This document shows, in pieces, positions 1 through 64,000 of a stretch of 64,000 nt of DNA. The translations under genes were made by a program, and so were the position numbers. The stretch spans positions 1 through 64,000 of the forward strand of contig JAIBAH010000010.1 in NCBI GenBank assembly GCA_019695295.1. The letters run 5' to 3'. Under the pieces are notes generated by a model. That model made no database searches and was not told the DNA's origin. It worked only from the letters and a program-made list of their open reading frames with translations. The stretch is from Bacteroidia bacterium. Its GTDB lineage: Bacteria > Bacteroidota > Bacteroidia > J057. Every line of letters starts with the position of its first letter. The first letter of the stretch is position 1.

Positions 1-71
1 TTTATCTCCGGTACTTCAATTTCAGGAACCTTCACATCAGGAACTTTTATCCCGGGTGTTTTAATTTCCGG
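1..71 (-). repeat. Pentapeptide-coding tandem repeat (P-E/D-I/V-K-V)
   Basis: About five copies of a 15-base unit encode the pentapeptide repeat in the edge gene. The repeat continues to the window boundary, so its copy number is unknown. The units vary at the DNA level, so this is a protein-level repeat rather than a recent microsatellite. Confidence 0.6.
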
Positions 72-203
72 GAGATTTACCTGGGGTTTAATAATACCGG
101 TATTCTCAATGGGATTCTGAATATCCGGAAATTCCGGAGCGATTGTATTTTTGCCGAAAAGCCGGTTGAAAAAATTTGCAATTGATCTGAAAATAGAATT
201 CAT
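1..203 (-). CDS. Partial hypothetical protein with Val-Pro-Glu/Asp pentapeptide repeats (C-terminus off the left edge)
   Basis: An ATG at 203 on the minus strand opens a frame that runs without a stop to the window edge (67 residues visible). The N-terminus (MNSIFRSIANFFNRLFGK) is amphipathic, not a classical signal peptide. From about residue 44 the chain becomes a near-perfect five-residue repeat of the form P-(E/D/G)-(I/V)-(K/E)-(V/T): PEIKT, PGIKV, PDVKV, PEIEV, PEI. Alternating hydrophobic and charged residues separated by Pro suggest an extended, non-globular linker. A Bacteroidota -7 box (TATTTTTG, 327-320 on the minus strand) lies about 115 bases upstream, so this looks like a real expressed gene. 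No family is recognised and the function is unknown. Confidence 0.6.
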   Translation of the reverse strand, partial: MNSIFRSIANFFNRLFGKNTIAPEFPDIQNPIENTGIIKPQVNLPEIKTPGIKVPDVKVPEIEVPEI

Positions 204-319
204 TATATTTACTGAATTAGAATAATTGGTAATGATTAGTCTTTTAAACAGCGGATGGTTGAACGGAAAGGATTGTTTTATGTTTCCGGTTTAATTCGCT
301 CTGAAAACTTTATTTTCTG

Positions 320-327
320 CAAAAATA
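320..327 (-). promoter_or_regulatory. Putative -7 box (TATTTTTG) for the edge gene
   Basis: On the minus strand this reads TATTTTTG followed by CAG, matching the Bacteroidota primary sigma -7 consensus TAnnTTTG. It sits about 115 bases before the ATG at 203. No clear -33 TTTG is seen. Confidence 0.4.
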
Positions 328-465
328 GGATTTTTTTTGATTCTGATGTATATTCTATGGATTGTTTTTATCGAAAAAACATAAAAAGCAGGCGTTTTTT
401 GGATTAAAAAATAAATTTAGCAGGAAATCAGCAAGTCACAGAGCGAGAACTCTCAATAGATTTCG

Positions 466-473
466 TATATTTG
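466..473 (+). promoter_or_regulatory. Putative -7 box (TATATTTG) upstream of smpB
   Basis: TATATTTGCCCG matches the TAnnTTTG consensus. It lies 195 bases before the smpB ATG, implying a leader of roughly 185 bases that carries no recognised structure. Confidence 0.4.
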
Positions 474-667
474 CCCGTGAAAAACGGGTACTCCCGGAAA
501 AAAACACGGACTTCTTAAAGGATAATATAGAAATAGCGGTTTTTAAAAATCAGGAATACAGAAAATTAATTTGGGGTCATCCAAACACAGATTCACCCCC
601 AAAACCTAAACTTAACTTTTATTCTTCCGTAAGAAGACTTTCTGAATGAATTGTAAAGGATGAAATT

Positions 668-1138
668 ATGAAAAATAATATAAAAGAGCAGGTTTTACAC
701 AATATTCTTACCAATCGTAAGGCATACCACGAATTCTTTATTGAAGATGAATATGTGGCAGGCATTGTGCTGACCGGAACGGAGGTGAAATCATTAAGAG
801 ACGGGAAAGTAAACTTTATGGACGCTTTCTGTTTTGAAGAAAACGGAGAAATTTTCGTGAAAAATATTCATATCAGTGAATACTCTCACGGGACTTACCT
901 GAATCATGAGCCAAACCGATTGAGAAAACTTCTGCTGAACAAAAGGGAAATCCGGAAAATCCGGAAAAAACTCGACGAAAAAGGATTTACTCTTGTTCCT
1001 TTACAATTGTTTTTTAGCCATAAAAATCTCGTAAAACTTCATATCGGGCTGGCTAAAGGGAAAAAACTTTATGATAAAAGGGATGATGCTAAAGCCAAAG
1101 ACGCAAAACGCGAAATAGACAGAAGCATGAAATCTTAA
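668..1138 (+). CDS. smpB: SsrA-binding protein SmpB
   Basis: SmpB binds tmRNA (SsrA) and delivers it to stalled ribosomes for trans-translation. The 156-residue length is normal for the family. Hallmarks in order: N-x-K-A-Y near residues 16-20 (NRKAYHEFFIEDEYVAGI), the invariant GTEVKSLRDGKVN around residues 37-49, then HEPNRLRKLLLNKREI, and the GLAKGKKLYDKRDDAKAKD signature near the C-terminus. The basic tail (KREIDRSMKS) is the part expected to enter the ribosome A site. The tmRNA gene itself is not in this window. It is followed 43 bases later by the GH31 gene, with no obvious functional link. Confidence 0.97.
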   Translation: MKNNIKEQVLHNILTNRKAYHEFFIEDEYVAGIVLTGTEVKSLRDGKVNFMDAFCFEENGEIFVKNIHISEYSHGTYLNHEPNRLRKLLLNKREIRKIRKKLDEKGFTLVPLQLFFSHKNLVKLHIGLAKGKKLYDKRDDAKAKDAKREIDRSMKS

Positions 1139-1181
1139 CCCTAAGTTCCGGTATTATCCGGACTTTTTACTATCATCTTTA

Positions 1182-3350
1182 ATGAAAAAAATCAAGACTG
1201 ATTCCTTGTTTTCGGAGGAAGAGCAGCAACAGAACATTTCATTGTATCTATTGCGCAGGGAAATAGTGCTTTCAGGACAATTCAGGTTTATCCTTAATAT
1301 TGTTCTGTTTTTTTTACTGACCTCTTTTTCTCAGTTTTCTTTTGCGCAAAGCAAGGGAAGCAGCAAAGTTCCCTTTCGCTTCTTTTTTACCCTGGAACAC
1401 CAAACCATAAAAGGAAAATTAGGCGGATATCGTTTTCATACGGTAAAGCTCCGGAAATATCACCGGATTTCCGAAACAGATACTGTTGAAAATTTCGGTG
1501 GCAGGTGGGTAGTAAAAGGAATTATGAATGACAATCTGAAGCCTGTTCCCTTTCGGGTATCCGAAAGTGCTTATCCGGATAATCAAAGCATTAAAATCAC
1601 CAATCCCAACAACTTCTTTAACCGCACTCATATTGAGCTCGAATTTCCGGACTCGGTTCAGTTTTTTGGGGCTGGTGAGCAGTTTTCCTATGTCCGTTTA
1701 CCCGAAAATCTCAAAAAACCACTGCCTTTATGGATTGAAGAGCCGGGAATCGGAAGGGGAGATTTGCCGGTCAGTCTTTTGACACGTCCTGTGGGGGTGA
1801 GCGGGAATAAACACACTACCTGTTATGCTTTGCCGCTTTGGATTACCTCTGACTTTCAGACAATCTTTGTCAATCAGCCCAATAAACTGATTTATTATCA
1901 GATTTACAGAAAAAAAGGCAAAAAATATCTTCATCTCGTAGTCTCCGGCAATGAACTTCAGGTTCAGGTTCAAAAACACAAAGACGTAAAATCGCTGGTC
2001 AGAAATATCTCCTTTTTTAAGGGACATACCGGCATTCCGGATTTTGGATACAGTGGAGTTTTAGGGCTTCAGGGCGGACGCAAAAGAGTGGATTCCATTC
2101 TTTCCCTTACCCTGAATTCCGGAGTTGCAGTACAGTCTGTCTGGATTCAGGATTGGGTGGGTAAGAGAAAAGTGAGTTTTGGAAGCAGGCTTTGGTGGAA
2201 CTGGCAGGCAAATGAGCAGGTTTATCCGGACTTTCCCCATTGGGTGGATTCCCTGCGCCAAAAAAATATACGGGTGCTTGGATACATCAATCCTTTTCTT
2301 GCCGATACCGGATTTTATACCACCGAGGCACTCCGGAATGGATATGTCCTGAAAAATTCCAAAGGAGAACATTACAAAATCAATGCCGGTGGGTTTGACG
2401 CTTATCTTGTGGATTTATTTCATCCGGAAGCAGCAGAATGGATGATAGAGATTATCCGTAAAGAAATGATAGACAAAGGTTTATCGGGGTGGATGGCTGA
2501 CTTTGCCGAGTGGTTTCCTCCGGATGCCCTGACTCATAACTGTAAGGGAGGGTGCGCCGTTCTTCACAATATGTATGCAGCCGAATGGGCAAGAATCAAC
2601 AAGGAGGCCGTAAAAAGAGCCGGAAAAGAAGATGATATTATCGTTTTTCACCGGTCAGGGTATTATCATTCCTCTATGAATACCACTCTTTTCTGGATGG
2701 GCGACCAAATGACAGACTGGGGCAAAAATGACGGATTCCCATCGGTTTTGAATGCCATCAATAGCAGCGCACTTTGTGGTATCCCCTTTATTCACTCTGA
2801 TATCGGGGGCTATACCTCCGTGAAATACCCTTTGGTCCGTACCCTGAGAAGCCGGGAATTATTATACCGGTGGAGCGAACTTGCGGCTTTTACTCCTTTT
2901 TTCCGTACGCACGAAGGCCTTAATCCCGAACTCAATTTTCAGTATTATTCTGACCTGGAAGCCCTCGCTTTTTTTGCCCGCATGAGTCAGATTCACTATA
3001 GCCTGAAAGCCTATTTTCTTGCTTTGCAAAATGAGGCAATTCAGTACGGATTTCCGGTAAACCGTCCCTTGTGGATGGAGTTCCCAGATGATAAAGAAAC
3101 CCTCAATGCCTTTCATCAGTTTATGCTCGGGAGTGAAATCATCATCATTCCGGTAATTTCCCCGAACAAAACTCAGGTGAAGGGATATCTTCCGGCAGGA
3201 ACCTGGCAACACGCCTTTACCAAACAACAGTTCTCCGGCAATAAATGGTATATTTTTGAAGCACCTCAGGGTACTCCTGCTGTTTTTTTTAGAAAAAACG
3301 GGGAATGGGATGCTGAGTTATCAAAAATTTTTACTAATTTTGTGCAATAA
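1182..3350 (+). CDS. Secreted GH31 glycosidase, sulfoquinovosidase-like (YihQ type)
   Basis: A 722-residue alpha-glycoside hydrolase of family 31 with an N-terminal secretion signal (hydrophobic 35-52, ending FSFAQ-SK). From about residue 315 it follows E. coli YihQ closely. The nucleophile is D440 in GWMADFAEW and the acid/base is D508 in WMGDQMTDW. The four residues that hold the sulfonate in YihQ (Q288, R301, W304, Y508, cited from memory) align with Q323, R336, W339 and Y544; the Q-R (13), R-W (3), R-nucleophile (104) and acid/base-Tyr (36) spacings are the same. This argues for cleavage of alpha-sulfoquinovosides (headgroups of plant and algal sulfolipid) rather than ordinary alpha-glucosides. 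Unlike cytoplasmic YihQ, it should be exported. The first ATG gives an unusually long, charged lead-in; a GTG at 1266 would give a compact signal peptide. No sulfoquinovose catabolism genes are adjacent. Confidence 0.85.
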   Translation: MKKIKTDSLFSEEEQQQNISLYLLRREIVLSGQFRFILNIVLFFLLTSFSQFSFAQSKGSSKVPFRFFFTLEHQTIKGKLGGYRFHTVKLRKYHRISETDTVENFGGRWVVKGIMNDNLKPVPFRVSESAYPDNQSIKITNPNNFFNRTHIELEFPDSVQFFGAGEQFSYVRLPENLKKPLPLWIEEPGIGRGDLPVSLLTRPVGVSGNKHTTCYALPLWITSDFQTIFVNQPNKLIYYQIYRKKGKKYLHLVVSGNELQVQVQKHKDVKSLVRNISFFKGHTGIPDFGYSGVLGLQGGRKRVDSILSLTLNSGVAVQSVWIQDWVGKRKVSFGSRLWWNWQANEQVYPDFPHWVDSLRQKNIRVLGYINPFLADTGFYTTEALRNGYVLKNSKGEHYKINAGGFDAYLVDLFHPEAAEWMIEIIRKEMIDKGLSGWMADFAEWFPPDALTHNCKGGCAVLHNMYAAEWARINKEAVKRAGKEDDIIVFHRSGYYHSSMNTTLFWMGDQMTDWGKNDGFPSVLNAINSSALCGIPFIHSDIGGYTSVKYPLVRTLRSRELLYRWSELAAFTPFFRTHEGLNPELNFQYYSDLEALAFFARMSQIHYSLKAYFLALQNEAIQYGFPVNRPLWMEFPDDKETLNAFHQFMLGSEIIIIPVISPNKTQVKGYLPAGTWQHAFTKQQFSGNKWYIFEAPQGTPAVFFRKNGEWDAELSKIFTNFVQ
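3335..3342 (+). promoter_or_regulatory. Putative -7 box (TAATTTTG) for the amidase gene
   Basis: TAATTTTGTGC lies inside the last codons of the GH31 gene, 21 bases before the amidase ATG. It would give the amidase its own transcript independent of the upstream gene. Confidence 0.45.
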
Positions 3351-3362
3351 ATACTGATTAAT

Positions 3363-4484
3363 ATGAATAGAAAGATTATCATATTCATTCTCCTCACTTT
3401 TATTTTTACCCAGTATCCTTTTGCCCAAAGTGGTCAGAGAGTAGTGGTTATAGATGCCGGACACGGTGGAAAAGACCCCGGAACAATCGGAAAGTCCTCA
3501 AAAGAAAAAAATATAACGCTGAAAGTAGCCAAAAAAGTAGGGAGCTATATAACAGCAAACATGCCCGGAACGAAAGTGATTTATACCCGGACTACCGATG
3601 TGTTTATTCCCCTTGAAAAAAGAGCGGAGATAGCAAACCGGAATAAAGCCGACTTATTCATTTCTATTCACGGAAATTCCTCCAATTCAAAGAGCGTTTA
3701 CGGTACTGAAATTTACCATTTCCCTCAGGCCTATACCTTAAAAACAGATTTGCAGGATGTAATGGAAGACAGCCTCGCCAAAAAAGAAAACCGGGTAGTA
3801 ACGGGAGAAAAAAATTACCGGGAGAGATATCTTCAGCTTTACAAAATGACAAGGGCCAAAAACGGAAAGGATTATGAGCAAAGTGTCCGGCTTGCCAAAA
3901 TCATGGATTATGAACTGAATAAAAAAGCAGGAAGGCGTTCAAGGGGAATAAGAAGTGCCAAATACCTTGTAATCGGCCTTACTGAAATGCCCGCAGTATT
4001 GATAGAAATCGGCTATCTTTCCAACCCCAATGAAGAAAGGTTTATGGCTTCAGAAGAAGGTCAGTCTCTGATTGCGTCCAGTATTTACAGAGGAGTCAAA
4101 ACCTACCTGAACGGTAAAATCACAGAGCCTCTACTCGCTGAAGCAAAGCCACAATCTTCTGCAAAGGAGCCTACTTCCAGACCGGTTGCTTCTGCTGCAA
4201 AACCCGAAACAAAAGCTAAATCCGGAACAATGTCCGTTACTAAACCTGCTCCTGAGAAAACCGCACCTGCCGGAAAATATAAGGTACAGCTTGGAGTATT
4301 CAGTAAAAAAATCCCGGTTACGGAATCAAAGTGGAAACAGGTCAAAAATCTTAAAATTGAAAATGTAGATAATAAATATTACTACTTCGATTTTGGTTTT
4401 CCAACCAAAGAAGAAGCTGAAAAAGCCAAAAATATGCTTAGAAAAAACGGTTTCCCGGATGCTTTTGTTCTTCCTAAAACCTGA
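3363..4484 (+). CDS. N-acetylmuramoyl-L-alanine amidase (Amidase_3) with C-terminal SPOR domain
   Basis: A 373-residue exported zinc amidase that cuts the lactyl-amide bond between MurNAc and the stem peptide, as in AmiA/B/C. The signal peptide is residues 1-22 (ends PFAQ-S). Catalytic domain about 26-250: Zn ligand H34 in IDAGHGGKDPG, E48 in KEKNI, H103 in SIHGN, and catalytic E215 in AVLIEIGYLSN. A Lys/Pro/Ala/Ser-rich linker (about 255-303) leads to a C-terminal SPOR-like domain (about 304-373, starting KYKVQLGVF), which in this family binds denuded glycan at the septum. Its likely role is daughter-cell separation. A roughly 45-residue insertion (about 125-175) sits between the second His and the catalytic Glu, the position of the regulatory helix in division amidases. 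Confidence 0.92.
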   Translation: MNRKIIIFILLTFIFTQYPFAQSGQRVVVIDAGHGGKDPGTIGKSSKEKNITLKVAKKVGSYITANMPGTKVIYTRTTDVFIPLEKRAEIANRNKADLFISIHGNSSNSKSVYGTEIYHFPQAYTLKTDLQDVMEDSLAKKENRVVTGEKNYRERYLQLYKMTRAKNGKDYEQSVRLAKIMDYELNKKAGRRSRGIRSAKYLVIGLTEMPAVLIEIGYLSNPNEERFMASEEGQSLIASSIYRGVKTYLNGKITEPLLAEAKPQSSAKEPTSRPVASAAKPETKAKSGTMSVTKPAPEKTAPAGKYKVQLGVFSKKIPVTESKWKQVKNLKIENVDNKYYYFDFGFPTKEEAEKAKNMLRKNGFPDAFVLPKT

Positions 4485-4553
4485 TTTACCAGGAATGAAA
4501 ATAAATTTTTTCCCGGACAACCTGTGTTTCTGTAACCCAATAAAACCATCAGT

Positions 4554-5363
4554 ATGAAAGTAACCAATAAAACAATCGTCGTCACCGGAGGCGGAAATGG
4601 AATAGGCAGAGAACTTGTGTTACTGCTTTTATCGAAAGGGGCCAGAGTCGCGGCGCTGGACATTCGGGAGCCTTCTCTCAGAGAAACAGAGAAACTTGCC
4701 GGAGAAAACAGCCGGAATCTTTCCCTTCATGTACTGGATATTTCCGATTACAACGCTGTGCTCCGGGTATATGATGAGGTAATCAGCCGGTTCGGAAATG
4801 TTGACGGAGTCATTAATAATGCCGGGATTATTCAGCCTTTTGTCCGGATAAATGATTTGGGTTTTGAAGCGATTGAGAAGGTAATGACACTGAATTTTTA
4901 TGGAACACTCTATATCATTAAAGTCTTTTTACCCCATCTGCTGAAACGCTCAGAGGCTCATATCATGAATATCTCAAGTATGGGAGGATTTCTTCCCGTA
5001 CCCGGCCAAAGTGTTTACTGTGCCTCTAAAGCAGCGGTAAAATTGCTGACGGAAGTTCTGTATGCTGAGCTGATGAATACACAGGTAAAGGTGTCGGTTG
5101 TTTTTCCGGGGGCAATCGCAACGGAAATTACTCAGAACTCCGGTGTGGACAGACCAAAGGTACCCGCTGACAATCAGAAAACCGGTTTGAGTCCAATGTC
5201 GCCTGTAAAAGCTGCTGAAAAAATTCTGAAGGGAATGGAAAATAATGAAGTCCGGATTTATGTGGGAAATGACTCCCTGTTTTTGAATTTTCTGTACAGA
5301 CTTGCTCCGGGCTTCGCTACAAGGTTTATCAGCAGGCAAATGAAATCACTGCTGCCGGATTAG
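4554..5363 (+). CDS. Short-chain dehydrogenase/reductase (classical SDR)
   Basis: A 269-residue NAD(P)-dependent oxidoreductase. The cofactor-binding glycine motif TGGGNGIG is at 11-18, the structural NNAG at 88-91, and the catalytic Ser142-Tyr155-Lys159 triad (ISSMGG, VYCASK) has the standard spacing. D37 after the second strand (ALDIRE) favours NAD over NADP, though this is only a tendency. The C-terminus has an amphipathic, moderately hydrophobic stretch (SLFLNFLYRLAPGFATRF), seen in membrane-associated SDRs acting on lipids or retinol-like substrates. The substrate cannot be named. It stands alone, 69 bases after the amidase. Confidence 0.9.
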   Translation: MKVTNKTIVVTGGGNGIGRELVLLLLSKGARVAALDIREPSLRETEKLAGENSRNLSLHVLDISDYNAVLRVYDEVISRFGNVDGVINNAGIIQPFVRINDLGFEAIEKVMTLNFYGTLYIIKVFLPHLLKRSEAHIMNISSMGGFLPVPGQSVYCASKAAVKLLTEVLYAELMNTQVKVSVVFPGAIATEITQNSGVDRPKVPADNQKTGLSPMSPVKAAEKILKGMENNEVRIYVGNDSLFLNFLYRLAPGFATRFISRQMKSLLPD

Positions 5364-5468
5364 GCGGAAAAATGTGGTCAGAAATTTTTAGCGTACTTTG
5401 ATTGATGGAAAAGTCATATTTAAGGTAAAAAACTAAAGTAAAAGTGAAAAATATAAACCAAAATAAAA

Positions 5469-6041
5469 ATGAGAAAACTTAAATTACAGATTCAGATGTC
5501 CGTAGATGGCTTCATCGCAGGGCCCAACGGAGAGATGGACTGGATGACCTGGAACTGGGACGATAAATTGAAGGAATACGTCGGGAAACTCACAGAAAAT
5601 GTGGATTGTATTCTGTTGGGAAGAAAACTTGCCGAAGGATTTATTCCCCACTGGGCAGCAGTTGCGGAGGATGCGGAAGACCCCGAGCAAAATTCCGGGA
5701 AATTTTTTACAGAAACCCCTAAAGTTGTTTTTACGCAGTCTTCCGGAAATGAAAACTGGAAAAACACCGTTCTCGCAAAAAATAATCTTACAGAGGAAGT
5801 GATGTCCTTAAAAAAAGAAGCCGGCAAAGACCTTATCGTTTACGGAGGCGGAAAGTTTGTGAGTTCGCTCATTCAGCACAGGCTGATAGATGAATATCAT
5901 TTTTTTGTGAATCCGGCAATCATTGGGAAAGGCATGCAGATTTTCAGCAAAGCAGAATCCTACCAAAGACTAAAACTCATTCAATCCACTGCATTTGAGT
6001 GTGGTATTGTCGTACTTCATTATGGTTTGAATCAGGAATAA
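5469..6041 (+). CDS. Dihydrofolate reductase family protein (RibD C-terminal-like)
   Basis: A 190-residue stand-alone RibD_C/DHFR-fold protein of the YyaP/YwjB type. Recognisable are the opening MRKLKLQIQMSVDGFIAG, the D-C-I-L-L-G-R nucleotide-binding loop (residues 47-53), and the late segment DLIVYGGGKFVSSLIQ followed by IDEYHFFVNP. Such proteins bind NADPH but most have no established substrate. The next gene begins 21 bases downstream on the same strand, so the two probably share a transcript. Confidence 0.85.
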   Translation: MRKLKLQIQMSVDGFIAGPNGEMDWMTWNWDDKLKEYVGKLTENVDCILLGRKLAEGFIPHWAAVAEDAEDPEQNSGKFFTETPKVVFTQSSGNENWKNTVLAKNNLTEEVMSLKKEAGKDLIVYGGGKFVSSLIQHRLIDEYHFFVNPAIIGKGMQIFSKAESYQRLKLIQSTAFECGIVVLHYGLNQE

Positions 6042-6062
6042 AATAATAAGCTGAAAACAGAT

Positions 6063-6548
6063 ATGCGAAATCTCCAGCCCGAAATTATTTACCTTACCGA
6101 AAAAAAATTAGTGGGTAAATGTATGATAATGAGCCTGAAAGAATACAAAATTGCAGAACTTTGGCGTTCATTTATGCCGGAACGAAATAAAATTCCCCGT
6201 AAACTGAGCAATGTTGAACTTGTTTCGCTAAAAAACTATGAGGACATTTTGACGGGTAATCCTGAACAGAAATTTGAACAGTGGGCTTTGACGGAAGTGA
6301 CTGATTTTGAGGGAATTCCTGATGGAATGTCTCCCTTTGTACTGAAAGGGGGGCTGTATGCCAGATTTGACTACAAAGGATTAAACACCCCTGATATTTT
6401 TATCTATATTTATGGAACCTGGCTACCCTCATCCGGTTATCTGCTGGATAACAGGCCTCACTTTGAGGTGTTGGGAGAAAAATACAAAAACGGAGACCCT
6501 GATTCCGAGGAGGAAATATGGATACCGTTAAAGCAACCTGAGGCTTAA
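6063..6548 (+). CDS. GyrI-like / AraC effector-binding domain protein
   Basis: A 161-residue stand-alone GyrI-like small-molecule-binding domain, with no DNA-binding helix-turn-helix attached. Typical elements are the opening PEIIYLTEKKLVGKCMIMS, a central WALTEVTDFEGIPDGM, the glycine-led strand LKGGLYARFDYKG, and the closing HFEVLGEKY...EEIWIPLK. Family members act as effector-binding domains or bind drugs and hydrophobic ligands. It is probably co-transcribed with the RibD-like gene. The ligand is unknown. Confidence 0.8.
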   Translation: MRNLQPEIIYLTEKKLVGKCMIMSLKEYKIAELWRSFMPERNKIPRKLSNVELVSLKNYEDILTGNPEQKFEQWALTEVTDFEGIPDGMSPFVLKGGLYARFDYKGLNTPDIFIYIYGTWLPSSGYLLDNRPHFEVLGEKYKNGDPDSEEEIWIPLKQPEA

Positions 6549-6736
6549 TAAGTCTTCGGGCTAAATTTGAAGGGGTTATTTATTATTTTTTAATAATTAT
6601 TCAAAAAAAGGGATTAGTTGGTTTTAAGTAATTTTTCTCTGCAATCAGGAACCATTATGGTAAAAAAAACGTTTATAAATTTGGTGAATTGAAAAATATT
6701 ATATATTTTTACCAAATTATTAAAAGATAATGAGTT

Positions 6737-8575
6737 ATGGAAGCATCAAGAAAGATAATACTGATTATTTTTACGTTGTTCTCCGTCACAAATCTGATTG
6801 CACAGGAGGACGGATTGTATAAACGGGTAAAGGTATTTGGAAGCGACAGAGAACGTTCTTTGATGCAAAAATCGGGTGTGGATTTGGATCATCCCGGAGA
6901 AGAAACAGAAGATTTTACCACGGGTGAGTTTTCGGAATGGGAAATGGGTCAGATTGAAGACCTTGGACTGGAAACTGAAATCCTGATAGAAGACCTTGAG
7001 ACGTATTATTCTGACCGGAATCATAATACCTGCACCTCTGAACTTTTGCAGTCGGTTCCTCCGGGATTCAATTATGGCTCAATGGGTGGTTTTTTGACTC
7101 TTTCAGAAACAGAAGCTGAGCTTGATTCCCTCTTTCTTCAATATCCTAATCTGATTACCCCCAAAGTAAGTTTAGGAAACAGCATAGAAAACCGTCCTAT
7201 CTGGATGGTTAAAATTTCCGATAATCCTGAATCCGATGAAAATGAACCGGAAGTGCTATATGTCGGGCTTCATCATGCAAGAGAGCCGATTACGGTAACG
7301 GAGTTGATTTTCTTTATGCAGTATCTTCTGGCTAATTATGGCTCTGATCCTGCAATTACCTATATGCTTCAAAACAGAGAGTTATATTTCGTTCCGGTAA
7401 TGAATCCGGATGGATATGTTTATAATGAAATCAACAATCCACAGGGCGGAGGAATGTGGAGAAAAAACAGAAGAGCCAATGCAGACGGAACCTTTGGAGT
7501 GGATCTGAACCGGAATTATGGCTTTCAGTGGGGCTTTGATGACATTGGTAGTACGCCTGACCCTGCTTCAGACCGTTACAGAGGCACAGCAGCATTCTCT
7601 GAACCTGAGACTCAGGCAATAAGGGATTTCTGCCTTAGCCGGAATTTTAAAACCGCACTCAATGCACACGGATACGGGAATCTGCTCCTTCATCCCTGGG
7701 GCTTTCAGGGAAATACTCCCTGTCCGGATGATTTGCTCTATCAGTTGAGAGGGGCATACATGACAAGCGAGAATTATTATACCTATGGTCAGGGACCAAT
7801 TATTCTGTATGGGGTAAACGGTGACTCCAACGACTGGATGTACGGAGAGCAAAGTGCAAAGAATAAAATCATGACGGTAACCCCTGAAACCGGTACTCCG
7901 GATGATGGATTCTGGCCTGAATTGAACCGGATTGTCCCGTTATGTGAGGAAATGCTCCCGGTTTTAATGGATAATGCATGGTTTGCCGGGGAGTTTCTTA
8001 TTTCCAATCCCTCCAATGGATTTACGACCAGTAACCTGAGTTTTCAGTTTCCGGTTCATAGTGTTAATTACGGCCCTGAAACCGCAAATAATGTGACCCT
8101 GCAATTTATCAGCAATAATCCTTATTTTCTGTATTCAGGGACTACTGCTGTCAATAATCTCCTTTCAGGGGCTTCACAGACCTATTATCTTTCTCTTACA
8201 CTGGCACAGACTACCCCTCAGGATGAGGTTATTGAAGGAGTAATAAGAACTACTTTTTCCGATGGATACTATATTGACAGCGTTGCAAGTTTTGTTTACA
8301 GCGGGAATACTACGAGTATTAATAAAGCTCAGTTTTTCTCTGATACCTATTTGTATCCCAACCCCAATAGCGGAAAATGTTCGGTAAAACTCGACGGAGA
8401 CCTGACTGCTGATATGTATCTTGAAATCAGAAATATTCAGAACGATATCATCAAAAAAATACCGGTTTTGTCAAAAAATATAGACCTGAGTCCGATTCAG
8501 CCCGGAATGTATTTTTATTGCTTCAGGGATCAGAAACACACCGGACAAATTCAGAAGATGTGGGTGGAGGAGTAG
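6737..8575 (+). CDS. Secreted M14 zinc carboxypeptidase with T9SS C-terminal sorting domain
   Basis: A 612-residue exported metallocarboxypeptidase. Signal peptide 1-22 (ends NLIAQ-E). Residues about 23-105 are acidic and resemble an activation propeptide. Catalytic M14 domain about 110-415: Zn ligands H180 and E183 in HHARE and H311 in NAHGY, substrate-binding N258-R259 in DLNRNYG, and catalytic E384 in VTPETG. This is the carboxypeptidase T/A pattern; specificity is not assigned. It is followed by a beta-rich domain (about 415-530) and a type A T9SS sorting domain (about 535-612; YPNPNSGKCSVKL to MYFYCFRDQK...GQIQKMWVEE), so the enzyme should cross the outer membrane by type IX secretion and be released or surface-anchored. 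Confidence 0.93.
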   Translation: MEASRKIILIIFTLFSVTNLIAQEDGLYKRVKVFGSDRERSLMQKSGVDLDHPGEETEDFTTGEFSEWEMGQIEDLGLETEILIEDLETYYSDRNHNTCTSELLQSVPPGFNYGSMGGFLTLSETEAELDSLFLQYPNLITPKVSLGNSIENRPIWMVKISDNPESDENEPEVLYVGLHHAREPITVTELIFFMQYLLANYGSDPAITYMLQNRELYFVPVMNPDGYVYNEINNPQGGGMWRKNRRANADGTFGVDLNRNYGFQWGFDDIGSTPDPASDRYRGTAAFSEPETQAIRDFCLSRNFKTALNAHGYGNLLLHPWGFQGNTPCPDDLLYQLRGAYMTSENYYTYGQGPIILYGVNGDSNDWMYGEQSAKNKIMTVTPETGTPDDGFWPELNRIVPLCEEMLPVLMDNAWFAGEFLISNPSNGFTTSNLSFQFPVHSVNYGPETANNVTLQFISNNPYFLYSGTTAVNNLLSGASQTYYLSLTLAQTTPQDEVIEGVIRTTFSDGYYIDSVASFVYSGNTTSINKAQFFSDTYLYPNPNSGKCSVKLDGDLTADMYLEIRNIQNDIIKKIPVLSKNIDLSPIQPGMYFYCFRDQKHTGQIQKMWVEE

Positions 8576-8579
8576 CTTA

Positions 8580-8604
8580 TCCGTTAAGCATTTCGCTTAA
8601 CGGA
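8580..8604. terminator. Hairpin between M14 peptidase and convergent prenyltransferase gene
   Basis: A perfect 10-bp stem (TCCGTTAAGC / GCTTAACGGA) with a 5-base loop. There is no strong U run on either side. The minus-strand gene's TAA stop codon (8599-8597) lies within the right arm, and the plus-strand stop is only 5 bases upstream. Confidence 0.6.
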
Positions 8605-9460
8605 ACACTACAAAATCCATAATCACAAAAAACGCAAATGTCACTGACGCAATTCCGTTGGTAGTAAAAAAAGCAAGATTTACTTTTGATAAATCGTGGG
8701 GTTTCACGAGTAAATGCTGATAGATGAGCATGGAGACAAAAAAGCCTGCCCCTATCCATTGAATCCAGCCTGCGCCAATCATCCACGTAAAAGCCATAAT
8801 ACAGAGAGCCGCAGCGAAATGAAGAAATTCTGAAAAACGAAGGGCTTTTTCTCTGCCTAAATATACCGGAATACTGTTCAGATTCTGACTCTTGTCAAAG
8901 TCCACATCCTGAAGCGCATAGATAATATCAAACCCCCCGGTCCAGCACAATACCCCAAAACCCAGAATCACCACAGGCAACGCATTTGCAACTCCACCTG
9001 TCACTGCAAAATAAGCGCCTACCGGTGCAAGGGACAATCCAAGTCCCAGCACTAAATGACACAATGCGGTAAAGCGTTTGGTGTAGGAGTAGCCAAGCAC
9101 TACAATTAAAGCCACAGGAGAAAGAGCAAAGCAAAGAGGGTTAATAAACCAGGTCGTAGCGATAAATAAAATACAGTTCACAATCACAAAAATCAGCGCA
9201 TTCGAAGGCGTAATTACCCCCGAAGGAATCTCTCTGATTTTAGTCCTTTCATTTTGAAGGTCAATATTCCGGTCAATGTACCGGTTGAATCCCATCGCTG
9301 CACTTCTGGCAAATACCATACACAGTGCCACCTTTATGATTAAATCCCATCGCTCCCATGAGAAAGCCTTTATCTGAAAGCCCCACAATAATCCAATGAT
9401 TGCGAAAGGCATGGCAAATAAAGTATGAGAAAATTTTATCATGGATAAATAATTCTTCAT
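8597..9460 (-). CDS. UbiA-family prenyltransferase (4-hydroxybenzoate polyprenyltransferase-like, possibly MqnP)
   Basis: A 287-residue polytopic membrane enzyme that attaches a polyprenyl chain to an aromatic acceptor. Two Asp-rich Mg-diphosphate motifs are visible: NRYIDRNID (NxxxDxxxD) and DVDFDKSQN. About eight to nine hydrophobic segments fit the family. In Bacteroidota this UbiA subgroup is usually the prenyltransferase of quinone synthesis, and MqnP of the futalosine menaquinone route is the likely role; that is inference. The frame is open up to an ATG at 9529, but I choose the ATG at 9460 (MKNYLSMIKFSHTLFAMPF) because the -7 box TATTTTTG (9504-9497) lies downstream of the longer start and because family members begin with IKFSHT. 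Confidence 0.9.
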   Translation of the reverse strand: MKNYLSMIKFSHTLFAMPFAIIGLLWGFQIKAFSWERWDLIIKVALCMVFARSAAMGFNRYIDRNIDLQNERTKIREIPSGVITPSNALIFVIVNCILFIATTWFINPLCFALSPVALIVVLGYSYTKRFTALCHLVLGLGLSLAPVGAYFAVTGGVANALPVVILGFGVLCWTGGFDIIYALQDVDFDKSQNLNSIPVYLGREKALRFSEFLHFAAALCIMAFTWMIGAGWIQWIGAGFFVSMLIYQHLLVKPHDLSKVNLAFFTTNGIASVTFAFFVIMDFVVFR

Positions 9461-9470
9461 AAAATTATCG

Positions 9471-9478
9471 TAATTTTG
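9471..9478 (+). promoter_or_regulatory. Putative -7 box (TAATTTTG) for the 107-residue ORF
   Basis: TAATTTTGAG matches TAnnTTTG and lies 57 bases before the ATG at 9535. Together with the minus-strand box at 9504-9497 it makes this a compact divergent promoter region. Confidence 0.4.
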
Positions 9479-9496
9479 AGTTTTTAATAAAAAATG

Positions 9497-9504
9497 CAAA
9501 AATA
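9497..9504 (-). promoter_or_regulatory. Putative -7 box (TATTTTTG) for the prenyltransferase gene
   Basis: The minus strand reads TATTTTTGCAT about 37 bases before the preferred ATG at 9460. This supports the shorter start of the UbiA-family protein. Confidence 0.45.
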
Positions 9505-9534
9505 TCAAATTCATCTTAACAACATTCATGCTAT

Positions 9535-9858
9535 ATGGAAAGTTTAACCGATTTGGAATTAAAAGACCTTGAAATCTATCTCCTCAAAAAAATAGATGCT
9601 GAAAATGAAATCATCATATCCGATGCGGAGGCCGCCTTTACTCAGTTTCGCGCTCTGCTAAAGATTAAAATCAAAGATATGCTTTCCTTTGATTTAGAGG
9701 GACTTATGCAAATTCTTTACCGGCTTGATGTCCCCGAAGACGAAACCCGGCACGCATTTGAGGCACACAGCGTGGAACTTATTGCTGAAAAAATAACAGA
9801 AAGTATTATTCTGCGGGAAGTGAAAAAGTATAAGTTAAAAAGAGAAATGGGGCTATAG
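9535..9858 (+). CDS. Hypothetical protein (107 residues)
   Basis: A small, acidic, mostly helical soluble protein with no signal peptide or membrane segment. The pattern LLKKIDAENEIIISDAEAAFTQFRALLKIKIKDML and a second helical half rich in Glu and Leu suggest a short helical bundle. The family is not recognised. It has its own -7 box at 9471-9478 and lies divergently to the prenyltransferase. Gene status rests on normal codon use and a clean promoter-to-start arrangement. Confidence 0.65.
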   Translation: MESLTDLELKDLEIYLLKKIDAENEIIISDAEAAFTQFRALLKIKIKDMLSFDLEGLMQILYRLDVPEDETRHAFEAHSVELIAEKITESIILREVKKYKLKREMGL

Positions 9859-9903
9859 TTTAATCCGGGTAGGGTAGGGGAGAGAAAAGGCCTTTCTTTA
9901 TTC

Positions 9904-9938
9904 TTTGGAAATAATCTCAGGAAAATTCTGTAATTTTG
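9904..9938 (+). promoter_or_regulatory. Promoter with -33 TTTG and -7 TAATTTTG
   Basis: TTTG at 9904-9907 and TAATTTTG at 9931-9938 are separated by 23 bases, within the range for Bacteroidota primary-sigma promoters. The ATG of the glycosyltransferase follows 20 bases after the -7 box. This is the most complete promoter of this type I noted in the window. Confidence 0.6.
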
Positions 9939-9957
9939 CCCGAAAATATTGTGAATC

Positions 9958-11265
9958 ATGGCAAAACAAAAGCCCAAAGTATTAATGCTTGGCTGGGAAT
10001 TTCCTCCCTATATGACCGGCGGGTTGGGGGTAGCTTGTCAGGGGATAGTGAATTCACTTTCTCCCTATGTAAATATAAGCCTTTTTGTACCCAAATCGCC
10101 GGCTAATCTTCCCAAATATCCCTTCACCCTGACGGGAATGAATCATGCCGTAAATCCCGAAACGGCGGTGGAAGAAACGCCTTTTGACAAACAGAGTATT
10201 GATGTCATTCTTCAGCCTTATCAGAATGATTTTGAGCTGGATAATCCGGATAAACAATCGTTTGTACAGGAATTGCCTGCTTTGACTCATTTTGCAAAAA
10301 CCGACCTTTACGAGGGGGATTTATTTTCAAAAGTAAAAGATTTTGCCAGATACAGTCTTGCCCTGATTGCTGACAAACCGTTTGATTTGATTCACGCTCA
10401 TGACTGGATGACCTTTCCGGCAGCGATAGCTATCCGTAACCGGACTCATAAACCGCTGGTTTTGCATATTCACTCTACCGAATATGACAGAAAAGGCAAA
10501 GACAGTAAGGGCTGGGTATATCAGCTCGAAAAAACGGCTATGATGGAGGCAGATTGCATTATTACTGTAAGCCATTATACTTCCAGAATCCTCAGAGAGC
10601 ATTACGATATTCCGGCAAATAAAATAATTCCTGTACATAATGCCTCTGAGATAAAAGTCGTCAACAGGGAAGAGAAACAGTTTTCTGAGAAACTCGTGAC
10701 TTTTACGGGCAGGGTAACCGCTCAGAAAAATCCGAAGGGCTTTTTGGATATTGCTTGTAAAGTGCTGGAAGAATACGATAATGTGCGTTTTGTAATAGCA
10801 GGAAACGGAGATGAACTTCCCTGGCTGATTCAGGAAGTAGCCAATAAAGAGTTAAGTCATAAGTTTCATTTTATGGGGTTTACAGAGCACTCACAGATAG
10901 AAAAACTCCTTTCCGTAACGGATGTTTTTGTCATGCCTTCGGTGTCCGACCCATTTGGAATCGCAGCACTGGAGGCAGCAAGATACGGAATTCCGGTACT
11001 TTTATCCAGAACCTGCGGTGTGCTGGAAGTATTAAAAGGCGCATTTACGGCGGATTACAGGGATACAACCCTTTTTGCTGAATACCTCGTTACTTTATTG
11101 AATGCGCCTGAACTTGCCAGATCCACCGGAGATAAAATCAGTGCTTCAGCAGAGAATCAGACCTGGTCCAGGGCGGCAGATGCTATTCTGGAAGTGTACC
11201 AAATGCTGCTTGAGGCAGAAGAGAAGCATAATATATCAATAATCCATACAGAAGATTTTCTTTAA
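9958..11265 (+). CDS. Glycosyltransferase, GT4/GT5 (glycogen synthase-like) fold
   Basis: A 435-residue cytosolic GT-B enzyme. It opens with KVLMLGWEFPPYMTGGLGVACQGI, the pattern of starch/glycogen-synthase-like transferases (the GGLG loop contacts the donor). The N-terminal half ends with LIHAHDWMTFPAAIAI. The C-terminal Rossmann half has VTFTGRVTAQKNPKGFLDIA and the E-x7-E donor-binding region in SDPFGIAALEAARYGIPVL. The donor is likely a nucleotide sugar and the acceptor unknown; glycogen or trehalose-type synthesis and polysaccharide assembly are both possible. The serine hydrolase gene starts 5 bases after its stop, so the two form an operon. Confidence 0.88.
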   Translation: MAKQKPKVLMLGWEFPPYMTGGLGVACQGIVNSLSPYVNISLFVPKSPANLPKYPFTLTGMNHAVNPETAVEETPFDKQSIDVILQPYQNDFELDNPDKQSFVQELPALTHFAKTDLYEGDLFSKVKDFARYSLALIADKPFDLIHAHDWMTFPAAIAIRNRTHKPLVLHIHSTEYDRKGKDSKGWVYQLEKTAMMEADCIITVSHYTSRILREHYDIPANKIIPVHNASEIKVVNREEKQFSEKLVTFTGRVTAQKNPKGFLDIACKVLEEYDNVRFVIAGNGDELPWLIQEVANKELSHKFHFMGFTEHSQIEKLLSVTDVFVMPSVSDPFGIAALEAARYGIPVLLSRTCGVLEVLKGAFTADYRDTTLFAEYLVTLLNAPELARSTGDKISASAENQTWSRAADAILEVYQMLLEAEEKHNISIIHTEDFL

Positions 11266-11270
11266 TCAGG

Positions 11271-12788
11271 ATGAAGCAATTTATAACAAGTATCGTTTTT
11301 ATATTATGGCTTTGCAATTCAGGTGTTGCTCAGCCCCCTTTTGCCGGATTTGATGACTATATTGAAAAGGGAATGAAAGACTGGAAAATACCGGGAATGT
11401 CCGTGGCGGTTGTCAAAAATCATCAGATAATCTATGCGAAAGGGTATGGAGTAAAGGAAACCGGGAAGCCGGAAAAGGTGGATTCGGAAACGATTTTTGC
11501 TATTGGTTCCAATACGAAAGCATTTACAGCCGCCGCCCTTGCCAATCTGGAATATGACAGAAAACTGAAACTTAACGATAAAATTCAAGCATACTTCAGT
11601 GCCTTTCAGATGGAAGATACTTTTGACGCCCGGCAAATTACCCTGAGGGACTTACTGTGCCACAGGATTGGGTTGAGTACATGGGAAGGCGATTTTACTC
11701 ACTGGGGTTCAAAATATTCAAAGGAAGAACTCATCAGTAAAATGCGTTACCTTCCCAAAGCGCATGATATCCGTACTTCATTTGGGTATTGTAATGTAGC
11801 GTATATGCTTGCAGGAGAAGTAATTCCTAAGGTTACAAAGGGAGTTACCTGGGAAAAATATATTCAGGATAAATTTTTTGTACCGCTGGATATGTCAAGG
11901 AGCTGCACCAGTACGAACGAACTGTCAGCCCTGGGAAATGTAGCCACCCCTCATACGATGTGGAGAAAGAGCCTTATTACTTTACCCTGGAGGAATATAG
12001 ATAATCTGGCAGCCTGTGGTTCTATTAATTCTACGGCGACGGATATGGCCCGGTGGCTCATTATGCAGATGGATAGCGGAAGATACGAGGGGAGACAGGT
12101 TTTGCCATGGATTGTCGTCAGAAATTCCCATATTCCTCAGATTCCCATTAATGTGGTCCCTTATTTCAATAAGAATTTCCCGGATTCTCACTTTCTTGGA
12201 TATGGATTGGGATGGTTTGTGAGAGATTATCACGGAAAAATGCTGGTATTTCATTCCGGTGCTGTAGATGGAATGGTTTCTATGACTGTTTTTTTACCGG
12301 AAGAGCAAACCGGAATCGTCATTCTGACCAATAGTGATGCCCATAATTTTATTTCAGCCCTGATGTATCAGTTTGCGGATAATGCCGTAAAGGCTCCTTA
12401 TAAAAACTGGGAGGAAACCTTTCTGGAGCAGCATTTCGAGGAAGAAAAAGAAAAAAATGAAATAGAAGACAGCCGGAACCCCGATAATAAACCCAGTATG
12501 GAACTGCGTCAGTATGCCGGGCATTATTTTCATTCCCATTACGGACAGATTACCCTTCGTTTTTCCGGCAATACCCTTACTGCTTATCCTTCAGCTCATC
12601 CTGGTATTACGGGGACACTCATTCCCTGGGACGGAGATAAGTTTATTTGTGAATGGACAGATAAAATGTGGGACAGAAGCACCATGAATTTTACGGTGGA
12701 AAACAGACAGATTATTGATTTTTCGATGGAGACCCGCCCGGATTTACTGGACCCTACTACTTATATTTTCGAAAAAATAAAAGAATAG
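11271..12788 (+). CDS. Exported serine hydrolase, class C beta-lactamase/PBP-like
   Basis: A 505-residue exported enzyme. Signal peptide about 1-21 (ends SGVAQ-P). The penicillin-recognising fold has all three motifs: S80-N-T-K83 (nucleophile Ser and Lys), Y173-C-N175, and H328-S-G330 (the KTG-equivalent box). The C-terminal roughly 100 residues (from about 405; YAGHYFHSHYGQITL) form the lipocalin-like DUF3471-type domain often fused to these hydrolases. Most such proteins are esterases or D-amino-acid peptidases rather than antibiotic-resistance enzymes, and nothing here shows beta-lactam resistance. A Lys/Glu-rich segment (EEEKEKNEIED) bridges the domains. Confidence 0.88.
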   Translation: MKQFITSIVFILWLCNSGVAQPPFAGFDDYIEKGMKDWKIPGMSVAVVKNHQIIYAKGYGVKETGKPEKVDSETIFAIGSNTKAFTAAALANLEYDRKLKLNDKIQAYFSAFQMEDTFDARQITLRDLLCHRIGLSTWEGDFTHWGSKYSKEELISKMRYLPKAHDIRTSFGYCNVAYMLAGEVIPKVTKGVTWEKYIQDKFFVPLDMSRSCTSTNELSALGNVATPHTMWRKSLITLPWRNIDNLAACGSINSTATDMARWLIMQMDSGRYEGRQVLPWIVVRNSHIPQIPINVVPYFNKNFPDSHFLGYGLGWFVRDYHGKMLVFHSGAVDGMVSMTVFLPEEQTGIVILTNSDAHNFISALMYQFADNAVKAPYKNWEETFLEQHFEEEKEKNEIEDSRNPDNKPSMELRQYAGHYFHSHYGQITLRFSGNTLTAYPSAHPGITGTLIPWDGDKFICEWTDKMWDRSTMNFTVENRQIIDFSMETRPDLLDPTTYIFEKIKE

Positions 12789-13215
12789 TGTTCGGAGCGA
12801 TAATAAAAAATATATGAGTTTCGGTTAAATCCGAATCCCTCTTCCGTATTTTTCAGCCAGCGACGGAAAAGGATAAATGGTAAAAAAGTTTGAAGATTTT
12901 TTCTAAGGCTGGAAGTCACAACCTTCAGCTGTTCCATTAAATTACACTTTGCAAACCTTAACAGAAAATAAAACGGACAATCAGGTTTATTGGATAAAAA
13001 TTGTCCAAAGACTCTGTTTGGGTCAGGCATTTTAATACAGGAGAATCTGACAGCAGTAAATCTTATAAAAATCAAAAAGGATTAAGTAAAATTTACTTAA
13101 TCCTTTTCTAAGACAAACGAAAAATTTAAAAAATATACTTAAGACATTAATTTTACAATATAAAGCAAAAGAATGGGTTTTATAAACATTTCATTGGTCG
13201 GGGTGAAATCAGGAA
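12789..13215. other. Intergenic region between convergent genes
   Basis: About 427 bases between the serine hydrolase and the RRM protein gene. The only clear element is a long AT-rich palindrome at 13075-13107. A 104-residue minus-strand frame (13075-12761) overlaps the hydrolase 3' end and looks random (Phe/Arg-rich). I see no RNA gene. Confidence 0.5.
13075..13107. terminator. Bidirectional terminator hairpin
   Basis: A perfect inverted repeat of 16 bases per arm (AAAAGGATTAAGTAAA / TTTACTTAATCCTTTT) around a single central A. The arms begin with A4 and end with T4, so each strand gives a stem followed by U residues. It is placed between the convergent serine hydrolase and RRM genes, though about 290 bases from the former. 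Confidence 0.7.
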
Positions 13216-13596
13216 TTACCATCTTTCGTTGCGACCGCCACCACCGCCACCGCGATTGTTGCTGTATCCGCCGCCACCGCCACTACGGTTGTTGCTATAT
13301 CCACCACCACCACTGTTGTTATTTCTGAAGTTGCTTCTTCTTTCTCCACCTTCTTTCTTCTCTTCAGCTTGATTAACTACAATACTTCTTCCATCTACTT
13401 CAGCACCGTTAAGTTCTTCAATTGCTTTGGTAGCGCTTGCGTCGTCTGGCATTTCAATAAAGCCAAAACCTTTGCTTCTTCCTGAAAATTTGTCATTAAT
13501 GATTTTCACTGAAGATACTTCACCATATTCTTCAAAAAATGCCCTAAGTTCTGACTCTGATAAACTGTAAGGCAAACTTCCAACAAAAATGTTCAT
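13216..13596 (-). CDS. RRM-type RNA-binding protein with Gly/Asn/Arg-rich tail
   Basis: A 126-residue single-RRM protein of the kind common in Bacteroidota and cyanobacteria. RNP2 is IFVGSL (3-8) and RNP1 is SKGFGFIEM (about 42-50); the RRM fills residues 1-80. The tail (about 90-126) is low-complexity GGGGYSNNRSGGGGG..., ending RNERW, similar to the RGG tails of plant and cyanobacterial glycine-rich RNA-binding proteins. These proteins act as RNA chaperones and are often abundant in the cold. The leader is very AU-rich and unstructured, which would suit efficient translation at low temperature (inference). Confidence 0.93.
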   Translation of the reverse strand: MNIFVGSLPYSLSESELRAFFEEYGEVSSVKIINDKFSGRSKGFGFIEMPDDASATKAIEELNGAEVDGRSIVVNQAEEKKEGGERRSNFRNNNSGGGGYSNNRSGGGGGYSNNRGGGGGGRNERW

Positions 13597-13636
13597 AAAA
13601 CTAAAAATAAAATAATAAATAATAAAAATAATATTA

Positions 13637-13644
13637 CAAAGGTA
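13637..13644 (-). promoter_or_regulatory. Putative -7 box (TACCTTTG) for the RRM gene
   Basis: The minus strand reads TACCTTTGTAAT, about 40 bases before the ATG at 13596, followed by an almost pure A/T leader. Confidence 0.5.
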
Positions 13645-13741
13645 TGTAATTAATTTATTAAAACCTAATTATTTTTCATTTTTTTTAAAAAAACTTTAAA
13701 AAAGGAATATTTTACGGATTAAACGGGTTTATAAAAACAAA

Positions 13742-13765
13742 AAATGCCCCCTGACGAGAGCATTT
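13742..13765 (-). terminator. Intrinsic terminator after mscL
   Basis: On the minus strand AAATGCTC, an 8-base loop, then GGGCATTT followed by TTTG and more U-rich sequence. The stem is 8 bp with one G-U pair. It lies 30 bases after the mscL stop. Confidence 0.6.
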
Positions 13766-13795
13766 AATGTTTTATGTTTTCTCCTGAAAGGAAGG

Positions 13796-14200
13796 TTACT
13801 TCTTCAGTAAATCGCGGATTTCGGTAAGCAATACTTCCTGAGCGGGAGGAGCAGCCGGAGCTTCTTCTTTTGCTTTTTTCATTTTATTGATTCCTTTGAT
13901 AATCATAAACATTACAAATGCAATGATAATAAAGTTAATGATGGCACTTACAAAATCTCCGTATAAAATCGCAGACTCAGGAGAAACTACTTTCTCGCCT
14001 TCCATAACCGCTTGTTTTAAAATCACTTTTGCGTCTTTTAAGTTGCCTACCTGGAAAATAGTTCCGATGATTGGCATAAACATACCGTCAATAAAGGATT
14101 TAGTAACTGTACCAAATGCAGCACCCATTACAACCCCCACTGCCATGTCAATCAAATTGCCTTTCATGGCGAATTCCTTAAACTCTTGTAACATACCCAT
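13796..14200 (-). CDS. mscL: Large-conductance mechanosensitive channel MscL
   Basis: A 134-residue inner-membrane channel that opens under membrane tension to release osmolytes on hypo-osmotic shock. The family signature is at the start: LQEFKEFAMKGNLIDMAVGVVMGAAFGTVTKSF covers the amphipathic N-terminal helix and pore-lining TM1. The second membrane helix (DFVSAIINFIIIAFVMFMIIKGIN) is followed by the cytoplasmic helix with a Lys/Glu/Ala/Pro-rich linker and the closing LLTEIRDLL bundle. Length and order are normal. Confidence 0.97.
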   Translation of the reverse strand: MGMLQEFKEFAMKGNLIDMAVGVVMGAAFGTVTKSFIDGMFMPIIGTIFQVGNLKDAKVILKQAVMEGEKVVSPESAILYGDFVSAIINFIIIAFVMFMIIKGINKMKKAKEEAPAAPPAQEVLLTEIRDLLKK

Positions 14201-14324
14201 AGTTTCTTCGTAATTAAATGATTAATGTGAAATTTTAATATTAGACTACGAAAACCGGAACAGGTCACAGATTTTATTTTTTATTTATCTAAAAAAACAA
14301 AAGTTAAATAAAACGATATCAGGA

Positions 14325-14672
14325 TTATTTTCCGGAAGAGGTTGCCGTAGTTGTCATGGTGATAAGGTATTTCAGGATTTTGTCAGATGACTGAGGCGTA
14401 ACGATTTCCTTTCCGGCTTTTTTATTTGCTTTTTTTGACATAATGGGTACAAGGGTATTCCACTTTTCTTCTGTATATGCAGTTGGGTTTTTTAATGCGT
14501 GGCAAGAGCCGCAATGCTGTGCGTATAATGTACGGCCCTCTTTTACATCGGACAGGGTGTAATCAGGATGTACTGCAACTACTTTTTCAATATTTTCCTG
14601 GCGTGGCATTGCCAGTTTTGGGCTGCATGCTGACAGTAGCCCAGCAAAAATAATAATAATACCTTTTTTCAT
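14325..14672 (-). CDS. Monoheme cytochrome c lipoprotein
   Basis: A 115-residue periplasm-facing lipoprotein. The lipobox LLSA-C16 predicts lipid anchoring. A single heme-binding motif C54-G-S-C57-H58 is followed by a class I cytochrome-type helix and the conserved WNTLVPIMSKKAN segment, whose Met is a candidate sixth ligand. It resembles small diheme-fragment or cytochrome c cap proteins of Bacteroidota. The electron-transfer partner is unknown; no oxidase or dehydrogenase gene is adjacent. Confidence 0.85.
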   Translation of the reverse strand: MKKGIIIIFAGLLSACSPKLAMPRQENIEKVVAVHPDYTLSDVKEGRTLYAQHCGSCHALKNPTAYTEEKWNTLVPIMSKKANKKAGKEIVTPQSSDKILKYLITMTTTATSSGK

Positions 14673-14840
14673 GATGATTAAAAATCGTTTAAATGTATAA
14701 AATTAAGATGAAGAAATAATAATCGTTCATTTGATTTTTTTTGAAAAAGTACTGTAAAACTAAGACTGACTCAATCAGTAGCGGATAGCTTTTTACGGTT
14801 AGAAGTAATTTTTCCTGACAAAGATATGCTTATATTTTAT

Positions 14841-14848
14841 TATATTTG
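14841..14848 (+). promoter_or_regulatory. Putative -7 box (TATATTTG) for the lytic transglycosylase
   Basis: TATATTTGCAC matches the consensus and lies 30 bases before the ATG at 14879. Confidence 0.55.
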
Positions 14849-14878
14849 CACAATAAACAGTAATAACCTGATAAAACC

Positions 14879-15856
14879 ATGAAAAATAGTGTATTTCTCT
14901 GCTTTTTGTTTGTTTGTTGGTCTGCAAATTTATCGGCACAAACGCAGGAAGTAAAGACAAAATCCAATCTTATTCTTTCGGTAAGAACAAACGATGATAA
15001 TCATTGTCATAAGGTAGTGAAGGATTGGGAACTTTTTGCTGAAGGATATGATACCCTTCAGCAAGTGGTATTCTGGAAAGAAGTAGTAAATCTGGACCCG
15101 GAATATTATATTATCTACTCGCTCGAGAGCAGGGAAATTCTGGGGTATGCCGAAACCAAAGAATGGAACCGGAAGTCACCGGCTGCGAAAAAGGCTTTTA
15201 TAGAGGAAAGAAGGATTGAACTTGGGGTGCCCAAAGGAAATACGATTGTTACGGCTCAGGGCAGACAGGATTTTTATCTATTTCAGGAAACAATCCCCAA
15301 TATCAGTAAGGCCGTAGATATTTTCAATAAAAATCATACTGACCCCTGGTATGCGCAGGCAATTTTGCTCATTGAAAGTCCGGGAGCAAAGGTCAAAACC
15401 TCTTATGCCGGTGCAAGAGGATCTTTTCAGATTATGCCGGATGTAGGCCGTGAAATGGGACTGATTGTGAGCGAAACGGTGGACGAACGCACCAATTTCA
15501 CCAAATCGGCTCAGGCTGCGGCTAAACTTATCCGTCAGAATTGCGTGCCTCAGGCCAAAGCTATGCTGAAAAGAAGAGGCATTGCTTTTCATGAAACCGA
15601 TTTATGGTTTCGGTTGCTGGTAATGCATTGCTATCATGCCGGAGCGGGAAATGTAAACTCTGCTCTTTCAGCGATAAATGCCAAAAGCGGCGGACAGGCT
15701 TTAATTACCAGACTCTGGAAAACGACCTCAGGCGGATTTGGGAATGAATCTCAGAACTATTCTCAGATTGCGCTCGCTGCTATTCTGGAACTCACCAATA
15801 TCGTAGATAGTCAGGGGGATATTATTTGTAGTCAGTCCGAAGAATCATGGGAATGA
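14879..15856 (+). CDS. Lytic transglycosylase (SLT domain), exported
   Basis: A 325-residue exported peptidoglycan lyase. Signal peptide 1-21 (ends NLSAQ-T). The N-terminal part (about 22-140) is a family-specific region. The SLT domain (about 155-300) contains catalytic E166 in LIESPG, then TSYAGARGSFQIMPDVG (the GLMQIMP-type motif) and a late HAGAGNVNSAL segment. It cleaves the MurNAc-GlcNAc bond to give 1,6-anhydro products during wall remodelling. It is followed 48 bases later by rarA; the pairing looks incidental. Confidence 0.9.
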   Translation: MKNSVFLCFLFVCWSANLSAQTQEVKTKSNLILSVRTNDDNHCHKVVKDWELFAEGYDTLQQVVFWKEVVNLDPEYYIIYSLESREILGYAETKEWNRKSPAAKKAFIEERRIELGVPKGNTIVTAQGRQDFYLFQETIPNISKAVDIFNKNHTDPWYAQAILLIESPGAKVKTSYAGARGSFQIMPDVGREMGLIVSETVDERTNFTKSAQAAAKLIRQNCVPQAKAMLKRRGIAFHETDLWFRLLVMHCYHAGAGNVNSALSAINAKSGGQALITRLWKTTSGGFGNESQNYSQIALAAILELTNIVDSQGDIICSQSEESWE

Positions 15857-15904
15857 CCGAATCCGTTTTATTGTAATCAGAACTAACTATACATATTATA
15901 TTAT

Positions 15905-17164
15905 ATGCATATTCCGCCCCTTGCCGAACGGATGCGTCCTCAAAAAACCGAAGATATTTTCGGGCAGGAGCATTTGCTCAGGGAAAACAGTGCTTTTCTT
16001 CAGATGCTGAACCGAAAGCAGATTCCTTCCATGATTTTCTGGGGACCGCCCGGAGTAGGCAAAACTACGCTCGCTCAGGTCATAGCCAATACGGTAGAGC
16101 GGCCTTTCAGGGCTATCAGCGCAATTCAGTCCGGGGTGAAAGAAATCCGGGAAGTGATAGCTTTTGCAGAGATTAATCCCGGCTGTATTTTATTCATTGA
16201 TGAGATTCACCGTTTTAATAAAGCCCAGCAGGATGCATTACTCGGAGCTGTGGAGAAAGGAATCATTACCTTAATCGGAGCTACTACTGAAAATCCTTCT
16301 TTTGAAGTGATATCGGCTTTGCTGTCCCGGTGTCAGGTTTATATTCTGGAAGCCCTTACGGAAGAAAATATCCGGGGTATTCTGGAAAAAGCAATCAAAG
16401 AAGATACTTTTCTCAAAGAAAAAAAAATTCAGCTTCAGGAAACCGAAGCGATTTATACCCTGAGCGGTGGAGACGCCAGAAAAAGCCTTACCTTACTGGA
16501 GATTTTTCTCCTGACTCAGCCCGGGGACAAAAAGGATATTATCGTTACGGATGAAGGGGTGCAAAAAGCCGCTCAGACACACATCGCATTGTATGACAAA
16601 TCCGGAGAGCAGCATTATGATATTATTTCTGCATTTATAAAATCGGTGAGAGGGGGAGACCCTGACGCTGCGGTTTACTGGCTCGCAAGGATGCTTGACG
16701 GAGGAGAGGATGTTAAGTTTATTGCAAGAAGGATGATTATTCTGGCTTCGGAAGATATCGGGAATGCCAATCCCAATGCTTTGCTGCTTGCGAATGCCTG
16801 TTTTCAGTCGGTGCATGTAATCGGAATGCCTGAGGCAAGGATTATTTTATCCCAGACTGCCACTTATCTTGCCACAAGTGAAAAGAGCAATGCTTCTTAT
16901 GCTGCTATCAATGATGCAATGGATTATGTAAGCAAAAGCCCGCCTTTACCGGTTCCGTTACATTTACGGAATGCACCTACTAAGTTGATGAAAAAGTTAG
17001 ATTACGGGAAAACCTACAAGTATTCTCACGATTATGCGGATAATGAAGGGAATCAGGAGTATCTGCCTGAAGCCATACGCGGCAAACGATTCTATAATCC
17101 GAAAGAAATAGGGAATGAGAAAAAAATCCGGATGTTTATGATTGAAAAATGGGGGAGAAAATAA
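15905..17164 (+). CDS. rarA: Replication-associated recombination protein A (RarA/MgsA AAA+ ATPase)
   Basis: A 419-residue AAA+ ATPase, related to clamp-loader ATPases and eukaryotic WRNIP1, acting at stalled or gapped replication forks. Walker A is G47-PPGVGKTT55, Walker B is LFIDE with D99-E100, followed by [14 protein letters not shown]. Sensor 1 region: [13 protein letters not shown]; sensor 2 region: [10 protein letters not shown]. The C-terminal tetramerisation part ([35 protein letters not shown]) is diagnostic of RarA rather than other clamp loaders. Full length. Confidence 0.96.
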
Positions 17165-17176
17165 TCTCACCCCCAT
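17149..17176. terminator. Hairpin at the 3' end of rarA and the convergent gene
   Basis: ATGGGGG AGA ... TCT (CA bulge) CCCCCAT forms a 10-bp stem with a two-base bulge, overlapping the rarA stop codon. The flanking sequence is U-rich only in a weak sense. Confidence 0.45.
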
Positions 17177-17185
17177 TAATTTTCT

Positions 17186-18721
17186 CTATAATCCGAGTAA
17201 TTCCTTTACGTCCACCAAAGCTGTTGCTTTTCGGGGAGTAGCCTCCATGACAAATTCATAAGCTGGCTCCGACAATCTCCGGATAGAATCAAAAGGAATG
17301 TTTTTGTACCGGTTACCGCTGTAAAAACCAATGCTCTGATCGGGTAATACGCTGAGTATTCGTCCTTTTCTTCCCGGCAGTAATGCTACACTTTCCCAGT
17401 CTGTTTTCGGGAGTTTGATGACTGAACGGTTATCTTCCGGTATATAATATACAACACCAGGCTGAAATCCGTTTTTCATATTTTGCGGGAAAGAAAAACT
17501 GGCTTTGGCAATCAGTGCGCCTTCTTCCTTCAGGATTTTGTCAAAATTATGGATGCCCATCTGAAATACTTCCAGACTTCTCAGTATTTTTGCTTCATTC
17601 TGAATTCTCAGTTCCTCATTGAGGATATTTGCCATTGCTTCTTCATAGTTGTTTTTCCAGAACTCAGCAGGATATACAAAAAGACTTTTTAAGGGCATTA
17701 CCGCTTCTGCATATACATCGAACAATCTCTCTCCTGAATTGATTACCAAATGATACACTCCCCTTTCCTGAGTTGGGATTACTTTGACCCCACTATTTTC
17801 AACTGAGGCCCAATCAGGAAAACGGACCCCTTCATGATACTTCCAAAGCATCATAGACGCAGGGTACTGATTCCCGCCAAATTCTACCATATCTCCACTC
17901 CACACATCATACCACTGAAATCCATAGGCTTTTGCTTTGGCTTCTACCGCACCATTTTTCCGGTTTTTATTGATTTCGGTCCAGTCGTCCTGAAACATCA
18001 CATCTAAAAGAGAAAGGTAATTCATTATGAAAAATTCTTCTCCCAGGGGGATATTAATCATTTCTTCCGAGATATCGGCCTTTACCTTCCGGATTTGAAG
18101 CAGTTCAGGGTCAGAAAGGATTTTGCTTTTACCGGTTTTTATCCAGCCCTCCCGATTCTCAGCAAAATAATACGCGTCATAACCATTTCCCCGGGTTTGA
18201 GAAGCCATTGTAACGTTTAGTTTTTTTCCTTTACTAAGTGTGAGTTCTCCCTCCTGATTTTCTGCCCTGATATCAAACATGCCCGCCGTAGAGAGATGCC
18301 GGATTTTATCCCCCAGTTTTATTTCCATGGGAATTCCGGATACAAAAATATCTGCAGCGTCATGAAACTCCCTGTATTTCAGGGTCAGGAGGTTGTTTAT
18401 GGTTTTTCCGTTTTTATCCATAAAAGCATAAGCAGGAATATCAATGGTAGTTCCGGAGGGTAAACGAAGGTGATGAGCCTTGTTGCCTTTAATCCGGAAG
18501 GAGCGGTACTTTATGTCCAGCCCGGAAACCGGAGGATGAATTTCAGCAATACTTTCTCCTATAAATATTGTATCAGGAACTATCCGACTGGTATCGGGAA
18601 CGGTGTTAGTTCGGGCTATAGCCGGCGGTTGATTGTTTTCCCTGTCAGAAAAATAATAGATAATTCCTGTAGCAGAAAACAATACAATCATGGAAATCAA
18701 TATGAAAACGGGTCTTTTCAT
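17186..18721 (-). CDS. Hypothetical membrane-anchored protein with a ZU5-like segment
   Basis: 511 residues with one N-terminal membrane segment (about 5-25, FILISMIVLFSATGIIYYF) and a long periplasmic part. Residues about 75-145 (SGTTIDIPAYAFMDKNGK... LTLKYREFHDAADIFVSGIPM) match the ZU5-like module seen in many Bacteroidota surface and OmpA-fused proteins; it usually precedes beta-rich domains. The middle contains WYDVWSGDMVEFGGNQYPASM, and the C-terminal third is helical (Glu/Lys-rich). Function unknown. The next gene upstream, on the same strand, is the 226-residue exported protein, 58 bases away. Confidence 0.75.
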   Translation of the reverse strand: MKRPVFILISMIVLFSATGIIYYFSDRENNQPPAIARTNTVPDTSRIVPDTIFIGESIAEIHPPVSGLDIKYRSFRIKGNKAHHLRLPSGTTIDIPAYAFMDKNGKTINNLLTLKYREFHDAADIFVSGIPMEIKLGDKIRHLSTAGMFDIRAENQEGELTLSKGKKLNVTMASQTRGNGYDAYYFAENREGWIKTGKSKILSDPELLQIRKVKADISEEMINIPLGEEFFIMNYLSLLDVMFQDDWTEINKNRKNGAVEAKAKAYGFQWYDVWSGDMVEFGGNQYPASMMLWKYHEGVRFPDWASVENSGVKVIPTQERGVYHLVINSGERLFDVYAEAVMPLKSLFVYPAEFWKNNYEEAMANILNEELRIQNEAKILRSLEVFQMGIHNFDKILKEEGALIAKASFSFPQNMKNGFQPGVVYYIPEDNRSVIKLPKTDWESVALLPGRKGRILSVLPDQSIGFYSGNRYKNIPFDSIRRLSEPAYEFVMEATPRKATALVDVKELLGL

Positions 18722-18779
18722 GGAATGATTGAATTAAAAGTAAAATTTATATTAAAAAAGTGCTTATTGTTTGGGGCTT

Positions 18780-19460
18780 TTATCTCGCATTCAGATAAAA
18801 GTCAAGGGCTACCTCAGCATATATATACTGAAAGGTCTCAGGAACTTTATTCCCATAGGGATAAGAAGCGATTTCCATTTGTTTTACGATTGCTTTGGAA
18901 GACTTCTGCCATCCGGTATTATATACAGTAGCATAAAATTTTACCTTTTCTTCGGTCGTAAAATCTTCGGTCTCGGGGTATTTTTCCCTTACAATTTCCA
19001 TAAAACAGGCGAGATATACCCATTGCATTTTCAAGGACTTTAGATTTTCCAGTCTTTCTTTGCGTTGTTCAGTTGTTTTTCCTTCAGGGATTAACGCGCT
19101 GTATTTTTGAGAAAGAAAAGAATTTTTCGATATTTCCATTTCTATATTTTCTGCAAATGAAGGTTTCATCTGACAATATCCGATGGAAAAATCTGCGGCC
19201 TCTGTTCCGTACTGACTATAAGCCAGTTCGAGGGCTTCGGTTTCGAAAAAATCTCTGAAGCTGGAATAACGTATCCATTCCGGAAAAACGACAGCGGTCA
19301 TCAATGCATTGTCTGTCTGATAAACATCAGCCCATGATTTACACTCCGTTTTGTGTGTCTGATAGAAATCAAGTGCCTGACTATATTCCTCCCCGAAAAT
19401 GGAGGCATACTGAGGAGGCGGAGTCATTGTAAAAAGACATAAAAAAACTAACAGATTCAT
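18780..19460 (-). CDS. Exported protein with a probable lysozyme-like (transglycosylase) fold
   Basis: 226 residues with a short hydrophobic N-terminus (MNLLVFLCLFTM) that may be a signal peptide. Residues about 55-110 read FPEWIRYSSF... AADFSIGYCQMKPSFAENIE. The Glu followed by an aromatic/serine stretch, and the GYCQMKPSFA segment, mirror the E-S-x-F and GLMQIMPSTA motifs of lysozyme-like transglycosylases. A late ATVYNTGWQKS matches the third conserved region (YNAG-type). I infer a divergent peptidoglycan lyase. It sits 58 bases upstream of the ZU5-like membrane protein and may share its transcript. Confidence 0.6.
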   Translation of the reverse strand: MNLLVFLCLFTMTPPPQYASIFGEEYSQALDFYQTHKTECKSWADVYQTDNALMTAVVFPEWIRYSSFRDFFETEALELAYSQYGTEAADFSIGYCQMKPSFAENIEMEISKNSFLSQKYSALIPEGKTTEQRKERLENLKSLKMQWVYLACFMEIVREKYPETEDFTTEEKVKFYATVYNTGWQKSSKAIVKQMEIASYPYGNKVPETFQYIYAEVALDFYLNAR

Positions 19461-19534
19461 GGCGTTTCTTTTCCTGTATAATGTAGCTCATCCGGAAAAG
19501 ATACAGGCTTTTTCAAGGTTTCTTCAAAAAAAAT

Positions 19535-19564
19535 CCCCTGCAAAATACGCTGAGATTGCAGGGG
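19535..19564 (-). terminator. Intrinsic terminator of asnS
   Basis: On the minus strand CCCCTGCA, a 14-base loop and TGCAGGGG are followed by ATTTTTTTTG. The stem is 8 bp and GC-rich, 23 bases after the asnS stop. The U run makes this a strong call. Confidence 0.8.
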
Positions 19565-19586
19565 AGAAGATATTATCGATTTTGAT

Positions 19587-21017
19587 TTAAAATTCAATTG
19601 TTTTGGCGGCTCTCGGGAATCCGATTACGTCCCGTATATTTCCCATTCCTGTAACGAAAAGCATCAAACGCTCAAATCCTAAACCGAATCCGCTGTGAGG
19701 AGCACTTCCAAAACGGCGAAGGTCTAAGTACCAGCTCATTTCATGCGCAGGGATGTGCATTTCATCCATCCGTTTCATTAATTTTTCGGTGCTGTCTTCC
19801 CTTTGAGAACCTCCAATGATTTCTCCGATTCCGGGAAACAACACGTCCATTGCTGCCACGGTTTTGCCGTCGGGATTTAATTTCATATAAAAAGCCTTGA
19901 TGTCTTTGGGATAATCCCCAACGATTACGGGTTTTTTAAAATGTTTTTCCACTAAGAAGCGTTCGTGTTCAGATTGTAAATCCTTGCCCCATTCAACTTC
20001 ATACTGGAATTTTTTCTCTTTATATTGTTTAGAATTCTGGAGAATCTGAATGGCTTCTGTATAGGAAATTCTTGCAAAATCATTTTCGGTACAAAACCGG
20101 AGGGTTTCAATAAGTCCCATTGCCCGCCGGTCATTCTGAGGCTTTTGTTTTTCTTCTTCTGCCAGTCTTTTATCCAGGAAGTCAATGTCATCCGCACAAT
20201 TTTCCAAAGCATACCGAACGAGATATTTCAGAAAATCCTCAGCGAGGTTTTTGTTGTCCTCAATTTCATTGAAAGCTACTTCCGGCTCAATCATCCAGAA
20301 TTCAGCGAGGTGACGGGTTGTGTTGGAGTTTTCGGCACGGAAAGTAGGTCCGAAAGTATATACTTTACCCAAAGCAAGTGCTGCAATCTCTCCCTGAAGC
20401 TGACCGGAAACGGTAAGATTCGTCTCTTTTCCGAAAAAATCCTGGGAAAAATCCACTTTCCCTTCTTCTGTACGGGGCGGATTATCAAGGTTAAGGGTAG
20501 TTACGCGGAACATTTCTCCTGCGCCTTCGGCGTCGCTGCCGGTAATGATAGGCGAATGAATATAAAAATACCCTCTTTCATGAAAATACTGATGAATAGC
20601 AAAAGCCATTGCATGTCTCACCCTGAAAATCGCACTGAAAGTATTGGTTCTCATCCGGAGGTGTCCGTGTGAACGCAGAAATTCAAGCGAGTGTTTTTTG
20701 GGTTGAATAGGATAGGCTTCCGGGTCGGCTTCGCCCAGGATAATGATTTCAGTGGCTTTTACTTCCACTGATTGTCCTGCGCCGGTAGAGGGAACCAAAG
20801 TGCCTTTTACAGAAAGACAAGCACCTGTTTTTATTTTATTGAGAATTTCTTCGGGAGTATTCTGGAAATCTACTACAACCTGTACATTCAGAATTGTAGA
20901 GCCGTCATTGAGTGCGATAAACTGAGTATTTCTAAAAGTCCTTACCCATCCTTTGACCAAAACGTCCTGAGAGAGGGCCTCTGTTTTTAACAAATGTTTA
21001 ATTTCTGTACGCTGCAT
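19587..21017 (-). CDS. asnS: Asparaginyl-tRNA synthetase
   Basis: A 476-residue class IIb aminoacyl-tRNA synthetase. The N-terminal OB-fold anticodon-binding domain covers about 1-100 ([22 protein letters not shown]). The class II core contains motif 2 ([22 protein letters not shown]) and motif 3 ([28 protein letters not shown]). AsnRS, rather than AspRS, is indicated by the [21 protein letters not shown] region and the total length. It is likely transcribed with the upstream DivIC-like gene or separately; a hairpin lies between the two. Confidence 0.97.
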
Positions 21018-21038
21018 TTAAATTATTTAGATTAAAAA

Positions 21039-21059
21039 AAGAAACATTCTGAGTTTCTT
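21039..21059 (-). terminator. Terminator between the DivIC-like gene and asnS
   Basis: On the minus strand AAGAAAC, 7-base loop, GTTTCTT, then seven U residues. It lies 22 bases after the DivIC-like stop and 22 bases before the asnS ATG, so it could also act as an attenuator for asnS. Confidence 0.6.
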
Positions 21060-21080
21060 AATACATATTTTTATTCTTTT

Positions 21081-21395
21081 TTATTCGTCCACAATAATGA
21101 ATAAATCTTCGTTATTGCGTTTCAGCCAGTATTTTTCTCTGGCATATTTTTCCAGTTCCGAAGGGTCGGTGGTTAGTTTTTCGATTTCATAATCCGTGTC
21201 TTCAGCACCCTGAATATAAAATTGTTTATCGGCTTTGAGTCTTTCAATGGTTTTACTCATTTTAATCTGAGAGAGAATGCTGTATTTATCCAGAAAAGCA
21301 AGCCAGAAAAAAGCAATGAGAATTACGAGAATATATTTATTCTTCAGAAAACGCAATACGGGATTACGCTGTATGTATTGTTGAAATTTGTTCAT
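21081..21395 (-). CDS. Septum formation initiator family protein (DivIC/FtsB-like)
   Basis: A 104-residue bitopic membrane protein. A short cytoplasmic N-terminus (MNKFQQYIQRNPVLRFLKN) is followed by a membrane helix (about 21-36, YILVILIAFFWLAFL), a coiled coil (about 45-80), and the closing family signature EKYAREKYWLKRNNEDLFII. It is expected to act with FtsL and FtsQ in the divisome. The frame is open up to 21485, but the -7 box TATATTTG at 21420-21413 lies inside that extension, so I take the ATG at 21395. Confidence 0.88.
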   Translation of the reverse strand: MNKFQQYIQRNPVLRFLKNKYILVILIAFFWLAFLDKYSILSQIKMSKTIERLKADKQFYIQGAEDTDYEIEKLTTDPSELEKYAREKYWLKRNNEDLFIIVDE

Positions 21396-21412
21396 ACACT
21401 CGATTTTGGGTG

Positions 21413-21420
21413 CAAATATA
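21413..21420 (-). promoter_or_regulatory. Putative -7 box (TATATTTG) for the DivIC-like gene
   Basis: The minus strand reads TATATTTGCACCC, 17 bases before the ATG at 21395. It rules out the longer open-frame start. Confidence 0.55.
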
Positions 21421-21472
21421 TAAAAAACACATGAAATTTCATTAACTTCTGAGTATAAATCAGGAAAATCCT

Positions 21473-21480
21473 TAATTTTG
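21473..21480 (+). promoter_or_regulatory. Putative -7 box (TAATTTTG) for the DUF4403 gene
   Basis: TAATTTTGTAC lies 46 bases before the TTG start at 21527. The DUF4403 frame is blocked upstream by the TAA inside this box. Confidence 0.5.
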
Positions 21481-21526
21481 TACAATTCTTATTCATTTTG
21501 TAATCAATTTAATCAATTTAAAAAAA

Positions 21527-22813
21527 TTGAATATTCAAATTATACTCCCAACAGAAGACATAGAAAATAAAATAAATGCTGTATTAAAACCGGTATTGTA
21601 TCAGGGTAATGTCGCTGAATATGAAGACGTAAGGGTTGTAGTTGTAAAAAGAAGTAACTTCAGAGTACTCGTAGAGTCGGATTCTGTGCTGATTATTGCG
21701 CCTATCAGGGCGGAGTTGTTTATTGGTAAAAAAGCGTTTCTTTCCTGGATTCCCGGACTTACAAAAACGATAGAAGAAATTGATGTAGATATAAAGGTTA
21801 CTTTTGAAATCAAACCGGAAATTACTCCTCACTGGATTTTGCATACTGCGGTAAAAGGCACATTTTTCTGGGATAAAGAGCCTGTTTTTAATATTGCCGG
21901 TATTCCGTTGCCTATAAAGAGTATTCTGGAAATTGTGCTGGAGTCTCAGATTAAATCAATCAAAAAAAACATTGAGCGGTTTTTGAAAGAGGAGATTGAA
22001 ATAAAAAAGTATGTAACGCTTGCCTGGGACATCATGCAGGAGCCGTTGGAAATTTCAGAGGAATATTCCCTGAACCTGTATTTTCAGCCGGGTGCCAATC
22101 CTGTGTATGCTACGCCAATAAGATGTGGTCAGGGCCGGATCTATACAACCGTTTCTGTCCCGCTTTTCCCTGAGGGAGTGATTGGTTTTCCGCCTGTCCA
22201 TGAGCCGTTTATGGCTTTGCCTGATTTTACCCCTGTGTCACAGCTGAATGCAAAAGAAGATATTTTGCTTTCCGGTTTAATCAGTTACCGGTTTGTCGAA
22301 AAGTTTCTGAAAGATAAGATTATTGAGCAGGATAGCATTATCCGGAAGATTCATATTCTTGATGTTGTAATCTATGCAGATGAAAATGGATTGCTGCATT
22401 TCAGTAGTCATCAGGATGTATGGATTCAATGGGGTTTTCTGAAAATGAATATTCCTTTTACCGGAAAGGCTACTTTGGATATTCACCCTGACGAAAAACA
22501 ACTCATCCGGTTTACCCCTTTTATGATTGAACTGGTAGAATCGCCTCCTTTGGTAAAGTTTGTGTTTAATCTTGTAAAAGATAATATCCGTAAACTGATG
22601 ATTACTCAGCTGCAAAAAATGGCAAATGAATACTGGATTAGTTTACAAAACCTGTTAAAATCCAAACTTACTGCCTTACATATAGGACAACACGTAATTC
22701 TGAAAGCAGAGATTTTTCGGTTTGATTTAATGGAGGTGCAGGTTTTGGATGAAAGCCTGAAAGCCATTGTGAAGGGAAATGCTTCTGCCAAGATTGAGAT
22801 TGGGAATTTTTGA
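21527..22813 (+). CDS. DUF4403 family protein
   Basis: 428 residues, mostly beta-rich. It matches DUF4403 in the opening LPTEDIENKINAVL, the ITPHWILHTAVKGTFFWDKEPVFNIAGIPLPI region and the repeated I-x-K-x-I-E-R-F-L helices. The two halves look related, reminiscent of lipid-binding tubular (BPI/SMP-like) folds, which is an inference. There is no signal peptide. The start is TTG, because the frame has no ATG or GTG between the in-frame TAA at 21473 and this codon. The biochemical role is unknown. It is convergent with the 2360-residue PKD protein. Confidence 0.8.
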   Translation: MNIQIILPTEDIENKINAVLKPVLYQGNVAEYEDVRVVVVKRSNFRVLVESDSVLIIAPIRAELFIGKKAFLSWIPGLTKTIEEIDVDIKVTFEIKPEITPHWILHTAVKGTFFWDKEPVFNIAGIPLPIKSILEIVLESQIKSIKKNIERFLKEEIEIKKYVTLAWDIMQEPLEISEEYSLNLYFQPGANPVYATPIRCGQGRIYTTVSVPLFPEGVIGFPPVHEPFMALPDFTPVSQLNAKEDILLSGLISYRFVEKFLKDKIIEQDSIIRKIHILDVVIYADENGLLHFSSHQDVWIQWGFLKMNIPFTGKATLDIHPDEKQLIRFTPFMIELVESPPLVKFVFNLVKDNIRKLMITQLQKMANEYWISLQNLLKSKLTALHIGQHVILKAEIFRFDLMEVQVLDESLKAIVKGNASAKIEIGNF

Positions 22814-22835
22814 GGAATTGGGGAGGGATATAAAA

Positions 22836-22866
22836 AAAGCAGCCGGAATTTTCTGCCGGCTGCTTT
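22836..22866. terminator. Bidirectional intrinsic terminator
   Basis: AAAGCAGCCGG, a 9-base loop, CCGGCTGCTTT: an 11-bp perfect stem with A-rich sequence before and T-rich sequence after. It serves both convergent genes (DUF4403 and the giant PKD protein). Confidence 0.85.
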
Positions 22867-22891
22867 CAAATTTTATTCTTGCAAATATCCC

Positions 22892-25800
22892 CTACCGCAT
22901 CAGCGTAACGTTTCCGTTATATACCTTTGAACCGATTCTGAGAGCATAATAATATACTCCATCGCTTGCGGGCTTGCCGCTCAGGGTGAGTCCGTTCCAG
23001 GATTCCAGAGGCGTATCCGCAATAAAGTATTTTACACCCCACCGGTCATAGATTACGAGTTGGTATGATTCTGTTCCGGAATACTGAACGAGCCATTCAT
23101 CATAGAAACCATCATTGTTGGGAGAGAATACATTGGGGATAAATAAATCCGGTTGTTCCACATTATAGGTTTTAACCAGTGTATCCACACAGCCCGTTTC
23201 ATTGTAGGCAATCAGCATTACCGGATACATTCCCGGTGTGGTGAACTGATATACAGGATTTTTTTCAAGAGAAAAAACGCCTGGAGAGAATGACCAGTAC
23301 CAGTTAGTTGAATTTTGGGACAGATTGGTAAACGAAACCGTACCCGCCGGCAAAAGAATACCGGAACTGGCGGAAGGGTTGGATTCAAAATTCGCTACAG
23401 GCGATGGATAAACCACTACCGTAGCATTTACAACTTCAGAAACACAGCCTCCGTTTCCTGTAACTGTAAGAGAGACCGGATAATTTCCGGGAGTATCAAA
23501 AGTATGATATAAAGAAGGTATATTCATCACCGGAGAACCGTCATTAAAGTTCCATACATAGGAAAGCGCATTGGTTGCGTTTTGTGTAAACTGAACAGTA
23601 AGCGGAGCACAACCCGAAGCATTGGTAAAATAATAATCCGAAACCGGCTGAGGATTCACCGTGATGGCTACTGAAGCAGAATCCTTACATAAGCCTTCTG
23701 TAACCCAAAGGGTATAAATAGCAGAACTGTCCGGTGATGCCTGTGTAGTAGGGGAGGAGGGATTATCCAGTCCGTTCACTGGTGACCAGCTGTAAATTGC
23801 AGCCCCTTGTCCGCCTGAGCCATACAGGAAAGTTGTCTGATTTCCACAAAGAGTGGTTGTGTCAGCCTGAATCTGAGCGTCGGGTTTGGGGGCTACAGTA
23901 ATCGTTACAGAATCGGAGGTAGCACAATTTCCGGCTACACTGACTGTAGCGATGTAGGTTGTAGTCTGAGTGGGACTTGCCCATGGGTTCGGGATAAAAC
24001 CGGCAGTGAGAGACTCGTCCGGAGTCCAGTCATATACAATAGAGCCCGCGGGAGCTACCGGAGTTCCGTTAAAACTGAAATTCACCTGTAAATGCACTTC
24101 CTCCCCTTCACAGATTAAGGTATCCGGATTGGTAATCAGTGCCAGAGGAGTAGAACGGACATGAATCGTGACAGTATCTACATACCCTATACAAAATGGA
24201 GTAGCCACCTGAAGAATATAGTCTGAAGTAGTAGGTGGATATACATAGGTAACCGGATTATGATTGTCAGCAATATAGGAATTCGGTATCCATTCATATT
24301 CATACAACGTTCCGAACGGGTCTCCGAAGGCAAGTCCATTAATCAGAAGAGAGTCTCTCTGACAAATGTCTGTCACTACAGGCTGAACAGCAGCGGTAGG
24401 CAATGTATGTACTACTACCGATACCGTATCACTTCCATAACAGCCACCGGAACCTACCATCAGCGTGTAAGTATGGGTATAATCAGGAGAAACCAGACTT
24501 TGAGGGTCGCTGTTATCAATCACACCCGCTTCCGGAGTATCGGGGGTCCAGGAATAAGTATAGGGTCCGCCTCCGGTAGCATAGCCCAAAAACTGAACGG
24601 TATCCCCCTTACACATTTCGAGCGTTGGTCCGGCTTCAACTGTAGGCACAGGAATTACATCCACCGTTACTGTACTTGCTGTATCGAGGGGGTCACTCTG
24701 ACATCCGTAAATAGAAGTAACTACCAGTGTATAAATCGTAGTCTGAGAGGGATGAACATACGCATTGGCAAGGGTATCCTGTCCGGGGTTCATGCCAGTA
24801 GTAGGAGACCACTGAAAATGAAAGGGCCCCGGAGCCTCATTATCCTGAGCCAGACCGCCCTGAAGATTTACCCCGGGTGCGCCCGGATAATCACATAATT
24901 TCTGATCAGGGCCGGCATATACTTTGGGCCTTGGCAATTGTGCTACAATGGCAGTATCATAATTACTCAGACATCCGAATCCATCCTGAACCTGTATAAT
25001 ATAAATGGCTGAGTCCTGAGGGTTGACAAAAGGGTCTTCCACATAAGGATTGCTGATTCCTCCTGCCACCGGTATCGAAAACCAGCTGAAATTATAGGGA
25101 GGAGTACCACTGCTTGTCGTCGCATTTAACTGTACGGGGCCAAGCCCTTCACAGAAACCAATGTCTGCTCCCGCCGAAACCTGTGGGGAAGGATTTACAA
25201 ACAAGGTCTGCACCGAAGTATCAAGACATCCTTTATGATTAATCACAAGCGAAACGTTTTGAGGGCCAGGCTGAGTGAAATATACACATCCCGGATTGGT
25301 AAGCGTGGAATTTACCGGAGAAGCGGCACCGCCAAAATTCCAGTAATAAGCCTGCTGCGGATAAACCGGCTGACCCGTATAGGTGAAATTGATACAACTT
25401 CCGACACAATAGGGAACACCTGTATGCAGGAAGTTCGTAGAAGGCTCCGGTACAACTTCATAATAGACGTAGGCGGTATCACTTGTACATCCGTTCCTTA
25501 CGATATATACCCAGGCATAATATTGTCCGGGAGAATTATAGTGAATCCCCGTAGGACTGGCTGCACTCGAAAAAGCAGGAACGCCATTTGGAAATCCCCA
25601 GTAATAAGCATCTGCGGCTCCGCTACCGGTAAAGGTGAAATTAAATGAATTATTGATAAAACACTGATTGGCTACAGGCAGAATATCTGCAACGGGTTTA
25701 TCGAGCACTAAAAAGTCATGACAAGTCTGAGTAGAAGGAGGGCAGGCGGATTCTGTTACCTGAACACAAATCTGATGAATACCAGAAGTAGTCCATGACA

Positions 25801-28800
25801 AAACATATGGTCCCTGACCAGAACCGGATAGCCACACCGCCGAACCGAAATCCCATGAATAAGCTCCGTTTACAGAAGCATTTCCGGTAAATACCACCTG
25901 ATTTGCATCAAAAATACAAATACTGTCCGGAAAAGCAAAGTCAGCTGTTGGAGGAGTATATACATTCACTACAGCACTGTCAGGAAGTCCCGGACATCCG
26001 TTTTCTACGATACTCAGCGTAATATCTTTCACTCCACCGGAAAGCCAGTGAACTGTATGGGGGCCGGGTCCTGTACCGGGGGTAGCGAGTCCTCCTGCAA
26101 AATTCCAGAAGTACTGATACCCTGGATTTAAAGAGCCGGTATAAAATACCACAGAGGAGTCAGAAATACAAATATCTGTCGGTGCGACCAGAATAGAAGC
26201 CGGGGGACCATCTTTTATAAATATCGAACGGACAACCGTATCAGAAGGACATCCGGCACTTTCAACCCATAGAGAAACACTTTGAGTTCCGGAAGTGGAC
26301 CACTGAAGCGTAAAAGGACCCTGTCCTGTGCCGCCACCGGAAGCAGTACCAAAATTCCAGTGAAAAATCTGATTGGAAAAAACCTGACCGGAATAATTTA
26401 CATTGATATCCTGAAAAATACAGGCAGAGTCCGGCATTACGAAATCTGCAACCGGAATCGGATTTATGGTTATCATATCCGAAGTGGGGGGACTGACACA
26501 ACCGTGTTCCGAGACTATCAGCGATACAGGATAATTGGCAGCAAGTGGAAAAGATAAAACAATAGGGCCTTGTCCACCGGTTGGAACTGCATTTGCGAGG
26601 CCAAAATTCCAGTTGTAAATTGCTCCTGCCGTTGCGGAGCCAGTATAAGTTACCGTTGCGGTATTACCAAAACATAAAGAATCCGGTGCGCTAAAAAGGG
26701 AAGTAGGAATTGGATGTATCACAATATCCTGATAAAAAGTATCGGAACCACATCCCTGAGAAGACTCCACCCACACAGAAACGCTATGACTTCCCAGCGG
26801 AAAAGTAAGCGTATGAGGGCCTGCGGTCTGAGCACCACCGGTAGCTGCTCCAAAATCCCAGTGATAAACCGTACCGGGTGAATTCGGACCATTATAAACT
26901 GCCTGAACAGTTTGTCCTAAACATGCGCTGTCCGGAAGAGTAAAGGTAACAGCCGTCGCATTCAGTACATATACAGAATCAACAAACGGCGGACTTGTAC
27001 AGCCATTGGCCGTTACCACGAGTGATACAAGGTGATATCCGGGTGTAGCCCAGGAAACAGAATGCGGTCCCTGCACTGTTCCACCGGGAAAAGCTGTTCC
27101 GCCTGAGAAGTTCCAGTTATAGGTGGCAGAGGCCGGAGCATTTCCCAGATAAGTTGCAATTGCGTCAGCCCCCAGACAAACAGTATCCGTCAGATTGAAG
27201 TTAGCAGTAGGCAAAGGAATAACATCAATTGTATTACTAATGGGCCCGGCAGAGCAACCATTTACATCTGTCACGGATAAAGTAACGACATGCTGTCCTA
27301 ATCCCCATGTCACTGTGTGAGGTCCAATGCCTGTACCCGGATTTGCAACCCCTGAGCCAAAGTTCCACGTATAGGTCGAAACGGATGAGCCTGTGTAGGT
27401 AACCGTTGCTGTATTTCCGATACAAATGGAAGCCGGCATAGTCAAAGAAGGAACCGGAAGGGGGTTAATGAGTATAGTAGTAGTCGTAGTATCCGGTCCG
27501 GAGCAACTATTTCCCGGAGACGGATAAGCGATTAAGGTTACTGTATAAGTTCCGGCAGTACTGTAGGAATGGGTAGGAGAAGTGGCAGTTGAGGTATTTC
27601 CATCCCCGAAATTCCAGGAATAAGTGGAAGCCCCCACAGAATTATTTACAAAATTGACCGGAGCATTCACGCATGCAGAAGCAGGAGCGGTGATAGCAGA
27701 TACTACCGTTACAAAGGCAAAATCTATTTTAAAAACGCCGAGATTACAGTTGGTACTATTGTTGAAATTACTCCAGGCCCCGGGAGTCGTAGGGAATAAA
27801 TCAGAGCCTCCACAGCCCGCACATACCGCTTCATAGATAATGCCGTTAGGGTCAAAACGGGAAGTACCGCCATCCACATGTTCAGTGGTTCCGTTGCCCC
27901 CGAAATAGGTAGCATACAATAAGCCCGCTGCATTGGGTGTAAGTACAATGACATAAAAATCACTTCCGTCGGTAAAATTCTGATAGGTTGGGTTACTGAC
28001 GGGCATACTATTGGTCGTACTGACAATCCCACCCAGTCCAAACTGATTTACCTGACCGCCCCATCCTGCTACGTAAATATTCTCACAATTATCCACCAGA
28101 AAAGCAGTGGGAGAGATATTAATCTGAGATACGTTGGGTGCTCCAAAGATTGTGGACATAGAAACAGCCGACAAATTATTATCTAATTTTGCAATAAAAT
28201 GCTTTGAGCCGGGATTGGAATAAGCGGCTGCGATAACAGGGAAAGCCCCTAAGGTTTGTCCGGTTACATAGATATTTCCGCTTACGTCTTCCTGAATCAG
28301 ATAACTTTGGTCATGGGAGTTGGTTCCGATAAAGGTAGAGGCAAGTAAAGCAGTACCGGTATTATTGATTTTTGTAATAAATCCGTCAATATTCCCTCCG
28401 TTATATACAGTCTGATAGGCCCCAGGTGTAACCGGGAAATTGATACTGGTTGTTCCTCCGGTTACAAAGACATTGCCGCCATTGTCGGTTTTTAATCCGT
28501 AAGCAGCGTCCAGTAAGTTTCCGCCAAGATATGTGGACCACATCAGAGAAGAGAGATTCCCATCCATTTTTAAAACAACGCCATCCTGAAATCCACTGAG
28601 TGTGTTTTGAACGGCACCGGGCGAAACAGGGAAGTTAAACGACTGGGTACAACTTGCTATATAGACGTCATCACTTGCGTCCACAATGATTTCCCCTCTT
28701 GCGTCATCTGAATAATTATAGCTGATTACCCCGTTGGCATTATTATTGGCGTCATCCAGATTCCCTCCTACAAAGGTAGAAGCCAGCATTGTCCCCGTAG

Positions 28801-29974
28801 GGCTAAATTTCGAAACGAATATATCAAACCCCCCGTTTTGGCTTTGGTCATATACTCCGGAGGTTGTAGGGAAATTAAAAGAATTGGTTCTGCCCATCAC
28901 GATTAACTGCCCTAAACTATTGACAACCATACTGTGTGGCTGATCATCAACGTCTCCTCCAAGATAGGTAGAAAACAAAAGCGCAGTACCCAGAGGATTA
29001 TACTTTGTAATTGCAGCGTCTCTGCCTCCTCCCTGATAAAAGGTCTGAAAAGCACCTGCTGTGGTAGGGTAGCCGGTTGCTCCGAATATCCCTCCACTAT
29101 AAATAATGCCTCCCCCGAAAGCATTGCCTACGTTATCATAGGTAGCAGTAAAGCCCCAGTTGTCCTGAGTAGAGCCGGTATAGGTTGAAAAAATCACCGT
29201 AGGGTCTATAGTAAGGGGATAATCAGGATTGATGTCTCCTGAAAAGTGAAAGGAAAGCACATTTTCTATAAGCGAATATTCACAGGGAACCGGAATTTCT
29301 TTGCTATTGATGAACTGAAAAGCATAAGGTTTAAATTCTGTAACTGTATTGACCGAAGTTTCAATCTGAAGATTTCCAGAGCCGGTAATTTTCATTTTTC
29401 CGGATTCCAGTCCATCGTATTTCAGCTGAATCTGAGAAGGGTCACTACCGGGTTGTAGCAAAAAATCATATTTTAGTTTTCCTTCTTTGGAATAAAATGC
29501 CACATCAATCCCTTTCCACACGCCTTTATAGGCTACATTCTCATAAAGCGATACGTTTTCGGCCCATTTTTTCGGGTCATTTCCCAGATAATAATGATTT
29601 TTGGTAATGAAAGGCCTAGAAGGAGCGGTAAAAGTACCGGGCTCCGGATGTAAAAATGAAACGGTGTAAGCATGTCCTTTAATCGTTTCATCGTGTTTTT
29701 CGCCTTTGGGATTATGCTGATGATGTGCGTGTCCTTTTTCCGCTATGGAAGCAGAATCATAAAAAACATAGGTAATTTTACTTTTTTCAAGGAACATACT
29801 GCCCGTTGTAAAGGGAGTATAATATAAAATATTTTCATGCCACTGACCCTTATTTTCAATAAATTGAGCAACAGGCTGAGCAGAAACGTAACAGGAAATC
29901 AGAATGAGAGAAAACGTCAAAAAGATTTTTGAAAATAGTTTCCGGTGAAGAGAGAGTGAATAAAAACGATTCAT
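22892..29974 (-). CDS. Giant T9SS-secreted protein: DUF7948-type N-terminus, SBBP propeller repeats, PKD array, CHU_C tail
   Basis: 2360 residues. Signal peptide about 1-32 (ends YVSAQ-P). The domain starting QFIENKGQWHENI (about 34-250) is the conserved N-terminal module of SBBP proteins. SBBP beta-propeller repeats run from about 255 to 750 (TYLGGDVDDQPHSM..., STFVGGNLDDANN..., STYLGGNLLDAAYG...). From about 765 come PKD domains (YSWNFGDGNTST), then about nine to ten cysteine-pinned PKD variants, SprB-like segments (GTPPYNFSWFSIP) and further PKDs. It ends with a gliding-motility-type CHU_C domain (IPNVFSPNNDGFYDEW... YDRWGVKYF... ASDGVYYYALRIG), a type B T9SS signal. Its likely role is a surface adhesin or gliding-type filament. 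One intact frame with no break. Confidence 0.9.
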   Translation of the reverse strand: MNRFYSLSLHRKLFSKIFLTFSLILISCYVSAQPVAQFIENKGQWHENILYYTPFTTGSMFLEKSKITYVFYDSASIAEKGHAHHQHNPKGEKHDETIKGHAYTVSFLHPEPGTFTAPSRPFITKNHYYLGNDPKKWAENVSLYENVAYKGVWKGIDVAFYSKEGKLKYDFLLQPGSDPSQIQLKYDGLESGKMKITGSGNLQIETSVNTVTEFKPYAFQFINSKEIPVPCEYSLIENVLSFHFSGDINPDYPLTIDPTVIFSTYTGSTQDNWGFTATYDNVGNAFGGGIIYSGGIFGATGYPTTAGAFQTFYQGGGRDAAITKYNPLGTALLFSTYLGGDVDDQPHSMVVNSLGQLIVMGRTNSFNFPTTSGVYDQSQNGGFDIFVSKFSPTGTMLASTFVGGNLDDANNNANGVISYNYSDDARGEIIVDASDDVYIASCTQSFNFPVSPGAVQNTLSGFQDGVVLKMDGNLSSLMWSTYLGGNLLDAAYGLKTDNGGNVFVTGGTTSINFPVTPGAYQTVYNGGNIDGFITKINNTGTALLASTFIGTNSHDQSYLIQEDVSGNIYVTGQTLGAFPVIAAAYSNPGSKHFIAKLDNNLSAVSMSTIFGAPNVSQINISPTAFLVDNCENIYVAGWGGQVNQFGLGGIVSTTNSMPVSNPTYQNFTDGSDFYVIVLTPNAAGLLYATYFGGNGTTEHVDGGTSRFDPNGIIYEAVCAGCGGSDLFPTTPGAWSNFNNSTNCNLGVFKIDFAFVTVVSAITAPASACVNAPVNFVNNSVGASTYSWNFGDGNTSTATSPTHSYSTAGTYTVTLIAYPSPGNSCSGPDTTTTTILINPLPVPSLTMPASICIGNTATVTYTGSSVSTYTWNFGSGVANPGTGIGPHTVTWGLGQHVVTLSVTDVNGCSAGPISNTIDVIPLPTANFNLTDTVCLGADAIATYLGNAPASATYNWNFSGGTAFPGGTVQGPHSVSWATPGYHLVSLVVTANGCTSPPFVDSVYVLNATAVTFTLPDSACLGQTVQAVYNGPNSPGTVYHWDFGAATGGAQTAGPHTLTFPLGSHSVSVWVESSQGCGSDTFYQDIVIHPIPTSLFSAPDSLCFGNTATVTYTGSATAGAIYNWNFGLANAVPTGGQGPIVLSFPLAANYPVSLIVSEHGCVSPPTSDMITINPIPVADFVMPDSACIFQDINVNYSGQVFSNQIFHWNFGTASGGGTGQGPFTLQWSTSGTQSVSLWVESAGCPSDTVVRSIFIKDGPPASILVAPTDICISDSSVVFYTGSLNPGYQYFWNFAGGLATPGTGPGPHTVHWLSGGVKDITLSIVENGCPGLPDSAVVNVYTPPTADFAFPDSICIFDANQVVFTGNASVNGAYSWDFGSAVWLSGSGQGPYVLSWTTSGIHQICVQVTESACPPSTQTCHDFLVLDKPVADILPVANQCFINNSFNFTFTGSGAADAYYWGFPNGVPAFSSAASPTGIHYNSPGQYYAWVYIVRNGCTSDTAYVYYEVVPEPSTNFLHTGVPYCVGSCINFTYTGQPVYPQQAYYWNFGGAASPVNSTLTNPGCVYFTQPGPQNVSLVINHKGCLDTSVQTLFVNPSPQVSAGADIGFCEGLGPVQLNATTSSGTPPYNFSWFSIPVAGGISNPYVEDPFVNPQDSAIYIIQVQDGFGCLSNYDTAIVAQLPRPKVYAGPDQKLCDYPGAPGVNLQGGLAQDNEAPGPFHFQWSPTTGMNPGQDTLANAYVHPSQTTIYTLVVTSIYGCQSDPLDTASTVTVDVIPVPTVEAGPTLEMCKGDTVQFLGYATGGGPYTYSWTPDTPEAGVIDNSDPQSLVSPDYTHTYTLMVGSGGCYGSDTVSVVVHTLPTAAVQPVVTDICQRDSLLINGLAFGDPFGTLYEYEWIPNSYIADNHNPVTYVYPPTTSDYILQVATPFCIGYVDTVTIHVRSTPLALITNPDTLICEGEEVHLQVNFSFNGTPVAPAGSIVYDWTPDESLTAGFIPNPWASPTQTTTYIATVSVAGNCATSDSVTITVAPKPDAQIQADTTTLCGNQTTFLYGSGGQGAAIYSWSPVNGLDNPSSPTTQASPDSSAIYTLWVTEGLCKDSASVAITVNPQPVSDYYFTNASGCAPLTVQFTQNATNALSYVWNFNDGSPVMNIPSLYHTFDTPGNYPVSLTVTGNGGCVSEVVNATVVVYPSPVANFESNPSASSGILLPAGTVSFTNLSQNSTNWYWSFSPGVFSLEKNPVYQFTTPGMYPVMLIAYNETGCVDTLVKTYNVEQPDLFIPNVFSPNNDGFYDEWLVQYSGTESYQLVIYDRWGVKYFIADTPLESWNGLTLSGKPASDGVYYYALRIGSKVYNGNVTLMR
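25190..27465 (-). repeat. Tandem block of about nine to ten cysteine-pinned PKD variants
   Basis: Units of about 80 residues share the frame P-x-P-x-A-x-F-x-x-P-D-S-x-C near the start, Y-x-WNFG in the middle, then G-x-GPHxVxW and a closing V-x-x-x-GC. Each unit has one Cys early and one late, suggesting a disulfide per domain. The units have diverged enough at DNA level that this is an old array. Confidence 0.7.
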
Positions 29975-30076
29975 AATTTGATATTTATTTTTTCAAAACA
30001 AATATAGAAAGATATTTATAATATATGTGGCATCCTGTGTATAAAATGCCAAAATTTGTGGCTGAACGGTAATGTT

Positions 30077-30445
30077 TCACCGGGTAATGAAAATACCAAG
30101 CCACGCTGCCATTAGCCCAAGGGAAACACTTAAGGAAATATTCAGGATTGCATTCAAGGCCAATCCTGATTCCAGTAACCTCAGATTATCTCCGGAAAAA
30201 GTAGAAAAAGTAGTAAACCCACCACAAAATCCGGTAATCAGCAGCCACTTCCATTCTTTACCCCATCCGGTATTATGCAGAAAGTACCCCGAAATTAAGC
30301 CAATCATAAAACAGCCTAATATATTTACGGTAAAGGTTCCAAACGGAAAATTACTGTCATGAAAACGGTCCACCCGGTCAGAAATCAGATAGCGAAGGAC
30401 ACTTCCCACTCCTCCTCCAAAAAAAATGACGATTAGTTCCTTCAT
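30077..30445 (-). CDS. crcB: Fluoride ion channel CrcB/FluC
   Basis: A 122-residue, four-helix dual-topology fluoride exporter. Signature elements: GGGVGSVLRYLISD at the start, FPFGTFTVNILGCFMIGL with the channel-lining Asn, and the TGFCGGFTTFSTF motif with the Phe box and the central Na-binding bend. Length is normal. It is a single copy here, which fits a homodimer. I looked for a fluoride riboswitch in the 106 bases upstream and found none. Confidence 0.95.
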   Translation of the reverse strand: MKELIVIFFGGGVGSVLRYLISDRVDRFHDSNFPFGTFTVNILGCFMIGLISGYFLHNTGWGKEWKWLLITGFCGGFTTFSTFSGDNLRLLESGLALNAILNISLSVSLGLMAAWLGIFITR

Positions 30446-30551
30446 ATTTATTAATTATTTTGGTTACAAATAAATGAAAATAAATTCAAAAGAACGATAA
30501 AAGTATGAACTCTGTATTCCTGATTTCTATCTATGGGGAATAACAAATGAA

Positions 30552-30968
30552 TTATCCTTTTTTGGATTTCATGGCTTTCACCTTCTTAATCCCGGGATTT
30601 TCTTTCAGAATATGAAAAGTATCTGTATCACATCCAATCAGGGCAATTTTCCCCTCTTCATTGCTGTGAATGCCCCATCCATATTTTTTAGTAAGGGGAG
30701 AGCAACGCAAACAAGCCTGTCCTTTGGAGAAAAAATTCTTTCTTTCTGCTTCCCATTCAGATGCAGGAATATGATTCTTTTGGGCAAATATGCTGAATAA
30801 AAGCTCATCGGAAGTGATCGAATAGGGATTCTCAATCAACATTTCAAACTGAAGGAAGGCCACCGGTTTTGCTTCTCCTTTTAATTGCGGTATTTCTGCC
30901 CTGTTCACCGGACAATCCTCAGCAGGTTCAATGAGGGTATTAAAATAGTTTGTTGTATGGACTTTCAT
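30552..30968 (-). CDS. DUF6157 family protein
   Basis: A 138-residue soluble protein, recognised from its opening MKVHTTNYFNTLIEPAEDCPV, the central PYSITSDELLFSIFAQKN, and FFSKGQACLRCSPLTKKYGWGIHSNEEGKIAL. The CLRCSPL motif has two close cysteines, but no function is established for the family. It is 106 bases upstream of crcB on the same strand. Confidence 0.8.
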   Translation of the reverse strand: MKVHTTNYFNTLIEPAEDCPVNRAEIPQLKGEAKPVAFLQFEMLIENPYSITSDELLFSIFAQKNHIPASEWEAERKNFFSKGQACLRCSPLTKKYGWGIHSNEEGKIALIGCDTDTFHILKENPGIKKVKAMKSKKG

Positions 30969-31205
30969 AAAATGAATATTATTCTGATATTTTTAGATTA
31001 CAGGTGCAAATTTACGAAAAATAATAGTTTTTTAAAAACCTGAATCTGAATAAAAATAGATATTTTGAATTTTACAGTACATTAAATATTGGTAATCAAT
31101 GTTTTGTGATTTTATTTATTTTCATAATAAAATAAAACTGCCCGGAGTAATTATTAGAATTAACTAAAAAAAATAAAAATTAAGATAAATTCCATTTTTT
31201 TTACT

Positions 31206-31213
31206 TAATTTTG
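31206..31213 (+). promoter_or_regulatory. Putative -7 box (TAATTTTG) for the PorP/SprF gene
   Basis: TAATTTTGCAG lies 43 bases before the ATG at 31256, in a very AT-rich gap. It probably drives the PorP/SprF gene and the giant PKD gene downstream. Confidence 0.5.
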
Positions 31214-31255
31214 CAGTAAATTTCATAACTTAATACTATATTATAATTTTATTAA

Positions 31256-32374
31256 ATGATTTTAAAAAAACACCTAATTGTTTTCTCATTTTTAATCTGT
31301 AGTGCGTATTATTCTCTTTCAGGTCAGGACGCTGTTTTTTCACAGTTTTATGCCAACAAGCTCTATCTGAATCCGGCTTTTACCGGCTTTCATCTTGGGA
31401 CTGCTGCCAATATGAACTTCCGTAGTCAGTGGGCAAATGTCCGCAGAGGATACAGCAAATTTGAAACGCGCAGTATTGGAATCAGCACCAATCTGCCCTG
31501 CTATCATTCGGGATTCGGGCTGCTATACACCGACAATACTCAGGGAGAAGGATATCTTAAATGGCAAAACGTAGCCGGCTCCTATGCTTTTACCTATGAT
31601 AACGACAATGACCCCAATAACTCCTATCAACTTTCCGCAGGCTTCCGGGTGGGGTATAACTGGAGAAGTGTAAACTGGAGTAACTTCGTATTCAGTGATC
31701 AGTTAGATCCTTTGCAGGGAATTATAGGCTCAAGCCAGTACACTCCTCCCGCCAATGCTATATCTGAATCCAAACCTTACTGGGACCTTGACGCCGGAAT
31801 GGTATATTTTCAGGAAAAAATCGAAATGAATAATAATCTTATCGCAAAAGAATTTCGAGCCGGTTTTGCCGTAAACCACCTGATTAAGAATAATATGTCT
31901 CTTCTGGGATACAATGAATATCTTACCAAAAGATGGACAGGACACGTTTCCTGGTTACATCCCCTCAACCGGGCAAGAAGCGAAGAAGGAAGGGTCTATC
32001 TTAATCCGATGGTCAGAGCCGATTTTCAGCGGGCCTCCAAAAATCTGGCAGCAAGTATGTTTATGTCATGGAGTTACGGGATAGGGGTTTCTACCTACAA
32101 CCTTTATGGAGGCGCATACATTCAGAATCAGCGGTTTGTTCCCCAAATCTATAATACCAACACACTTACCGCCCTGCTCGGATACGGATGGGATGTAGGA
32201 CCTGACCTTTTTTGTAGATTTGGAATCAGTAAAGACTTCAATATCAGCGGATTTACAAACTACGGTGGCGGAGCCTGGGAGGCTTCTCTCATCGTAAATC
32301 CCAAACAATCCATGTTTTGTAATCCGGACTCCAAAGCCTATAAGCGTAGAATGCTGAATCAGTGTAAATATTAA
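31256..32374 (+). CDS. PorP/SprF family type IX secretion outer-membrane protein
   Basis: A 372-residue outer-membrane beta-barrel. Signal peptide about 1-23 (ends YYSLSGQ-D). The family opening DAVFSQFYANKLYLNPAFTGF is directly visible, followed by NFRSQWANVRRGYSKFETRSIG and repeated aromatic-Gly strand endings such as GFRVGYNWRSVNW and GISKDFNISGFTNYGGGAWEASL. SprF-like proteins are needed for secretion or surface attachment of a partner adhesin encoded next to them, as in sprF-sprB of Flavobacterium. The giant PKD protein starts 121 bases downstream, so it is the obvious client. Confidence 0.92.
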   Translation: MILKKHLIVFSFLICSAYYSLSGQDAVFSQFYANKLYLNPAFTGFHLGTAANMNFRSQWANVRRGYSKFETRSIGISTNLPCYHSGFGLLYTDNTQGEGYLKWQNVAGSYAFTYDNDNDPNNSYQLSAGFRVGYNWRSVNWSNFVFSDQLDPLQGIIGSSQYTPPANAISESKPYWDLDAGMVYFQEKIEMNNNLIAKEFRAGFAVNHLIKNNMSLLGYNEYLTKRWTGHVSWLHPLNRARSEEGRVYLNPMVRADFQRASKNLAASMFMSWSYGIGVSTYNLYGGAYIQNQRFVPQIYNTNTLTALLGYGWDVGPDLFCRFGISKDFNISGFTNYGGGAWEASLIVNPKQSMFCNPDSKAYKRRMLNQCKY

Positions 32375-32495
32375 TGAACCGGATTATTTACATCATAATC
32401 TGGCAAAATGAGGGGAGTTTTCCCGATTTTTATTCAGTCATAACGATTTAATTGTATTGTATAATAATTCTTTTATAATTTTAATAAAAAAAAAC

Positions 32496-35400
32496 ATGTA
32501 TAAATATATATTTTTCTTCATATTTCTGTTGTTTTCTTTTTTAAAAATGCAGGCACAGTGTGATACTTCCACCGTTCAGGGGAGTTTTCCTGTAAACTTT
32601 ACTTTCAATCCCAACAGTGCTATTTGTCCGGGCAACACTGTTAGTTTTAATGGTTCTCCTTCCGGAAATCAATATGTCTATTCCTGGAATTTTGGCGACC
32701 CGGCAAGCGGAGCGGCTAATACGGCCACTACGCAGAATGCATCCCATGCTTTTTCCTACAGTGCCTCCGCTCAGAGTTATACTGTAACCTTTGTGGTAAT
32801 CGATACAGTAGGGGAGGATACCTGTAATTTCAGGACTCATACGGTAAATGTACAGTCGGGGCAGTTTGTCCTGGTTGATACCATTGACTTTAATATTTGC
32901 GTACCGGGCCTTAATCCGGTTACTCAAAATGATACTTTATTTACCTTTAATATTCTTAATCCGGCTTCCGGTAATTTTATCTGGGATTTCGGTGATGGTA
33001 CTCCTCCTGTAGGCCCAAGCCCGGCATTGAGCCAAAGCCATCTTTTTACCAACTTCGGTACCTATCTGATTACCGTTACAGAAGCAGGAAGTACCTGCCC
33101 GGGTTTTCAGCATGTGTTTCAGTTCTATACCAACCCGATAGCTTCTATGGCGTTGCTTTCCAATCCCTTCGTCTGTGAAGGAGATACTATTTTTACTTTT
33201 AACAATAGTACTCCCGGTACATCTGATTATTTCGTGTGGAATTGGGGGGACGGAACCACTACAACGGTAAACGATACTTCACAGCAATCCCATCTGTATC
33301 AGCTAAGTCCTGCGCAATTATGTGGACCTAATCCCGGTAATGGTGGTGCATTTCAGTATTCCATTACACTGGAAGCCTATAATGCCTGCTTTTTACCGCA
33401 TACCAATACTTCCCCTATTAATATCAAGCCCAAAGCACATGCGGAGTTTACCTTTCCTTCCATTGTCTGTGTAAATCAACCTGTGCCTTTTACCAATCAG
33501 ACCTGCCCTGCCTGGGGAGGGAATGTGTATTCCTGGAACTTCGGGGACCCTGCAAGCGGAGCGGCTAATACAAGTAATGCTACGAATCCTACTCATACCT
33601 ATGCCACCCCCGGAATCTATACTGTAACTTTGATTGCAAACAAAACGAATGGTTGCAGTGAAAAAGATACAATACAGCATACCGTTATCGTTACAGATGA
33701 CCCTGTAATCAATATCAGTCTTACCAACAACAATAATGGATGTGCGCCTTATATTGTCACTTTTGATAATAACTCTACACCCTCTGTAGGAGTGAATTAT
33801 TTCTGGAGTATCTCTCCCACATTAGGGGTTTCCTATGTAAACGGTACCAATTCGAATTCGCTCGAGCCTCAGATTCAGTTTTCCGTTCCGGGGATTTATA
33901 CCGTCAGTTTATTTGCCAATAATCTTTGTAATTCAGCGAGTTATTCTACTACTATTACTGTTAAAGGCCCCCCTGTTGTCAATCTGAATCTTCAAAATGA
34001 TATATGTATCCCTGTGGGAGCTTCCGCTCAGATTAATCCTTCTGCTTCTATCAGTTCCAATTTTGGTACAATTTCCGGGATTAACTGGACATTCAACAAT
34101 GGAACTCCGGCCACAGCCAATACTGCTAATCCGGGTACAATCAGTTTTCTGCCGGGTACTCACTCCATAAACCTTAGCGTTACCAATGAATGTGGTACAG
34201 TTACCGGCGGGGATATTTTTGTAGTAAGGGAAATTCCTCAGGCCAATGTATCCTATACTCTCAGCGATTCACTCGGATGCCTTAACGGCGGGCAACTTGT
34301 CGCCAACTTCACCAATAGTTCATTGCCTTTGTCAGGAGTAAGCTATAACTGGAGCGTAAGTCCGGGTTTCGGATGGAGCTATACATCAGGGAATTCCGGT
34401 TCTTACAGTCCTCAAATTACCTTTAATACTGTTGGGAATTATACCGTTAGTTTTACGATTTCCAACGCCTGCAGCAGTGATACATGGACTACGGTGATTT
34501 CTGTCAAAGATGACCCGATTGTAACCCTCACCGCTCAGCCGGATATCTGCCTTAATCCGGGTCAGAGTTCTATCAATCTGAATCCCTTTGCGTCCTTTAA
34601 TGCCAATAATGGAACAATCACTCAGTATAACTGGTCATTCTTTAACGGCGTACCCAATTTTGCCACAACCCCCAATCCGGGTCTTATTAACTTTGGTCCG
34701 GGTACTCATACTCAAATTATTGCAGCAAGTAATGTCTGCGGAACGACTACTGCATCAGATGTATTTCTTGTGCGCTTATTTCCAGATGCAAATATTTCCT
34801 TTACCGGAAATGGTATTCCCGGAAATGATACCGTTTGTATTCCCTTGAATACGAATTTTCTGGTAGCTTTTTCCAATGCGTCCACTCCGGGTACAAGCGT
34901 AACTCACAACTGGTCAGTTTCACCTGCAACGGGCTTTAATTTTGCATCAGGAAGTGCTACTTCGTCGGCTCCAAGTATTAACTTTACACAGCCTGGGACT
35001 TATACTGTAAATTATACCATCGGAAATATCTGTGGTCAGGATAATCAGAGTTTTGTATTCGTTATTCAGCAGCCACCTTCTGTTACAGTTAATGCAGTTC
35101 CGGATAGCTGCGGTTTTCTGGTGGTAAACCCGACTGCGGTATTAAATGGAAATAATGCTACTGTTTTATCCTACTCATGGACTTATGCAGGTGCAAATCA
35201 AAGCGGCTCAACGCTACAGAGTCCTTTACCTGTAACTTTCCTTCCGGGGAACGATACCATTTTCCTTACTATCATTACCTCTTGTGGAGCAACTTCCGAT
35301 TTTGAAACCTTCTTTATAAATCCCCCGGCGGTATTATCTACCCGTCCGGATACTTCAATCTGTAATAATACAGGACCAATTGGTTTATGGGGAACCCCTC

Positions 35401-38400
35401 CGGGAGGAACCTGGTCAGGGGCGAATGTAACTCAGGGAGCGACCAATGCTGTAGCTACTCTTGGAACCTTTACTCCTTCCGGAGCAGGCGTTTTCAATGC
35501 AGTATATAGTTATGGGGCAGGTAACTGTCTTGTGAGGGATACCGCTGTGATTACCGTGAACAATCCTCCTGTGGTTTCAGCAGGTGCGGATATTGCTGTA
35601 TGTCAGGGAAGCGGAACGGTAGTACTTACCGGTAACCCTTCCGGAGGCTACTGGACCAATGCGGGCAATGCGGTCGTAACCGGTTTTGTGCCCGTTACAC
35701 CCGGAACATATAATTTCACTTATCATTTTACCTCACTTGTAACCGGCTGTACAAGCAGGGATTCAATGAGTATTACGGTGAATCCTTTACCAATTGTAAC
35801 TGTTCCGGATACTTCAATTTATTGTTTCACCCTGATACCTATTACTTTACCTGCAGGAAATCCTCCCGGGGGATTCTGGACAGGAGCAAATGTAACGGGA
35901 GGAAATACTTATAATTCGGCTGCTTCAGGTCTGGGCTTTCACGGATTACAATATCATGTAACCAACGGGTTCGGCTGTATTGACAGTGCTGAAATGATTG
36001 CAAATGTAGTGCCGCCTGTTCCGGCAGATGCAGGAGCTGATTTTCAGATATGTGTAAATGCCGCTACTATTCAGCTTACCGGCCTTCCTAATGGCGGTAG
36101 CTGGCTCCCTCAGCCGGGCCTTACCGCAAACGGCGATTTTAATCCTACTCAAACTACAGTGGGAATACATAATCTTGTCTATACTTTTGGGTCAGGAGAT
36201 TGTCAGACCTGGGATACTGTTGCGGTGAATGTCCTTGCTTTACCGGTATTAAACCCCGGAGCGGGCTTTGACGCATGTATTTCTGATATCACCTTTACCC
36301 TTGGCGGGGCTACTCCTTCCGGTGGTTTCTGGTATGGAACGAGCATTACAGACTCTGTTACTTTCCTTCCTTCAACTGTAGGATTAGGGATTACCCCGGT
36401 ATTCTATGTTTATACTGATGGAAATGGATGTTCTGATACGACAACAACAGATATTACAGTTAATCCTCTTCCAAACCCCAATTTTGTGGTTCAAACGCTG
36501 GGTTGTATCAATAGTCTCGTCGGATTTACGAACTTCTCATCCGGTGCAGCCACTTACAGCTGGGATTTCGGGGATGGGAATACAAGTACTATTATGAGTC
36601 CTACTCACGTCTATACGGATACGGGAACGTATGTGGTTTCCATGATTGCATACGGGCCTACAGCAGCTGCCTGCCCGGATACTATGTCGGTTACGGTTAC
36701 CATTGTAGATATTCCGGTGCCTTCTTTTGCGGCAGTTCCTGACAGCGGTTGTGCGTCTTTCCTCAGCAATGGCTCCGTAGGGCTGAATGTGGACTTTATA
36801 GACTCCAGTCTTACCTATGGTGGTACTTATTCATGGAGTTTTGGAAATGGTCAGGTTTCTACGATTTCCAATCCCGGAACGATTACTTTTTTAGAAGGCC
36901 AGAACGATACAACTTATTATGTTCAGCTATTTCTTACCAATTTATGCGGAACAGGGATTTATATGGATACGGTAGATGTCTCAGCTTTACCAAAATCCAT
37001 ATTTGGTACCAATGTAAGCAGTGGTTGCTCGCCCGCACCTTTTTCCTTCTCCAATATTTCTCAGGGAAATGCGACCAGTTTCTTCTGGAATTATGGAAAT
37101 GGAATCACATCTACTCTTCCTAATCCTACCACTCAGTATTTTACCACCGGGGCTAATGATACAACTTATACGATTACCCTTATTGCTTCCAATGCCTGTG
37201 GTGCAGACACTTCGAGTACTACGATTCTGGTTCATCCGAATAATGTGGATGCATTTTTTAATGCAACTCCTACGAGTGGCTGTGCTCCTTTGACGATTAA
37301 TGTAAGTAATTTTTCCAACGGAACAGTAGTCAGCTATGATTTCGGTGATGGTTCGGTGAGTGCCGCAGCCAATGCCATTCATACTTATACTTTACCGGGA
37401 ACTTATATTTTGACACAGTTCGCCAATAACGGATGTAGCTACGATACGTTAGGAGTACCAATTACAGTTTATCCTGCGCCGGCTGTTTCTTTTGTGGTCC
37501 AGAATCCGATTTGCGAAGGGATGGCCGCCAATTTTACCAATACTACCAACAATGTAAGCGGAATATTATGGGACTTCGGCGTTACGAATATTCTTTCGGA
37601 TACTTCCAATGCCAATAATCCAGTTTATTTTTACCCTGCTCCCGGAAGCTATAATGTTACTTTGACAGCATATTCATCTATCAGTCAGTGCGTTTCATCG
37701 GAAAGCCAAACAGTAATTGTTCATCCGGCTCCTGTGATTGATTTCACCCTTCAGGATACTTCCGGGTGTACGCCTTTCAATCTCGCCGTAACTTCCAATA
37801 ACTCTCAGGGGGCTTTCCATTTCTGGGACTTTGGAAACGGACAATCTTCCGGAGCAGCAACTCCTTCAGTTTCTTACGTTACTGCGGGAAGTTATACGGT
37901 AAATTATACCAATACTACTGGCTTTGGTTGCGAATCCGATACAAGCTTTACTGTACTGGCTTTAGATCAGCCGGTAAGTAGTTTTATTCCTTCTGCTACT
38001 TCTGTTTGTGGTGCACCGGCTACGATTAGTTTCACCAATACTTCTACCGGAAACAGCCTTAGTTACTCATGGTTCTTCGGTAACGGACAAAGTAGTATTG
38101 CGTTTGAACCTCAGGTTACTTATACTGTGGCGGACACCTTTACTGTTTCGCTGGTTACGTTCAATGGGCTGTCTTGTTCGGATACAAGTACTGCTCAGAT
38201 TATTGTTCATCCTCAGCCGGTTGCCAATGCCAGTGTGACTCCTTTGCAGGGCTGTTCTCCGCTGAATGTGAATTTTAATAACCTTTCCACGAACGCCAAT
38301 CTGTATTCATGGGACTTCGGGGACGGGTCACCGGTAGCCAATACGCTGAATACAAATCATACCTATCTGATCAATGGTATTTACAATATTGCCCTCATTT

Positions 38401-41012
38401 CCAATTATTCCAATGTGTGTGCGGATACTTTTCAGACTCAGGTTCAGGTATTTCCCTCTCCGGTTTCTGATTTTACCTTTACCACTACAGGTAATGTATG
38501 TAATGGTCCGGTTACTGTCAGTATGATTAATAATTCTCAGAATGCACAAAATTATCTGTGGGATTTAGGCGGGAACTTTTATAATACTTTTGAACCTGTT
38601 CAGACATTTAATGCTGTAGGAACCTATACGCTGACGCTTGTAGCTTCTAACGGTGCAGGATGTGCCGATACAATTTCACACACAGTGACTATTCATCCTC
38701 AGCCGGTTGCCGGAATGACAGTTTCTCCGCTTCAGGGCTGTACGCCACTCACAGTAAATGCAAACAATACTTCTGTTGGGGGGACTTTTTATACCTGGAG
38801 TTTTGGAGACGGAACGCCACCTGTCAGCGGCAATGCTCCTCCTGCACATACTTATCTGAACGATTCGGTTTATACCGTTACACTAATTGCCAACTACCAG
38901 AACGTTTGTTTTGATACAGTTCAGACGAATGTAACGGTATCTCCATTACCGGTAGCCGATTTTACTATGAATTTTAACGGAAATTTATGCGGTGGCCCCG
39001 TCACTCTGACTACAGTAAATAATTCACAATATGCTTCGGATTATTTATGGTTTACCGGGAATGGGAATCAGTTTAATACGCTGACAATGACTCAGTTATA
39101 TACTGCTCAGGATACATTCCTGGTTACATTGATTGCTTCCAATGGGGTGGGATGTTCGGATACCTCGGTTCAGAGCTTCATTCTGCACCCACAACCGGTA
39201 GCTGCAGCCACTGTTTCTCCTCTTGTGGGTTGTCCGCCGTTAGTAGTTTCAGCGACCAATAACAGTACCGGATACACATCAGTAACCTGGAATTTTGGGG
39301 ATGGAACCCCTGTTCAGGGTACAGTAAATCCGTTGCCGCATACGTATTTTCAGCCGGATACAAACTTTGTTATTTCCATGATTGCAAACTATCAGAATGT
39401 GTGTTTTGATACCTTCCAGACTACTGTCTCTATCAGCCCCCAACCGATAGCAGATTTTACGCTCAATCTTTCCGGGGATGTTTGCGGAGGACCTCTGACG
39501 GTAACACCTACCAATCTTTCTCAGAATGCCACGGTTTATCAATGGAATTATGGGAATGGAAATACTTCTTCTTTGTTTGAGCCCGTGATTTCCTACTCCA
39601 CTCCGGATACCTTCAATATTACGCTGACTGCAACCAACAGCGCCGGGTGTATCAGTACGATGACACAACCCGTAATCCTTCATCCTCAGCCGAATGCTCA
39701 GGCTAATTTCAGTATTCCGGAAAACTGTCCTCCTTTTAATGCCGTAATTACCAATCAAAGTACCAATTTTACGTCTTTGACCTGGAACTTCGGGGATGGT
39801 ACAGCAATCGAAACGACTTATCAGCCTCAGCCCCACACGTATTATGTGCCGGATACTACCTATACCATTACGCTTTTGCTCAATTATGAGAATGTATGTT
39901 TCGATACGCTTACCCAAACTGTCCTTTCCGGATTTCCGCCAGTGGCTGACTTTGTACCTACCGTTTCCGGAGATGTATGTGGAGGGCCGGCTACACTTTC
40001 TATGACAAACACCTCTCTGAATGCAAGCAGTTATTTCTGGAATTTCGGCGATGGCCAGCAGTTTTCCTTTGATGAAAATCCGGTAGTTACTTATCAGAAT
40101 CCCGGTGTTTTTGTCGTGGCACTGGAAGCGTCCAATCAGTTTTGTAAAGATACCGCATATTATACCTTTACACTGGATGAACAGGTTACTGCCGACCTTG
40201 TAGCGGATACCGCATCCGGTTGTAGCCCACTTCTGGTTCACTTTGGCCAGAACGCCAGCAATGCAAATAGTTATCTTTGGCATTTTGGAGACGGAGATAC
40301 TTCTTCTCTGCCCAATCCGTTACATTATTATCAAAATCCGGGAATTTATGATGTATCGCTGATTGCTTATATTGCCGGTACCACCTGTATCGATACGGTT
40401 TTCTATAATGATTTGATTACGGTTACTCAGGGGCCTGTTGCTTCTTTTGAATATCTTCAGCAGGATTTAGACCCCTACAATAACGTGATTCAGTTTACGA
40501 ATGGTTCAAACTTCTCAACGAATTATGTCTGGAGTTTCGGGGATGGGAATACAAGTACTGATACAAATCCGCTTCATACATATAATACCAATGATTCTAT
40601 GCAAGTTGTATTATATGCCTATAACGAACTGGGTTGTGTGGATACTGCTATGGGAGTGGTTTCGCTTACGCCTTTCGGGGACTTACAAATCCCTAACGCT
40701 TTTGCACCATTTTCCGGCGTTCCGGGTGCCAACCTTTTCCAGCCTAAAGGGATTGGTCTGGTGGAGTATGAAATCGCAGTTTATACGACCTGGGGTGAAA
40801 GAGTTTGGGAGTCCACTAAAATTGATGAGAAAGGAATTCCTGTAGAAGCCTGGGACGGAAAAGACAAAAACGGCCAGTATATCAACTCAACTGTTTTTGT
40901 ATGGAAAGTACACAAAGCAAAATTCTATGGAAACCGTGAGTGGGGTGGCATGAAATACAACAGAGAAAAGGAAAGCCCTGAAAGAATCGGAACGCTGACA
41001 CTGTTGAAATAA
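32496..41012 (+). CDS. Giant T9SS-secreted PKD-array adhesin (2838 residues)
   Basis: A single uninterrupted frame. The start is ATG 32496 (MYKYIFFFIFLLFSFLKMQAQ, a good signal peptide); an upstream TTG at 32457 is less likely. The body is a long array of PKD domains (YxWNFGDGxP... HTYxxxGTYxVTLI), with three sub-architectures: alternating long PKD pairs in the first third, a block of five GGxW modules (35340-36470), and a supra-repeat of about 163 residues made of two PKD types (37972-40170). The C-terminus (IPNAFAPFSGVPGAN... VYTTWGERVWES... EAWDGKDKNGQYINSTVFVWKV) is a CHU_C-like T9SS type B signal. With PorP/SprF immediately upstream it should be a surface adhesin or gliding filament. The ligand is unknown. 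Confidence 0.92.
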   Translation: MYKYIFFFIFLLFSFLKMQAQCDTSTVQGSFPVNFTFNPNSAICPGNTVSFNGSPSGNQYVYSWNFGDPASGAANTATTQNASHAFSYSASAQSYTVTFVVIDTVGEDTCNFRTHTVNVQSGQFVLVDTIDFNICVPGLNPVTQNDTLFTFNILNPASGNFIWDFGDGTPPVGPSPALSQSHLFTNFGTYLITVTEAGSTCPGFQHVFQFYTNPIASMALLSNPFVCEGDTIFTFNNSTPGTSDYFVWNWGDGTTTTVNDTSQQSHLYQLSPAQLCGPNPGNGGAFQYSITLEAYNACFLPHTNTSPINIKPKAHAEFTFPSIVCVNQPVPFTNQTCPAWGGNVYSWNFGDPASGAANTSNATNPTHTYATPGIYTVTLIANKTNGCSEKDTIQHTVIVTDDPVINISLTNNNNGCAPYIVTFDNNSTPSVGVNYFWSISPTLGVSYVNGTNSNSLEPQIQFSVPGIYTVSLFANNLCNSASYSTTITVKGPPVVNLNLQNDICIPVGASAQINPSASISSNFGTISGINWTFNNGTPATANTANPGTISFLPGTHSINLSVTNECGTVTGGDIFVVREIPQANVSYTLSDSLGCLNGGQLVANFTNSSLPLSGVSYNWSVSPGFGWSYTSGNSGSYSPQITFNTVGNYTVSFTISNACSSDTWTTVISVKDDPIVTLTAQPDICLNPGQSSINLNPFASFNANNGTITQYNWSFFNGVPNFATTPNPGLINFGPGTHTQIIAASNVCGTTTASDVFLVRLFPDANISFTGNGIPGNDTVCIPLNTNFLVAFSNASTPGTSVTHNWSVSPATGFNFASGSATSSAPSINFTQPGTYTVNYTIGNICGQDNQSFVFVIQQPPSVTVNAVPDSCGFLVVNPTAVLNGNNATVLSYSWTYAGANQSGSTLQSPLPVTFLPGNDTIFLTIITSCGATSDFETFFINPPAVLSTRPDTSICNNTGPIGLWGTPPGGTWSGANVTQGATNAVATLGTFTPSGAGVFNAVYSYGAGNCLVRDTAVITVNNPPVVSAGADIAVCQGSGTVVLTGNPSGGYWTNAGNAVVTGFVPVTPGTYNFTYHFTSLVTGCTSRDSMSITVNPLPIVTVPDTSIYCFTLIPITLPAGNPPGGFWTGANVTGGNTYNSAASGLGFHGLQYHVTNGFGCIDSAEMIANVVPPVPADAGADFQICVNAATIQLTGLPNGGSWLPQPGLTANGDFNPTQTTVGIHNLVYTFGSGDCQTWDTVAVNVLALPVLNPGAGFDACISDITFTLGGATPSGGFWYGTSITDSVTFLPSTVGLGITPVFYVYTDGNGCSDTTTTDITVNPLPNPNFVVQTLGCINSLVGFTNFSSGAATYSWDFGDGNTSTIMSPTHVYTDTGTYVVSMIAYGPTAAACPDTMSVTVTIVDIPVPSFAAVPDSGCASFLSNGSVGLNVDFIDSSLTYGGTYSWSFGNGQVSTISNPGTITFLEGQNDTTYYVQLFLTNLCGTGIYMDTVDVSALPKSIFGTNVSSGCSPAPFSFSNISQGNATSFFWNYGNGITSTLPNPTTQYFTTGANDTTYTITLIASNACGADTSSTTILVHPNNVDAFFNATPTSGCAPLTINVSNFSNGTVVSYDFGDGSVSAAANAIHTYTLPGTYILTQFANNGCSYDTLGVPITVYPAPAVSFVVQNPICEGMAANFTNTTNNVSGILWDFGVTNILSDTSNANNPVYFYPAPGSYNVTLTAYSSISQCVSSESQTVIVHPAPVIDFTLQDTSGCTPFNLAVTSNNSQGAFHFWDFGNGQSSGAATPSVSYVTAGSYTVNYTNTTGFGCESDTSFTVLALDQPVSSFIPSATSVCGAPATISFTNTSTGNSLSYSWFFGNGQSSIAFEPQVTYTVADTFTVSLVTFNGLSCSDTSTAQIIVHPQPVANASVTPLQGCSPLNVNFNNLSTNANLYSWDFGDGSPVANTLNTNHTYLINGIYNIALISNYSNVCADTFQTQVQVFPSPVSDFTFTTTGNVCNGPVTVSMINNSQNAQNYLWDLGGNFYNTFEPVQTFNAVGTYTLTLVASNGAGCADTISHTVTIHPQPVAGMTVSPLQGCTPLTVNANNTSVGGTFYTWSFGDGTPPVSGNAPPAHTYLNDSVYTVTLIANYQNVCFDTVQTNVTVSPLPVADFTMNFNGNLCGGPVTLTTVNNSQYASDYLWFTGNGNQFNTLTMTQLYTAQDTFLVTLIASNGVGCSDTSVQSFILHPQPVAAATVSPLVGCPPLVVSATNNSTGYTSVTWNFGDGTPVQGTVNPLPHTYFQPDTNFVISMIANYQNVCFDTFQTTVSISPQPIADFTLNLSGDVCGGPLTVTPTNLSQNATVYQWNYGNGNTSSLFEPVISYSTPDTFNITLTATNSAGCISTMTQPVILHPQPNAQANFSIPENCPPFNAVITNQSTNFTSLTWNFGDGTAIETTYQPQPHTYYVPDTTYTITLLLNYENVCFDTLTQTVLSGFPPVADFVPTVSGDVCGGPATLSMTNTSLNASSYFWNFGDGQQFSFDENPVVTYQNPGVFVVALEASNQFCKDTAYYTFTLDEQVTADLVADTASGCSPLLVHFGQNASNANSYLWHFGDGDTSSLPNPLHYYQNPGIYDVSLIAYIAGTTCIDTVFYNDLITVTQGPVASFEYLQQDLDPYNNVIQFTNGSNFSTNYVWSFGDGNTSTDTNPLHTYNTNDSMQVVLYAYNELGCVDTAMGVVSLTPFGDLQIPNAFAPFSGVPGANLFQPKGIGLVEYEIAVYTTWGERVWESTKIDEKGIPVEAWDGKDKNGQYINSTVFVWKVHKAKFYGNREWGGMKYNREKESPERIGTLTLLK
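35340..36470 (+). repeat. Block of five GGxW modules within the giant adhesin
   Basis: Five modules of roughly 70-85 residues carry a motif of the form L-x-G-x-P-x-GG-x-W: GTPPGGTWSG, GNPSGGYWTN, GNPPGGFWTG, GLPNGGSWLP, ATPSGGFWYG. Each starts with a Cys-containing strand (DTSICNN, ADIAVCQG and similar). It differs from PKD and separates the two PKD arrays. Confidence 0.75.
37972..40170 (+). repeat. Higher-order tandem repeat of two alternating PKD types (about 490 bases per unit)
   Basis: Type A units (VADFxxxxxGxxCGGPxT) alternate with type B units starting HPQPVAxAxVSPLxGC. B-unit starts fall near 38208, 38692, 39185 and 39679, giving periods of about 484, 493 and 494 bases (about 163 residues). 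The phrase ANYQNVCFDT recurs in successive B units, so the array grew by duplication of an A-B pair. Confidence 0.8.
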
Positions 41013-41057
41013 TACACAAAGTCCGGGTTAAGGAAATTTTCCGGCATTTTTTGAATT

Positions 41058-41091
41058 AATCAGAAATAGGCAATTACGCTTATTTCTGATT
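41058..41091 (+). terminator. Intrinsic terminator after the giant adhesin
   Basis: AATCAGAAATA, a 12-base loop, TATTTCTGATT, followed directly by a run of T. The stem is 11 bp and perfect, 45 bases after the stop codon. It separates the adhesin from the fibre-like gene. Confidence 0.8.
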
Positions 41092-41308
41092 TTTTTATTT
41101 TGATAAAAATGTAATCAGAAATTTTCCTGAACTGATGTTTTTCTTATGAAAACCAAGAATATAATTGTCTTTTTTACCGTTTAATAAAAAAAATAGTCAT
41201 TCCATTGACATAAATCCCTACAATTATATAATATTTTACTAACTTCGCTTTCGATTTTAATAGTTAAAAAATCAGGTTATTAATTTCTTTACCCAAATTT
41301 TTAAATTA

Positions 41309-43852
41309 ATGTTAAAACAAAATTTATTCTTACTTTTTCTTGTATTAACTTGCTATTCTGTATTTGCACAAAACATTGGGGTGGGTACTTCAACTCCAGC
41401 AGAGAAGTTACATGTTGCCGGAACGCTACGGGTTGATGACCTTCAGACCTCTATTGCCGCTTCTGCTGTCACCGACAAAATGGTTTGGGTGGACGCAAAC
41501 GGAAAGGTATATTCTTTCCCTGCCGGTACTCCCGGAAAAATACTCGGTGTTAATGGTGCAGGACTGATTACCTGGCTGGATCAGGGGATGTCAAATACCT
41601 TAAACAATGGTCAGATCTGGATTGGAGACGTTAGCAATACTGCTCAGCCTCAAACCCTTTCCGGAGATGCAGTTGTATCCAATATGGGGGTAGTTACAAT
41701 TCAGGATAACGCAGTGGACGGTACAGACATCACTATCTCAGGGGAGTCCAATGGCTCTCTGATGTATTTTAATGGAACAGACTGGGTAAACCTCGGAGTC
41801 GGAACGCCCGGTCAGGTTCTTACAATTTCCGGAGGGATTCCGGCATGGGTAAATCTGCCGGCAGCACCTACTTTCGGCAACCTGACTACTTCTACCGCCG
41901 GAGTTACCGTTACCGGTGGAACAGGAGCGGTAGTTGGGGCCGGGACAACTGTCAATGTGGCAACCAACGCTCTGAATCAGAACGGACTTGTAACCGGGCC
42001 CAGTAGTTTAAACGCAAATCAAGTTTGGGGAACCAATGGATTGGGTGTACCCGGGTGGATAACTTTGGCAAACGATGACTGGCATATTACGGGTAACTCG
42101 GGTACCACTCCGGCTACTAATTTTATTGGAACAACAGACGCTCAGGACTTTGTGGTTAAAACGAGCGGAAGTTTGGCCTCTAACGAAAGAATGAGAGTAA
42201 TTGGGTCTGGTGCAACACCCGGACAGGTTGTTGTTAATAATACGGGTATTTTTGCCGGAGATGCTTTCTCTGTATATTCGAATAACTCTAATAACGGATC
42301 GACCGCCTCTATTAATAATGCTATCGGTACGTTTGCGGTCAATGGATATGCAGCCGGAAATGGCACAGGGGTATATGGCGAAGTAAATGGCGGCGCTTCT
42401 ACGGCAGGGACAGCCGTTTGGGGAAATCTTTATGGTACTGCCACTACTGCTTCTTCTACAAGTGAAGCGGTTTGGGGAACCAACAATACAGCTCCTGCCG
42501 GAACAGGGGTAACTGCAGCGGTAGCAACCGGTGTAAGGGGAGAAGCCTCAGGTACAGCAGGCACTGCTTTCACGATGGGGGTATTGGGCGTAAATACCGG
42601 CCTGACGGGGTCCGCATTCGGTGTCTATGGTCAGACTTCTTCTCCCGCTGCCATGGGCGTATTTGGGGTGAATCTTGATGTTACGGCAGCTCCCAGCCAC
42701 GGAATTCAGGGGCAAACAGGAGCAACAGGTTCTGCAGCAGGGGTTCGGGGTATTAATTCAGCGACTGCAATTGGAAATGCACAAAACGGATTTGGGGTAA
42801 GGGGTTCTGCTAACGTTGCACCTACAGGAACCGGTTTTGTAATGGGAGTAAGAGGCGATGCCTCCGGAGCCACCGGAAGTACATATGGAGTGTATGGACA
42901 AAGTGCTTCACCCAATGGATTTGGAATGGATGCCGTAAATACAAATGTAAATGGTACCGGTTTGCTCGTAATCGGAAACAATGCCGCCGGTACTTTTCTT
43001 ACAGGAGGTTCCGGGATTGCTGCAAATGGAAATGCAATCGGTACTTTCAGTATCGCAAAAACGGCAGCAAATGGAATCGGTGTAGTTGCAGTAGGAAATA
43101 ATCTTACCGGATCAATCTTTACCCCTTCATCCGGATCCGGAATTGCTGCAACAGGTACTCAATACGGTGTAGTGGGTTATGCTACTACTACTGTTAATAC
43201 CAATGGTTCCTCAAATCAGACACTTAATGGGCTTAATGGATCATCCGGGGGGTATTTTGAGATACAGAGTGCCGCTGTTTCTCAAACCTGGGCTTACGTG
43301 GGCGTAAGGGATAACGGTGGTGTAAACAGGAAAATCATTGGCCCCGGTACTGTCAATACAATTGTAAATGATTTACAGGGAAACCGGGTTGCGCTATCCT
43401 GTCCTGAGACACCGGAAAATCTCTTTCAGGATTATGGGCAGGGACGATTAATCAACGGACATATCCATATTGACCTGGATCCTGTATTTGCTAAAAATAT
43501 CGTTGTCAGTGAGCGTCATCCTTTACGGGTTTTCATTCAGCTGGAAGGCAATTGTCAGGGGGTATATGTAGAAAATAAAACCGGAACCGGATTTGATGTT
43601 TCGGAATTAAACGGAGGAACTTCCAATACTCCTTTTACTTATACGGTCGTAGCAAACCGGGCAGATGAAATGAATCCTGACGGCTCTTATGCAAGGTATT
43701 CCGAAGAGCGTTTCCCTGCCGCACCCGGACCTCTTCCCAAGGTTATTCTGGAAACTTCTCAGGATAACGAAAATGTAAGAAATGTGGTTCAGGATAGTCC
43801 TGTAATTGTTCCTGAAATACTCAAAAAACCGTCTGCGAAACGCAAAAAATAA
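41309..43852 (+). CDS. Exported GVxG-repeat fibre-like protein
   Basis: 847 residues. Signal peptide 1-21 (ends SVFAQ-N), then NIGVGTSTPAEKLHVAGTLRVDD, the start typical of Bacteroidota tail-fibre-like surface proteins. The middle (about 340-560) is a string of short loops ending in GVYG, GVRG, GVFG, GIQG: the low-complexity beta-structure of trimeric fibres. The C-terminal domain (about 710-800: YGQGRLINGHIHIDLDPVF... GVYVENKTGTGFDVSELNGGTSNTPFTYTVVANR) is a conserved end-module I recognise from GVxG-repeat proteins in several phyla. No peptidase S74 autocleavage motif and no clear T9SS domain is seen. It ends in a basic tail (KKPSAKRKK). Likely a surface fibre; partner unknown. Confidence 0.7.
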   Translation: MLKQNLFLLFLVLTCYSVFAQNIGVGTSTPAEKLHVAGTLRVDDLQTSIAASAVTDKMVWVDANGKVYSFPAGTPGKILGVNGAGLITWLDQGMSNTLNNGQIWIGDVSNTAQPQTLSGDAVVSNMGVVTIQDNAVDGTDITISGESNGSLMYFNGTDWVNLGVGTPGQVLTISGGIPAWVNLPAAPTFGNLTTSTAGVTVTGGTGAVVGAGTTVNVATNALNQNGLVTGPSSLNANQVWGTNGLGVPGWITLANDDWHITGNSGTTPATNFIGTTDAQDFVVKTSGSLASNERMRVIGSGATPGQVVVNNTGIFAGDAFSVYSNNSNNGSTASINNAIGTFAVNGYAAGNGTGVYGEVNGGASTAGTAVWGNLYGTATTASSTSEAVWGTNNTAPAGTGVTAAVATGVRGEASGTAGTAFTMGVLGVNTGLTGSAFGVYGQTSSPAAMGVFGVNLDVTAAPSHGIQGQTGATGSAAGVRGINSATAIGNAQNGFGVRGSANVAPTGTGFVMGVRGDASGATGSTYGVYGQSASPNGFGMDAVNTNVNGTGLLVIGNNAAGTFLTGGSGIAANGNAIGTFSIAKTAANGIGVVAVGNNLTGSIFTPSSGSGIAATGTQYGVVGYATTTVNTNGSSNQTLNGLNGSSGGYFEIQSAAVSQTWAYVGVRDNGGVNRKIIGPGTVNTIVNDLQGNRVALSCPETPENLFQDYGQGRLINGHIHIDLDPVFAKNIVVSERHPLRVFIQLEGNCQGVYVENKTGTGFDVSELNGGTSNTPFTYTVVANRADEMNPDGSYARYSEERFPAAPGPLPKVILETSQDNENVRNVVQDSPVIVPEILKKPSAKRKK
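42350..42990 (+). repeat. GVxG loop repeats in the fibre-like protein
   Basis: At least eight occurrences of G-(V/I)-(Y/R/F/L/Q)-G at irregular spacing of about 15-35 residues, embedded in Ala/Thr/Gly/Ser-rich sequence. Repeated phrases include GVYGQTSSP and GVYGQSASP. Confidence 0.65.
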
Positions 43853-43874
43853 AAAAAACAATAAATCAATTCTC

Positions 43875-43909
43875 AAAGGGAGACGGAGTTTTAAAGCTTC
43901 TCTCCCTTT
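43875..43909. terminator. Bidirectional terminator hairpin
   Basis: AAAGGGAGA ... TCTCCCTTT forms a 9-bp stem with a loop of 17 bases between the convergent fibre-like and GT-C-like genes, 23 bases after the former and 4 bases after the latter's stop. Confidence 0.6.
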
Positions 43910-43912
43910 CTT

Positions 43913-45781
43913 TTATGGCTCTCTGAATAAATCAATCGTAACGGCGTCCATCCAAAGGATATGTCCTGAGTCATTCCAAACATAAATGTGAAGGTCATCT
44001 TCGGGATGAGTATTCGCCGGCATTTGATACCAGTAGGTCATTTCTCCCCAGATATAAGGATTGTCACCCCAAAAACTATACGTCGGATTATTCAGCTTAT
44101 TTTCCACCATAGCTCCTCTCCAGTCGAGTGCCTGTCCTTTGTGGTTCCGGGTAAACACCCATTTTATACAACGGTAAATATCTATGTGCCCCTGACTTAC
44201 CCTGAAATTTCCTTTCATCCGAATCCAGTCTCCCGGCTGAATCCCGTGTTCACCGCAGGTCGTCTTATATCCCGGGCAAAATCCTTTCTGACGTTGTACA
44301 AATGCGTACTTTCCATTGAAAGCATTTACAGAATCAAGTGTCCATGAAGAATCTCTCTGAATCTCAAAATCCTCTTTATACAAGGTGGAAATCTGCCTGA
44401 ATTTTTCGGGGTGAGCGGGTTGATGCAATTCGGTATCAAAGAGGTATAAATCATTCAGGGTGTGCCTGGTTTTCCCGATAGCGTTCCAGTAGAAAGCTTT
44501 GTTTTGTGTTTCAGGCAGTACTACTCCCAGATAATGCTGATAGCTCAACATAAGATTCTGAAGGGTGAAAACCGCCGCAATCAATCCAAACATAGTTTTC
44601 AGAAAAAGGGATTGTCTTAATGCATAATCCACAAAAAGAATGAGCGAAAATGCAAATAAAGCGTATGTTTCTACCATCGGCCTGAGCCCTACTCCACATG
44701 TCCACCACCAGCACCACCATGAGGATACAATAAAAAACTGTAAAGGAATCATTGTCACGGTGGGCATGAACCAGGGGCGTTTCCATGATTTTATTCCTAC
44801 ACCGATTATCATCAGGATTACAAGGGGAGTATAGGTAATCCATCCGTTTTTGTACCCCACTAAACATTCATACAGATGAGGATGTTTAAAGTCAAATGTT
44901 TCGCTACCGTAACTATAAAAAAACCAGTGACCAGAGATGATTTTCCAGTAAAGTAATTGTGGCATTAAACCCACAATAAAAAAGGCAATGGCACACAGTA
45001 TTTGTACGAAATGAGATTTTATCCAATTCCACTTAGATACAAAAGATTCAGCAAAGGGAGCCTGTATTCCCCAAAGTACCGGAATCATGATAGCAATCAA
45101 ATCATTGGGTCTGGTCATTGTAATAAATCCTGAAAGAAAACCAATGAGTAATGCCCAGCGGATACTGCCGGATTCATACCAGTGAATCGTGCTGTAAAGC
45201 AAGAGGGAATATAAAAAGAAAAGCGGAACGTGTGACATCAGGGGAACGTTAACCGCAAAAAAGAAAAGATTCGTACCCAATGCCAGCAGAAAAAGCGAGA
45301 CAGAAACCGTTAGTTCGGAGAAGTACCGCAAAAATATTTTTCGTAATATCATCAGTCCGAGCAACTGATACAGAATAATCCCCAGAAAAACCCAGAAGTA
45401 ATAGAATTCATGATATCCATCCTGAGGATACCCCAGCACTCCCGCCAGAAAATGGGCGATAAAGAAGAAAGGCGAAATCATAATCGCAATTCCCATCGTC
45501 CATTTTATGACATAATTTCCATTATCTGAAGGCAGCGTTTCTTCCAGCCACCTCCCTTCCTGAGGGGATTTGAATGCGTCAATATTCACATATTTTCCCC
45601 TTGCAAGATGGGATTGCTGCAGGTTGGGTAAATCATGATAAATAAAAGTAGCCGGAAGATATACGTAGTATCCCCAGGAATCTCCTTCTTTTCCCAGCTT
45701 TTTGTAGGATTGCAGATACAAAAAAGCCAGAAAATTCAAGATAAAAATCAAATATAAAGTAATCCGCGATAACGATTTCAT
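43913..45781 (-). CDS. GT-C-type polytopic membrane protein (putative glycosyltransferase)
   Basis: 622 residues with about ten to eleven membrane segments in the first 430 and a soluble C-terminal domain (about 450-622). The first extracytoplasmic loop (KLGKEGDSWGYYVYLPATFIYHDLPNL) has the acidic residue after TM1 typical of GT-C enzymes that use lipid-linked sugars. The C-terminal domain is beta-rich with Trp and Cys (GFCPGYKTTCGEHGIQPGDWIRMKGNF). No substrate can be assigned. A -7 box TATCTTTG sits 23 bases upstream. Confidence 0.7.
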   Translation of the reverse strand: MKSLSRITLYLIFILNFLAFLYLQSYKKLGKEGDSWGYYVYLPATFIYHDLPNLQQSHLARGKYVNIDAFKSPQEGRWLEETLPSDNGNYVIKWTMGIAIMISPFFFIAHFLAGVLGYPQDGYHEFYYFWVFLGIILYQLLGLMILRKIFLRYFSELTVSVSLFLLALGTNLFFFAVNVPLMSHVPLFFLYSLLLYSTIHWYESGSIRWALLIGFLSGFITMTRPNDLIAIMIPVLWGIQAPFAESFVSKWNWIKSHFVQILCAIAFFIVGLMPQLLYWKIISGHWFFYSYGSETFDFKHPHLYECLVGYKNGWITYTPLVILMIIGVGIKSWKRPWFMPTVTMIPLQFFIVSSWWCWWWTCGVGLRPMVETYALFAFSLILFVDYALRQSLFLKTMFGLIAAVFTLQNLMLSYQHYLGVVLPETQNKAFYWNAIGKTRHTLNDLYLFDTELHQPAHPEKFRQISTLYKEDFEIQRDSSWTLDSVNAFNGKYAFVQRQKGFCPGYKTTCGEHGIQPGDWIRMKGNFRVSQGHIDIYRCIKWVFTRNHKGQALDWRGAMVENKLNNPTYSFWGDNPYIWGEMTYWYQMPANTHPEDDLHIYVWNDSGHILWMDAVTIDLFREP

Positions 45782-45803
45782 CTATGACCTTCTTAATTTC
45801 CGG

Positions 45804-45811
45804 CAAAGATA
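45804..45811 (-). promoter_or_regulatory. Putative -7 box (TATCTTTG) for the GT-C-like gene
   Basis: The minus strand reads TATCTTTGCCGG 23 bases before the ATG at 45781. Confidence 0.5.
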
Positions 45812-45936
45812 GCTTTTTTGCCCTTCTTCTGAAAATTCTGCTTTGTTCCTCTCTCAATTGACCGTCTTTTTACTTTTGCTACTTCTTTATCCGTTTGTTT
45901 TTAGCCCAAATAAAACAAAAAATACAGAAAATTTTG

Positions 45937-45944
45937 TAAATTTG
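45937..45944 (+). promoter_or_regulatory. Putative -7 box (TAAATTTG) for the DpnI cassette
   Basis: TAAATTTGCGTC lies 31 bases before a 13-codon ORF (45975) and about 100 bases before the GTG start of the DpnI gene. It is the only promoter candidate seen for the cassette. Confidence 0.5.
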
Positions 45945-45974
45945 CGTCGTGATAGGATTAACAGCGAAAAATAC

Positions 45975-46016
45975 ATGAAAGAGAAAGTGGCGAAACCTTT
46001 TTTAAAAGTAAGATGA
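45975..46016 (+). pseudogene. 13-codon ORF resembling the N-terminus of a Dam-type adenine methylase
   Basis: The ORF encodes MKEKVAKPFLKVR and then stops at TGA. Many Dam-family N6-adenine methylases begin M-x-x-x-x-AKPFLKWAGGK, so the first 11 residues match and the frame breaks exactly where the SAM-binding W-x-GGK should start. It sits in promoter-proximal position upstream of the DpnI gene. It may be the stump left by a deletion that removed a methylase gene, or simply a short leader peptide that looks similar by chance. Too short for certainty. Confidence 0.35.
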
Positions 46017-46044
46017 ATTTTTAGTCAGATTCTAAATAATCAAC

Positions 46045-46653
46045 GTGAATTTAAACCTTAATACAAAACTGGCAGAAGGCTATTCGAGTAATTCTCAAAT
46101 AGCTAAAAGATTAACCGAATGTTGGGTTAAAGAAAATTCTTATTGTCCCTGTTGTGGCGAAACGACCTTGTATAATTTCGAAAACAATAAACCGGTTGCT
46201 GATTTTTATTGCATAAAATGTAATGAAGAGTTTGAGTTAAAAAGTAAAAAAGGTAAATTTTCAAACTTAATCAATGATGGCGCTTATGCTACTATGATAG
46301 AAAGGCTCAACTCCAATAAAAACCCGAACTTCTTTTTTTTGACATATTCAAAAACATGGACAGTAGAGAACTTTTTTATTATTCCCAAACAGTTCTTTAC
46401 CCCCGAAATCATTATAAAAAGAAAGTCTTTACCTGATACAGCAAGACGGGCGGGCTGGACTGGATGTAATATTGATGTATCGGGTATTGCAGAAGCGGGT
46501 AAAGTTTTCATAATCAAAGAAACCCAATTAATAAATCCGAAAATTGTCAGGGACTCATTTAAAAAAACTTTGTTTCTAAGAGAAAAATCTGCTGAATCAA
46601 GAGGGTGGATTTTAGATGTTTTGACTTGTATTGACTTAATAAAGAAAGAATAG
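46045..46653 (+). CDS. dpnI: DpnI-type methyl-directed restriction endonuclease, cut short by an in-frame TAG
   Basis: 202 residues that align end to end with R.DpnI (Streptococcus pneumoniae), which cuts GATC only when the adenine is N6-methylated. Zn finger: C34, C37, C56, C59. PD-(D/E)XK site: D53 (PVADFYC), E64 and K66 (EFELKSKKG). Further identical stretches are INDGAYATM, NPNFFFLTY and TARRAGW-GCNID. The start is GTG 46045; the first 18 residues match DpnI in length. DpnI has 254 residues; here a TAG replaces codon 203, while the following 50 codons stay in frame and still encode the rest of the winged-helix domain. The product would keep the catalytic domain but lose most of the second DNA-reading domain. 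It may be a pseudogene, a recent mutation, a split protein, or a sequencing error. The region is AT-richer than its neighbours, which suggests transfer. Confidence 0.93.
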   Translation: MNLNLNTKLAEGYSSNSQIAKRLTECWVKENSYCPCCGETTLYNFENNKPVADFYCIKCNEEFELKSKKGKFSNLINDGAYATMIERLNSNKNPNFFFLTYSKTWTVENFFIIPKQFFTPEIIIKRKSLPDTARRAGWTGCNIDVSGIAEAGKVFIIKETQLINPKIVRDSFKKTLFLREKSAESRGWILDVLTCIDLIKKE

Positions 46654-46806
46654 TTTACTTTGGAAGACGTATATCGGTTCGAGGGTAAACTCAAACTAAA
46701 ATATCCCAATAATAATTTTATCAAGGACAAAATAAGACAACAACTTCAGGTATTAAGAGATAAAGGTATAATAGAATTTGTTGGCAGGGGTAAATATAAA
46801 AAATAA
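46654..46806 (+). pseudogene. In-frame continuation of DpnI: C-terminal winged-helix part beyond the TAG
   Basis: Fifty codons directly after the TAG, same frame, ending in TAA: FTLEDVYRFEGKLKLKY... RQQLQVLRDKGIIEFVGRGKYKK. They match the DpnI C-terminus (FTLEDMYRFES..., RQQLQILRDKEIIEFKGRGKYRK) almost residue for residue, so the reading frame has been kept after the stop. A TTG at 46660 could start a separate 48-residue fragment. The aligned DpnI residue at the stop is Glu, so a single GAG-to-TAG change explains it. Confidence 0.9.
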
Positions 46807-46808
46807 TT

Positions 46809-46982
46809 ATGCAGACTTATAAAATTGAAATCAAAGAAATACTCGCTCTGGTAGTGGAAATTAAGGCAAAATCCGTTGATGAAGCTCTGGAAATTGTAAA
46901 ACAGAAGTATAAAAACGAGGAAATTATATTATCAGCCGACCAATGTGTGGCGGTTGAAATTAATGAATCAGAAAGTAACTGA
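46809..46982 (+). CDS. dpnD: DpnD/PcfM-like small protein
   Basis: 57 residues, starting 2 bases after the end of the DpnI frame. The pattern Y-K-I-E-I-K-E-I-L, V-x-I-K-A-K-S-V-D-E-A-L-E-I-V, K-Q-K-Y-K-N-E-E-I-I-L-S-A-D is the DpnD-PcfM domain. In S. pneumoniae dpnD follows dpnC (DpnI) in the DpnI cassette; its role there is not established. Its presence in the same order and tight spacing shows that the whole cassette was acquired together. No mutation is visible in it. Confidence 0.85.
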   Translation: MQTYKIEIKEILALVVEIKAKSVDEALEIVKQKYKNEEIILSADQCVAVEINESESN

Positions 46983-47038
46983 TGGCATATTATCAATTAT
47001 TTTTTCCGGATTAAAAGGATAGTCGAGAATAGATTTCC

Positions 47039-47046
47039 TACTTTTG
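47039..47046 (+). promoter_or_regulatory. Putative -7 box (TACTTTTG) for the 290-residue lipoprotein
   Basis: TACTTTTGCACC lies 80 bases before the ATG at 47127 and marks the end of the AT-rich DpnI cassette. Confidence 0.45.
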
Positions 47047-47126
47047 CACCCACTTTCCCCCTTCAATTTCCAAAAATCATCTTAACCGGGAAAAATCAGG
47101 AGGGAAAACTCACTAAATTCAAAACC

Positions 47127-47999
47127 ATGAAATATCATATCATTATACTAATATTGCTCACAGGGTTGCTGAGCGCATGTGGCGAAAAAGGGGCTACAGA
47201 AGAGAATCAGGAGATTGTGGTAACGGAAATCAAGGTTAAGGACAGTCCGTTGAGTGAGAGGGCCGGAAAAAACATCATGGTTTCCGATAATCCGAATATT
47301 AAAGACTGTTTTCTTTCGCTCGATGAAAACTATCTGAATCTCCCGCTTCCGTACAGATTTCAGATGATTGAGAACTATGAAATCCGGGATATCCTGAGAC
47401 ACAAGCAGAAAATGGAGGGAGATAACGACTCTTTAATGTATGATTTTGAGATAGATAACCTCGACAGCCTGAGAGATTACATGATGTTTTCCGTATTCAA
47501 CGACAACCGGGAGATTAACTACTTTTTGCGTTACTTCAGGGATACTACCGAAATGCCCTCTCACGTAATCGGATTGAGCCGGATTGAAAAAAACGGAAAA
47601 CTCAGAATGGGCAGCCATCTCTTTTTAGCACAGACCGATTCTCTCATCGCAAAAGAAGATAGTCTGTTTCCTGTAATTACCCTCCGGGATTTTATAGAAG
47701 AAAGGCTCATTCAGAGGCTCAACCTGTCGCCAGAAGAAATCGAAAATCCGCCAATATTAGTCTGGATGCCCAATAAAGGCGGGAAAATCGGAATCGATTT
47801 GAACCTTGACGGGTTCGGAGACAAAAAATCAGCGGTAAAATCCTCCTGCCGGAGAACCCATCTGGATATAACCTGGCTTCCCGGAGAAGGCAGTTTCGAA
47901 AAAGAAAATCAGGCTCCCGTAGTTCGGAAATTTAAAAAACCCAATAAAAGAAAAGGCAGGGCGAAAGCAGTAAAAAAAGGAAAAACCCGCAGAAGATAA
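47127..47999 (+). CDS. Hypothetical lipoprotein with a basic C-terminal tail
   Basis: 290 residues. Lipobox LLSA-C18 after a clean hydrophobic helix predicts a lipoprotein. The middle part has two repeated acidic motifs (DNDSLMYDFEIDNLDSL, AKEDSLFPVITL) and the segment ILVWMPNKGGKIGIDLNLDGFGDKKSA, in which DLNLDGFGD resembles a Ca-binding dockerin/EF-hand-like loop. The last 30 residues are strongly basic (KKPNKRKGRAKAVKKGKTRRR), unusual for a lipoprotein. No known family. Confidence 0.75.
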   Translation: MKYHIIILILLTGLLSACGEKGATEENQEIVVTEIKVKDSPLSERAGKNIMVSDNPNIKDCFLSLDENYLNLPLPYRFQMIENYEIRDILRHKQKMEGDNDSLMYDFEIDNLDSLRDYMMFSVFNDNREINYFLRYFRDTTEMPSHVIGLSRIEKNGKLRMGSHLFLAQTDSLIAKEDSLFPVITLRDFIEERLIQRLNLSPEEIENPPILVWMPNKGGKIGIDLNLDGFGDKKSAVKSSCRRTHLDITWLPGEGSFEKENQAPVVRKFKKPNKRKGRAKAVKKGKTRRR

Positions 48000-48060
48000 A
48001 TTACAATCCTTTTATCGGAAATCCCCTCAGGCTAAATTTTGTAAACATCCGGAAAAACCG

Positions 48061-48068
48061 TACTTTTG
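48061..48068 (+). promoter_or_regulatory. Putative -7 box (TACTTTTG)
   Basis: TACTTTTGGAAA lies 46 bases before the ATG at 48114 (184-residue membrane protein). Confidence 0.45.
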
Positions 48069-48113
48069 GAAAAAAATATACTGAAGATAACCATTTCATA
48101 AATTATACAATCC

Positions 48114-48668
48114 ATGAAATTCCCTCAAAGAGCATTATTATTTTTAGGTGCTGTACTTTGTATCGGTGCCTTTTTTCTGCCTTATATGACCATCGATTAT
48201 GTAGTAGGCAAAGCCAGTTTCGGAGGATACAACTTTATTGATTACGGACTTTCCTATTTTCAGGCCTCCTCAGGGGATAAATCCATGATGGACAAAGTAG
48301 AAGACTTCGGGTACGATTTTTTTATAGAAAAAGTCATAGAACCCTGGATATCAAAGGGAACACCCGCCGATCAGGGGCTGGTTTTCGGACTGTTTCTCGT
48401 ATTAATTGGTCCCTTTTTCTACCTCCTGCTGGGTTTGGGTTACCTGTACCGAAGCGTTGCCGGTAAGCCCTTCAAAAGAGGTATTTTCTTTAATCTGCTT
48501 TACTTCGGATTCAGCTGGCTGATACTTTTCTTTATCAGCAACAAAATCAAACCCATTTCCATTGATTTTTTCCATATAGCAAGTTTCGGGTACTGGATAG
48601 CCTTTGCCGGCGTTTTCATTGCCGCATTTTCTGATTTTGCAGGAAAAGAAGAAGAAGAAGCAAAATAG
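48114..48668 (+). CDS. Hypothetical polytopic membrane protein
   Basis: 184 residues with about four membrane helices: 8-28 (LLFLGAVLCIGAFFLPYMTI), 88-112, 127-145 and 158-176. A periplasmic or cytoplasmic stretch (about 30-85) with aromatic and Gly residues lies between the first two. The C-terminus is acidic (GKEEEEAK). No family recognised. The PLP enzyme gene follows 36 bases later. Confidence 0.7.
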   Translation: MKFPQRALLFLGAVLCIGAFFLPYMTIDYVVGKASFGGYNFIDYGLSYFQASSGDKSMMDKVEDFGYDFFIEKVIEPWISKGTPADQGLVFGLFLVLIGPFFYLLLGLGYLYRSVAGKPFKRGIFFNLLYFGFSWLILFFISNKIKPISIDFFHIASFGYWIAFAGVFIAAFSDFAGKEEEEAK

Positions 48669-48704
48669 CTATATTTTTTCATAATAGAATCACTCATTAT
48701 CTTT

Positions 48705-49865
48705 ATGGATTTATCCTATATCATCAACGAACTCGGGGAGGAAAGGGACAACTATTACCGGGCAGTTTCTCCCCCTATTATGCAAAGCAGCAACTTCTGC
48801 TTTAAAGACATACAGTCTCTGAGAGAATCCCTTGCACATGAAATGGACATTCCTTTTTATACAAGAGGACACAATCCTACCGTAGCCATTCTCCGGAAAA
48901 AAATGGCAGCACTGGAAAATGCAGAGGAATCCCTTATTTTCAGCAGCGGAAGTGCAGCAGTAGCCGCCGCAGTGATGTCCTGTGTACAGGCAGGTGACCA
49001 CGTAGTATCCGTACAGAAACCCTATAGCTGGACCTACAAACTCCTTACTAACATGCTTTCCCGTTACGGCATAGAAACTACTTATATAGACGGAAGGGAA
49101 ACTGAAAATTATACACAGGCCATCCGGCCCAATACCAAACTGTTTATACTGGAATCTCCCAACTCCATGACTTTTGAGTTGCAGGATATAGAAGCCGTAT
49201 GCAAAATAGCCAAAGCCAATAATATTACCACTATTATAGACAACAGCTACGCAAGTCCCCTCAATCAAAATCCCATCAGCATGGGCGCAGACCTCGTAGT
49301 GCATTCTGCTACCAAATACCTCAACGGACACAGCGACGCAATTATTGGAGTGGTTTGTGGTACACGGGCAAAATGCGAGCAGATTTTCATGTCGGAATAC
49401 ATGACCCTTGGCGGAGCCGTATCTCCTCATGACGCATGGCTGATGATCAGAGGATTACGTACCCTGCCAATAAGGATGGAACGAATCGCACAAACCACCC
49501 CCAAAGTAGTGGAATACCTTGCCGGCCACCCCAAAGTAGAGCAGGTGCTTTATCCCTTTCATCCCTCTTTTCCACAATATGAATTAGCCCAAAAGCAACT
49601 CAAAGCCCCAACAGGACAGTTCAGCATCTTGCTGAAAACCGATAGTATGGAAGCCGTGGAAAGATTTTGCAATCATCTCACCCGGTTTTTGCTTGCAACT
49701 TCCTGGGGTGGATATGAATCCCTTATTTATCCGGCCTGTGTATTGTACGGCTCCATGAATTATGCCAAAACGACCCTTCCCTGGAACCTGATCCGGTTTT
49801 ATACAGGACTGGAAGAACCGGAAGTACTGATTGCAGATTTGGAAAAGGCATTTGCTGTAATGTAA
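48705..49865 (+). CDS. PLP-dependent transsulfuration enzyme (cystathionine gamma-synthase / beta-lyase family)
   Basis: 386 residues, fold type I. PLP-binding Lys is K204 in SATKYLNGHSD; Y52 and R54 in FYTRGHNPT contact the phosphate from the neighbouring subunit; SSGSAAVAAAV (80-90) is the phosphate cup. Members of this family act on cystathionine, homocysteine or methionine, and the exact reaction cannot be decided from sequence. The next gene, lpxK, begins 9 bases downstream, so the two are co-transcribed although functionally unrelated. Confidence 0.92.
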   Translation: MDLSYIINELGEERDNYYRAVSPPIMQSSNFCFKDIQSLRESLAHEMDIPFYTRGHNPTVAILRKKMAALENAEESLIFSSGSAAVAAAVMSCVQAGDHVVSVQKPYSWTYKLLTNMLSRYGIETTYIDGRETENYTQAIRPNTKLFILESPNSMTFELQDIEAVCKIAKANNITTIIDNSYASPLNQNPISMGADLVVHSATKYLNGHSDAIIGVVCGTRAKCEQIFMSEYMTLGGAVSPHDAWLMIRGLRTLPIRMERIAQTTPKVVEYLAGHPKVEQVLYPFHPSFPQYELAQKQLKAPTGQFSILLKTDSMEAVERFCNHLTRFLLATSWGGYESLIYPACVLYGSMNYAKTTLPWNLIRFYTGLEEPEVLIADLEKAFAVM

Positions 49866-49874
49866 ACGATTCCG

Positions 49875-50939
49875 ATGACATCTTTTCTCCGAAAACTATT
49901 GCTTCCTTTTTCCTTTCTGTTTGGTCTGATTGTCAGATTCAGAAACGAACTGTATGATATGGGATACCTGAAAACAGAAAATGCAGGAGTTCCCGTGATT
50001 TCGGTAGGCAATCTTTCGGCGGGAGGAACGGGAAAAACCCCGATGGCAGCCTTTATACTCTCAGAACTTCAGAAGGCAGGTTTCCGTCCGGCTTATCTCA
50101 GCAGAGGATATGGCAGAAAAACCCGGGGTTATCAAAGGGTTTATCCGAAAGATACAGACGCTTCCCTGAGTGGTGAAGAATCCCTGATGATAGCCAGAAG
50201 GTTTCCGGATATTCCCGTTGCCGTTTGTGAAGACCGGGTAAAAGGCGCCCGAAAATTATTATCAGAAGAAAAGATTCAGGTAATAGTACTCGATGACGCC
50301 TTTCAGCACAGAAAAATATACCGGGACCTGGATATTGTAATGCTTGACGCCTGCAATCTCAATCCCCGGCTTTTACCCGCAGGCAATGGGCGGGAACCTT
50401 TGAATGCACTTTACCGGGCAGAAATAGTAATCATCAACAAATGGACAGACAAAAACCAAATCCCGGCATTACAGTCACAGATTCGGCCTTATGTATCCAA
50501 AAATTCAGTTACCCTGTTTTGCAGACCGGAATTAACTGCTGCCATTCAGGGAGTAACCCACAATCCGATTCCCCTTTCAGGAATAAAAGAAGCGGTAGTT
50601 TTTGCCGGACTCGGAAACAATGAGTATTTTGAAAAACAAATAGTTGAAGTAGGAATCGTCATCCGGCGTTTTTTTCCTTTTCCCGACCATCATTCCTTTA
50701 CGGACGCTGAGTTAAGGGAAATAATAGCTTACGTAGAGGAAAATAAAATCCCTTATTTACTTACCACTGAAAAAGACTATATTCGGGTGCTCAGCAGGAT
50801 AGAGGCTTTTCATTCCGTTTCTACCGCTTTTCATTATGTGCCGATGGTGTGGGAATGGCATACCGGAAAATCTGAACTCATTACCAGAATACAAAATCTT
50901 ATGGCTCAATATTATCCCGGAGGTTCTTTAACCGAATAA
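49875..50939 (+). CDS. lpxK: Tetraacyldisaccharide 4'-kinase LpxK
   Basis: 354 residues. LpxK phosphorylates the 4' position of the lipid A precursor disaccharide at the inner membrane. The P-loop VGNLSAGGTGKTPMA (44-58, K54) follows an N-terminal membrane-associated helix (about 8-22). Other family elements: AYLSRGYGRKTRGYQ, the IQVIVLDDAFQHRKIYRDLDIVMLDA catalytic region, and the closing HSFTDAELREI... YLLTTEKDYIR. It shows that this organism makes lipid A. Typical length (family about 330-360). Confidence 0.96.
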   Translation: MTSFLRKLLLPFSFLFGLIVRFRNELYDMGYLKTENAGVPVISVGNLSAGGTGKTPMAAFILSELQKAGFRPAYLSRGYGRKTRGYQRVYPKDTDASLSGEESLMIARRFPDIPVAVCEDRVKGARKLLSEEKIQVIVLDDAFQHRKIYRDLDIVMLDACNLNPRLLPAGNGREPLNALYRAEIVIINKWTDKNQIPALQSQIRPYVSKNSVTLFCRPELTAAIQGVTHNPIPLSGIKEAVVFAGLGNNEYFEKQIVEVGIVIRRFFPFPDHHSFTDAELREIIAYVEENKIPYLLTTEKDYIRVLSRIEAFHSVSTAFHYVPMVWEWHTGKSELITRIQNLMAQYYPGGSLTE

Positions 50940-50987
50940 TTCCTTAGGATACATCCCGGAGAAATCTTTCCGTTTATCAAACAATTT

Positions 50988-52121
50988 ATGAAGGAATGGA
51001 GTAAATACAGCATGAAAATGGATACGACAAACGGGAAAATAGCCTTATTGATATTACTGACAGCCGTTTTGGCGGGTATTGGCATGTCTTTAAAATCCTG
51101 TCGCCCTGAATCAAAACCGGTATCTGAAAAAGCAGCAGCAAAACTCGGTCACCACCTTTTTTTTGATCAGAAACTCTCCCTGAATCAGGCGAAATCCTGT
51201 TCTTCCTGTCACGACCCCCAATTTGCATTTACAGACGGATACCGGAAATCCGTAGGAATCAACGGTGATGTACTTACCCGTAACTCCCAAACCCTTATCA
51301 ATGTAAAATACCTGAAATCCCTGACATGGATACATCCGGATTTGCATTCATTAGAAAAACAAATGGAAATCCCACTCTTTGGTACAGAACCCATAGAAAT
51401 GGGTATGAGTCCGCAAAATATGGAAATTTTGACCCGTTTCAGCAACGATTCTCTTTACAGAATTTTATTTTCCGATGCTTTTCCCGAAGAGAAAAATCCA
51501 TTCCGGTGGGATAATATACAACTTGCCATCGGAGAATATCTGAGAACGCTGGAATCTTTTGAATCCCGTTATGACAAAAACCGGAGGAATCCCGGAGAAT
51601 ATCCTTTTACAGCTTCTGAAATCAAAGGGGAAGCCCTGTTTTTTTCACCGGAATTAAAATGTGGCATTTGTCATCCGCCCCCTCATTTTACACTCGCTGC
51701 GGATTTCCGGCTGAATCCGGATACATTTTATTATAATATCGGGCTATACAATCTCAATGAAAAAGGAGACTATCCTCCGCAGGAGCAGGGATTGTTCAGC
51801 GTTACGGATAAAGAAAGCGATAAAGGCCGTTTTCGGGTACCGCCCCTGAGGAATCTTGCATTTACTGCTCCGTATATGCACAACGGCAGCATTCGCACCT
51901 TGCAGGAAGTCATCCGGATTTTTGCCGGAGGAGGACAAAATATACAGGAGCCGCCCTATCATGGAGATGGGAGAAAAAATCCTTTTAAACATCCGTTGAT
52001 TACCGGATTCCCTTTGAACGCAGAGAATGAAAAAGCCCTGACCGATTTTCTGCTTACCCTGACCGATTCTTCCATTCTGATAAAGCCACAGTTTCAGAAT
52101 CCTTTTACACAAAATAAATAA
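50988..52121 (+). CDS. Diheme cytochrome c peroxidase, MauG/CcpA type
   Basis: 377 residues, exported. The N-terminus has a hydrophobic helix (LALLILLTAVLAGIGMSLKS-C) ending in a possible lipobox Cys38. Two heme c sites: C71-S-S-C74-H75 followed by DPQFAFTDG, and C225-G-I-C228-H229. The conserved PLRNLAFTAPYMHNG segment contains the distal Met/Tyr region of this family. It reduces hydrogen peroxide or oxidises a protein substrate. Internal Met codons at 51012 and 51018 are alternative starts. Confidence 0.9.
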   Translation: MKEWSKYSMKMDTTNGKIALLILLTAVLAGIGMSLKSCRPESKPVSEKAAAKLGHHLFFDQKLSLNQAKSCSSCHDPQFAFTDGYRKSVGINGDVLTRNSQTLINVKYLKSLTWIHPDLHSLEKQMEIPLFGTEPIEMGMSPQNMEILTRFSNDSLYRILFSDAFPEEKNPFRWDNIQLAIGEYLRTLESFESRYDKNRRNPGEYPFTASEIKGEALFFSPELKCGICHPPPHFTLAADFRLNPDTFYYNIGLYNLNEKGDYPPQEQGLFSVTDKESDKGRFRVPPLRNLAFTAPYMHNGSIRTLQEVIRIFAGGGQNIQEPPYHGDGRKNPFKHPLITGFPLNAENEKALTDFLLTLTDSSILIKPQFQNPFTQNK

Positions 52122-52192
52122 ATTTCATTTTTTTAGAATAATCTAAGAGAAAGTATATAATTTTACCGGAAAATTTAAGGGCAGATATTTTC

Positions 52193-53989
52193 ATGAATAA
52201 ATTTCTATTTCCGGCAGTCTTTCTTGTATTATTCACTGCATTTTTCTGGATAGCCTGCAATGCACCGGTACAAAATGAAGGAGACAGTACCCAAAAACTG
52301 AAAGGAGAAGGTTACGGCGAAACCGCAGAATATTTCTCGTCCGATTCGATACTGAGTAAACAGCCTTTTCTGCAGGAAATTCTTACCAAAGTCAATGAAT
52401 CCCTGAAACAACCCGTACCGGTCATTCTCATGCAGGATTCACTCGACAACGCTCAAAAACAGGCTCAGGCAATCGCACTTCAGGACGGCGGGTTTCTTAA
52501 GTCGGTAAAAGATGAAAAAGGACGGGCTTTAAGAAATGAAATTTTCGGGATTTTTCCGGCCCGGGAAAGTGATTATGCAACTCGTCAGCTGGCAGATATT
52601 TGTAAAAACGGAGGCTGCTACCGGGTGGAAATGTATAATTATGCGCTGAATCTCACAACGGTTGCGCTGGTCAATAATCCGTCGGGTCAGGTACTTTCTG
52701 TATATTCGCTTCCTCATACTCAGCCTGACATCCCGGTTTACCTCAAGAAAATTGCCCTTAAAATCGCAACCGAGTCACCGGAAGTAGCAAAAGCACTCGG
52801 GGGAAAACCGGAGGAAGGAACAGCCCTGATGGCCGATACCAAAACCGCTTTGAATCGCAGCCGGTGTGAGCGCTCGATGCATTTATGTGTATCTCCCACT
52901 TTCGTAAAAGGAGAAAAAGCCCTGTGGACTATCGTGGATTTAACGGATTTTCGGTTGGTTGGGTTGAGATGGACGTATGTGGGAGACGCAGGCCCGGCAC
53001 CTGCCTTAACGGAACGAAAGATTCAAAACGAAAAACTCACAGAATGCTACTGTAAAAAACAAACGAATCTGGAGCAAAACGGCTGGAAATTAAACTACAT
53101 GCTGACCAGTTCGGATGGACTTCGCATTTCAGAGGTCGTATATAAAGGAAAGGCGGTGATTCAAAGCGCAAAACTGGTTGACTGGCACGTAAGTTACTCT
53201 AATACCGATGGTTTCGGGTACAGTGACGCAATCGGATGTCCGTTTTTCAGCACGGCAGCAGTAGTCGCAGTGGAGCCGCCGAAGGTGCTGGATTTATGGG
53301 AAAACGGAGTAAAAACGGGATTCGTTCTTTCTCAGAACTTTTTCAGCGAAGGATGGCCTCAACCCTGTAATTACAATTATCAGCAGCGGTTTGAGTTTTA
53401 CGACGACGGAAGATTCAGGGTCTCTGCAGCCAGTCTGGGAAGGGGCTGCGGGAATGACGGAACCTACCGGCCGGTTACCCGGATTGCCTTTGCCGGAGAT
53501 AAACTTTCTTTCTGGGAATGGGGCGGAGACGACTGGAAAAAATGGGAAAAAGAACAATATCAGCTTCAGAAACCCAATACTCCTTATACAAAAGAGGGTT
53601 TTCAGTATAAAATCGGGAACGAAGCCAATGCTTACTTCGTAGTGCCGGGAAATGGTCAGTTTAAGGATGGAGGAAGGGGAGATAATGCCTATACTTATCT
53701 TACGGTGAATCATCCGGATAAAGACGAGGGGGAGTCTGACCTTATTACTATCGGGCCTTGCTGCAATACGGATTATCGCCAGGGGCCTGAGAAATTCATC
53801 GAACCTAACCCCGAAGCCCTGAATCAGGGAGGGTTGGTGATGTGGTATGTGCCACAGATAAAAAACGACGATACCAAAGGGAAAGAATACTGCTGGGCTG
53901 AATCGTTTATTGAAAACGGTATTTACAGTACAAAAATATACCCTTGCTTTTCAGGGCCTATGTTTGTTCCTGTTCAGGGTAAATTTTAA
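52193..53989 (+). CDS. Hypothetical lipoprotein (598 residues)
   Basis: Lipobox WIA-C22 after a hydrophobic helix predicts a lipoprotein. The N-terminal third is helical (QEILTKVNESLKQPVPVILMQDSLDNAQKQAQ) and contains CKNGGCYRVEMYNYALNLTTVALVNNPSGQVLSV, which looks like a conserved pair of Cys around a beta-hairpin. The C-terminal two thirds are beta-rich with many Trp and Cys residues (ECYCKK, GCPFF, GPCCNTDYRQGPEKF, KIYPCFSGPMFVPV). No family is recognised. It lies between the peroxidase and another lipoprotein on the same strand. Confidence 0.7.
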   Translation: MNKFLFPAVFLVLFTAFFWIACNAPVQNEGDSTQKLKGEGYGETAEYFSSDSILSKQPFLQEILTKVNESLKQPVPVILMQDSLDNAQKQAQAIALQDGGFLKSVKDEKGRALRNEIFGIFPARESDYATRQLADICKNGGCYRVEMYNYALNLTTVALVNNPSGQVLSVYSLPHTQPDIPVYLKKIALKIATESPEVAKALGGKPEEGTALMADTKTALNRSRCERSMHLCVSPTFVKGEKALWTIVDLTDFRLVGLRWTYVGDAGPAPALTERKIQNEKLTECYCKKQTNLEQNGWKLNYMLTSSDGLRISEVVYKGKAVIQSAKLVDWHVSYSNTDGFGYSDAIGCPFFSTAAVVAVEPPKVLDLWENGVKTGFVLSQNFFSEGWPQPCNYNYQQRFEFYDDGRFRVSAASLGRGCGNDGTYRPVTRIAFAGDKLSFWEWGGDDWKKWEKEQYQLQKPNTPYTKEGFQYKIGNEANAYFVVPGNGQFKDGGRGDNAYTYLTVNHPDKDEGESDLITIGPCCNTDYRQGPEKFIEPNPEALNQGGLVMWYVPQIKNDDTKGKEYCWAESFIENGIYSTKIYPCFSGPMFVPVQGKF

Positions 53990-54070
53990 ACAGAATGGGT
54001 CAAGGCATTGATACTGATTGTTTTTCCCTGAAACCCGCATTTTTTACTATTATCAGCATTGGATAAAATC

Positions 54071-55018
54071 ATGATAAAATATTTCTTTCCTTCATTTATG
54101 TTTCTTTTTTTCTTTTCTGTTGCGGGTTGTGGTGAAAAAGAAAAAGAAATTCGTTATACGGGCTCTCAGGCTTTTAAGGATTGCAAAAAACAACCTGCTT
54201 TTGTACAAAACCTCGGTTTTGATTTGTCACGCTCGGCTTTCAGTACTTCTGAAAAACGGGTAAAAGGACTTACTTTCATTCAGTTTCCTGCTCAGAATGC
54301 GCCGGAAGACAGAAAATTGTTTCAGCATCCCAGCTGGAAGGAATTCGGGTGGCTGGGCCCAATGGCAATAGATGAAAACGGAAATATCTTCATTGCGCCT
54401 GTTCCGGTTATCAATGTTCTGGATAATCCCGCTGAAAAGCAAAACAATATTTATAAGGTCAATACTCAAACGGGGGAAATGAGTTTGTTTATACAACTCC
54501 CTATGCAGCAAAAACCCAATGAGTTTAACCCTTATGGGGTTCTGGGACTGGTATATGATTGCGAAAAGGGAATTTTGCTGGCATCTACGGTTGCCGGGTC
54601 TGACAGGGAGAATATCAGAGGCTGCCTGTATGCTGTACAAACCAAAGGAAAGCCGGTTGTGCTGGACCAGCTTACAGAAAAAGACGCAATTGGAATCGGG
54701 GTAAACTATCTGAACGGCGAAAAAAAGGTCTATTTCGGAGAAGCCCGTACCTCTGATATTTATTCAGTAGGGATAAGTAAAGACGGGAAATTTGAAGGAA
54801 AACCACGCTTGGAGTGCAGTCTGGCGGATTTGGGGCCGAGAGGGGATGACAAAGCCCGTAAAATCCGGTTTAATGCAGAAGGAGATATGATTGTAATGGG
54901 AGTGGAATTTAACTTTAATCTGATTGCCCCTACGGAAAAACAGGAAACGCCCTATACTTTCCGGTATGATATTTTCACCCGAAAATGGGGATATGTTCCG
55001 GAGAAAAAAATACAGTGA
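54071..55018 (+). CDS. Hypothetical lipoprotein with a beta-propeller-like body
   Basis: 315 residues from ATG 54071; a TTG at 54059 would add four residues and is unlikely. Lipobox SVAG-C. The body contains propeller-type phrases: GPMAIDENGNIFIAPVPVI, NIYKVNTQTGEMSLF, GLVYDCEKGILLASTVAGSD, GVNYLNGEKKVYFGEARTSDIYSVGISKDG, IRFNAEGDMIVMG. These fit an NHL/SMP-30-like six-bladed propeller, which is an inference. It lies 81 bases after the 598-residue lipoprotein; the two may be functionally linked. Confidence 0.7.
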   Translation: MIKYFFPSFMFLFFFSVAGCGEKEKEIRYTGSQAFKDCKKQPAFVQNLGFDLSRSAFSTSEKRVKGLTFIQFPAQNAPEDRKLFQHPSWKEFGWLGPMAIDENGNIFIAPVPVINVLDNPAEKQNNIYKVNTQTGEMSLFIQLPMQQKPNEFNPYGVLGLVYDCEKGILLASTVAGSDRENIRGCLYAVQTKGKPVVLDQLTEKDAIGIGVNYLNGEKKVYFGEARTSDIYSVGISKDGKFEGKPRLECSLADLGPRGDDKARKIRFNAEGDMIVMGVEFNFNLIAPTEKQETPYTFRYDIFTRKWGYVPEKKIQ

Positions 55019-55121
55019 TTCTGGTCTTTGTCATTTACAGGCGGAAAAGCGTTCAGTCCGGATTTTTTTGTATGGATAAATCTTACTATTTTTACTTTTT
55101 CCTCTGTCAGAATGAAAAAAT

Positions 55122-55535
55122 ATGAGTATTTCAAAAGATTATATTGAAAGAGAAATTCTAAAATTCGGTGCCTTTCTTCAGAAAATTACGGATATGGTAA
55201 TAAACCGCAAACAAAATACCGAAGAAATTCATGCGGAAATAGACAAAATACTGAAAGAAACCGTAAATCTGAGTCCTGAGGAACTGAAAGGAAAAGACCC
55301 GGATGTTTTTCTGGAAACTTTGCTTGCACAAACCCGGTCGTCACAGACAGAAATCCTGTTTGTATCCCGTATGCTTAAAGAAAAAGCGGAAATCACTCAG
55401 GAGAATCCGGAAAAAAAAGAATATTATATTCATTCCCTTTGTTTACTGGAATGGGTATGTCGTAATGCAACGGTGTATTCTATGGAGTGGGATTCTATGA
55501 AAAACGAATTAAAACGAAAAATATCCGGGTTGTAA
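55122..55535 (+). CDS. Hypothetical helical protein (137 residues)
   Basis: A soluble, strongly helical protein (ISKDYIEREILKFGAFLQKITDMV..., LSPEELKGKDPDVFLETLLAQ, ILFVSRMLKEKAEITQ). The acidic/basic helices and lack of signal peptide suggest a cytosolic tetratricopeptide-like or four-helix protein. The family is not recognised. The nuoN gene follows after a 210-base gap containing nothing clear. Confidence 0.6.
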   Translation: MSISKDYIEREILKFGAFLQKITDMVINRKQNTEEIHAEIDKILKETVNLSPEELKGKDPDVFLETLLAQTRSSQTEILFVSRMLKEKAEITQENPEKKEYYIHSLCLLEWVCRNATVYSMEWDSMKNELKRKISGL

Positions 55536-55745
55536 ACATCCTCAGAAAACACTTCCCGCTTTCTTTTTAAGAAATAACGGTAGTTTATTGATCAAAAAAC
55601 AGGGAAAATAAGAATCTGTGAATATTTTTTTTTGCAACTTTCAAACTAACTGTTAATTTTACCGCCCGAAAGTACTCCTTTATACTAAAAGGAAGAAACA
55701 GAACAAAAATTATTAAACATTATTAAATATCCATAATCATAAATT

Positions 55746-57212
55746 ATGAACTTCAATCCGGGAGATATTGTCAATTTTTCAGTAATGGTTGCCCCCATTT
55801 TGTTTTTACTGGCAGTGGGGCTGATGTTGATGTTAATGGATGTGCTGAAAGCGCATTCTTCAATGCCACTTATTGCCGGACTGGGACTGATAGGGGCGGG
55901 AGTGCTTGCAGTTTTACCCGAAAAAATCAGTAGCATGCAGGCTTTTTATGGAATGATTGAGGTGGGAAATATCGCCCCGCTGAACATCGTTTTTCTTTGC
56001 CTGTCCGGTGTGTTTACAATATTTTTCCTCCCGGACTACCTCAAGCGTCAGGACAAGCCGATTTATGAGGTTTATACCTTATTGATTTTTGCAATCATTG
56101 GGATGATTATGATGGCAAACGCTTCGGATTTGCTGATTACTTTCATCGGGCTGGAAACTTTCTCCATTGCACTTTATGTATTTGCCGCTTTGTTCAAAAA
56201 AGAAGAAACCTCCAATGAGGCAGGCTTGAAATACTTTCTGCTGGGTGCTTTTGCCTCTGCCTTTTTATTGCTGGGAATTTCGCTTCTGTACGGACTTACC
56301 GGTTACACCAACCTGAATGATATCGCAGCGAATGCTTCGAAACTCACAGACAATCCGGCTTTGTTCTTTACAAGTATCGGTTTATTTATCATTGGATTCC
56401 TGTTTAAGGTATCTGCTTTCCCTTTTCATAACTGGACTCCGGACGTGTATTCCGGTACTCCTACTCCGCTTGCAGGATTTATGGCTACCGGAAGTAAAAT
56501 GGCGGCTTTCATTGCTTTAGGGACAGTCCTGATAAAACTCAATTTCACTCAATATGATAAATTGGTTAACGTACTGGCTTTAGCGGCTATTTTGTCCATG
56601 ATCTACGGAAATGTAGTGGCGGTTCGTCAAAAAAACCTGAAAAGATTGCTCGCTTATTCTTCCATTGCGCATACAGGATATGTATTACTGGGATTATGTG
56701 CAGGAAAAGCGGGTTTTGTAGCGGTGATTTTCTATATGTTTATTTACACCATTATGAATATTGGGGCATTCGGCCTTGTAGGCATTGCAGAAAGAACGCT
56801 CGCAGATACGGATATGGACAAATGGAAAGGATTGGGAATCAAGGCGCCTTATTTTGCTGCTGCAATGTCTTTATTCCTTTTCTCCATGGCGGGAATTCCT
56901 CCTTTTGCAGGATTTATGAGTAAATATCAGGTGTTTATTGCGGCAATTGGTTCAGGTCAGATTTTGCTTGCAGTAATCGGTATTCTTACTTCTGTAATAG
57001 CTGCTTTTTATTATATCTACCTCATTGTCATTATGTATTTCGGCAAAAATGAAAGCCCTGAGGTATCTCCCCGCTTTGATTGGACTACCGGCTTGGGAGT
57101 AGGACTACTTGCTGTGTTAATCCTTCTGCTGGGTATATTCCCCTCGCTTGTACTTCAACCACTGCTGCAATATATGAGTGGGTCCATTTCAGCAGTAGCT
57201 GCGGCTTTTTAA
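55746..57212 (+). CDS. nuoN: NADH-quinone oxidoreductase subunit N
   Basis: 488 residues and about 14 membrane helices, an antiporter-like proton-pumping subunit of complex I. Signatures: LITFIGLETFSIALYVFAALFKKEETSNEAGLKYFLLGAFASAFLLLGI (containing the conserved Glu and Lys of the channel), FPFHNWTPDVYSGTPTPLAGFMATGSKMAAF, NLKRLLAYSSIAHTGYVLLG and FSMAGIPPFAGFMSKYQVF. In most bacteria nuoN ends a nuoA-N operon directly after nuoM. Here there is no other nuo gene on either side, so it is separated from the cluster. Length and motifs are intact. Confidence 0.96.
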   Translation: MNFNPGDIVNFSVMVAPILFLLAVGLMLMLMDVLKAHSSMPLIAGLGLIGAGVLAVLPEKISSMQAFYGMIEVGNIAPLNIVFLCLSGVFTIFFLPDYLKRQDKPIYEVYTLLIFAIIGMIMMANASDLLITFIGLETFSIALYVFAALFKKEETSNEAGLKYFLLGAFASAFLLLGISLLYGLTGYTNLNDIAANASKLTDNPALFFTSIGLFIIGFLFKVSAFPFHNWTPDVYSGTPTPLAGFMATGSKMAAFIALGTVLIKLNFTQYDKLVNVLALAAILSMIYGNVVAVRQKNLKRLLAYSSIAHTGYVLLGLCAGKAGFVAVIFYMFIYTIMNIGAFGLVGIAERTLADTDMDKWKGLGIKAPYFAAAMSLFLFSMAGIPPFAGFMSKYQVFIAAIGSGQILLAVIGILTSVIAAFYYIYLIVIMYFGKNESPEVSPRFDWTTGLGVGLLAVLILLLGIFPSLVLQPLLQYMSGSISAVAAAF

Positions 57213-57243
57213 TCGTTTAAACGAATTGTCCTGAAATAATATA

Positions 57244-57281
57244 AATATCCCGTTTGGAAGTGAATCTCCAAACGGGATATT
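57244..57281 (+). terminator. Intrinsic terminator after nuoN
   Basis: AATATCCCGTTTGGA, an 8-base loop, TCCAAACGGGATATT, then GGTTTTT. A perfect 15-bp stem 31 bases after the nuoN stop; one of the strongest terminators in the window. Confidence 0.9.
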
Positions 57282-57336
57282 GGTTTTTAGTCAGTTGAAA
57301 CCAGTTCTTTGTAGAACTTTGGCTTTCGGGCAGGCA

Positions 57337-57975
57337 TTATGGACAAATCAGAAATTCAAGGTTTGTATTTCCGTTTACATAATTTTCATTAATGCGGGAT
57401 ACTACTTCGTTCATTTCTGAAATAGAATATCCCATAGTGCCACATCCTCCCAAAACATTATTGGCTTCAGTTAGAATTTCGTTTACTGATATGCCGGCAA
57501 ATGTTCCGTACGCTACAACCTGATCGCCCAAACTGGTTTGAGAGTTACCAAAAGTAAAATCATTGGTATCAAAACTTACGTTCAGATTAAGGGCAACTAC
57601 CTGGCCAGCGAAAACATTGTTTAAATCTACCGGATTTACATAAGATGTACTTAACGCTTTAGCCGTACCGCCTTGCGGAAGAAACTTACGGATATTTTCT
57701 GCCGAGGTAAGGGTAAGAGAATTGCCGTCTTTACAGCCAATTACCAGGCCTGAAGGAAAAACAGAGGTAAAATTACTGGCAAGATATTTTCCGGGATTAT
57801 TTCCGGAAGCTTTTGTTCCCCAACCACCCTGAGTCTGAGTTCTGAATATCCCGCTACATTCTCCTTCTTTAGAAGAATATGCTCTTTCAGGCAGGATTCT
57901 TTCCTTTTGGCCACAACTTGTAATGAATAGAATTGAGATGATGGTAAATAACGTAAAAATTAGTTTCTGGTTCAT
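57337..57975 (-). CDS. Hypothetical lipoprotein
   Basis: 212 residues. Lipobox LFITS-C21. The following sequence CSGIFRTQTQGGWGTKASGNNPGKYLASNFTSVFP, then LTLTSAENIRKFLPQGGTAKAL, then NNVFAGQVVALNLNVSFD, and finally NEILTEANNVLGGCG, is a pattern I recognise from exported proteins of Bacteroidota and related phyla, with no assigned function. The two Cys near the C-terminus may form a disulfide. Confidence 0.7.
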   Translation of the reverse strand: MNQKLIFTLFTIISILFITSCGQKERILPERAYSSKEGECSGIFRTQTQGGWGTKASGNNPGKYLASNFTSVFPSGLVIGCKDGNSLTLTSAENIRKFLPQGGTAKALSTSYVNPVDLNNVFAGQVVALNLNVSFDTNDFTFGNSQTSLGDQVVAYGTFAGISVNEILTEANNVLGGCGTMGYSISEMNEVVSRINENYVNGNTNLEFLICP

Positions 57976-58530
57976 AATAAGATTATTTGTTTAAGTTTGA
58001 TAAAAAAATTACATGTAATATTTTACAAACAAATTAAGTACCAAATTGGATAATTATATAATATAATATTTTAAAAAATGATTAAATTGTTTTTAAGTAA
58101 TTGAAAATGTGGTTATTGGGTCAGGTTTTTTTGTTAATACCGAAAGTAATTTTAGGTTTTATCGTTGTATTTTTTTCTTGAAAAATTGTCAGAATTATGG
58201 ATTTTACCTGCATTTTGTTTCATAAATCAGGAAAAACTAACATATATTATTCATGCTAAATACCCTTATTTTAAGATTGATACAATCAATAAATCTGCAC
58301 AAATATGGGTTCAGTGGCAGGAGGATTCTCTTTTTTCCCGTTTATATATATCTTTTTCATCGTTCCCTTCTCCGTATGTTTTATGATTTTATCTGAAAAG
58401 TCAGATATCCGGGTTTTTTATATTCTTCACGGAATTCAACTTAAAAAAAGAAAAAAACGGAATCCACAGGACGTAGAATTTTCTTTTTGGCAAACTGTTT
58501 TTATATTTGCGCAATTATCTCAATGAAATT
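57976..58530. other. AT-rich divergent intergenic region
   Basis: About 555 bases between the 212-residue lipoprotein and the next plus-strand gene. Two overlapping plus-strand frames of 73 codons (58165-58386 and 58305-58526) are open but resemble nothing known and are Phe/Ile/Ser-rich, as expected from AT-rich DNA. A -7 box for the plus strand sits at 58502-58509. No RNA gene was found. Confidence 0.5.
58502..58509 (+). promoter_or_regulatory. Putative -7 box (TATATTTG)
   Basis: TATATTTGCGCAATT lies 22 bases before the ATG at 58531. It overlaps the only upstream alternative start codon (TTG 58507), which rules that start out. Confidence 0.55.
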
Positions 58531-59073
58531 ATGTCAAAACAAAAAAATATTCCTACTGTTAAATCCCGGAATACGCCTCCAAAATCGGAGTCAGCAGGAT
58601 TTCCACCGGTTGTTGCTCAGATTGTATTAACGATTGTGGCTTCTGTACTCATATTGCTGATTATAAAATTACCCCGGAACCAGGAATACTGGTGGGCAAG
58701 GGTTTCTAAATACTATGATGAAATTCCTCAGCAGCGAAAAAACATGAATGAAGAGCAGCGAATGCAGTCCCGTCATGGGGGAAACTATATGATACCGGGA
58801 ATCATTGCCAAAAACATAAAACCCGAGGATATATTCCTTTTGCCTCCCAAAGCTTATGTGGAAAAAAACGAGAAAAACCCCAATAACTGGAGTAATCCCT
58901 ATGTTTTTTATTATATGAACAGTGAAGTAAAAACCTGTGCGTTTGCCAATGACAGCCTGAGAGCCAAAGCCACTAAAGCGCTTGTATATGACAACAAAGG
59001 AGGAATACAGTTAGTAGAGCTAAAAAACGATTCTATCCGGAATCAGATTATCAACATGTATCAGGCAAAATAA
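58531..59073 (+). CDS. Hypothetical single-pass membrane protein
   Basis: 180 residues. An N-terminal cytoplasmic segment (MSKQKNIPTVKSRNTPP) precedes one membrane helix (VAQIVLTIVASVLILLIIKL, about 28-48). The outside domain contains NPYVFYYMNSEVKTCAFANDSLRAKATKALVYDNKGGIQLVELKNDSIRNQII. No family recognised. It lies 38 bases before the GT-C-like gene and probably shares its transcript, so it may be an accessory of that membrane enzyme. Confidence 0.7.
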   Translation: MSKQKNIPTVKSRNTPPKSESAGFPPVVAQIVLTIVASVLILLIIKLPRNQEYWWARVSKYYDEIPQQRKNMNEEQRMQSRHGGNYMIPGIIAKNIKPEDIFLLPPKAYVEKNEKNPNNWSNPYVFYYMNSEVKTCAFANDSLRAKATKALVYDNKGGIQLVELKNDSIRNQIINMYQAK

Positions 59074-59111
59074 TACTATCCAACATTTAACTCCAAAATT
59101 AAAAACAGATT

Positions 59112-60455
59112 ATGATTTTAGTATATATTCTTCTACATCTGATAGCCGGTCTGGGAATTGTCGCTCATTTTGATGCGGTACGCAAACGCGCCGAAGTAAT
59201 CGGGCTTGCTGTATTAACGGGAATGGGGATTCATACCCTTCTGATTTATATAATGGGATTACTGGACATATCCCTGAGTACCGGTTCCGTACTGGGCGGA
59301 ATGATTGGGATTTCCCTGCTTTGTCATATAGCCTACAAAAAAACGGTGAGCCTGATACAGGATTTAATCAAAAGCCCCTTTGATTTCAAAATATATGAAA
59401 TTCCTTTTTTAATCATTGGTACCTATCTTGTATATATCTCCTCCTGGAGAGCATATTATCTGCCTGTAACGCCTTATGACGCAATTGTGGGGATGGACAT
59501 GGTGGCAAAATATGCAGTAAAGGAAGGACATGTAATTTCCTCCGCATTTTCACATCCCAATTTATCCGGACACCTTCAGAATCAGATGTTTTATGCTCCG
59601 TTTACGACTTTTTGCCAGATTATTTACCGTCTTGGAGGGCACACCGTAGGGCAAACCTGGCTGGGGGTTGTAGTGGCGGCATTTACCTTGTGGATGTATG
59701 GGAAAATGCGTTCTGTGACTCACCCGGTAATTGCCGGCCTTTGTGCCTTGCTACTCATGGCAATCCCTGAGATGTATGCCTATTCCTTTATGTTTCTGAC
59801 CGATTACAGTACTGCTGTGTTTTTTGGAATGGGGGTTGTGTATTTCTACACAGCCTCACAGGACAACAGTCTGAAAACCTGGATTTTATCTGCACTTATG
59901 TTTGGATTCAGTATCTGGAGCCGTTCGGATTCAGCGGTTTTTATTCCTTTCGGTTGCCTTGTGATACTGGGAATATACCGAAAAGACGGAATCGCTTCTG
60001 CACTCACCAAAGCGGGTATTTTTGGGGGGATTCCCTTCGTGTTTTTTGCATTATGGAATATTGTGTTTTTCCAGCTGCTACCCAAAGTGCCTGAAAATCA
60101 GATAGCAGAAGGTGCAGGAAATATCGGTAATCTGCTGGCAACCTACTCCGATATAGTGAATAAGCTGATTATGAACGAAATTTATTACGGATATGCGTTT
60201 ATAATACTGATAATCTGGTTTATCCTGAACCTTGCAGTTACAAGAAGTATGAAAGGCTGGGAGGCTTCCGTATGGATTTTAATCCTTTTCATCGGCTTCG
60301 GACTCATTGTCAATCTGTTTACTGCGGCTTCTATTGATAATACAATCAAACGGGGCTTTTTTCGCTTTTTCCCTGTAATCTATTTCTATATTGCCATCAG
60401 CCCGCTTTCTCAGAAAATCACAGAGTGGGTGTATCGTTTTGAAAAAAGAGGATAA
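59112..60455 (+). CDS. Polytopic membrane protein, GT-C glycosyltransferase-like
   Basis: 447 residues with about eleven membrane helices. The extracytoplasmic loop after the third or fourth helix (WRAYYLPVTPYDAIVGMDMVAKYAVKEGHVISSAF) has the Asp-containing motif expected of GT-C enzymes using polyprenyl-phosphate sugars. Further loops include FLTDYSTAVFFGMGVVYFYTAS and FGFSIWSRSDSAVFIPFG, a common arrangement in O-glycan or lipid glycosylation enzymes. Substrate unknown. It is unrelated in sequence to the GT-C-like protein at 43.9-45.8 kb apart from overall plan. Confidence 0.65.
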   Translation: MILVYILLHLIAGLGIVAHFDAVRKRAEVIGLAVLTGMGIHTLLIYIMGLLDISLSTGSVLGGMIGISLLCHIAYKKTVSLIQDLIKSPFDFKIYEIPFLIIGTYLVYISSWRAYYLPVTPYDAIVGMDMVAKYAVKEGHVISSAFSHPNLSGHLQNQMFYAPFTTFCQIIYRLGGHTVGQTWLGVVVAAFTLWMYGKMRSVTHPVIAGLCALLLMAIPEMYAYSFMFLTDYSTAVFFGMGVVYFYTASQDNSLKTWILSALMFGFSIWSRSDSAVFIPFGCLVILGIYRKDGIASALTKAGIFGGIPFVFFALWNIVFFQLLPKVPENQIAEGAGNIGNLLATYSDIVNKLIMNEIYYGYAFIILIIWFILNLAVTRSMKGWEASVWILILFIGFGLIVNLFTAASIDNTIKRGFFRFFPVIYFYIAISPLSQKITEWVYRFEKRG

Positions 60456-60643
60456 AATGAAATTTGTTGTTTTTTCCCTGAGTTTGGCAGGTTTAATGAA
60501 AAAAACAATTTCCTTATGAAAGCTACTTGAAAGGGCTTTTATCCCTCATATAAACAGATTCTGCGGTGGAAATTCAGCGCAGAGAGGAATACATTTGTAA
60601 ACTACCCGATTTTTTTGGGTATTAGTTCTACCTTAAATATGCG

Positions 60644-60651
60644 TATCTTTG
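60644..60651 (+). promoter_or_regulatory. Putative -7 box (TATCTTTG)
   Basis: TATCTTTGCCAC lies 22 bases before the ATG at 60673 and overlaps the TTG (60649) that would otherwise be the longest start. Confidence 0.5.
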
Positions 60652-60672
60652 CCACAAGATATTAACAATAGT

Positions 60673-63465
60673 ATGATGATCAAAAAAATCTTTTGGTTAA
60701 TGTGCCTGGGATTTGGGTTGTGGGAAGGATACGGCCAGAATATTTCGTTATCCGGAAGCGTGACGAATGCAGAAGACAGCACATTCCTGGAGGGGGCAGA
60801 AGTAAGACTTACTTATCTGCCGGATTCAGTTCAGGAAGGCAAATTAACCGACTCAAAAGGAGCATTTCTTTTGGAAAACCTCAAAAAAGGAAATTATATC
60901 CTGAATATCCGTTATCTGGGTTACAGGGATTATAACCTTCTCATTCAGTTGGAAACCTCCCGTAATCTCGGAAAAATTGCACTTGAACCCGAAACGGTAA
61001 GTACGGGAGAAGTCCGGATAGTGGGCAAAGTTCCCAGCGCAACACAACTCGGAGATACCACTCAATACAATGCAAAAGCCTTTAAAGTAAACCCCGATGC
61101 TAACGCAGAAGACCTCGTGCTGAAAATGCCGGCAATGACACAACAAAACGGCAAGATTCAGGCTCAGGGAGAAGACGTTAAGCAGGTTACCGTAAATGGT
61201 AAACCTTTCTTTGGGGATGACCCCAACGCCGTACTGAAAAATATTCCGGCTGAAATGATTGATAAAATACAGGTTTTTGACCGTCAGAGTGATCAGTCCC
61301 GGTTTACAGGTTTTGATGATGGCAATTCTTCCAAAACCATCAATATTGTCATGAAACCGGAGTTTGTCAACGGACTTTTCGGCCGGGTGTATTCAGGCTA
61401 TGGTACTGAGGACCGCTATAAAGCCGGAGGAAACCTGAATTATTTTAAAAAAGACAGAAGGATTTCTCTGGTGGGACTTTCCAATAATATCAATGAGCAG
61501 AATTTCTCTTCCGATGACCTCATGGGAGTCATGAGTAGTACTGCACAGAGCGGAGGCAGAGGGGGGCCTGGCGGAGGCAGAGGAGGAATGGGAGGCGGAA
61601 GAAGAGATCAGATGAACCCTTCCGAAAGTTTCCTTTCCAACATACAAAATGGTCTCGTAACTGCGCATGCCGCCGGACTCAATTATGTGGACAAATGGGG
61701 AAAAAAAGCGGAAGTTGCCGGAAGCTATTTTTTTAACCTGACCCAAAATCAGCTTACTTCGAATCTTTTTCGTCAGTATGTAACCGCTGCTCAGGCCGGG
61801 CAGGTGTACGAAGAGCAGGGAGGGGCAGAAAATAAAAATCTGAACCACCGCCTCAACTTCCGCATGGAATATACCATTGATAGCATGAAATCCTTTGTGA
61901 TTAATCCCCGTTTTTCCTTTCAGGGCAACCATGCTTTTAGCAATCAGGAAGGAAATATACTTTCAGATACCAGTTTACTGAACCTTACCCAAAATCAGAA
62001 CCGTTCTGACGGAGCAGGGTTTAGCTTTACCAATTCTTTGCTATACAGACAAAAATTAGCGAAAAGAGGCAGGACTTTTTCTGTTTCTGTCAATCATGCG
62101 CTGAACGACAACAGCAGCACTTCCAGCCTTCTGGCTCAGAATACCTTTTTTCAGAGTAGCTTTCCTTCTGATACCCTGAACCAGAATACCCGGCTTTTCC
62201 AAAACTCCAGTTCCGTCGGAGGGAATGTGAGTTATACTGAACCTCTCGGGAAAAAACTCTTTCTGCAATTTTCCTGGGGACTCAACTATAATACAAGCAG
62301 TGCTGAAAAGAAAACGGTGGAAACTCCTTCGGAAATTCTCGATTCTACGCTCTCGGGGAGTTTTGAAAATTTATATCTGACCAAGACTGCCGGGTTGGGT
62401 TTACGGTATCAGCAACCCAAAGCCAACCTGTCCGGTGATGTAAGTTACCAATGGGCAAAGCTCAGTAATAATCAGCTTTTTCCATACGAATACTCTATGA
62501 ATCATGTATTTAACAATATTTTGCCTTCCCTCCGGTATATGTATCGTATCAGTCAGCAGCAGTCATTGCGGGTCAGTTATCGTACCTCTACGAATGTGCC
62601 TTCCGTTACTCAGTTGCAGGAAGTGGTAAATAATACGAATCCGCTCATACTGAGTACAGGGAATCAGAATCTGAAACAGGCTTATACACATACTCTTATG
62701 AGCCGGTTTTCGAAGGTAAATACCGAAAAATCCAGTTCAGTATTTTTTATGGTGAATGGGGCTTATACCCATCAGTATATCGGAAACAGCGTTTCCATCG
62801 TCTCACGAGACACCATTATTTACGGGGTTTCGCTGGCAAGAGGAAGTCAGTTAAGCCGTCCGGTAAATCTTAACGGATACGGAAATATTAAAATGCTTTT
62901 AACCTACGGATTTCCTGTAGCCCCCCTGAAATCCAACCTGAATCTGAGCTTATCCCTGAATTATCTGCGTACACCGGGCTTAATCAACAATGAATTGAAT
63001 CTTTCCCATTCTCCCAATGCCGGAGTTGGAATCGTACTGGGAAGTAATATCAGTCCTGAGCTGGATTTTACCGTTTCTTCCAATACCAGCCTCAATTATG
63101 TCCTGAATACCCTGCAAAAAGAACTGAACTCCTTTTATCTGAATCAGCAATCCCGGTTCAGGGTTAACTATATCCTGAAAAAACACTTTGTGTTTCAGTC
63201 TGATATTACCCATAATTACAATGCAGGCCTTTCTTCCTCGTTTAATCAGCATTTTTTCGTGTGGAATATGGGAGCAGGCTATAAGTTTTTGAAAAATAAT
63301 AACGCAGATATCAGAATTGTCGCTTTCGATTTACTGAAACAAAATAATTATATTCAAAGGAATCTTACGGAAACCTATATAGAAGATACTCAGCTCAATG
63401 CTTTAACCCGGTATTTTATGCTGGTATTTACCTATAATTTCAAAAAACCCTTTGGGAAAAAATAG
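60673..63465 (+). CDS. Outer-membrane beta-barrel protein, TonB-dependent-receptor-like, with CarboxypepD_reg N-domain
   Basis: 930 residues from ATG 60673 (a second ATG follows directly). Signal peptide ending GYGQ-N. N-terminal CarboxypepD_reg-like domain (ISLSGSVTNAEDSTFLEGAEVRLTYLPDS... GYRDYNLLIQLE, about 25-110). The plug-like domain includes AEDLVLKMPAMTQQNGKIQAQGEDVKQVTVNGKPFFGDDPNAVLKNIPAEMIDKIQVFD. A Gly/Arg/Met-rich loop (SGGRGGPGGGRGGMGGGRRDQM region, about 290-315) interrupts the start of the barrel, which continues to the end with alternating beta strands. No SusD partner follows. It probably imports or secretes an unknown substrate; no classical TonB box was identified. Confidence 0.82.
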   Translation: MMIKKIFWLMCLGFGLWEGYGQNISLSGSVTNAEDSTFLEGAEVRLTYLPDSVQEGKLTDSKGAFLLENLKKGNYILNIRYLGYRDYNLLIQLETSRNLGKIALEPETVSTGEVRIVGKVPSATQLGDTTQYNAKAFKVNPDANAEDLVLKMPAMTQQNGKIQAQGEDVKQVTVNGKPFFGDDPNAVLKNIPAEMIDKIQVFDRQSDQSRFTGFDDGNSSKTINIVMKPEFVNGLFGRVYSGYGTEDRYKAGGNLNYFKKDRRISLVGLSNNINEQNFSSDDLMGVMSSTAQSGGRGGPGGGRGGMGGGRRDQMNPSESFLSNIQNGLVTAHAAGLNYVDKWGKKAEVAGSYFFNLTQNQLTSNLFRQYVTAAQAGQVYEEQGGAENKNLNHRLNFRMEYTIDSMKSFVINPRFSFQGNHAFSNQEGNILSDTSLLNLTQNQNRSDGAGFSFTNSLLYRQKLAKRGRTFSVSVNHALNDNSSTSSLLAQNTFFQSSFPSDTLNQNTRLFQNSSSVGGNVSYTEPLGKKLFLQFSWGLNYNTSSAEKKTVETPSEILDSTLSGSFENLYLTKTAGLGLRYQQPKANLSGDVSYQWAKLSNNQLFPYEYSMNHVFNNILPSLRYMYRISQQQSLRVSYRTSTNVPSVTQLQEVVNNTNPLILSTGNQNLKQAYTHTLMSRFSKVNTEKSSSVFFMVNGAYTHQYIGNSVSIVSRDTIIYGVSLARGSQLSRPVNLNGYGNIKMLLTYGFPVAPLKSNLNLSLSLNYLRTPGLINNELNLSHSPNAGVGIVLGSNISPELDFTVSSNTSLNYVLNTLQKELNSFYLNQQSRFRVNYILKKHFVFQSDITHNYNAGLSSSFNQHFFVWNMGAGYKFLKNNNADIRIVAFDLLKQNNYIQRNLTETYIEDTQLNALTRYFMLVFTYNFKKPFGKK

Positions 63466-63474
63466 GCTTTCTCT

Positions 63475-64000
63475 TTATTTTTTTATCAGATCCTGAAAAT
63501 GAATCAGGAACCAGTCCGCAATATCTTCCATCGGAAGGCTTGCCGCAGCAAAATAGTTTTTCTCTGCGAGATGTCTCCGGTAAGCCTTGTCTTCCAGTAC
63601 CTTCTGAATTGCATTAGCAAGACTTTCTGTATTTTCAGGCTCAAAATAGGCTCCTTCGTATCCCTCTTCTTCAATCAGAATAGCGAGGTCATTGATTTTC
63701 GGTAAAACTACCGCTTTCCCATAGCTTCCGGCCTGATGTAATACACCCGAACTTCCCGTTGTACCGGAGTAGGGCAAAACCACTACCGAACTTTCCGTAA
63801 ATAGCCGGGGAACATCTTCTTCTGCTACATATCCGGTATAAACCATATCCGGAACCGAAGCGTATTTTTCGCGTATTCCCGCAAGGTATCCGGTACTATT
63901 CGGGCTGTCGGTACCGGCAATAATACATTCAATCTGCATTCCCGTTCTTTTGCGGATAATTTCTACCGCATCAATCAATCCGTCCACTTTTTTATAGGTA
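63475..64000 (-). CDS. Glycosyltransferase family 4 C-terminal portion (partial, runs off the right edge)
   Basis: 175 residues of the C-terminal Rossmann domain of a GT-B glycosyltransferase. Visible elements: CIIAGTD, MVYTGYVAEEDVPRLFTESSVVVLPYSGTTGSSGVLHQAGSYGKAVVLPKINDLAILIEEEGYEGAYFEPENTESLANAIQKVLED, the standard GT4 donor-binding region. The frame continues upstream of the GTG at 63987 to the window edge (TYKKVDGLIDAVE), so the N-terminal acceptor-binding half is missing from view rather than from the gene. Convergent with the barrel protein gene, 9 bases apart. Confidence 0.85.
   Translation of the reverse strand, partial: TYKKVDGLIDAVEIIRKRTGMQIECIIAGTDSPNSTGYLAGIREKYASVPDMVYTGYVAEEDVPRLFTESSVVVLPYSGTTGSSGVLHQAGSYGKAVVLPKINDLAILIEEEGYEGAYFEPENTESLANAIQKVLEDKAYRRHLAEKNYFAAASLPMEDIADWFLIHFQDLIKK

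Follow-up and report, generated by a model that had tools for sequence, protein, structure and literature searches.

The locus and its gene

The window, by which we mean the whole 64-kb stretch of DNA analysed here, carries a gene whose product resembles the sulfoquinovosidases (SQases) of glycoside hydrolase family 31 (GH31), enzymes that release sulfoquinovose (SQ). It is flanked on both sides by genes unrelated to SQ (Table 1). The two Pfam matches of the protein, at 123.8 bits for PF01055 (cut-off 23.5) and 68.4 bits for PF21365 (cut-off 24.4), place it in GH31. Moreover, the gene bears no signal of recent transfer into the window, its G+C content being 43% (GC3 45%) against 42% for the window.

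Elsewhere in the window there are two giant ORFs (22892-29974, 2360 aa, and 32457-41012, 2851 aa) with PKD-like repeats and, as judged by eye, a gliding-type C-terminal domain. A 372-aa ORF resembling a PorP/SprF-type protein sits between them.

Table 1. The SQase-like gene, its parts and its two neighbours, in positions of the window
Feature	Position	Strand	Remarks
smpB, upstream neighbour (housekeeping, not SQ related)	668..1138	+	
GH31 sulfoquinovosidase-like gene	1182..3350	+	intact ORF, 722 aa
Predicted N-terminal export signal	1182..1346	+	sequence inspection and hydropathy; low model confidence there, as expected
Q297 codon (YihQ Q262)	2070..2072	+	alignment
Q323 codon (YihQ Q288)	2148..2150	+	alignment
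Pfam PF01055, GH31 TIM-barrel match	2169..3017	+	residues 330-612
R336 codon (YihQ R301, sulfonate binding)	2187..2189	+	alignment
W339 codon (YihQ W304, sulfonate binding)	2196..2198	+	alignment
D440 codon (YihQ D405, nucleophile)	2499..2501	+	alignment
D508 codon (YihQ D472, acid/base)	2703..2705	+	alignment
Y544 codon (YihQ Y508)	2811..2813	+	alignment
Pfam PF21365, GH31 C-terminal domain match	3048..3299	+	residues 623-706
N-acetylmuramoyl-L-alanine amidase-like gene, downstream neighbour (not SQ related)	3363..4484	+	

Signature residues

In E. coli YihQ we take R301, W304 and Y508 to recognise the sulfonate, Q262 and Q288 to bind the ring hydroxyls, D405 to be the nucleophile and D472 the acid/base. 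The protein was aligned with its homologues, the E. coli K-12 yihQ and yicI products and three solved SQases. A sequence-only reading of this DNA had matched six residues of the protein to YihQ, and in the MAFFT alignment each of these pairs shares a column (Q288/Q323, R301/R336, W304/W339, D405/D440, D472/D508 and Y508/Y544, YihQ first). Further aligned pairs are Q262/Q297, R455/R491, H537/H577 and D504/D540. As the Q262 position, missing from that reading, is also Q, the protein has the full QQRWY set of the E. coli type and not the KERWY set of the Agrobacterium type. The catalytic Asp nucleophile and Asp acid/base of a GH31 SQase are represented in the alignment by D440 and D508.

The specificity set Q/Q/R/W/Y occurs in none of the eight other GH31 enzymes aligned, namely E. 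coli YicI, those of Thermus, Listeria, Natribaculum, Deinococcus and Paucilactobacillus, and the two other GH31 proteins of the same genome. In these eight the R301 and W304 positions are gaps and the Y508 position is F. The match of the specificity positions in the aligned sequences is more than chance. Conserved sulfonate-recognition residues and a retaining mechanism have been described for SQases in general terms (PMC11968277).

Family match, predicted fold and phylogeny

Searched by sequence against the PDB, the protein comes closest to six distinct SQases (E 1e-100 to 1e-113, including 8r56, 5aed, 6pnr, 5ohy and 5ohs), and the first GH31 enzyme of another kind is a maltase-glucoamylase at 5e-33. 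The sole NCBIfam model that fits above its cut-off is that of the YihQ family, NF007746/PRK10426 (623.2 bits, cut-off 553). This equivalog model is still named 'alpha-glucosidase' by NCBI, which bears out the earlier warning that a generic annotation would miss the SQase identity. An AlphaFold2 model built from a 16-member alignment (pLDDT 81.7, pTM 0.83) was compared with the PDB by Foldseek, and the top 23 matches were all SQase chains with TM scores of 0.82-0.83 by query length, followed by YicI at 0.65. These chains include the covalent complex of BmSQase as well as inhibitor- or substrate-bound enzymes of E. coli, E. rectale and A. tumefaciens.

A tree was built that comprised SQases of known activity, plasmid-borne ones from SQ clusters, GH31 enzymes of other kinds and homologues from Myxococcota. 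In it the protein belongs to a Bacteroidota clade of exported homologues (support 100/99). The sister group, joined to this clade at 100/100, holds all nine SQases in the tree that are characterised or come from clusters, together with a long-branched protein of Entomospira. The eight other GH31 rows fall apart from both. A second, quicker tree with six added members retained the same placement. The check proposed by the sequence-only reading thus came out in its favour, as the protein groups with SQases at full support and not with alpha-glucosidases or alpha-xylosidases. The position is, nevertheless, that of a sister of the characterised SQase clade and not one within it; identity is about 35% to YihQ (580 aligned residues) and 41-43% to the nearest relatives.

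The Entomospira culicis protein is encoded on a plasmid (L111:8710-10713) and has a very long branch beside the SQases. Its acid/base Asp position is Arg, its R301 position Pro and its Y508 position Ser, and it is possibly an inactive paralogue. A large GH31 group from the named-genome scan (L026-L085), mostly from Myxococcota/'Deltaproteobacteria', includes many proteins with lipoprotein-like signals and a common GWMADFAEW peptide; these dominated the scan because of the shared WMADFAEW. They were rejected as SQase relatives, since they have no R/W and, in the tree, the 15 that were placed fall outside the SQases.

Export signal

The claim that the protein has a signal peptide, unlike YihQ, is upheld by a hydrophobic stretch at residues 36-54 followed by S-F-A|Q at 53-56. 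The maximum 13-residue Kyte-Doolittle mean reaches 2.45, whereas YicI and six cytoplasmic SQases stay at 0.9-1.6, and cleavage would be expected after A55. The annotated ATG leaves a long, charged lead of 35 residues before the hydrophobic stretch. A GTG at 1266 would yield a normal 27-residue signal peptide and is plausibly the true start.

Nearly all clade members have an N-terminal hydrophobic stretch, most of them ending in Q, although in L009, L020, L023 and L024 it appears only if a non-ATG start is accepted. No export signal was found in YihQ, in the Enterobacter SQase or in four plasmid SQases (Rhizobium, Ensifer, Novosphingobium and Burkholderia). The site of action outside the cytoplasm is most probably the periplasm.

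Distribution and variation of the clade

A search of 393 genomes of the phylum with the YihQ NCBIfam model at E 1e-90 returned only the protein of the window and L090, the latter a false relative that falls outside the SQase clades in the tree. The search was nearly empty because the model is too narrow for the Bacteroidota clade, and a profile made from the clade alignment was used after it. Within the class this matched in 17 of 395 genomes, which represent 9 of 197 genera. Within its own family (13 genomes of ten genera searched) the gene is found in two species of one genus only, and the named relatives come from bins of environmental Flavobacteriales, Saprospirales and other Bacteroidetes.

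The partner of the protein in the tree, L004, is a homologue from another species of the same genus and is only 41% identical. The two genes also occupy different genomic places: that of L004 comes after a gene judged by eye to be ksgA-like and that of the window follows smpB. A third congeneric species has an smpB protein that is 91% identical, but no SQase comes after it, nor was one found in the rest of that genome, which is 86% complete.

Q, Q, W, Y and both Asp are kept in all 22 clade members. The sulfonate-binding Arg is replaced by Gln (QQQWY) in six of them (L005, L018, L141, L143, L144 and L145), by at least two separate changes on the quick tree, and is kept in the protein of the window. 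The QQQWY members may have another specificity and be natural specificity variants, and because of them sulfonate specificity may not extend to every member of the clade. A clade gene copy in genome G534 (L146) has four in-frame stops over the match and is apparently decayed.

No Bacteroidota or exported GH31 SQase is described in the accessible part of the literature searched, subscription papers being outside its scope. A well supported, Bacteroidota-only clade with predicted export, whose members examined are orphans, is new here.

Gene neighbourhood and search for sulfoquinovose genes

Location in an SQ catabolic cluster is usual for GH31 SQases, although it does not strictly define them, and the gene studied here has no such location. 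No SQ genes were recognised within the window. Nor were any seen around 15 homologous loci, some with short flanks, where translations read by eye show housekeeping and unrelated genes. By contrast, the E. coli and Enterobacter SQases adjoin yih genes and those of Rhizobium, Ensifer and Burkholderia are within sulfo-ED-type clusters. It has been reported that yihQ/sftG was co-located with every SQ cluster characterised by then, and that SQase homologues are one lineage within GH31 (PMC8397734).

A search for SQ catabolism genes elsewhere in the genome, suggested by the sequence-only reading, did not bring the expected partners to light. It covered this genome and seven gene-carrying relatives. 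YihS and YihT gave no match at E 1e-5 in any of the eight, in searches run without a positive control, and neither did an SmoC-type LLM monooxygenase or an SqoD candidate dioxygenase, for which positive controls were detected. The SmoC and SqoD query proteins were assigned from their gene neighbourhood, the SqoD candidate being the dioxygenase near the Novosphingobium SQase. An SQ dehydrogenase query (sulfo-ED) found only a generic SDR at 36% identity. As for the SF transaldolase (SftT, sulfo-TAL), each of the eight genomes has at most one transaldolase, and the sole one of this genome is closest to ordinary transaldolases (268 bits, against 130 bits to BmSF-TAL). The partner SQ genes searched for are likely to be absent from the genome, as far as similarity can tell.

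Two of the plasmid loci are of interest in themselves. About 10 kb of a Novosphingobium plasmid (L093:3536-13803) hold an SQase, a TonB-dependent receptor, an LLM monooxygenase, an aldo/keto reductase and a phytanoyl-CoA dioxygenase-like gene, possibly providing both SMO- and SDO-type desulfonation of SQ. A Burkholderia multivorans conjugative plasmid (L110:4491-19695) has a sulfo-ED-like cluster with an SQase, glycerol kinase (glpK) and glycerol-3-phosphate dehydrogenase, which looks like a mobile capacity for both halves of sulfoquinovosyl glycerol.

Proposed function and alternatives

Sequence, predicted fold and phylogeny together make a strong case for an SQase. The protein is predicted to be an exported, most probably periplasmic, retaining GH31 alpha-SQase which cleaves sulfoquinovosyl glycerol or sulfolipid from phototrophs, a reading to which we give a probability of about 0.8. 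D440 would attack C1 with D508 as acid/base, as in YihQ, while R336, W339 and a Y544-bound water would grip the 6-sulfonate and Q297 and Q323 would hold the ring hydroxyls. The substrate, sulfoquinovosyl glycerol or sulfoquinovosyl diacylglycerol, would enter the periplasm, presumably from decaying phototrophs, whether algae or plants, and would be split into SQ and glycerol or diacylglycerol. The gain of the bacterium would lie mainly in the released aglycone, or else in SQ used by a route not yet recognised. The simplest account would be that cleavage occurs in the periplasm and that the cell profits from the glycerol or lipid moiety. By analogy, the glpK and glycerol-3-phosphate dehydrogenase genes of the Burkholderia cluster suggest that SQase use can serve glycerol supply, and a glycerol kinase is also found within the E. 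rectale SQ cluster (PMC11968277). Against this reading stand the low identity to YihQ and to the nearest relatives, the lack of an adjoining SQ gene, the failure to find the partner genes searched for and the change of Arg to Gln in part of the clade.

The enzyme may instead feed SQ into a pathway of its own genome that is not yet known or is too divergent for the queries used, which would differ from the periplasmic reading only after the cleavage step. The preserved signature implies selection for cleavage of SQ glycosides, SQases do occur in SQ clusters (PMC8397734) and, for labelled taxa that have no known cluster, unknown SQ routes have been suspected (PMC13372026). Since, however, no clustered genes are seen at the gene or in the flanks of its homologues, the YihS, YihT, SmoC and SqoD candidate searches drew blanks in the eight clade genomes (those for YihS and YihT uncontrolled) and the sole transaldolase is an ordinary one, such a pathway seems rather doubtful. 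It is improbable that an SQase-type pocket here serves a different 6-anionic alpha-glucoside, such as a sulfonated or sulfated surface glycan made by the cell itself, as part of periplasmic housekeeping. The protein retains all the sulfonate-pocket residues, which in solved SQases recognise sulfonate, and the gene is patchy (one of ten family genera searched), unlike a housekeeping gene; still, in all relatives examined the gene stands alone among housekeeping genes, and this, the pocket drift shown by the R to Q changes and the deep divergence inside the clade would all suit that role. An ordinary alpha-glucosidase or alpha-xylosidase has the generic name of the fitting NCBI model on its side, but that model is the one of the YihQ family, and as tree, fold and residues all set the protein apart, with the tree already contradicting it, this reading is scarcely credible.

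What is unusual about the predicted periplasmic SQase is the combination of export, orphan position, separate clade and no recognised use for the product. We would tentatively suggest that exported Bacteroidota SQases act without a known sulfoglycolytic pathway, gaining glycerol or lipid, and either leaving SQ as a public good to other bacteria or feeding it into an undescribed SQ pathway. SQases provide the entry step into SQ turnover, and those examined outside the Bacteroidota clade lack an export signal and go together with gene clusters for SQ use. Bacteroidota are barely mentioned in those portions of the SQ literature that were searched. An exported, cluster-free Bacteroidota clade, if true, would separate sulfolipid cleavage from SQ consumption and make free environmental SQ easier to explain. 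Such a clade would escape both annotation, as 'alpha-glucosidase', and surveys based on SQ gene clusters. The production of SQ amounts to about 10 billion tons a year (PMC10755693).

Comparison with known systems

The NAD-dependent SQases of GH188 (SqgA) give the same reaction product but belong to an unrelated family with an oxidoreductive mechanism (PMC10755693). YicI alpha-xylosidase and the alpha-glucosidases have the GH31 catalytic machinery in common with the protein studied here but no sulfonate pocket, and they are more distant from it in sequence (5e-33 or weaker) and in fold (TM 0.65, against 0.83 for SQases). The KERWY-type SQases of A. tumefaciens, rhizobia, Burkholderia and Novosphingobium share the fold, the R, W and Y and both Asp, whereas they have K and E where this protein has two Gln, and no signal peptide is seen in those plasmid homologues that were examined. 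The rhizobial and Burkholderia enzymes belong to sulfo-ED-type clusters and the Novosphingobium one is near flavin monooxygenase and aldo/keto reductase genes. The QQRWY-type GH31 SQases (E. coli YihQ, E. rectale SftG 6pnr and BmSQase 8r56) are the best matches in both sequence and structure, being alike in GH31 fold, nucleophile and acid/base and the full Q-Q-R-W-Y set. YihQ and the other SQases read at full sequence lack a signal peptide and are encoded in SQ operons, whereas the protein of the window has a predicted export signal, is an orphan and belongs to a sister clade.
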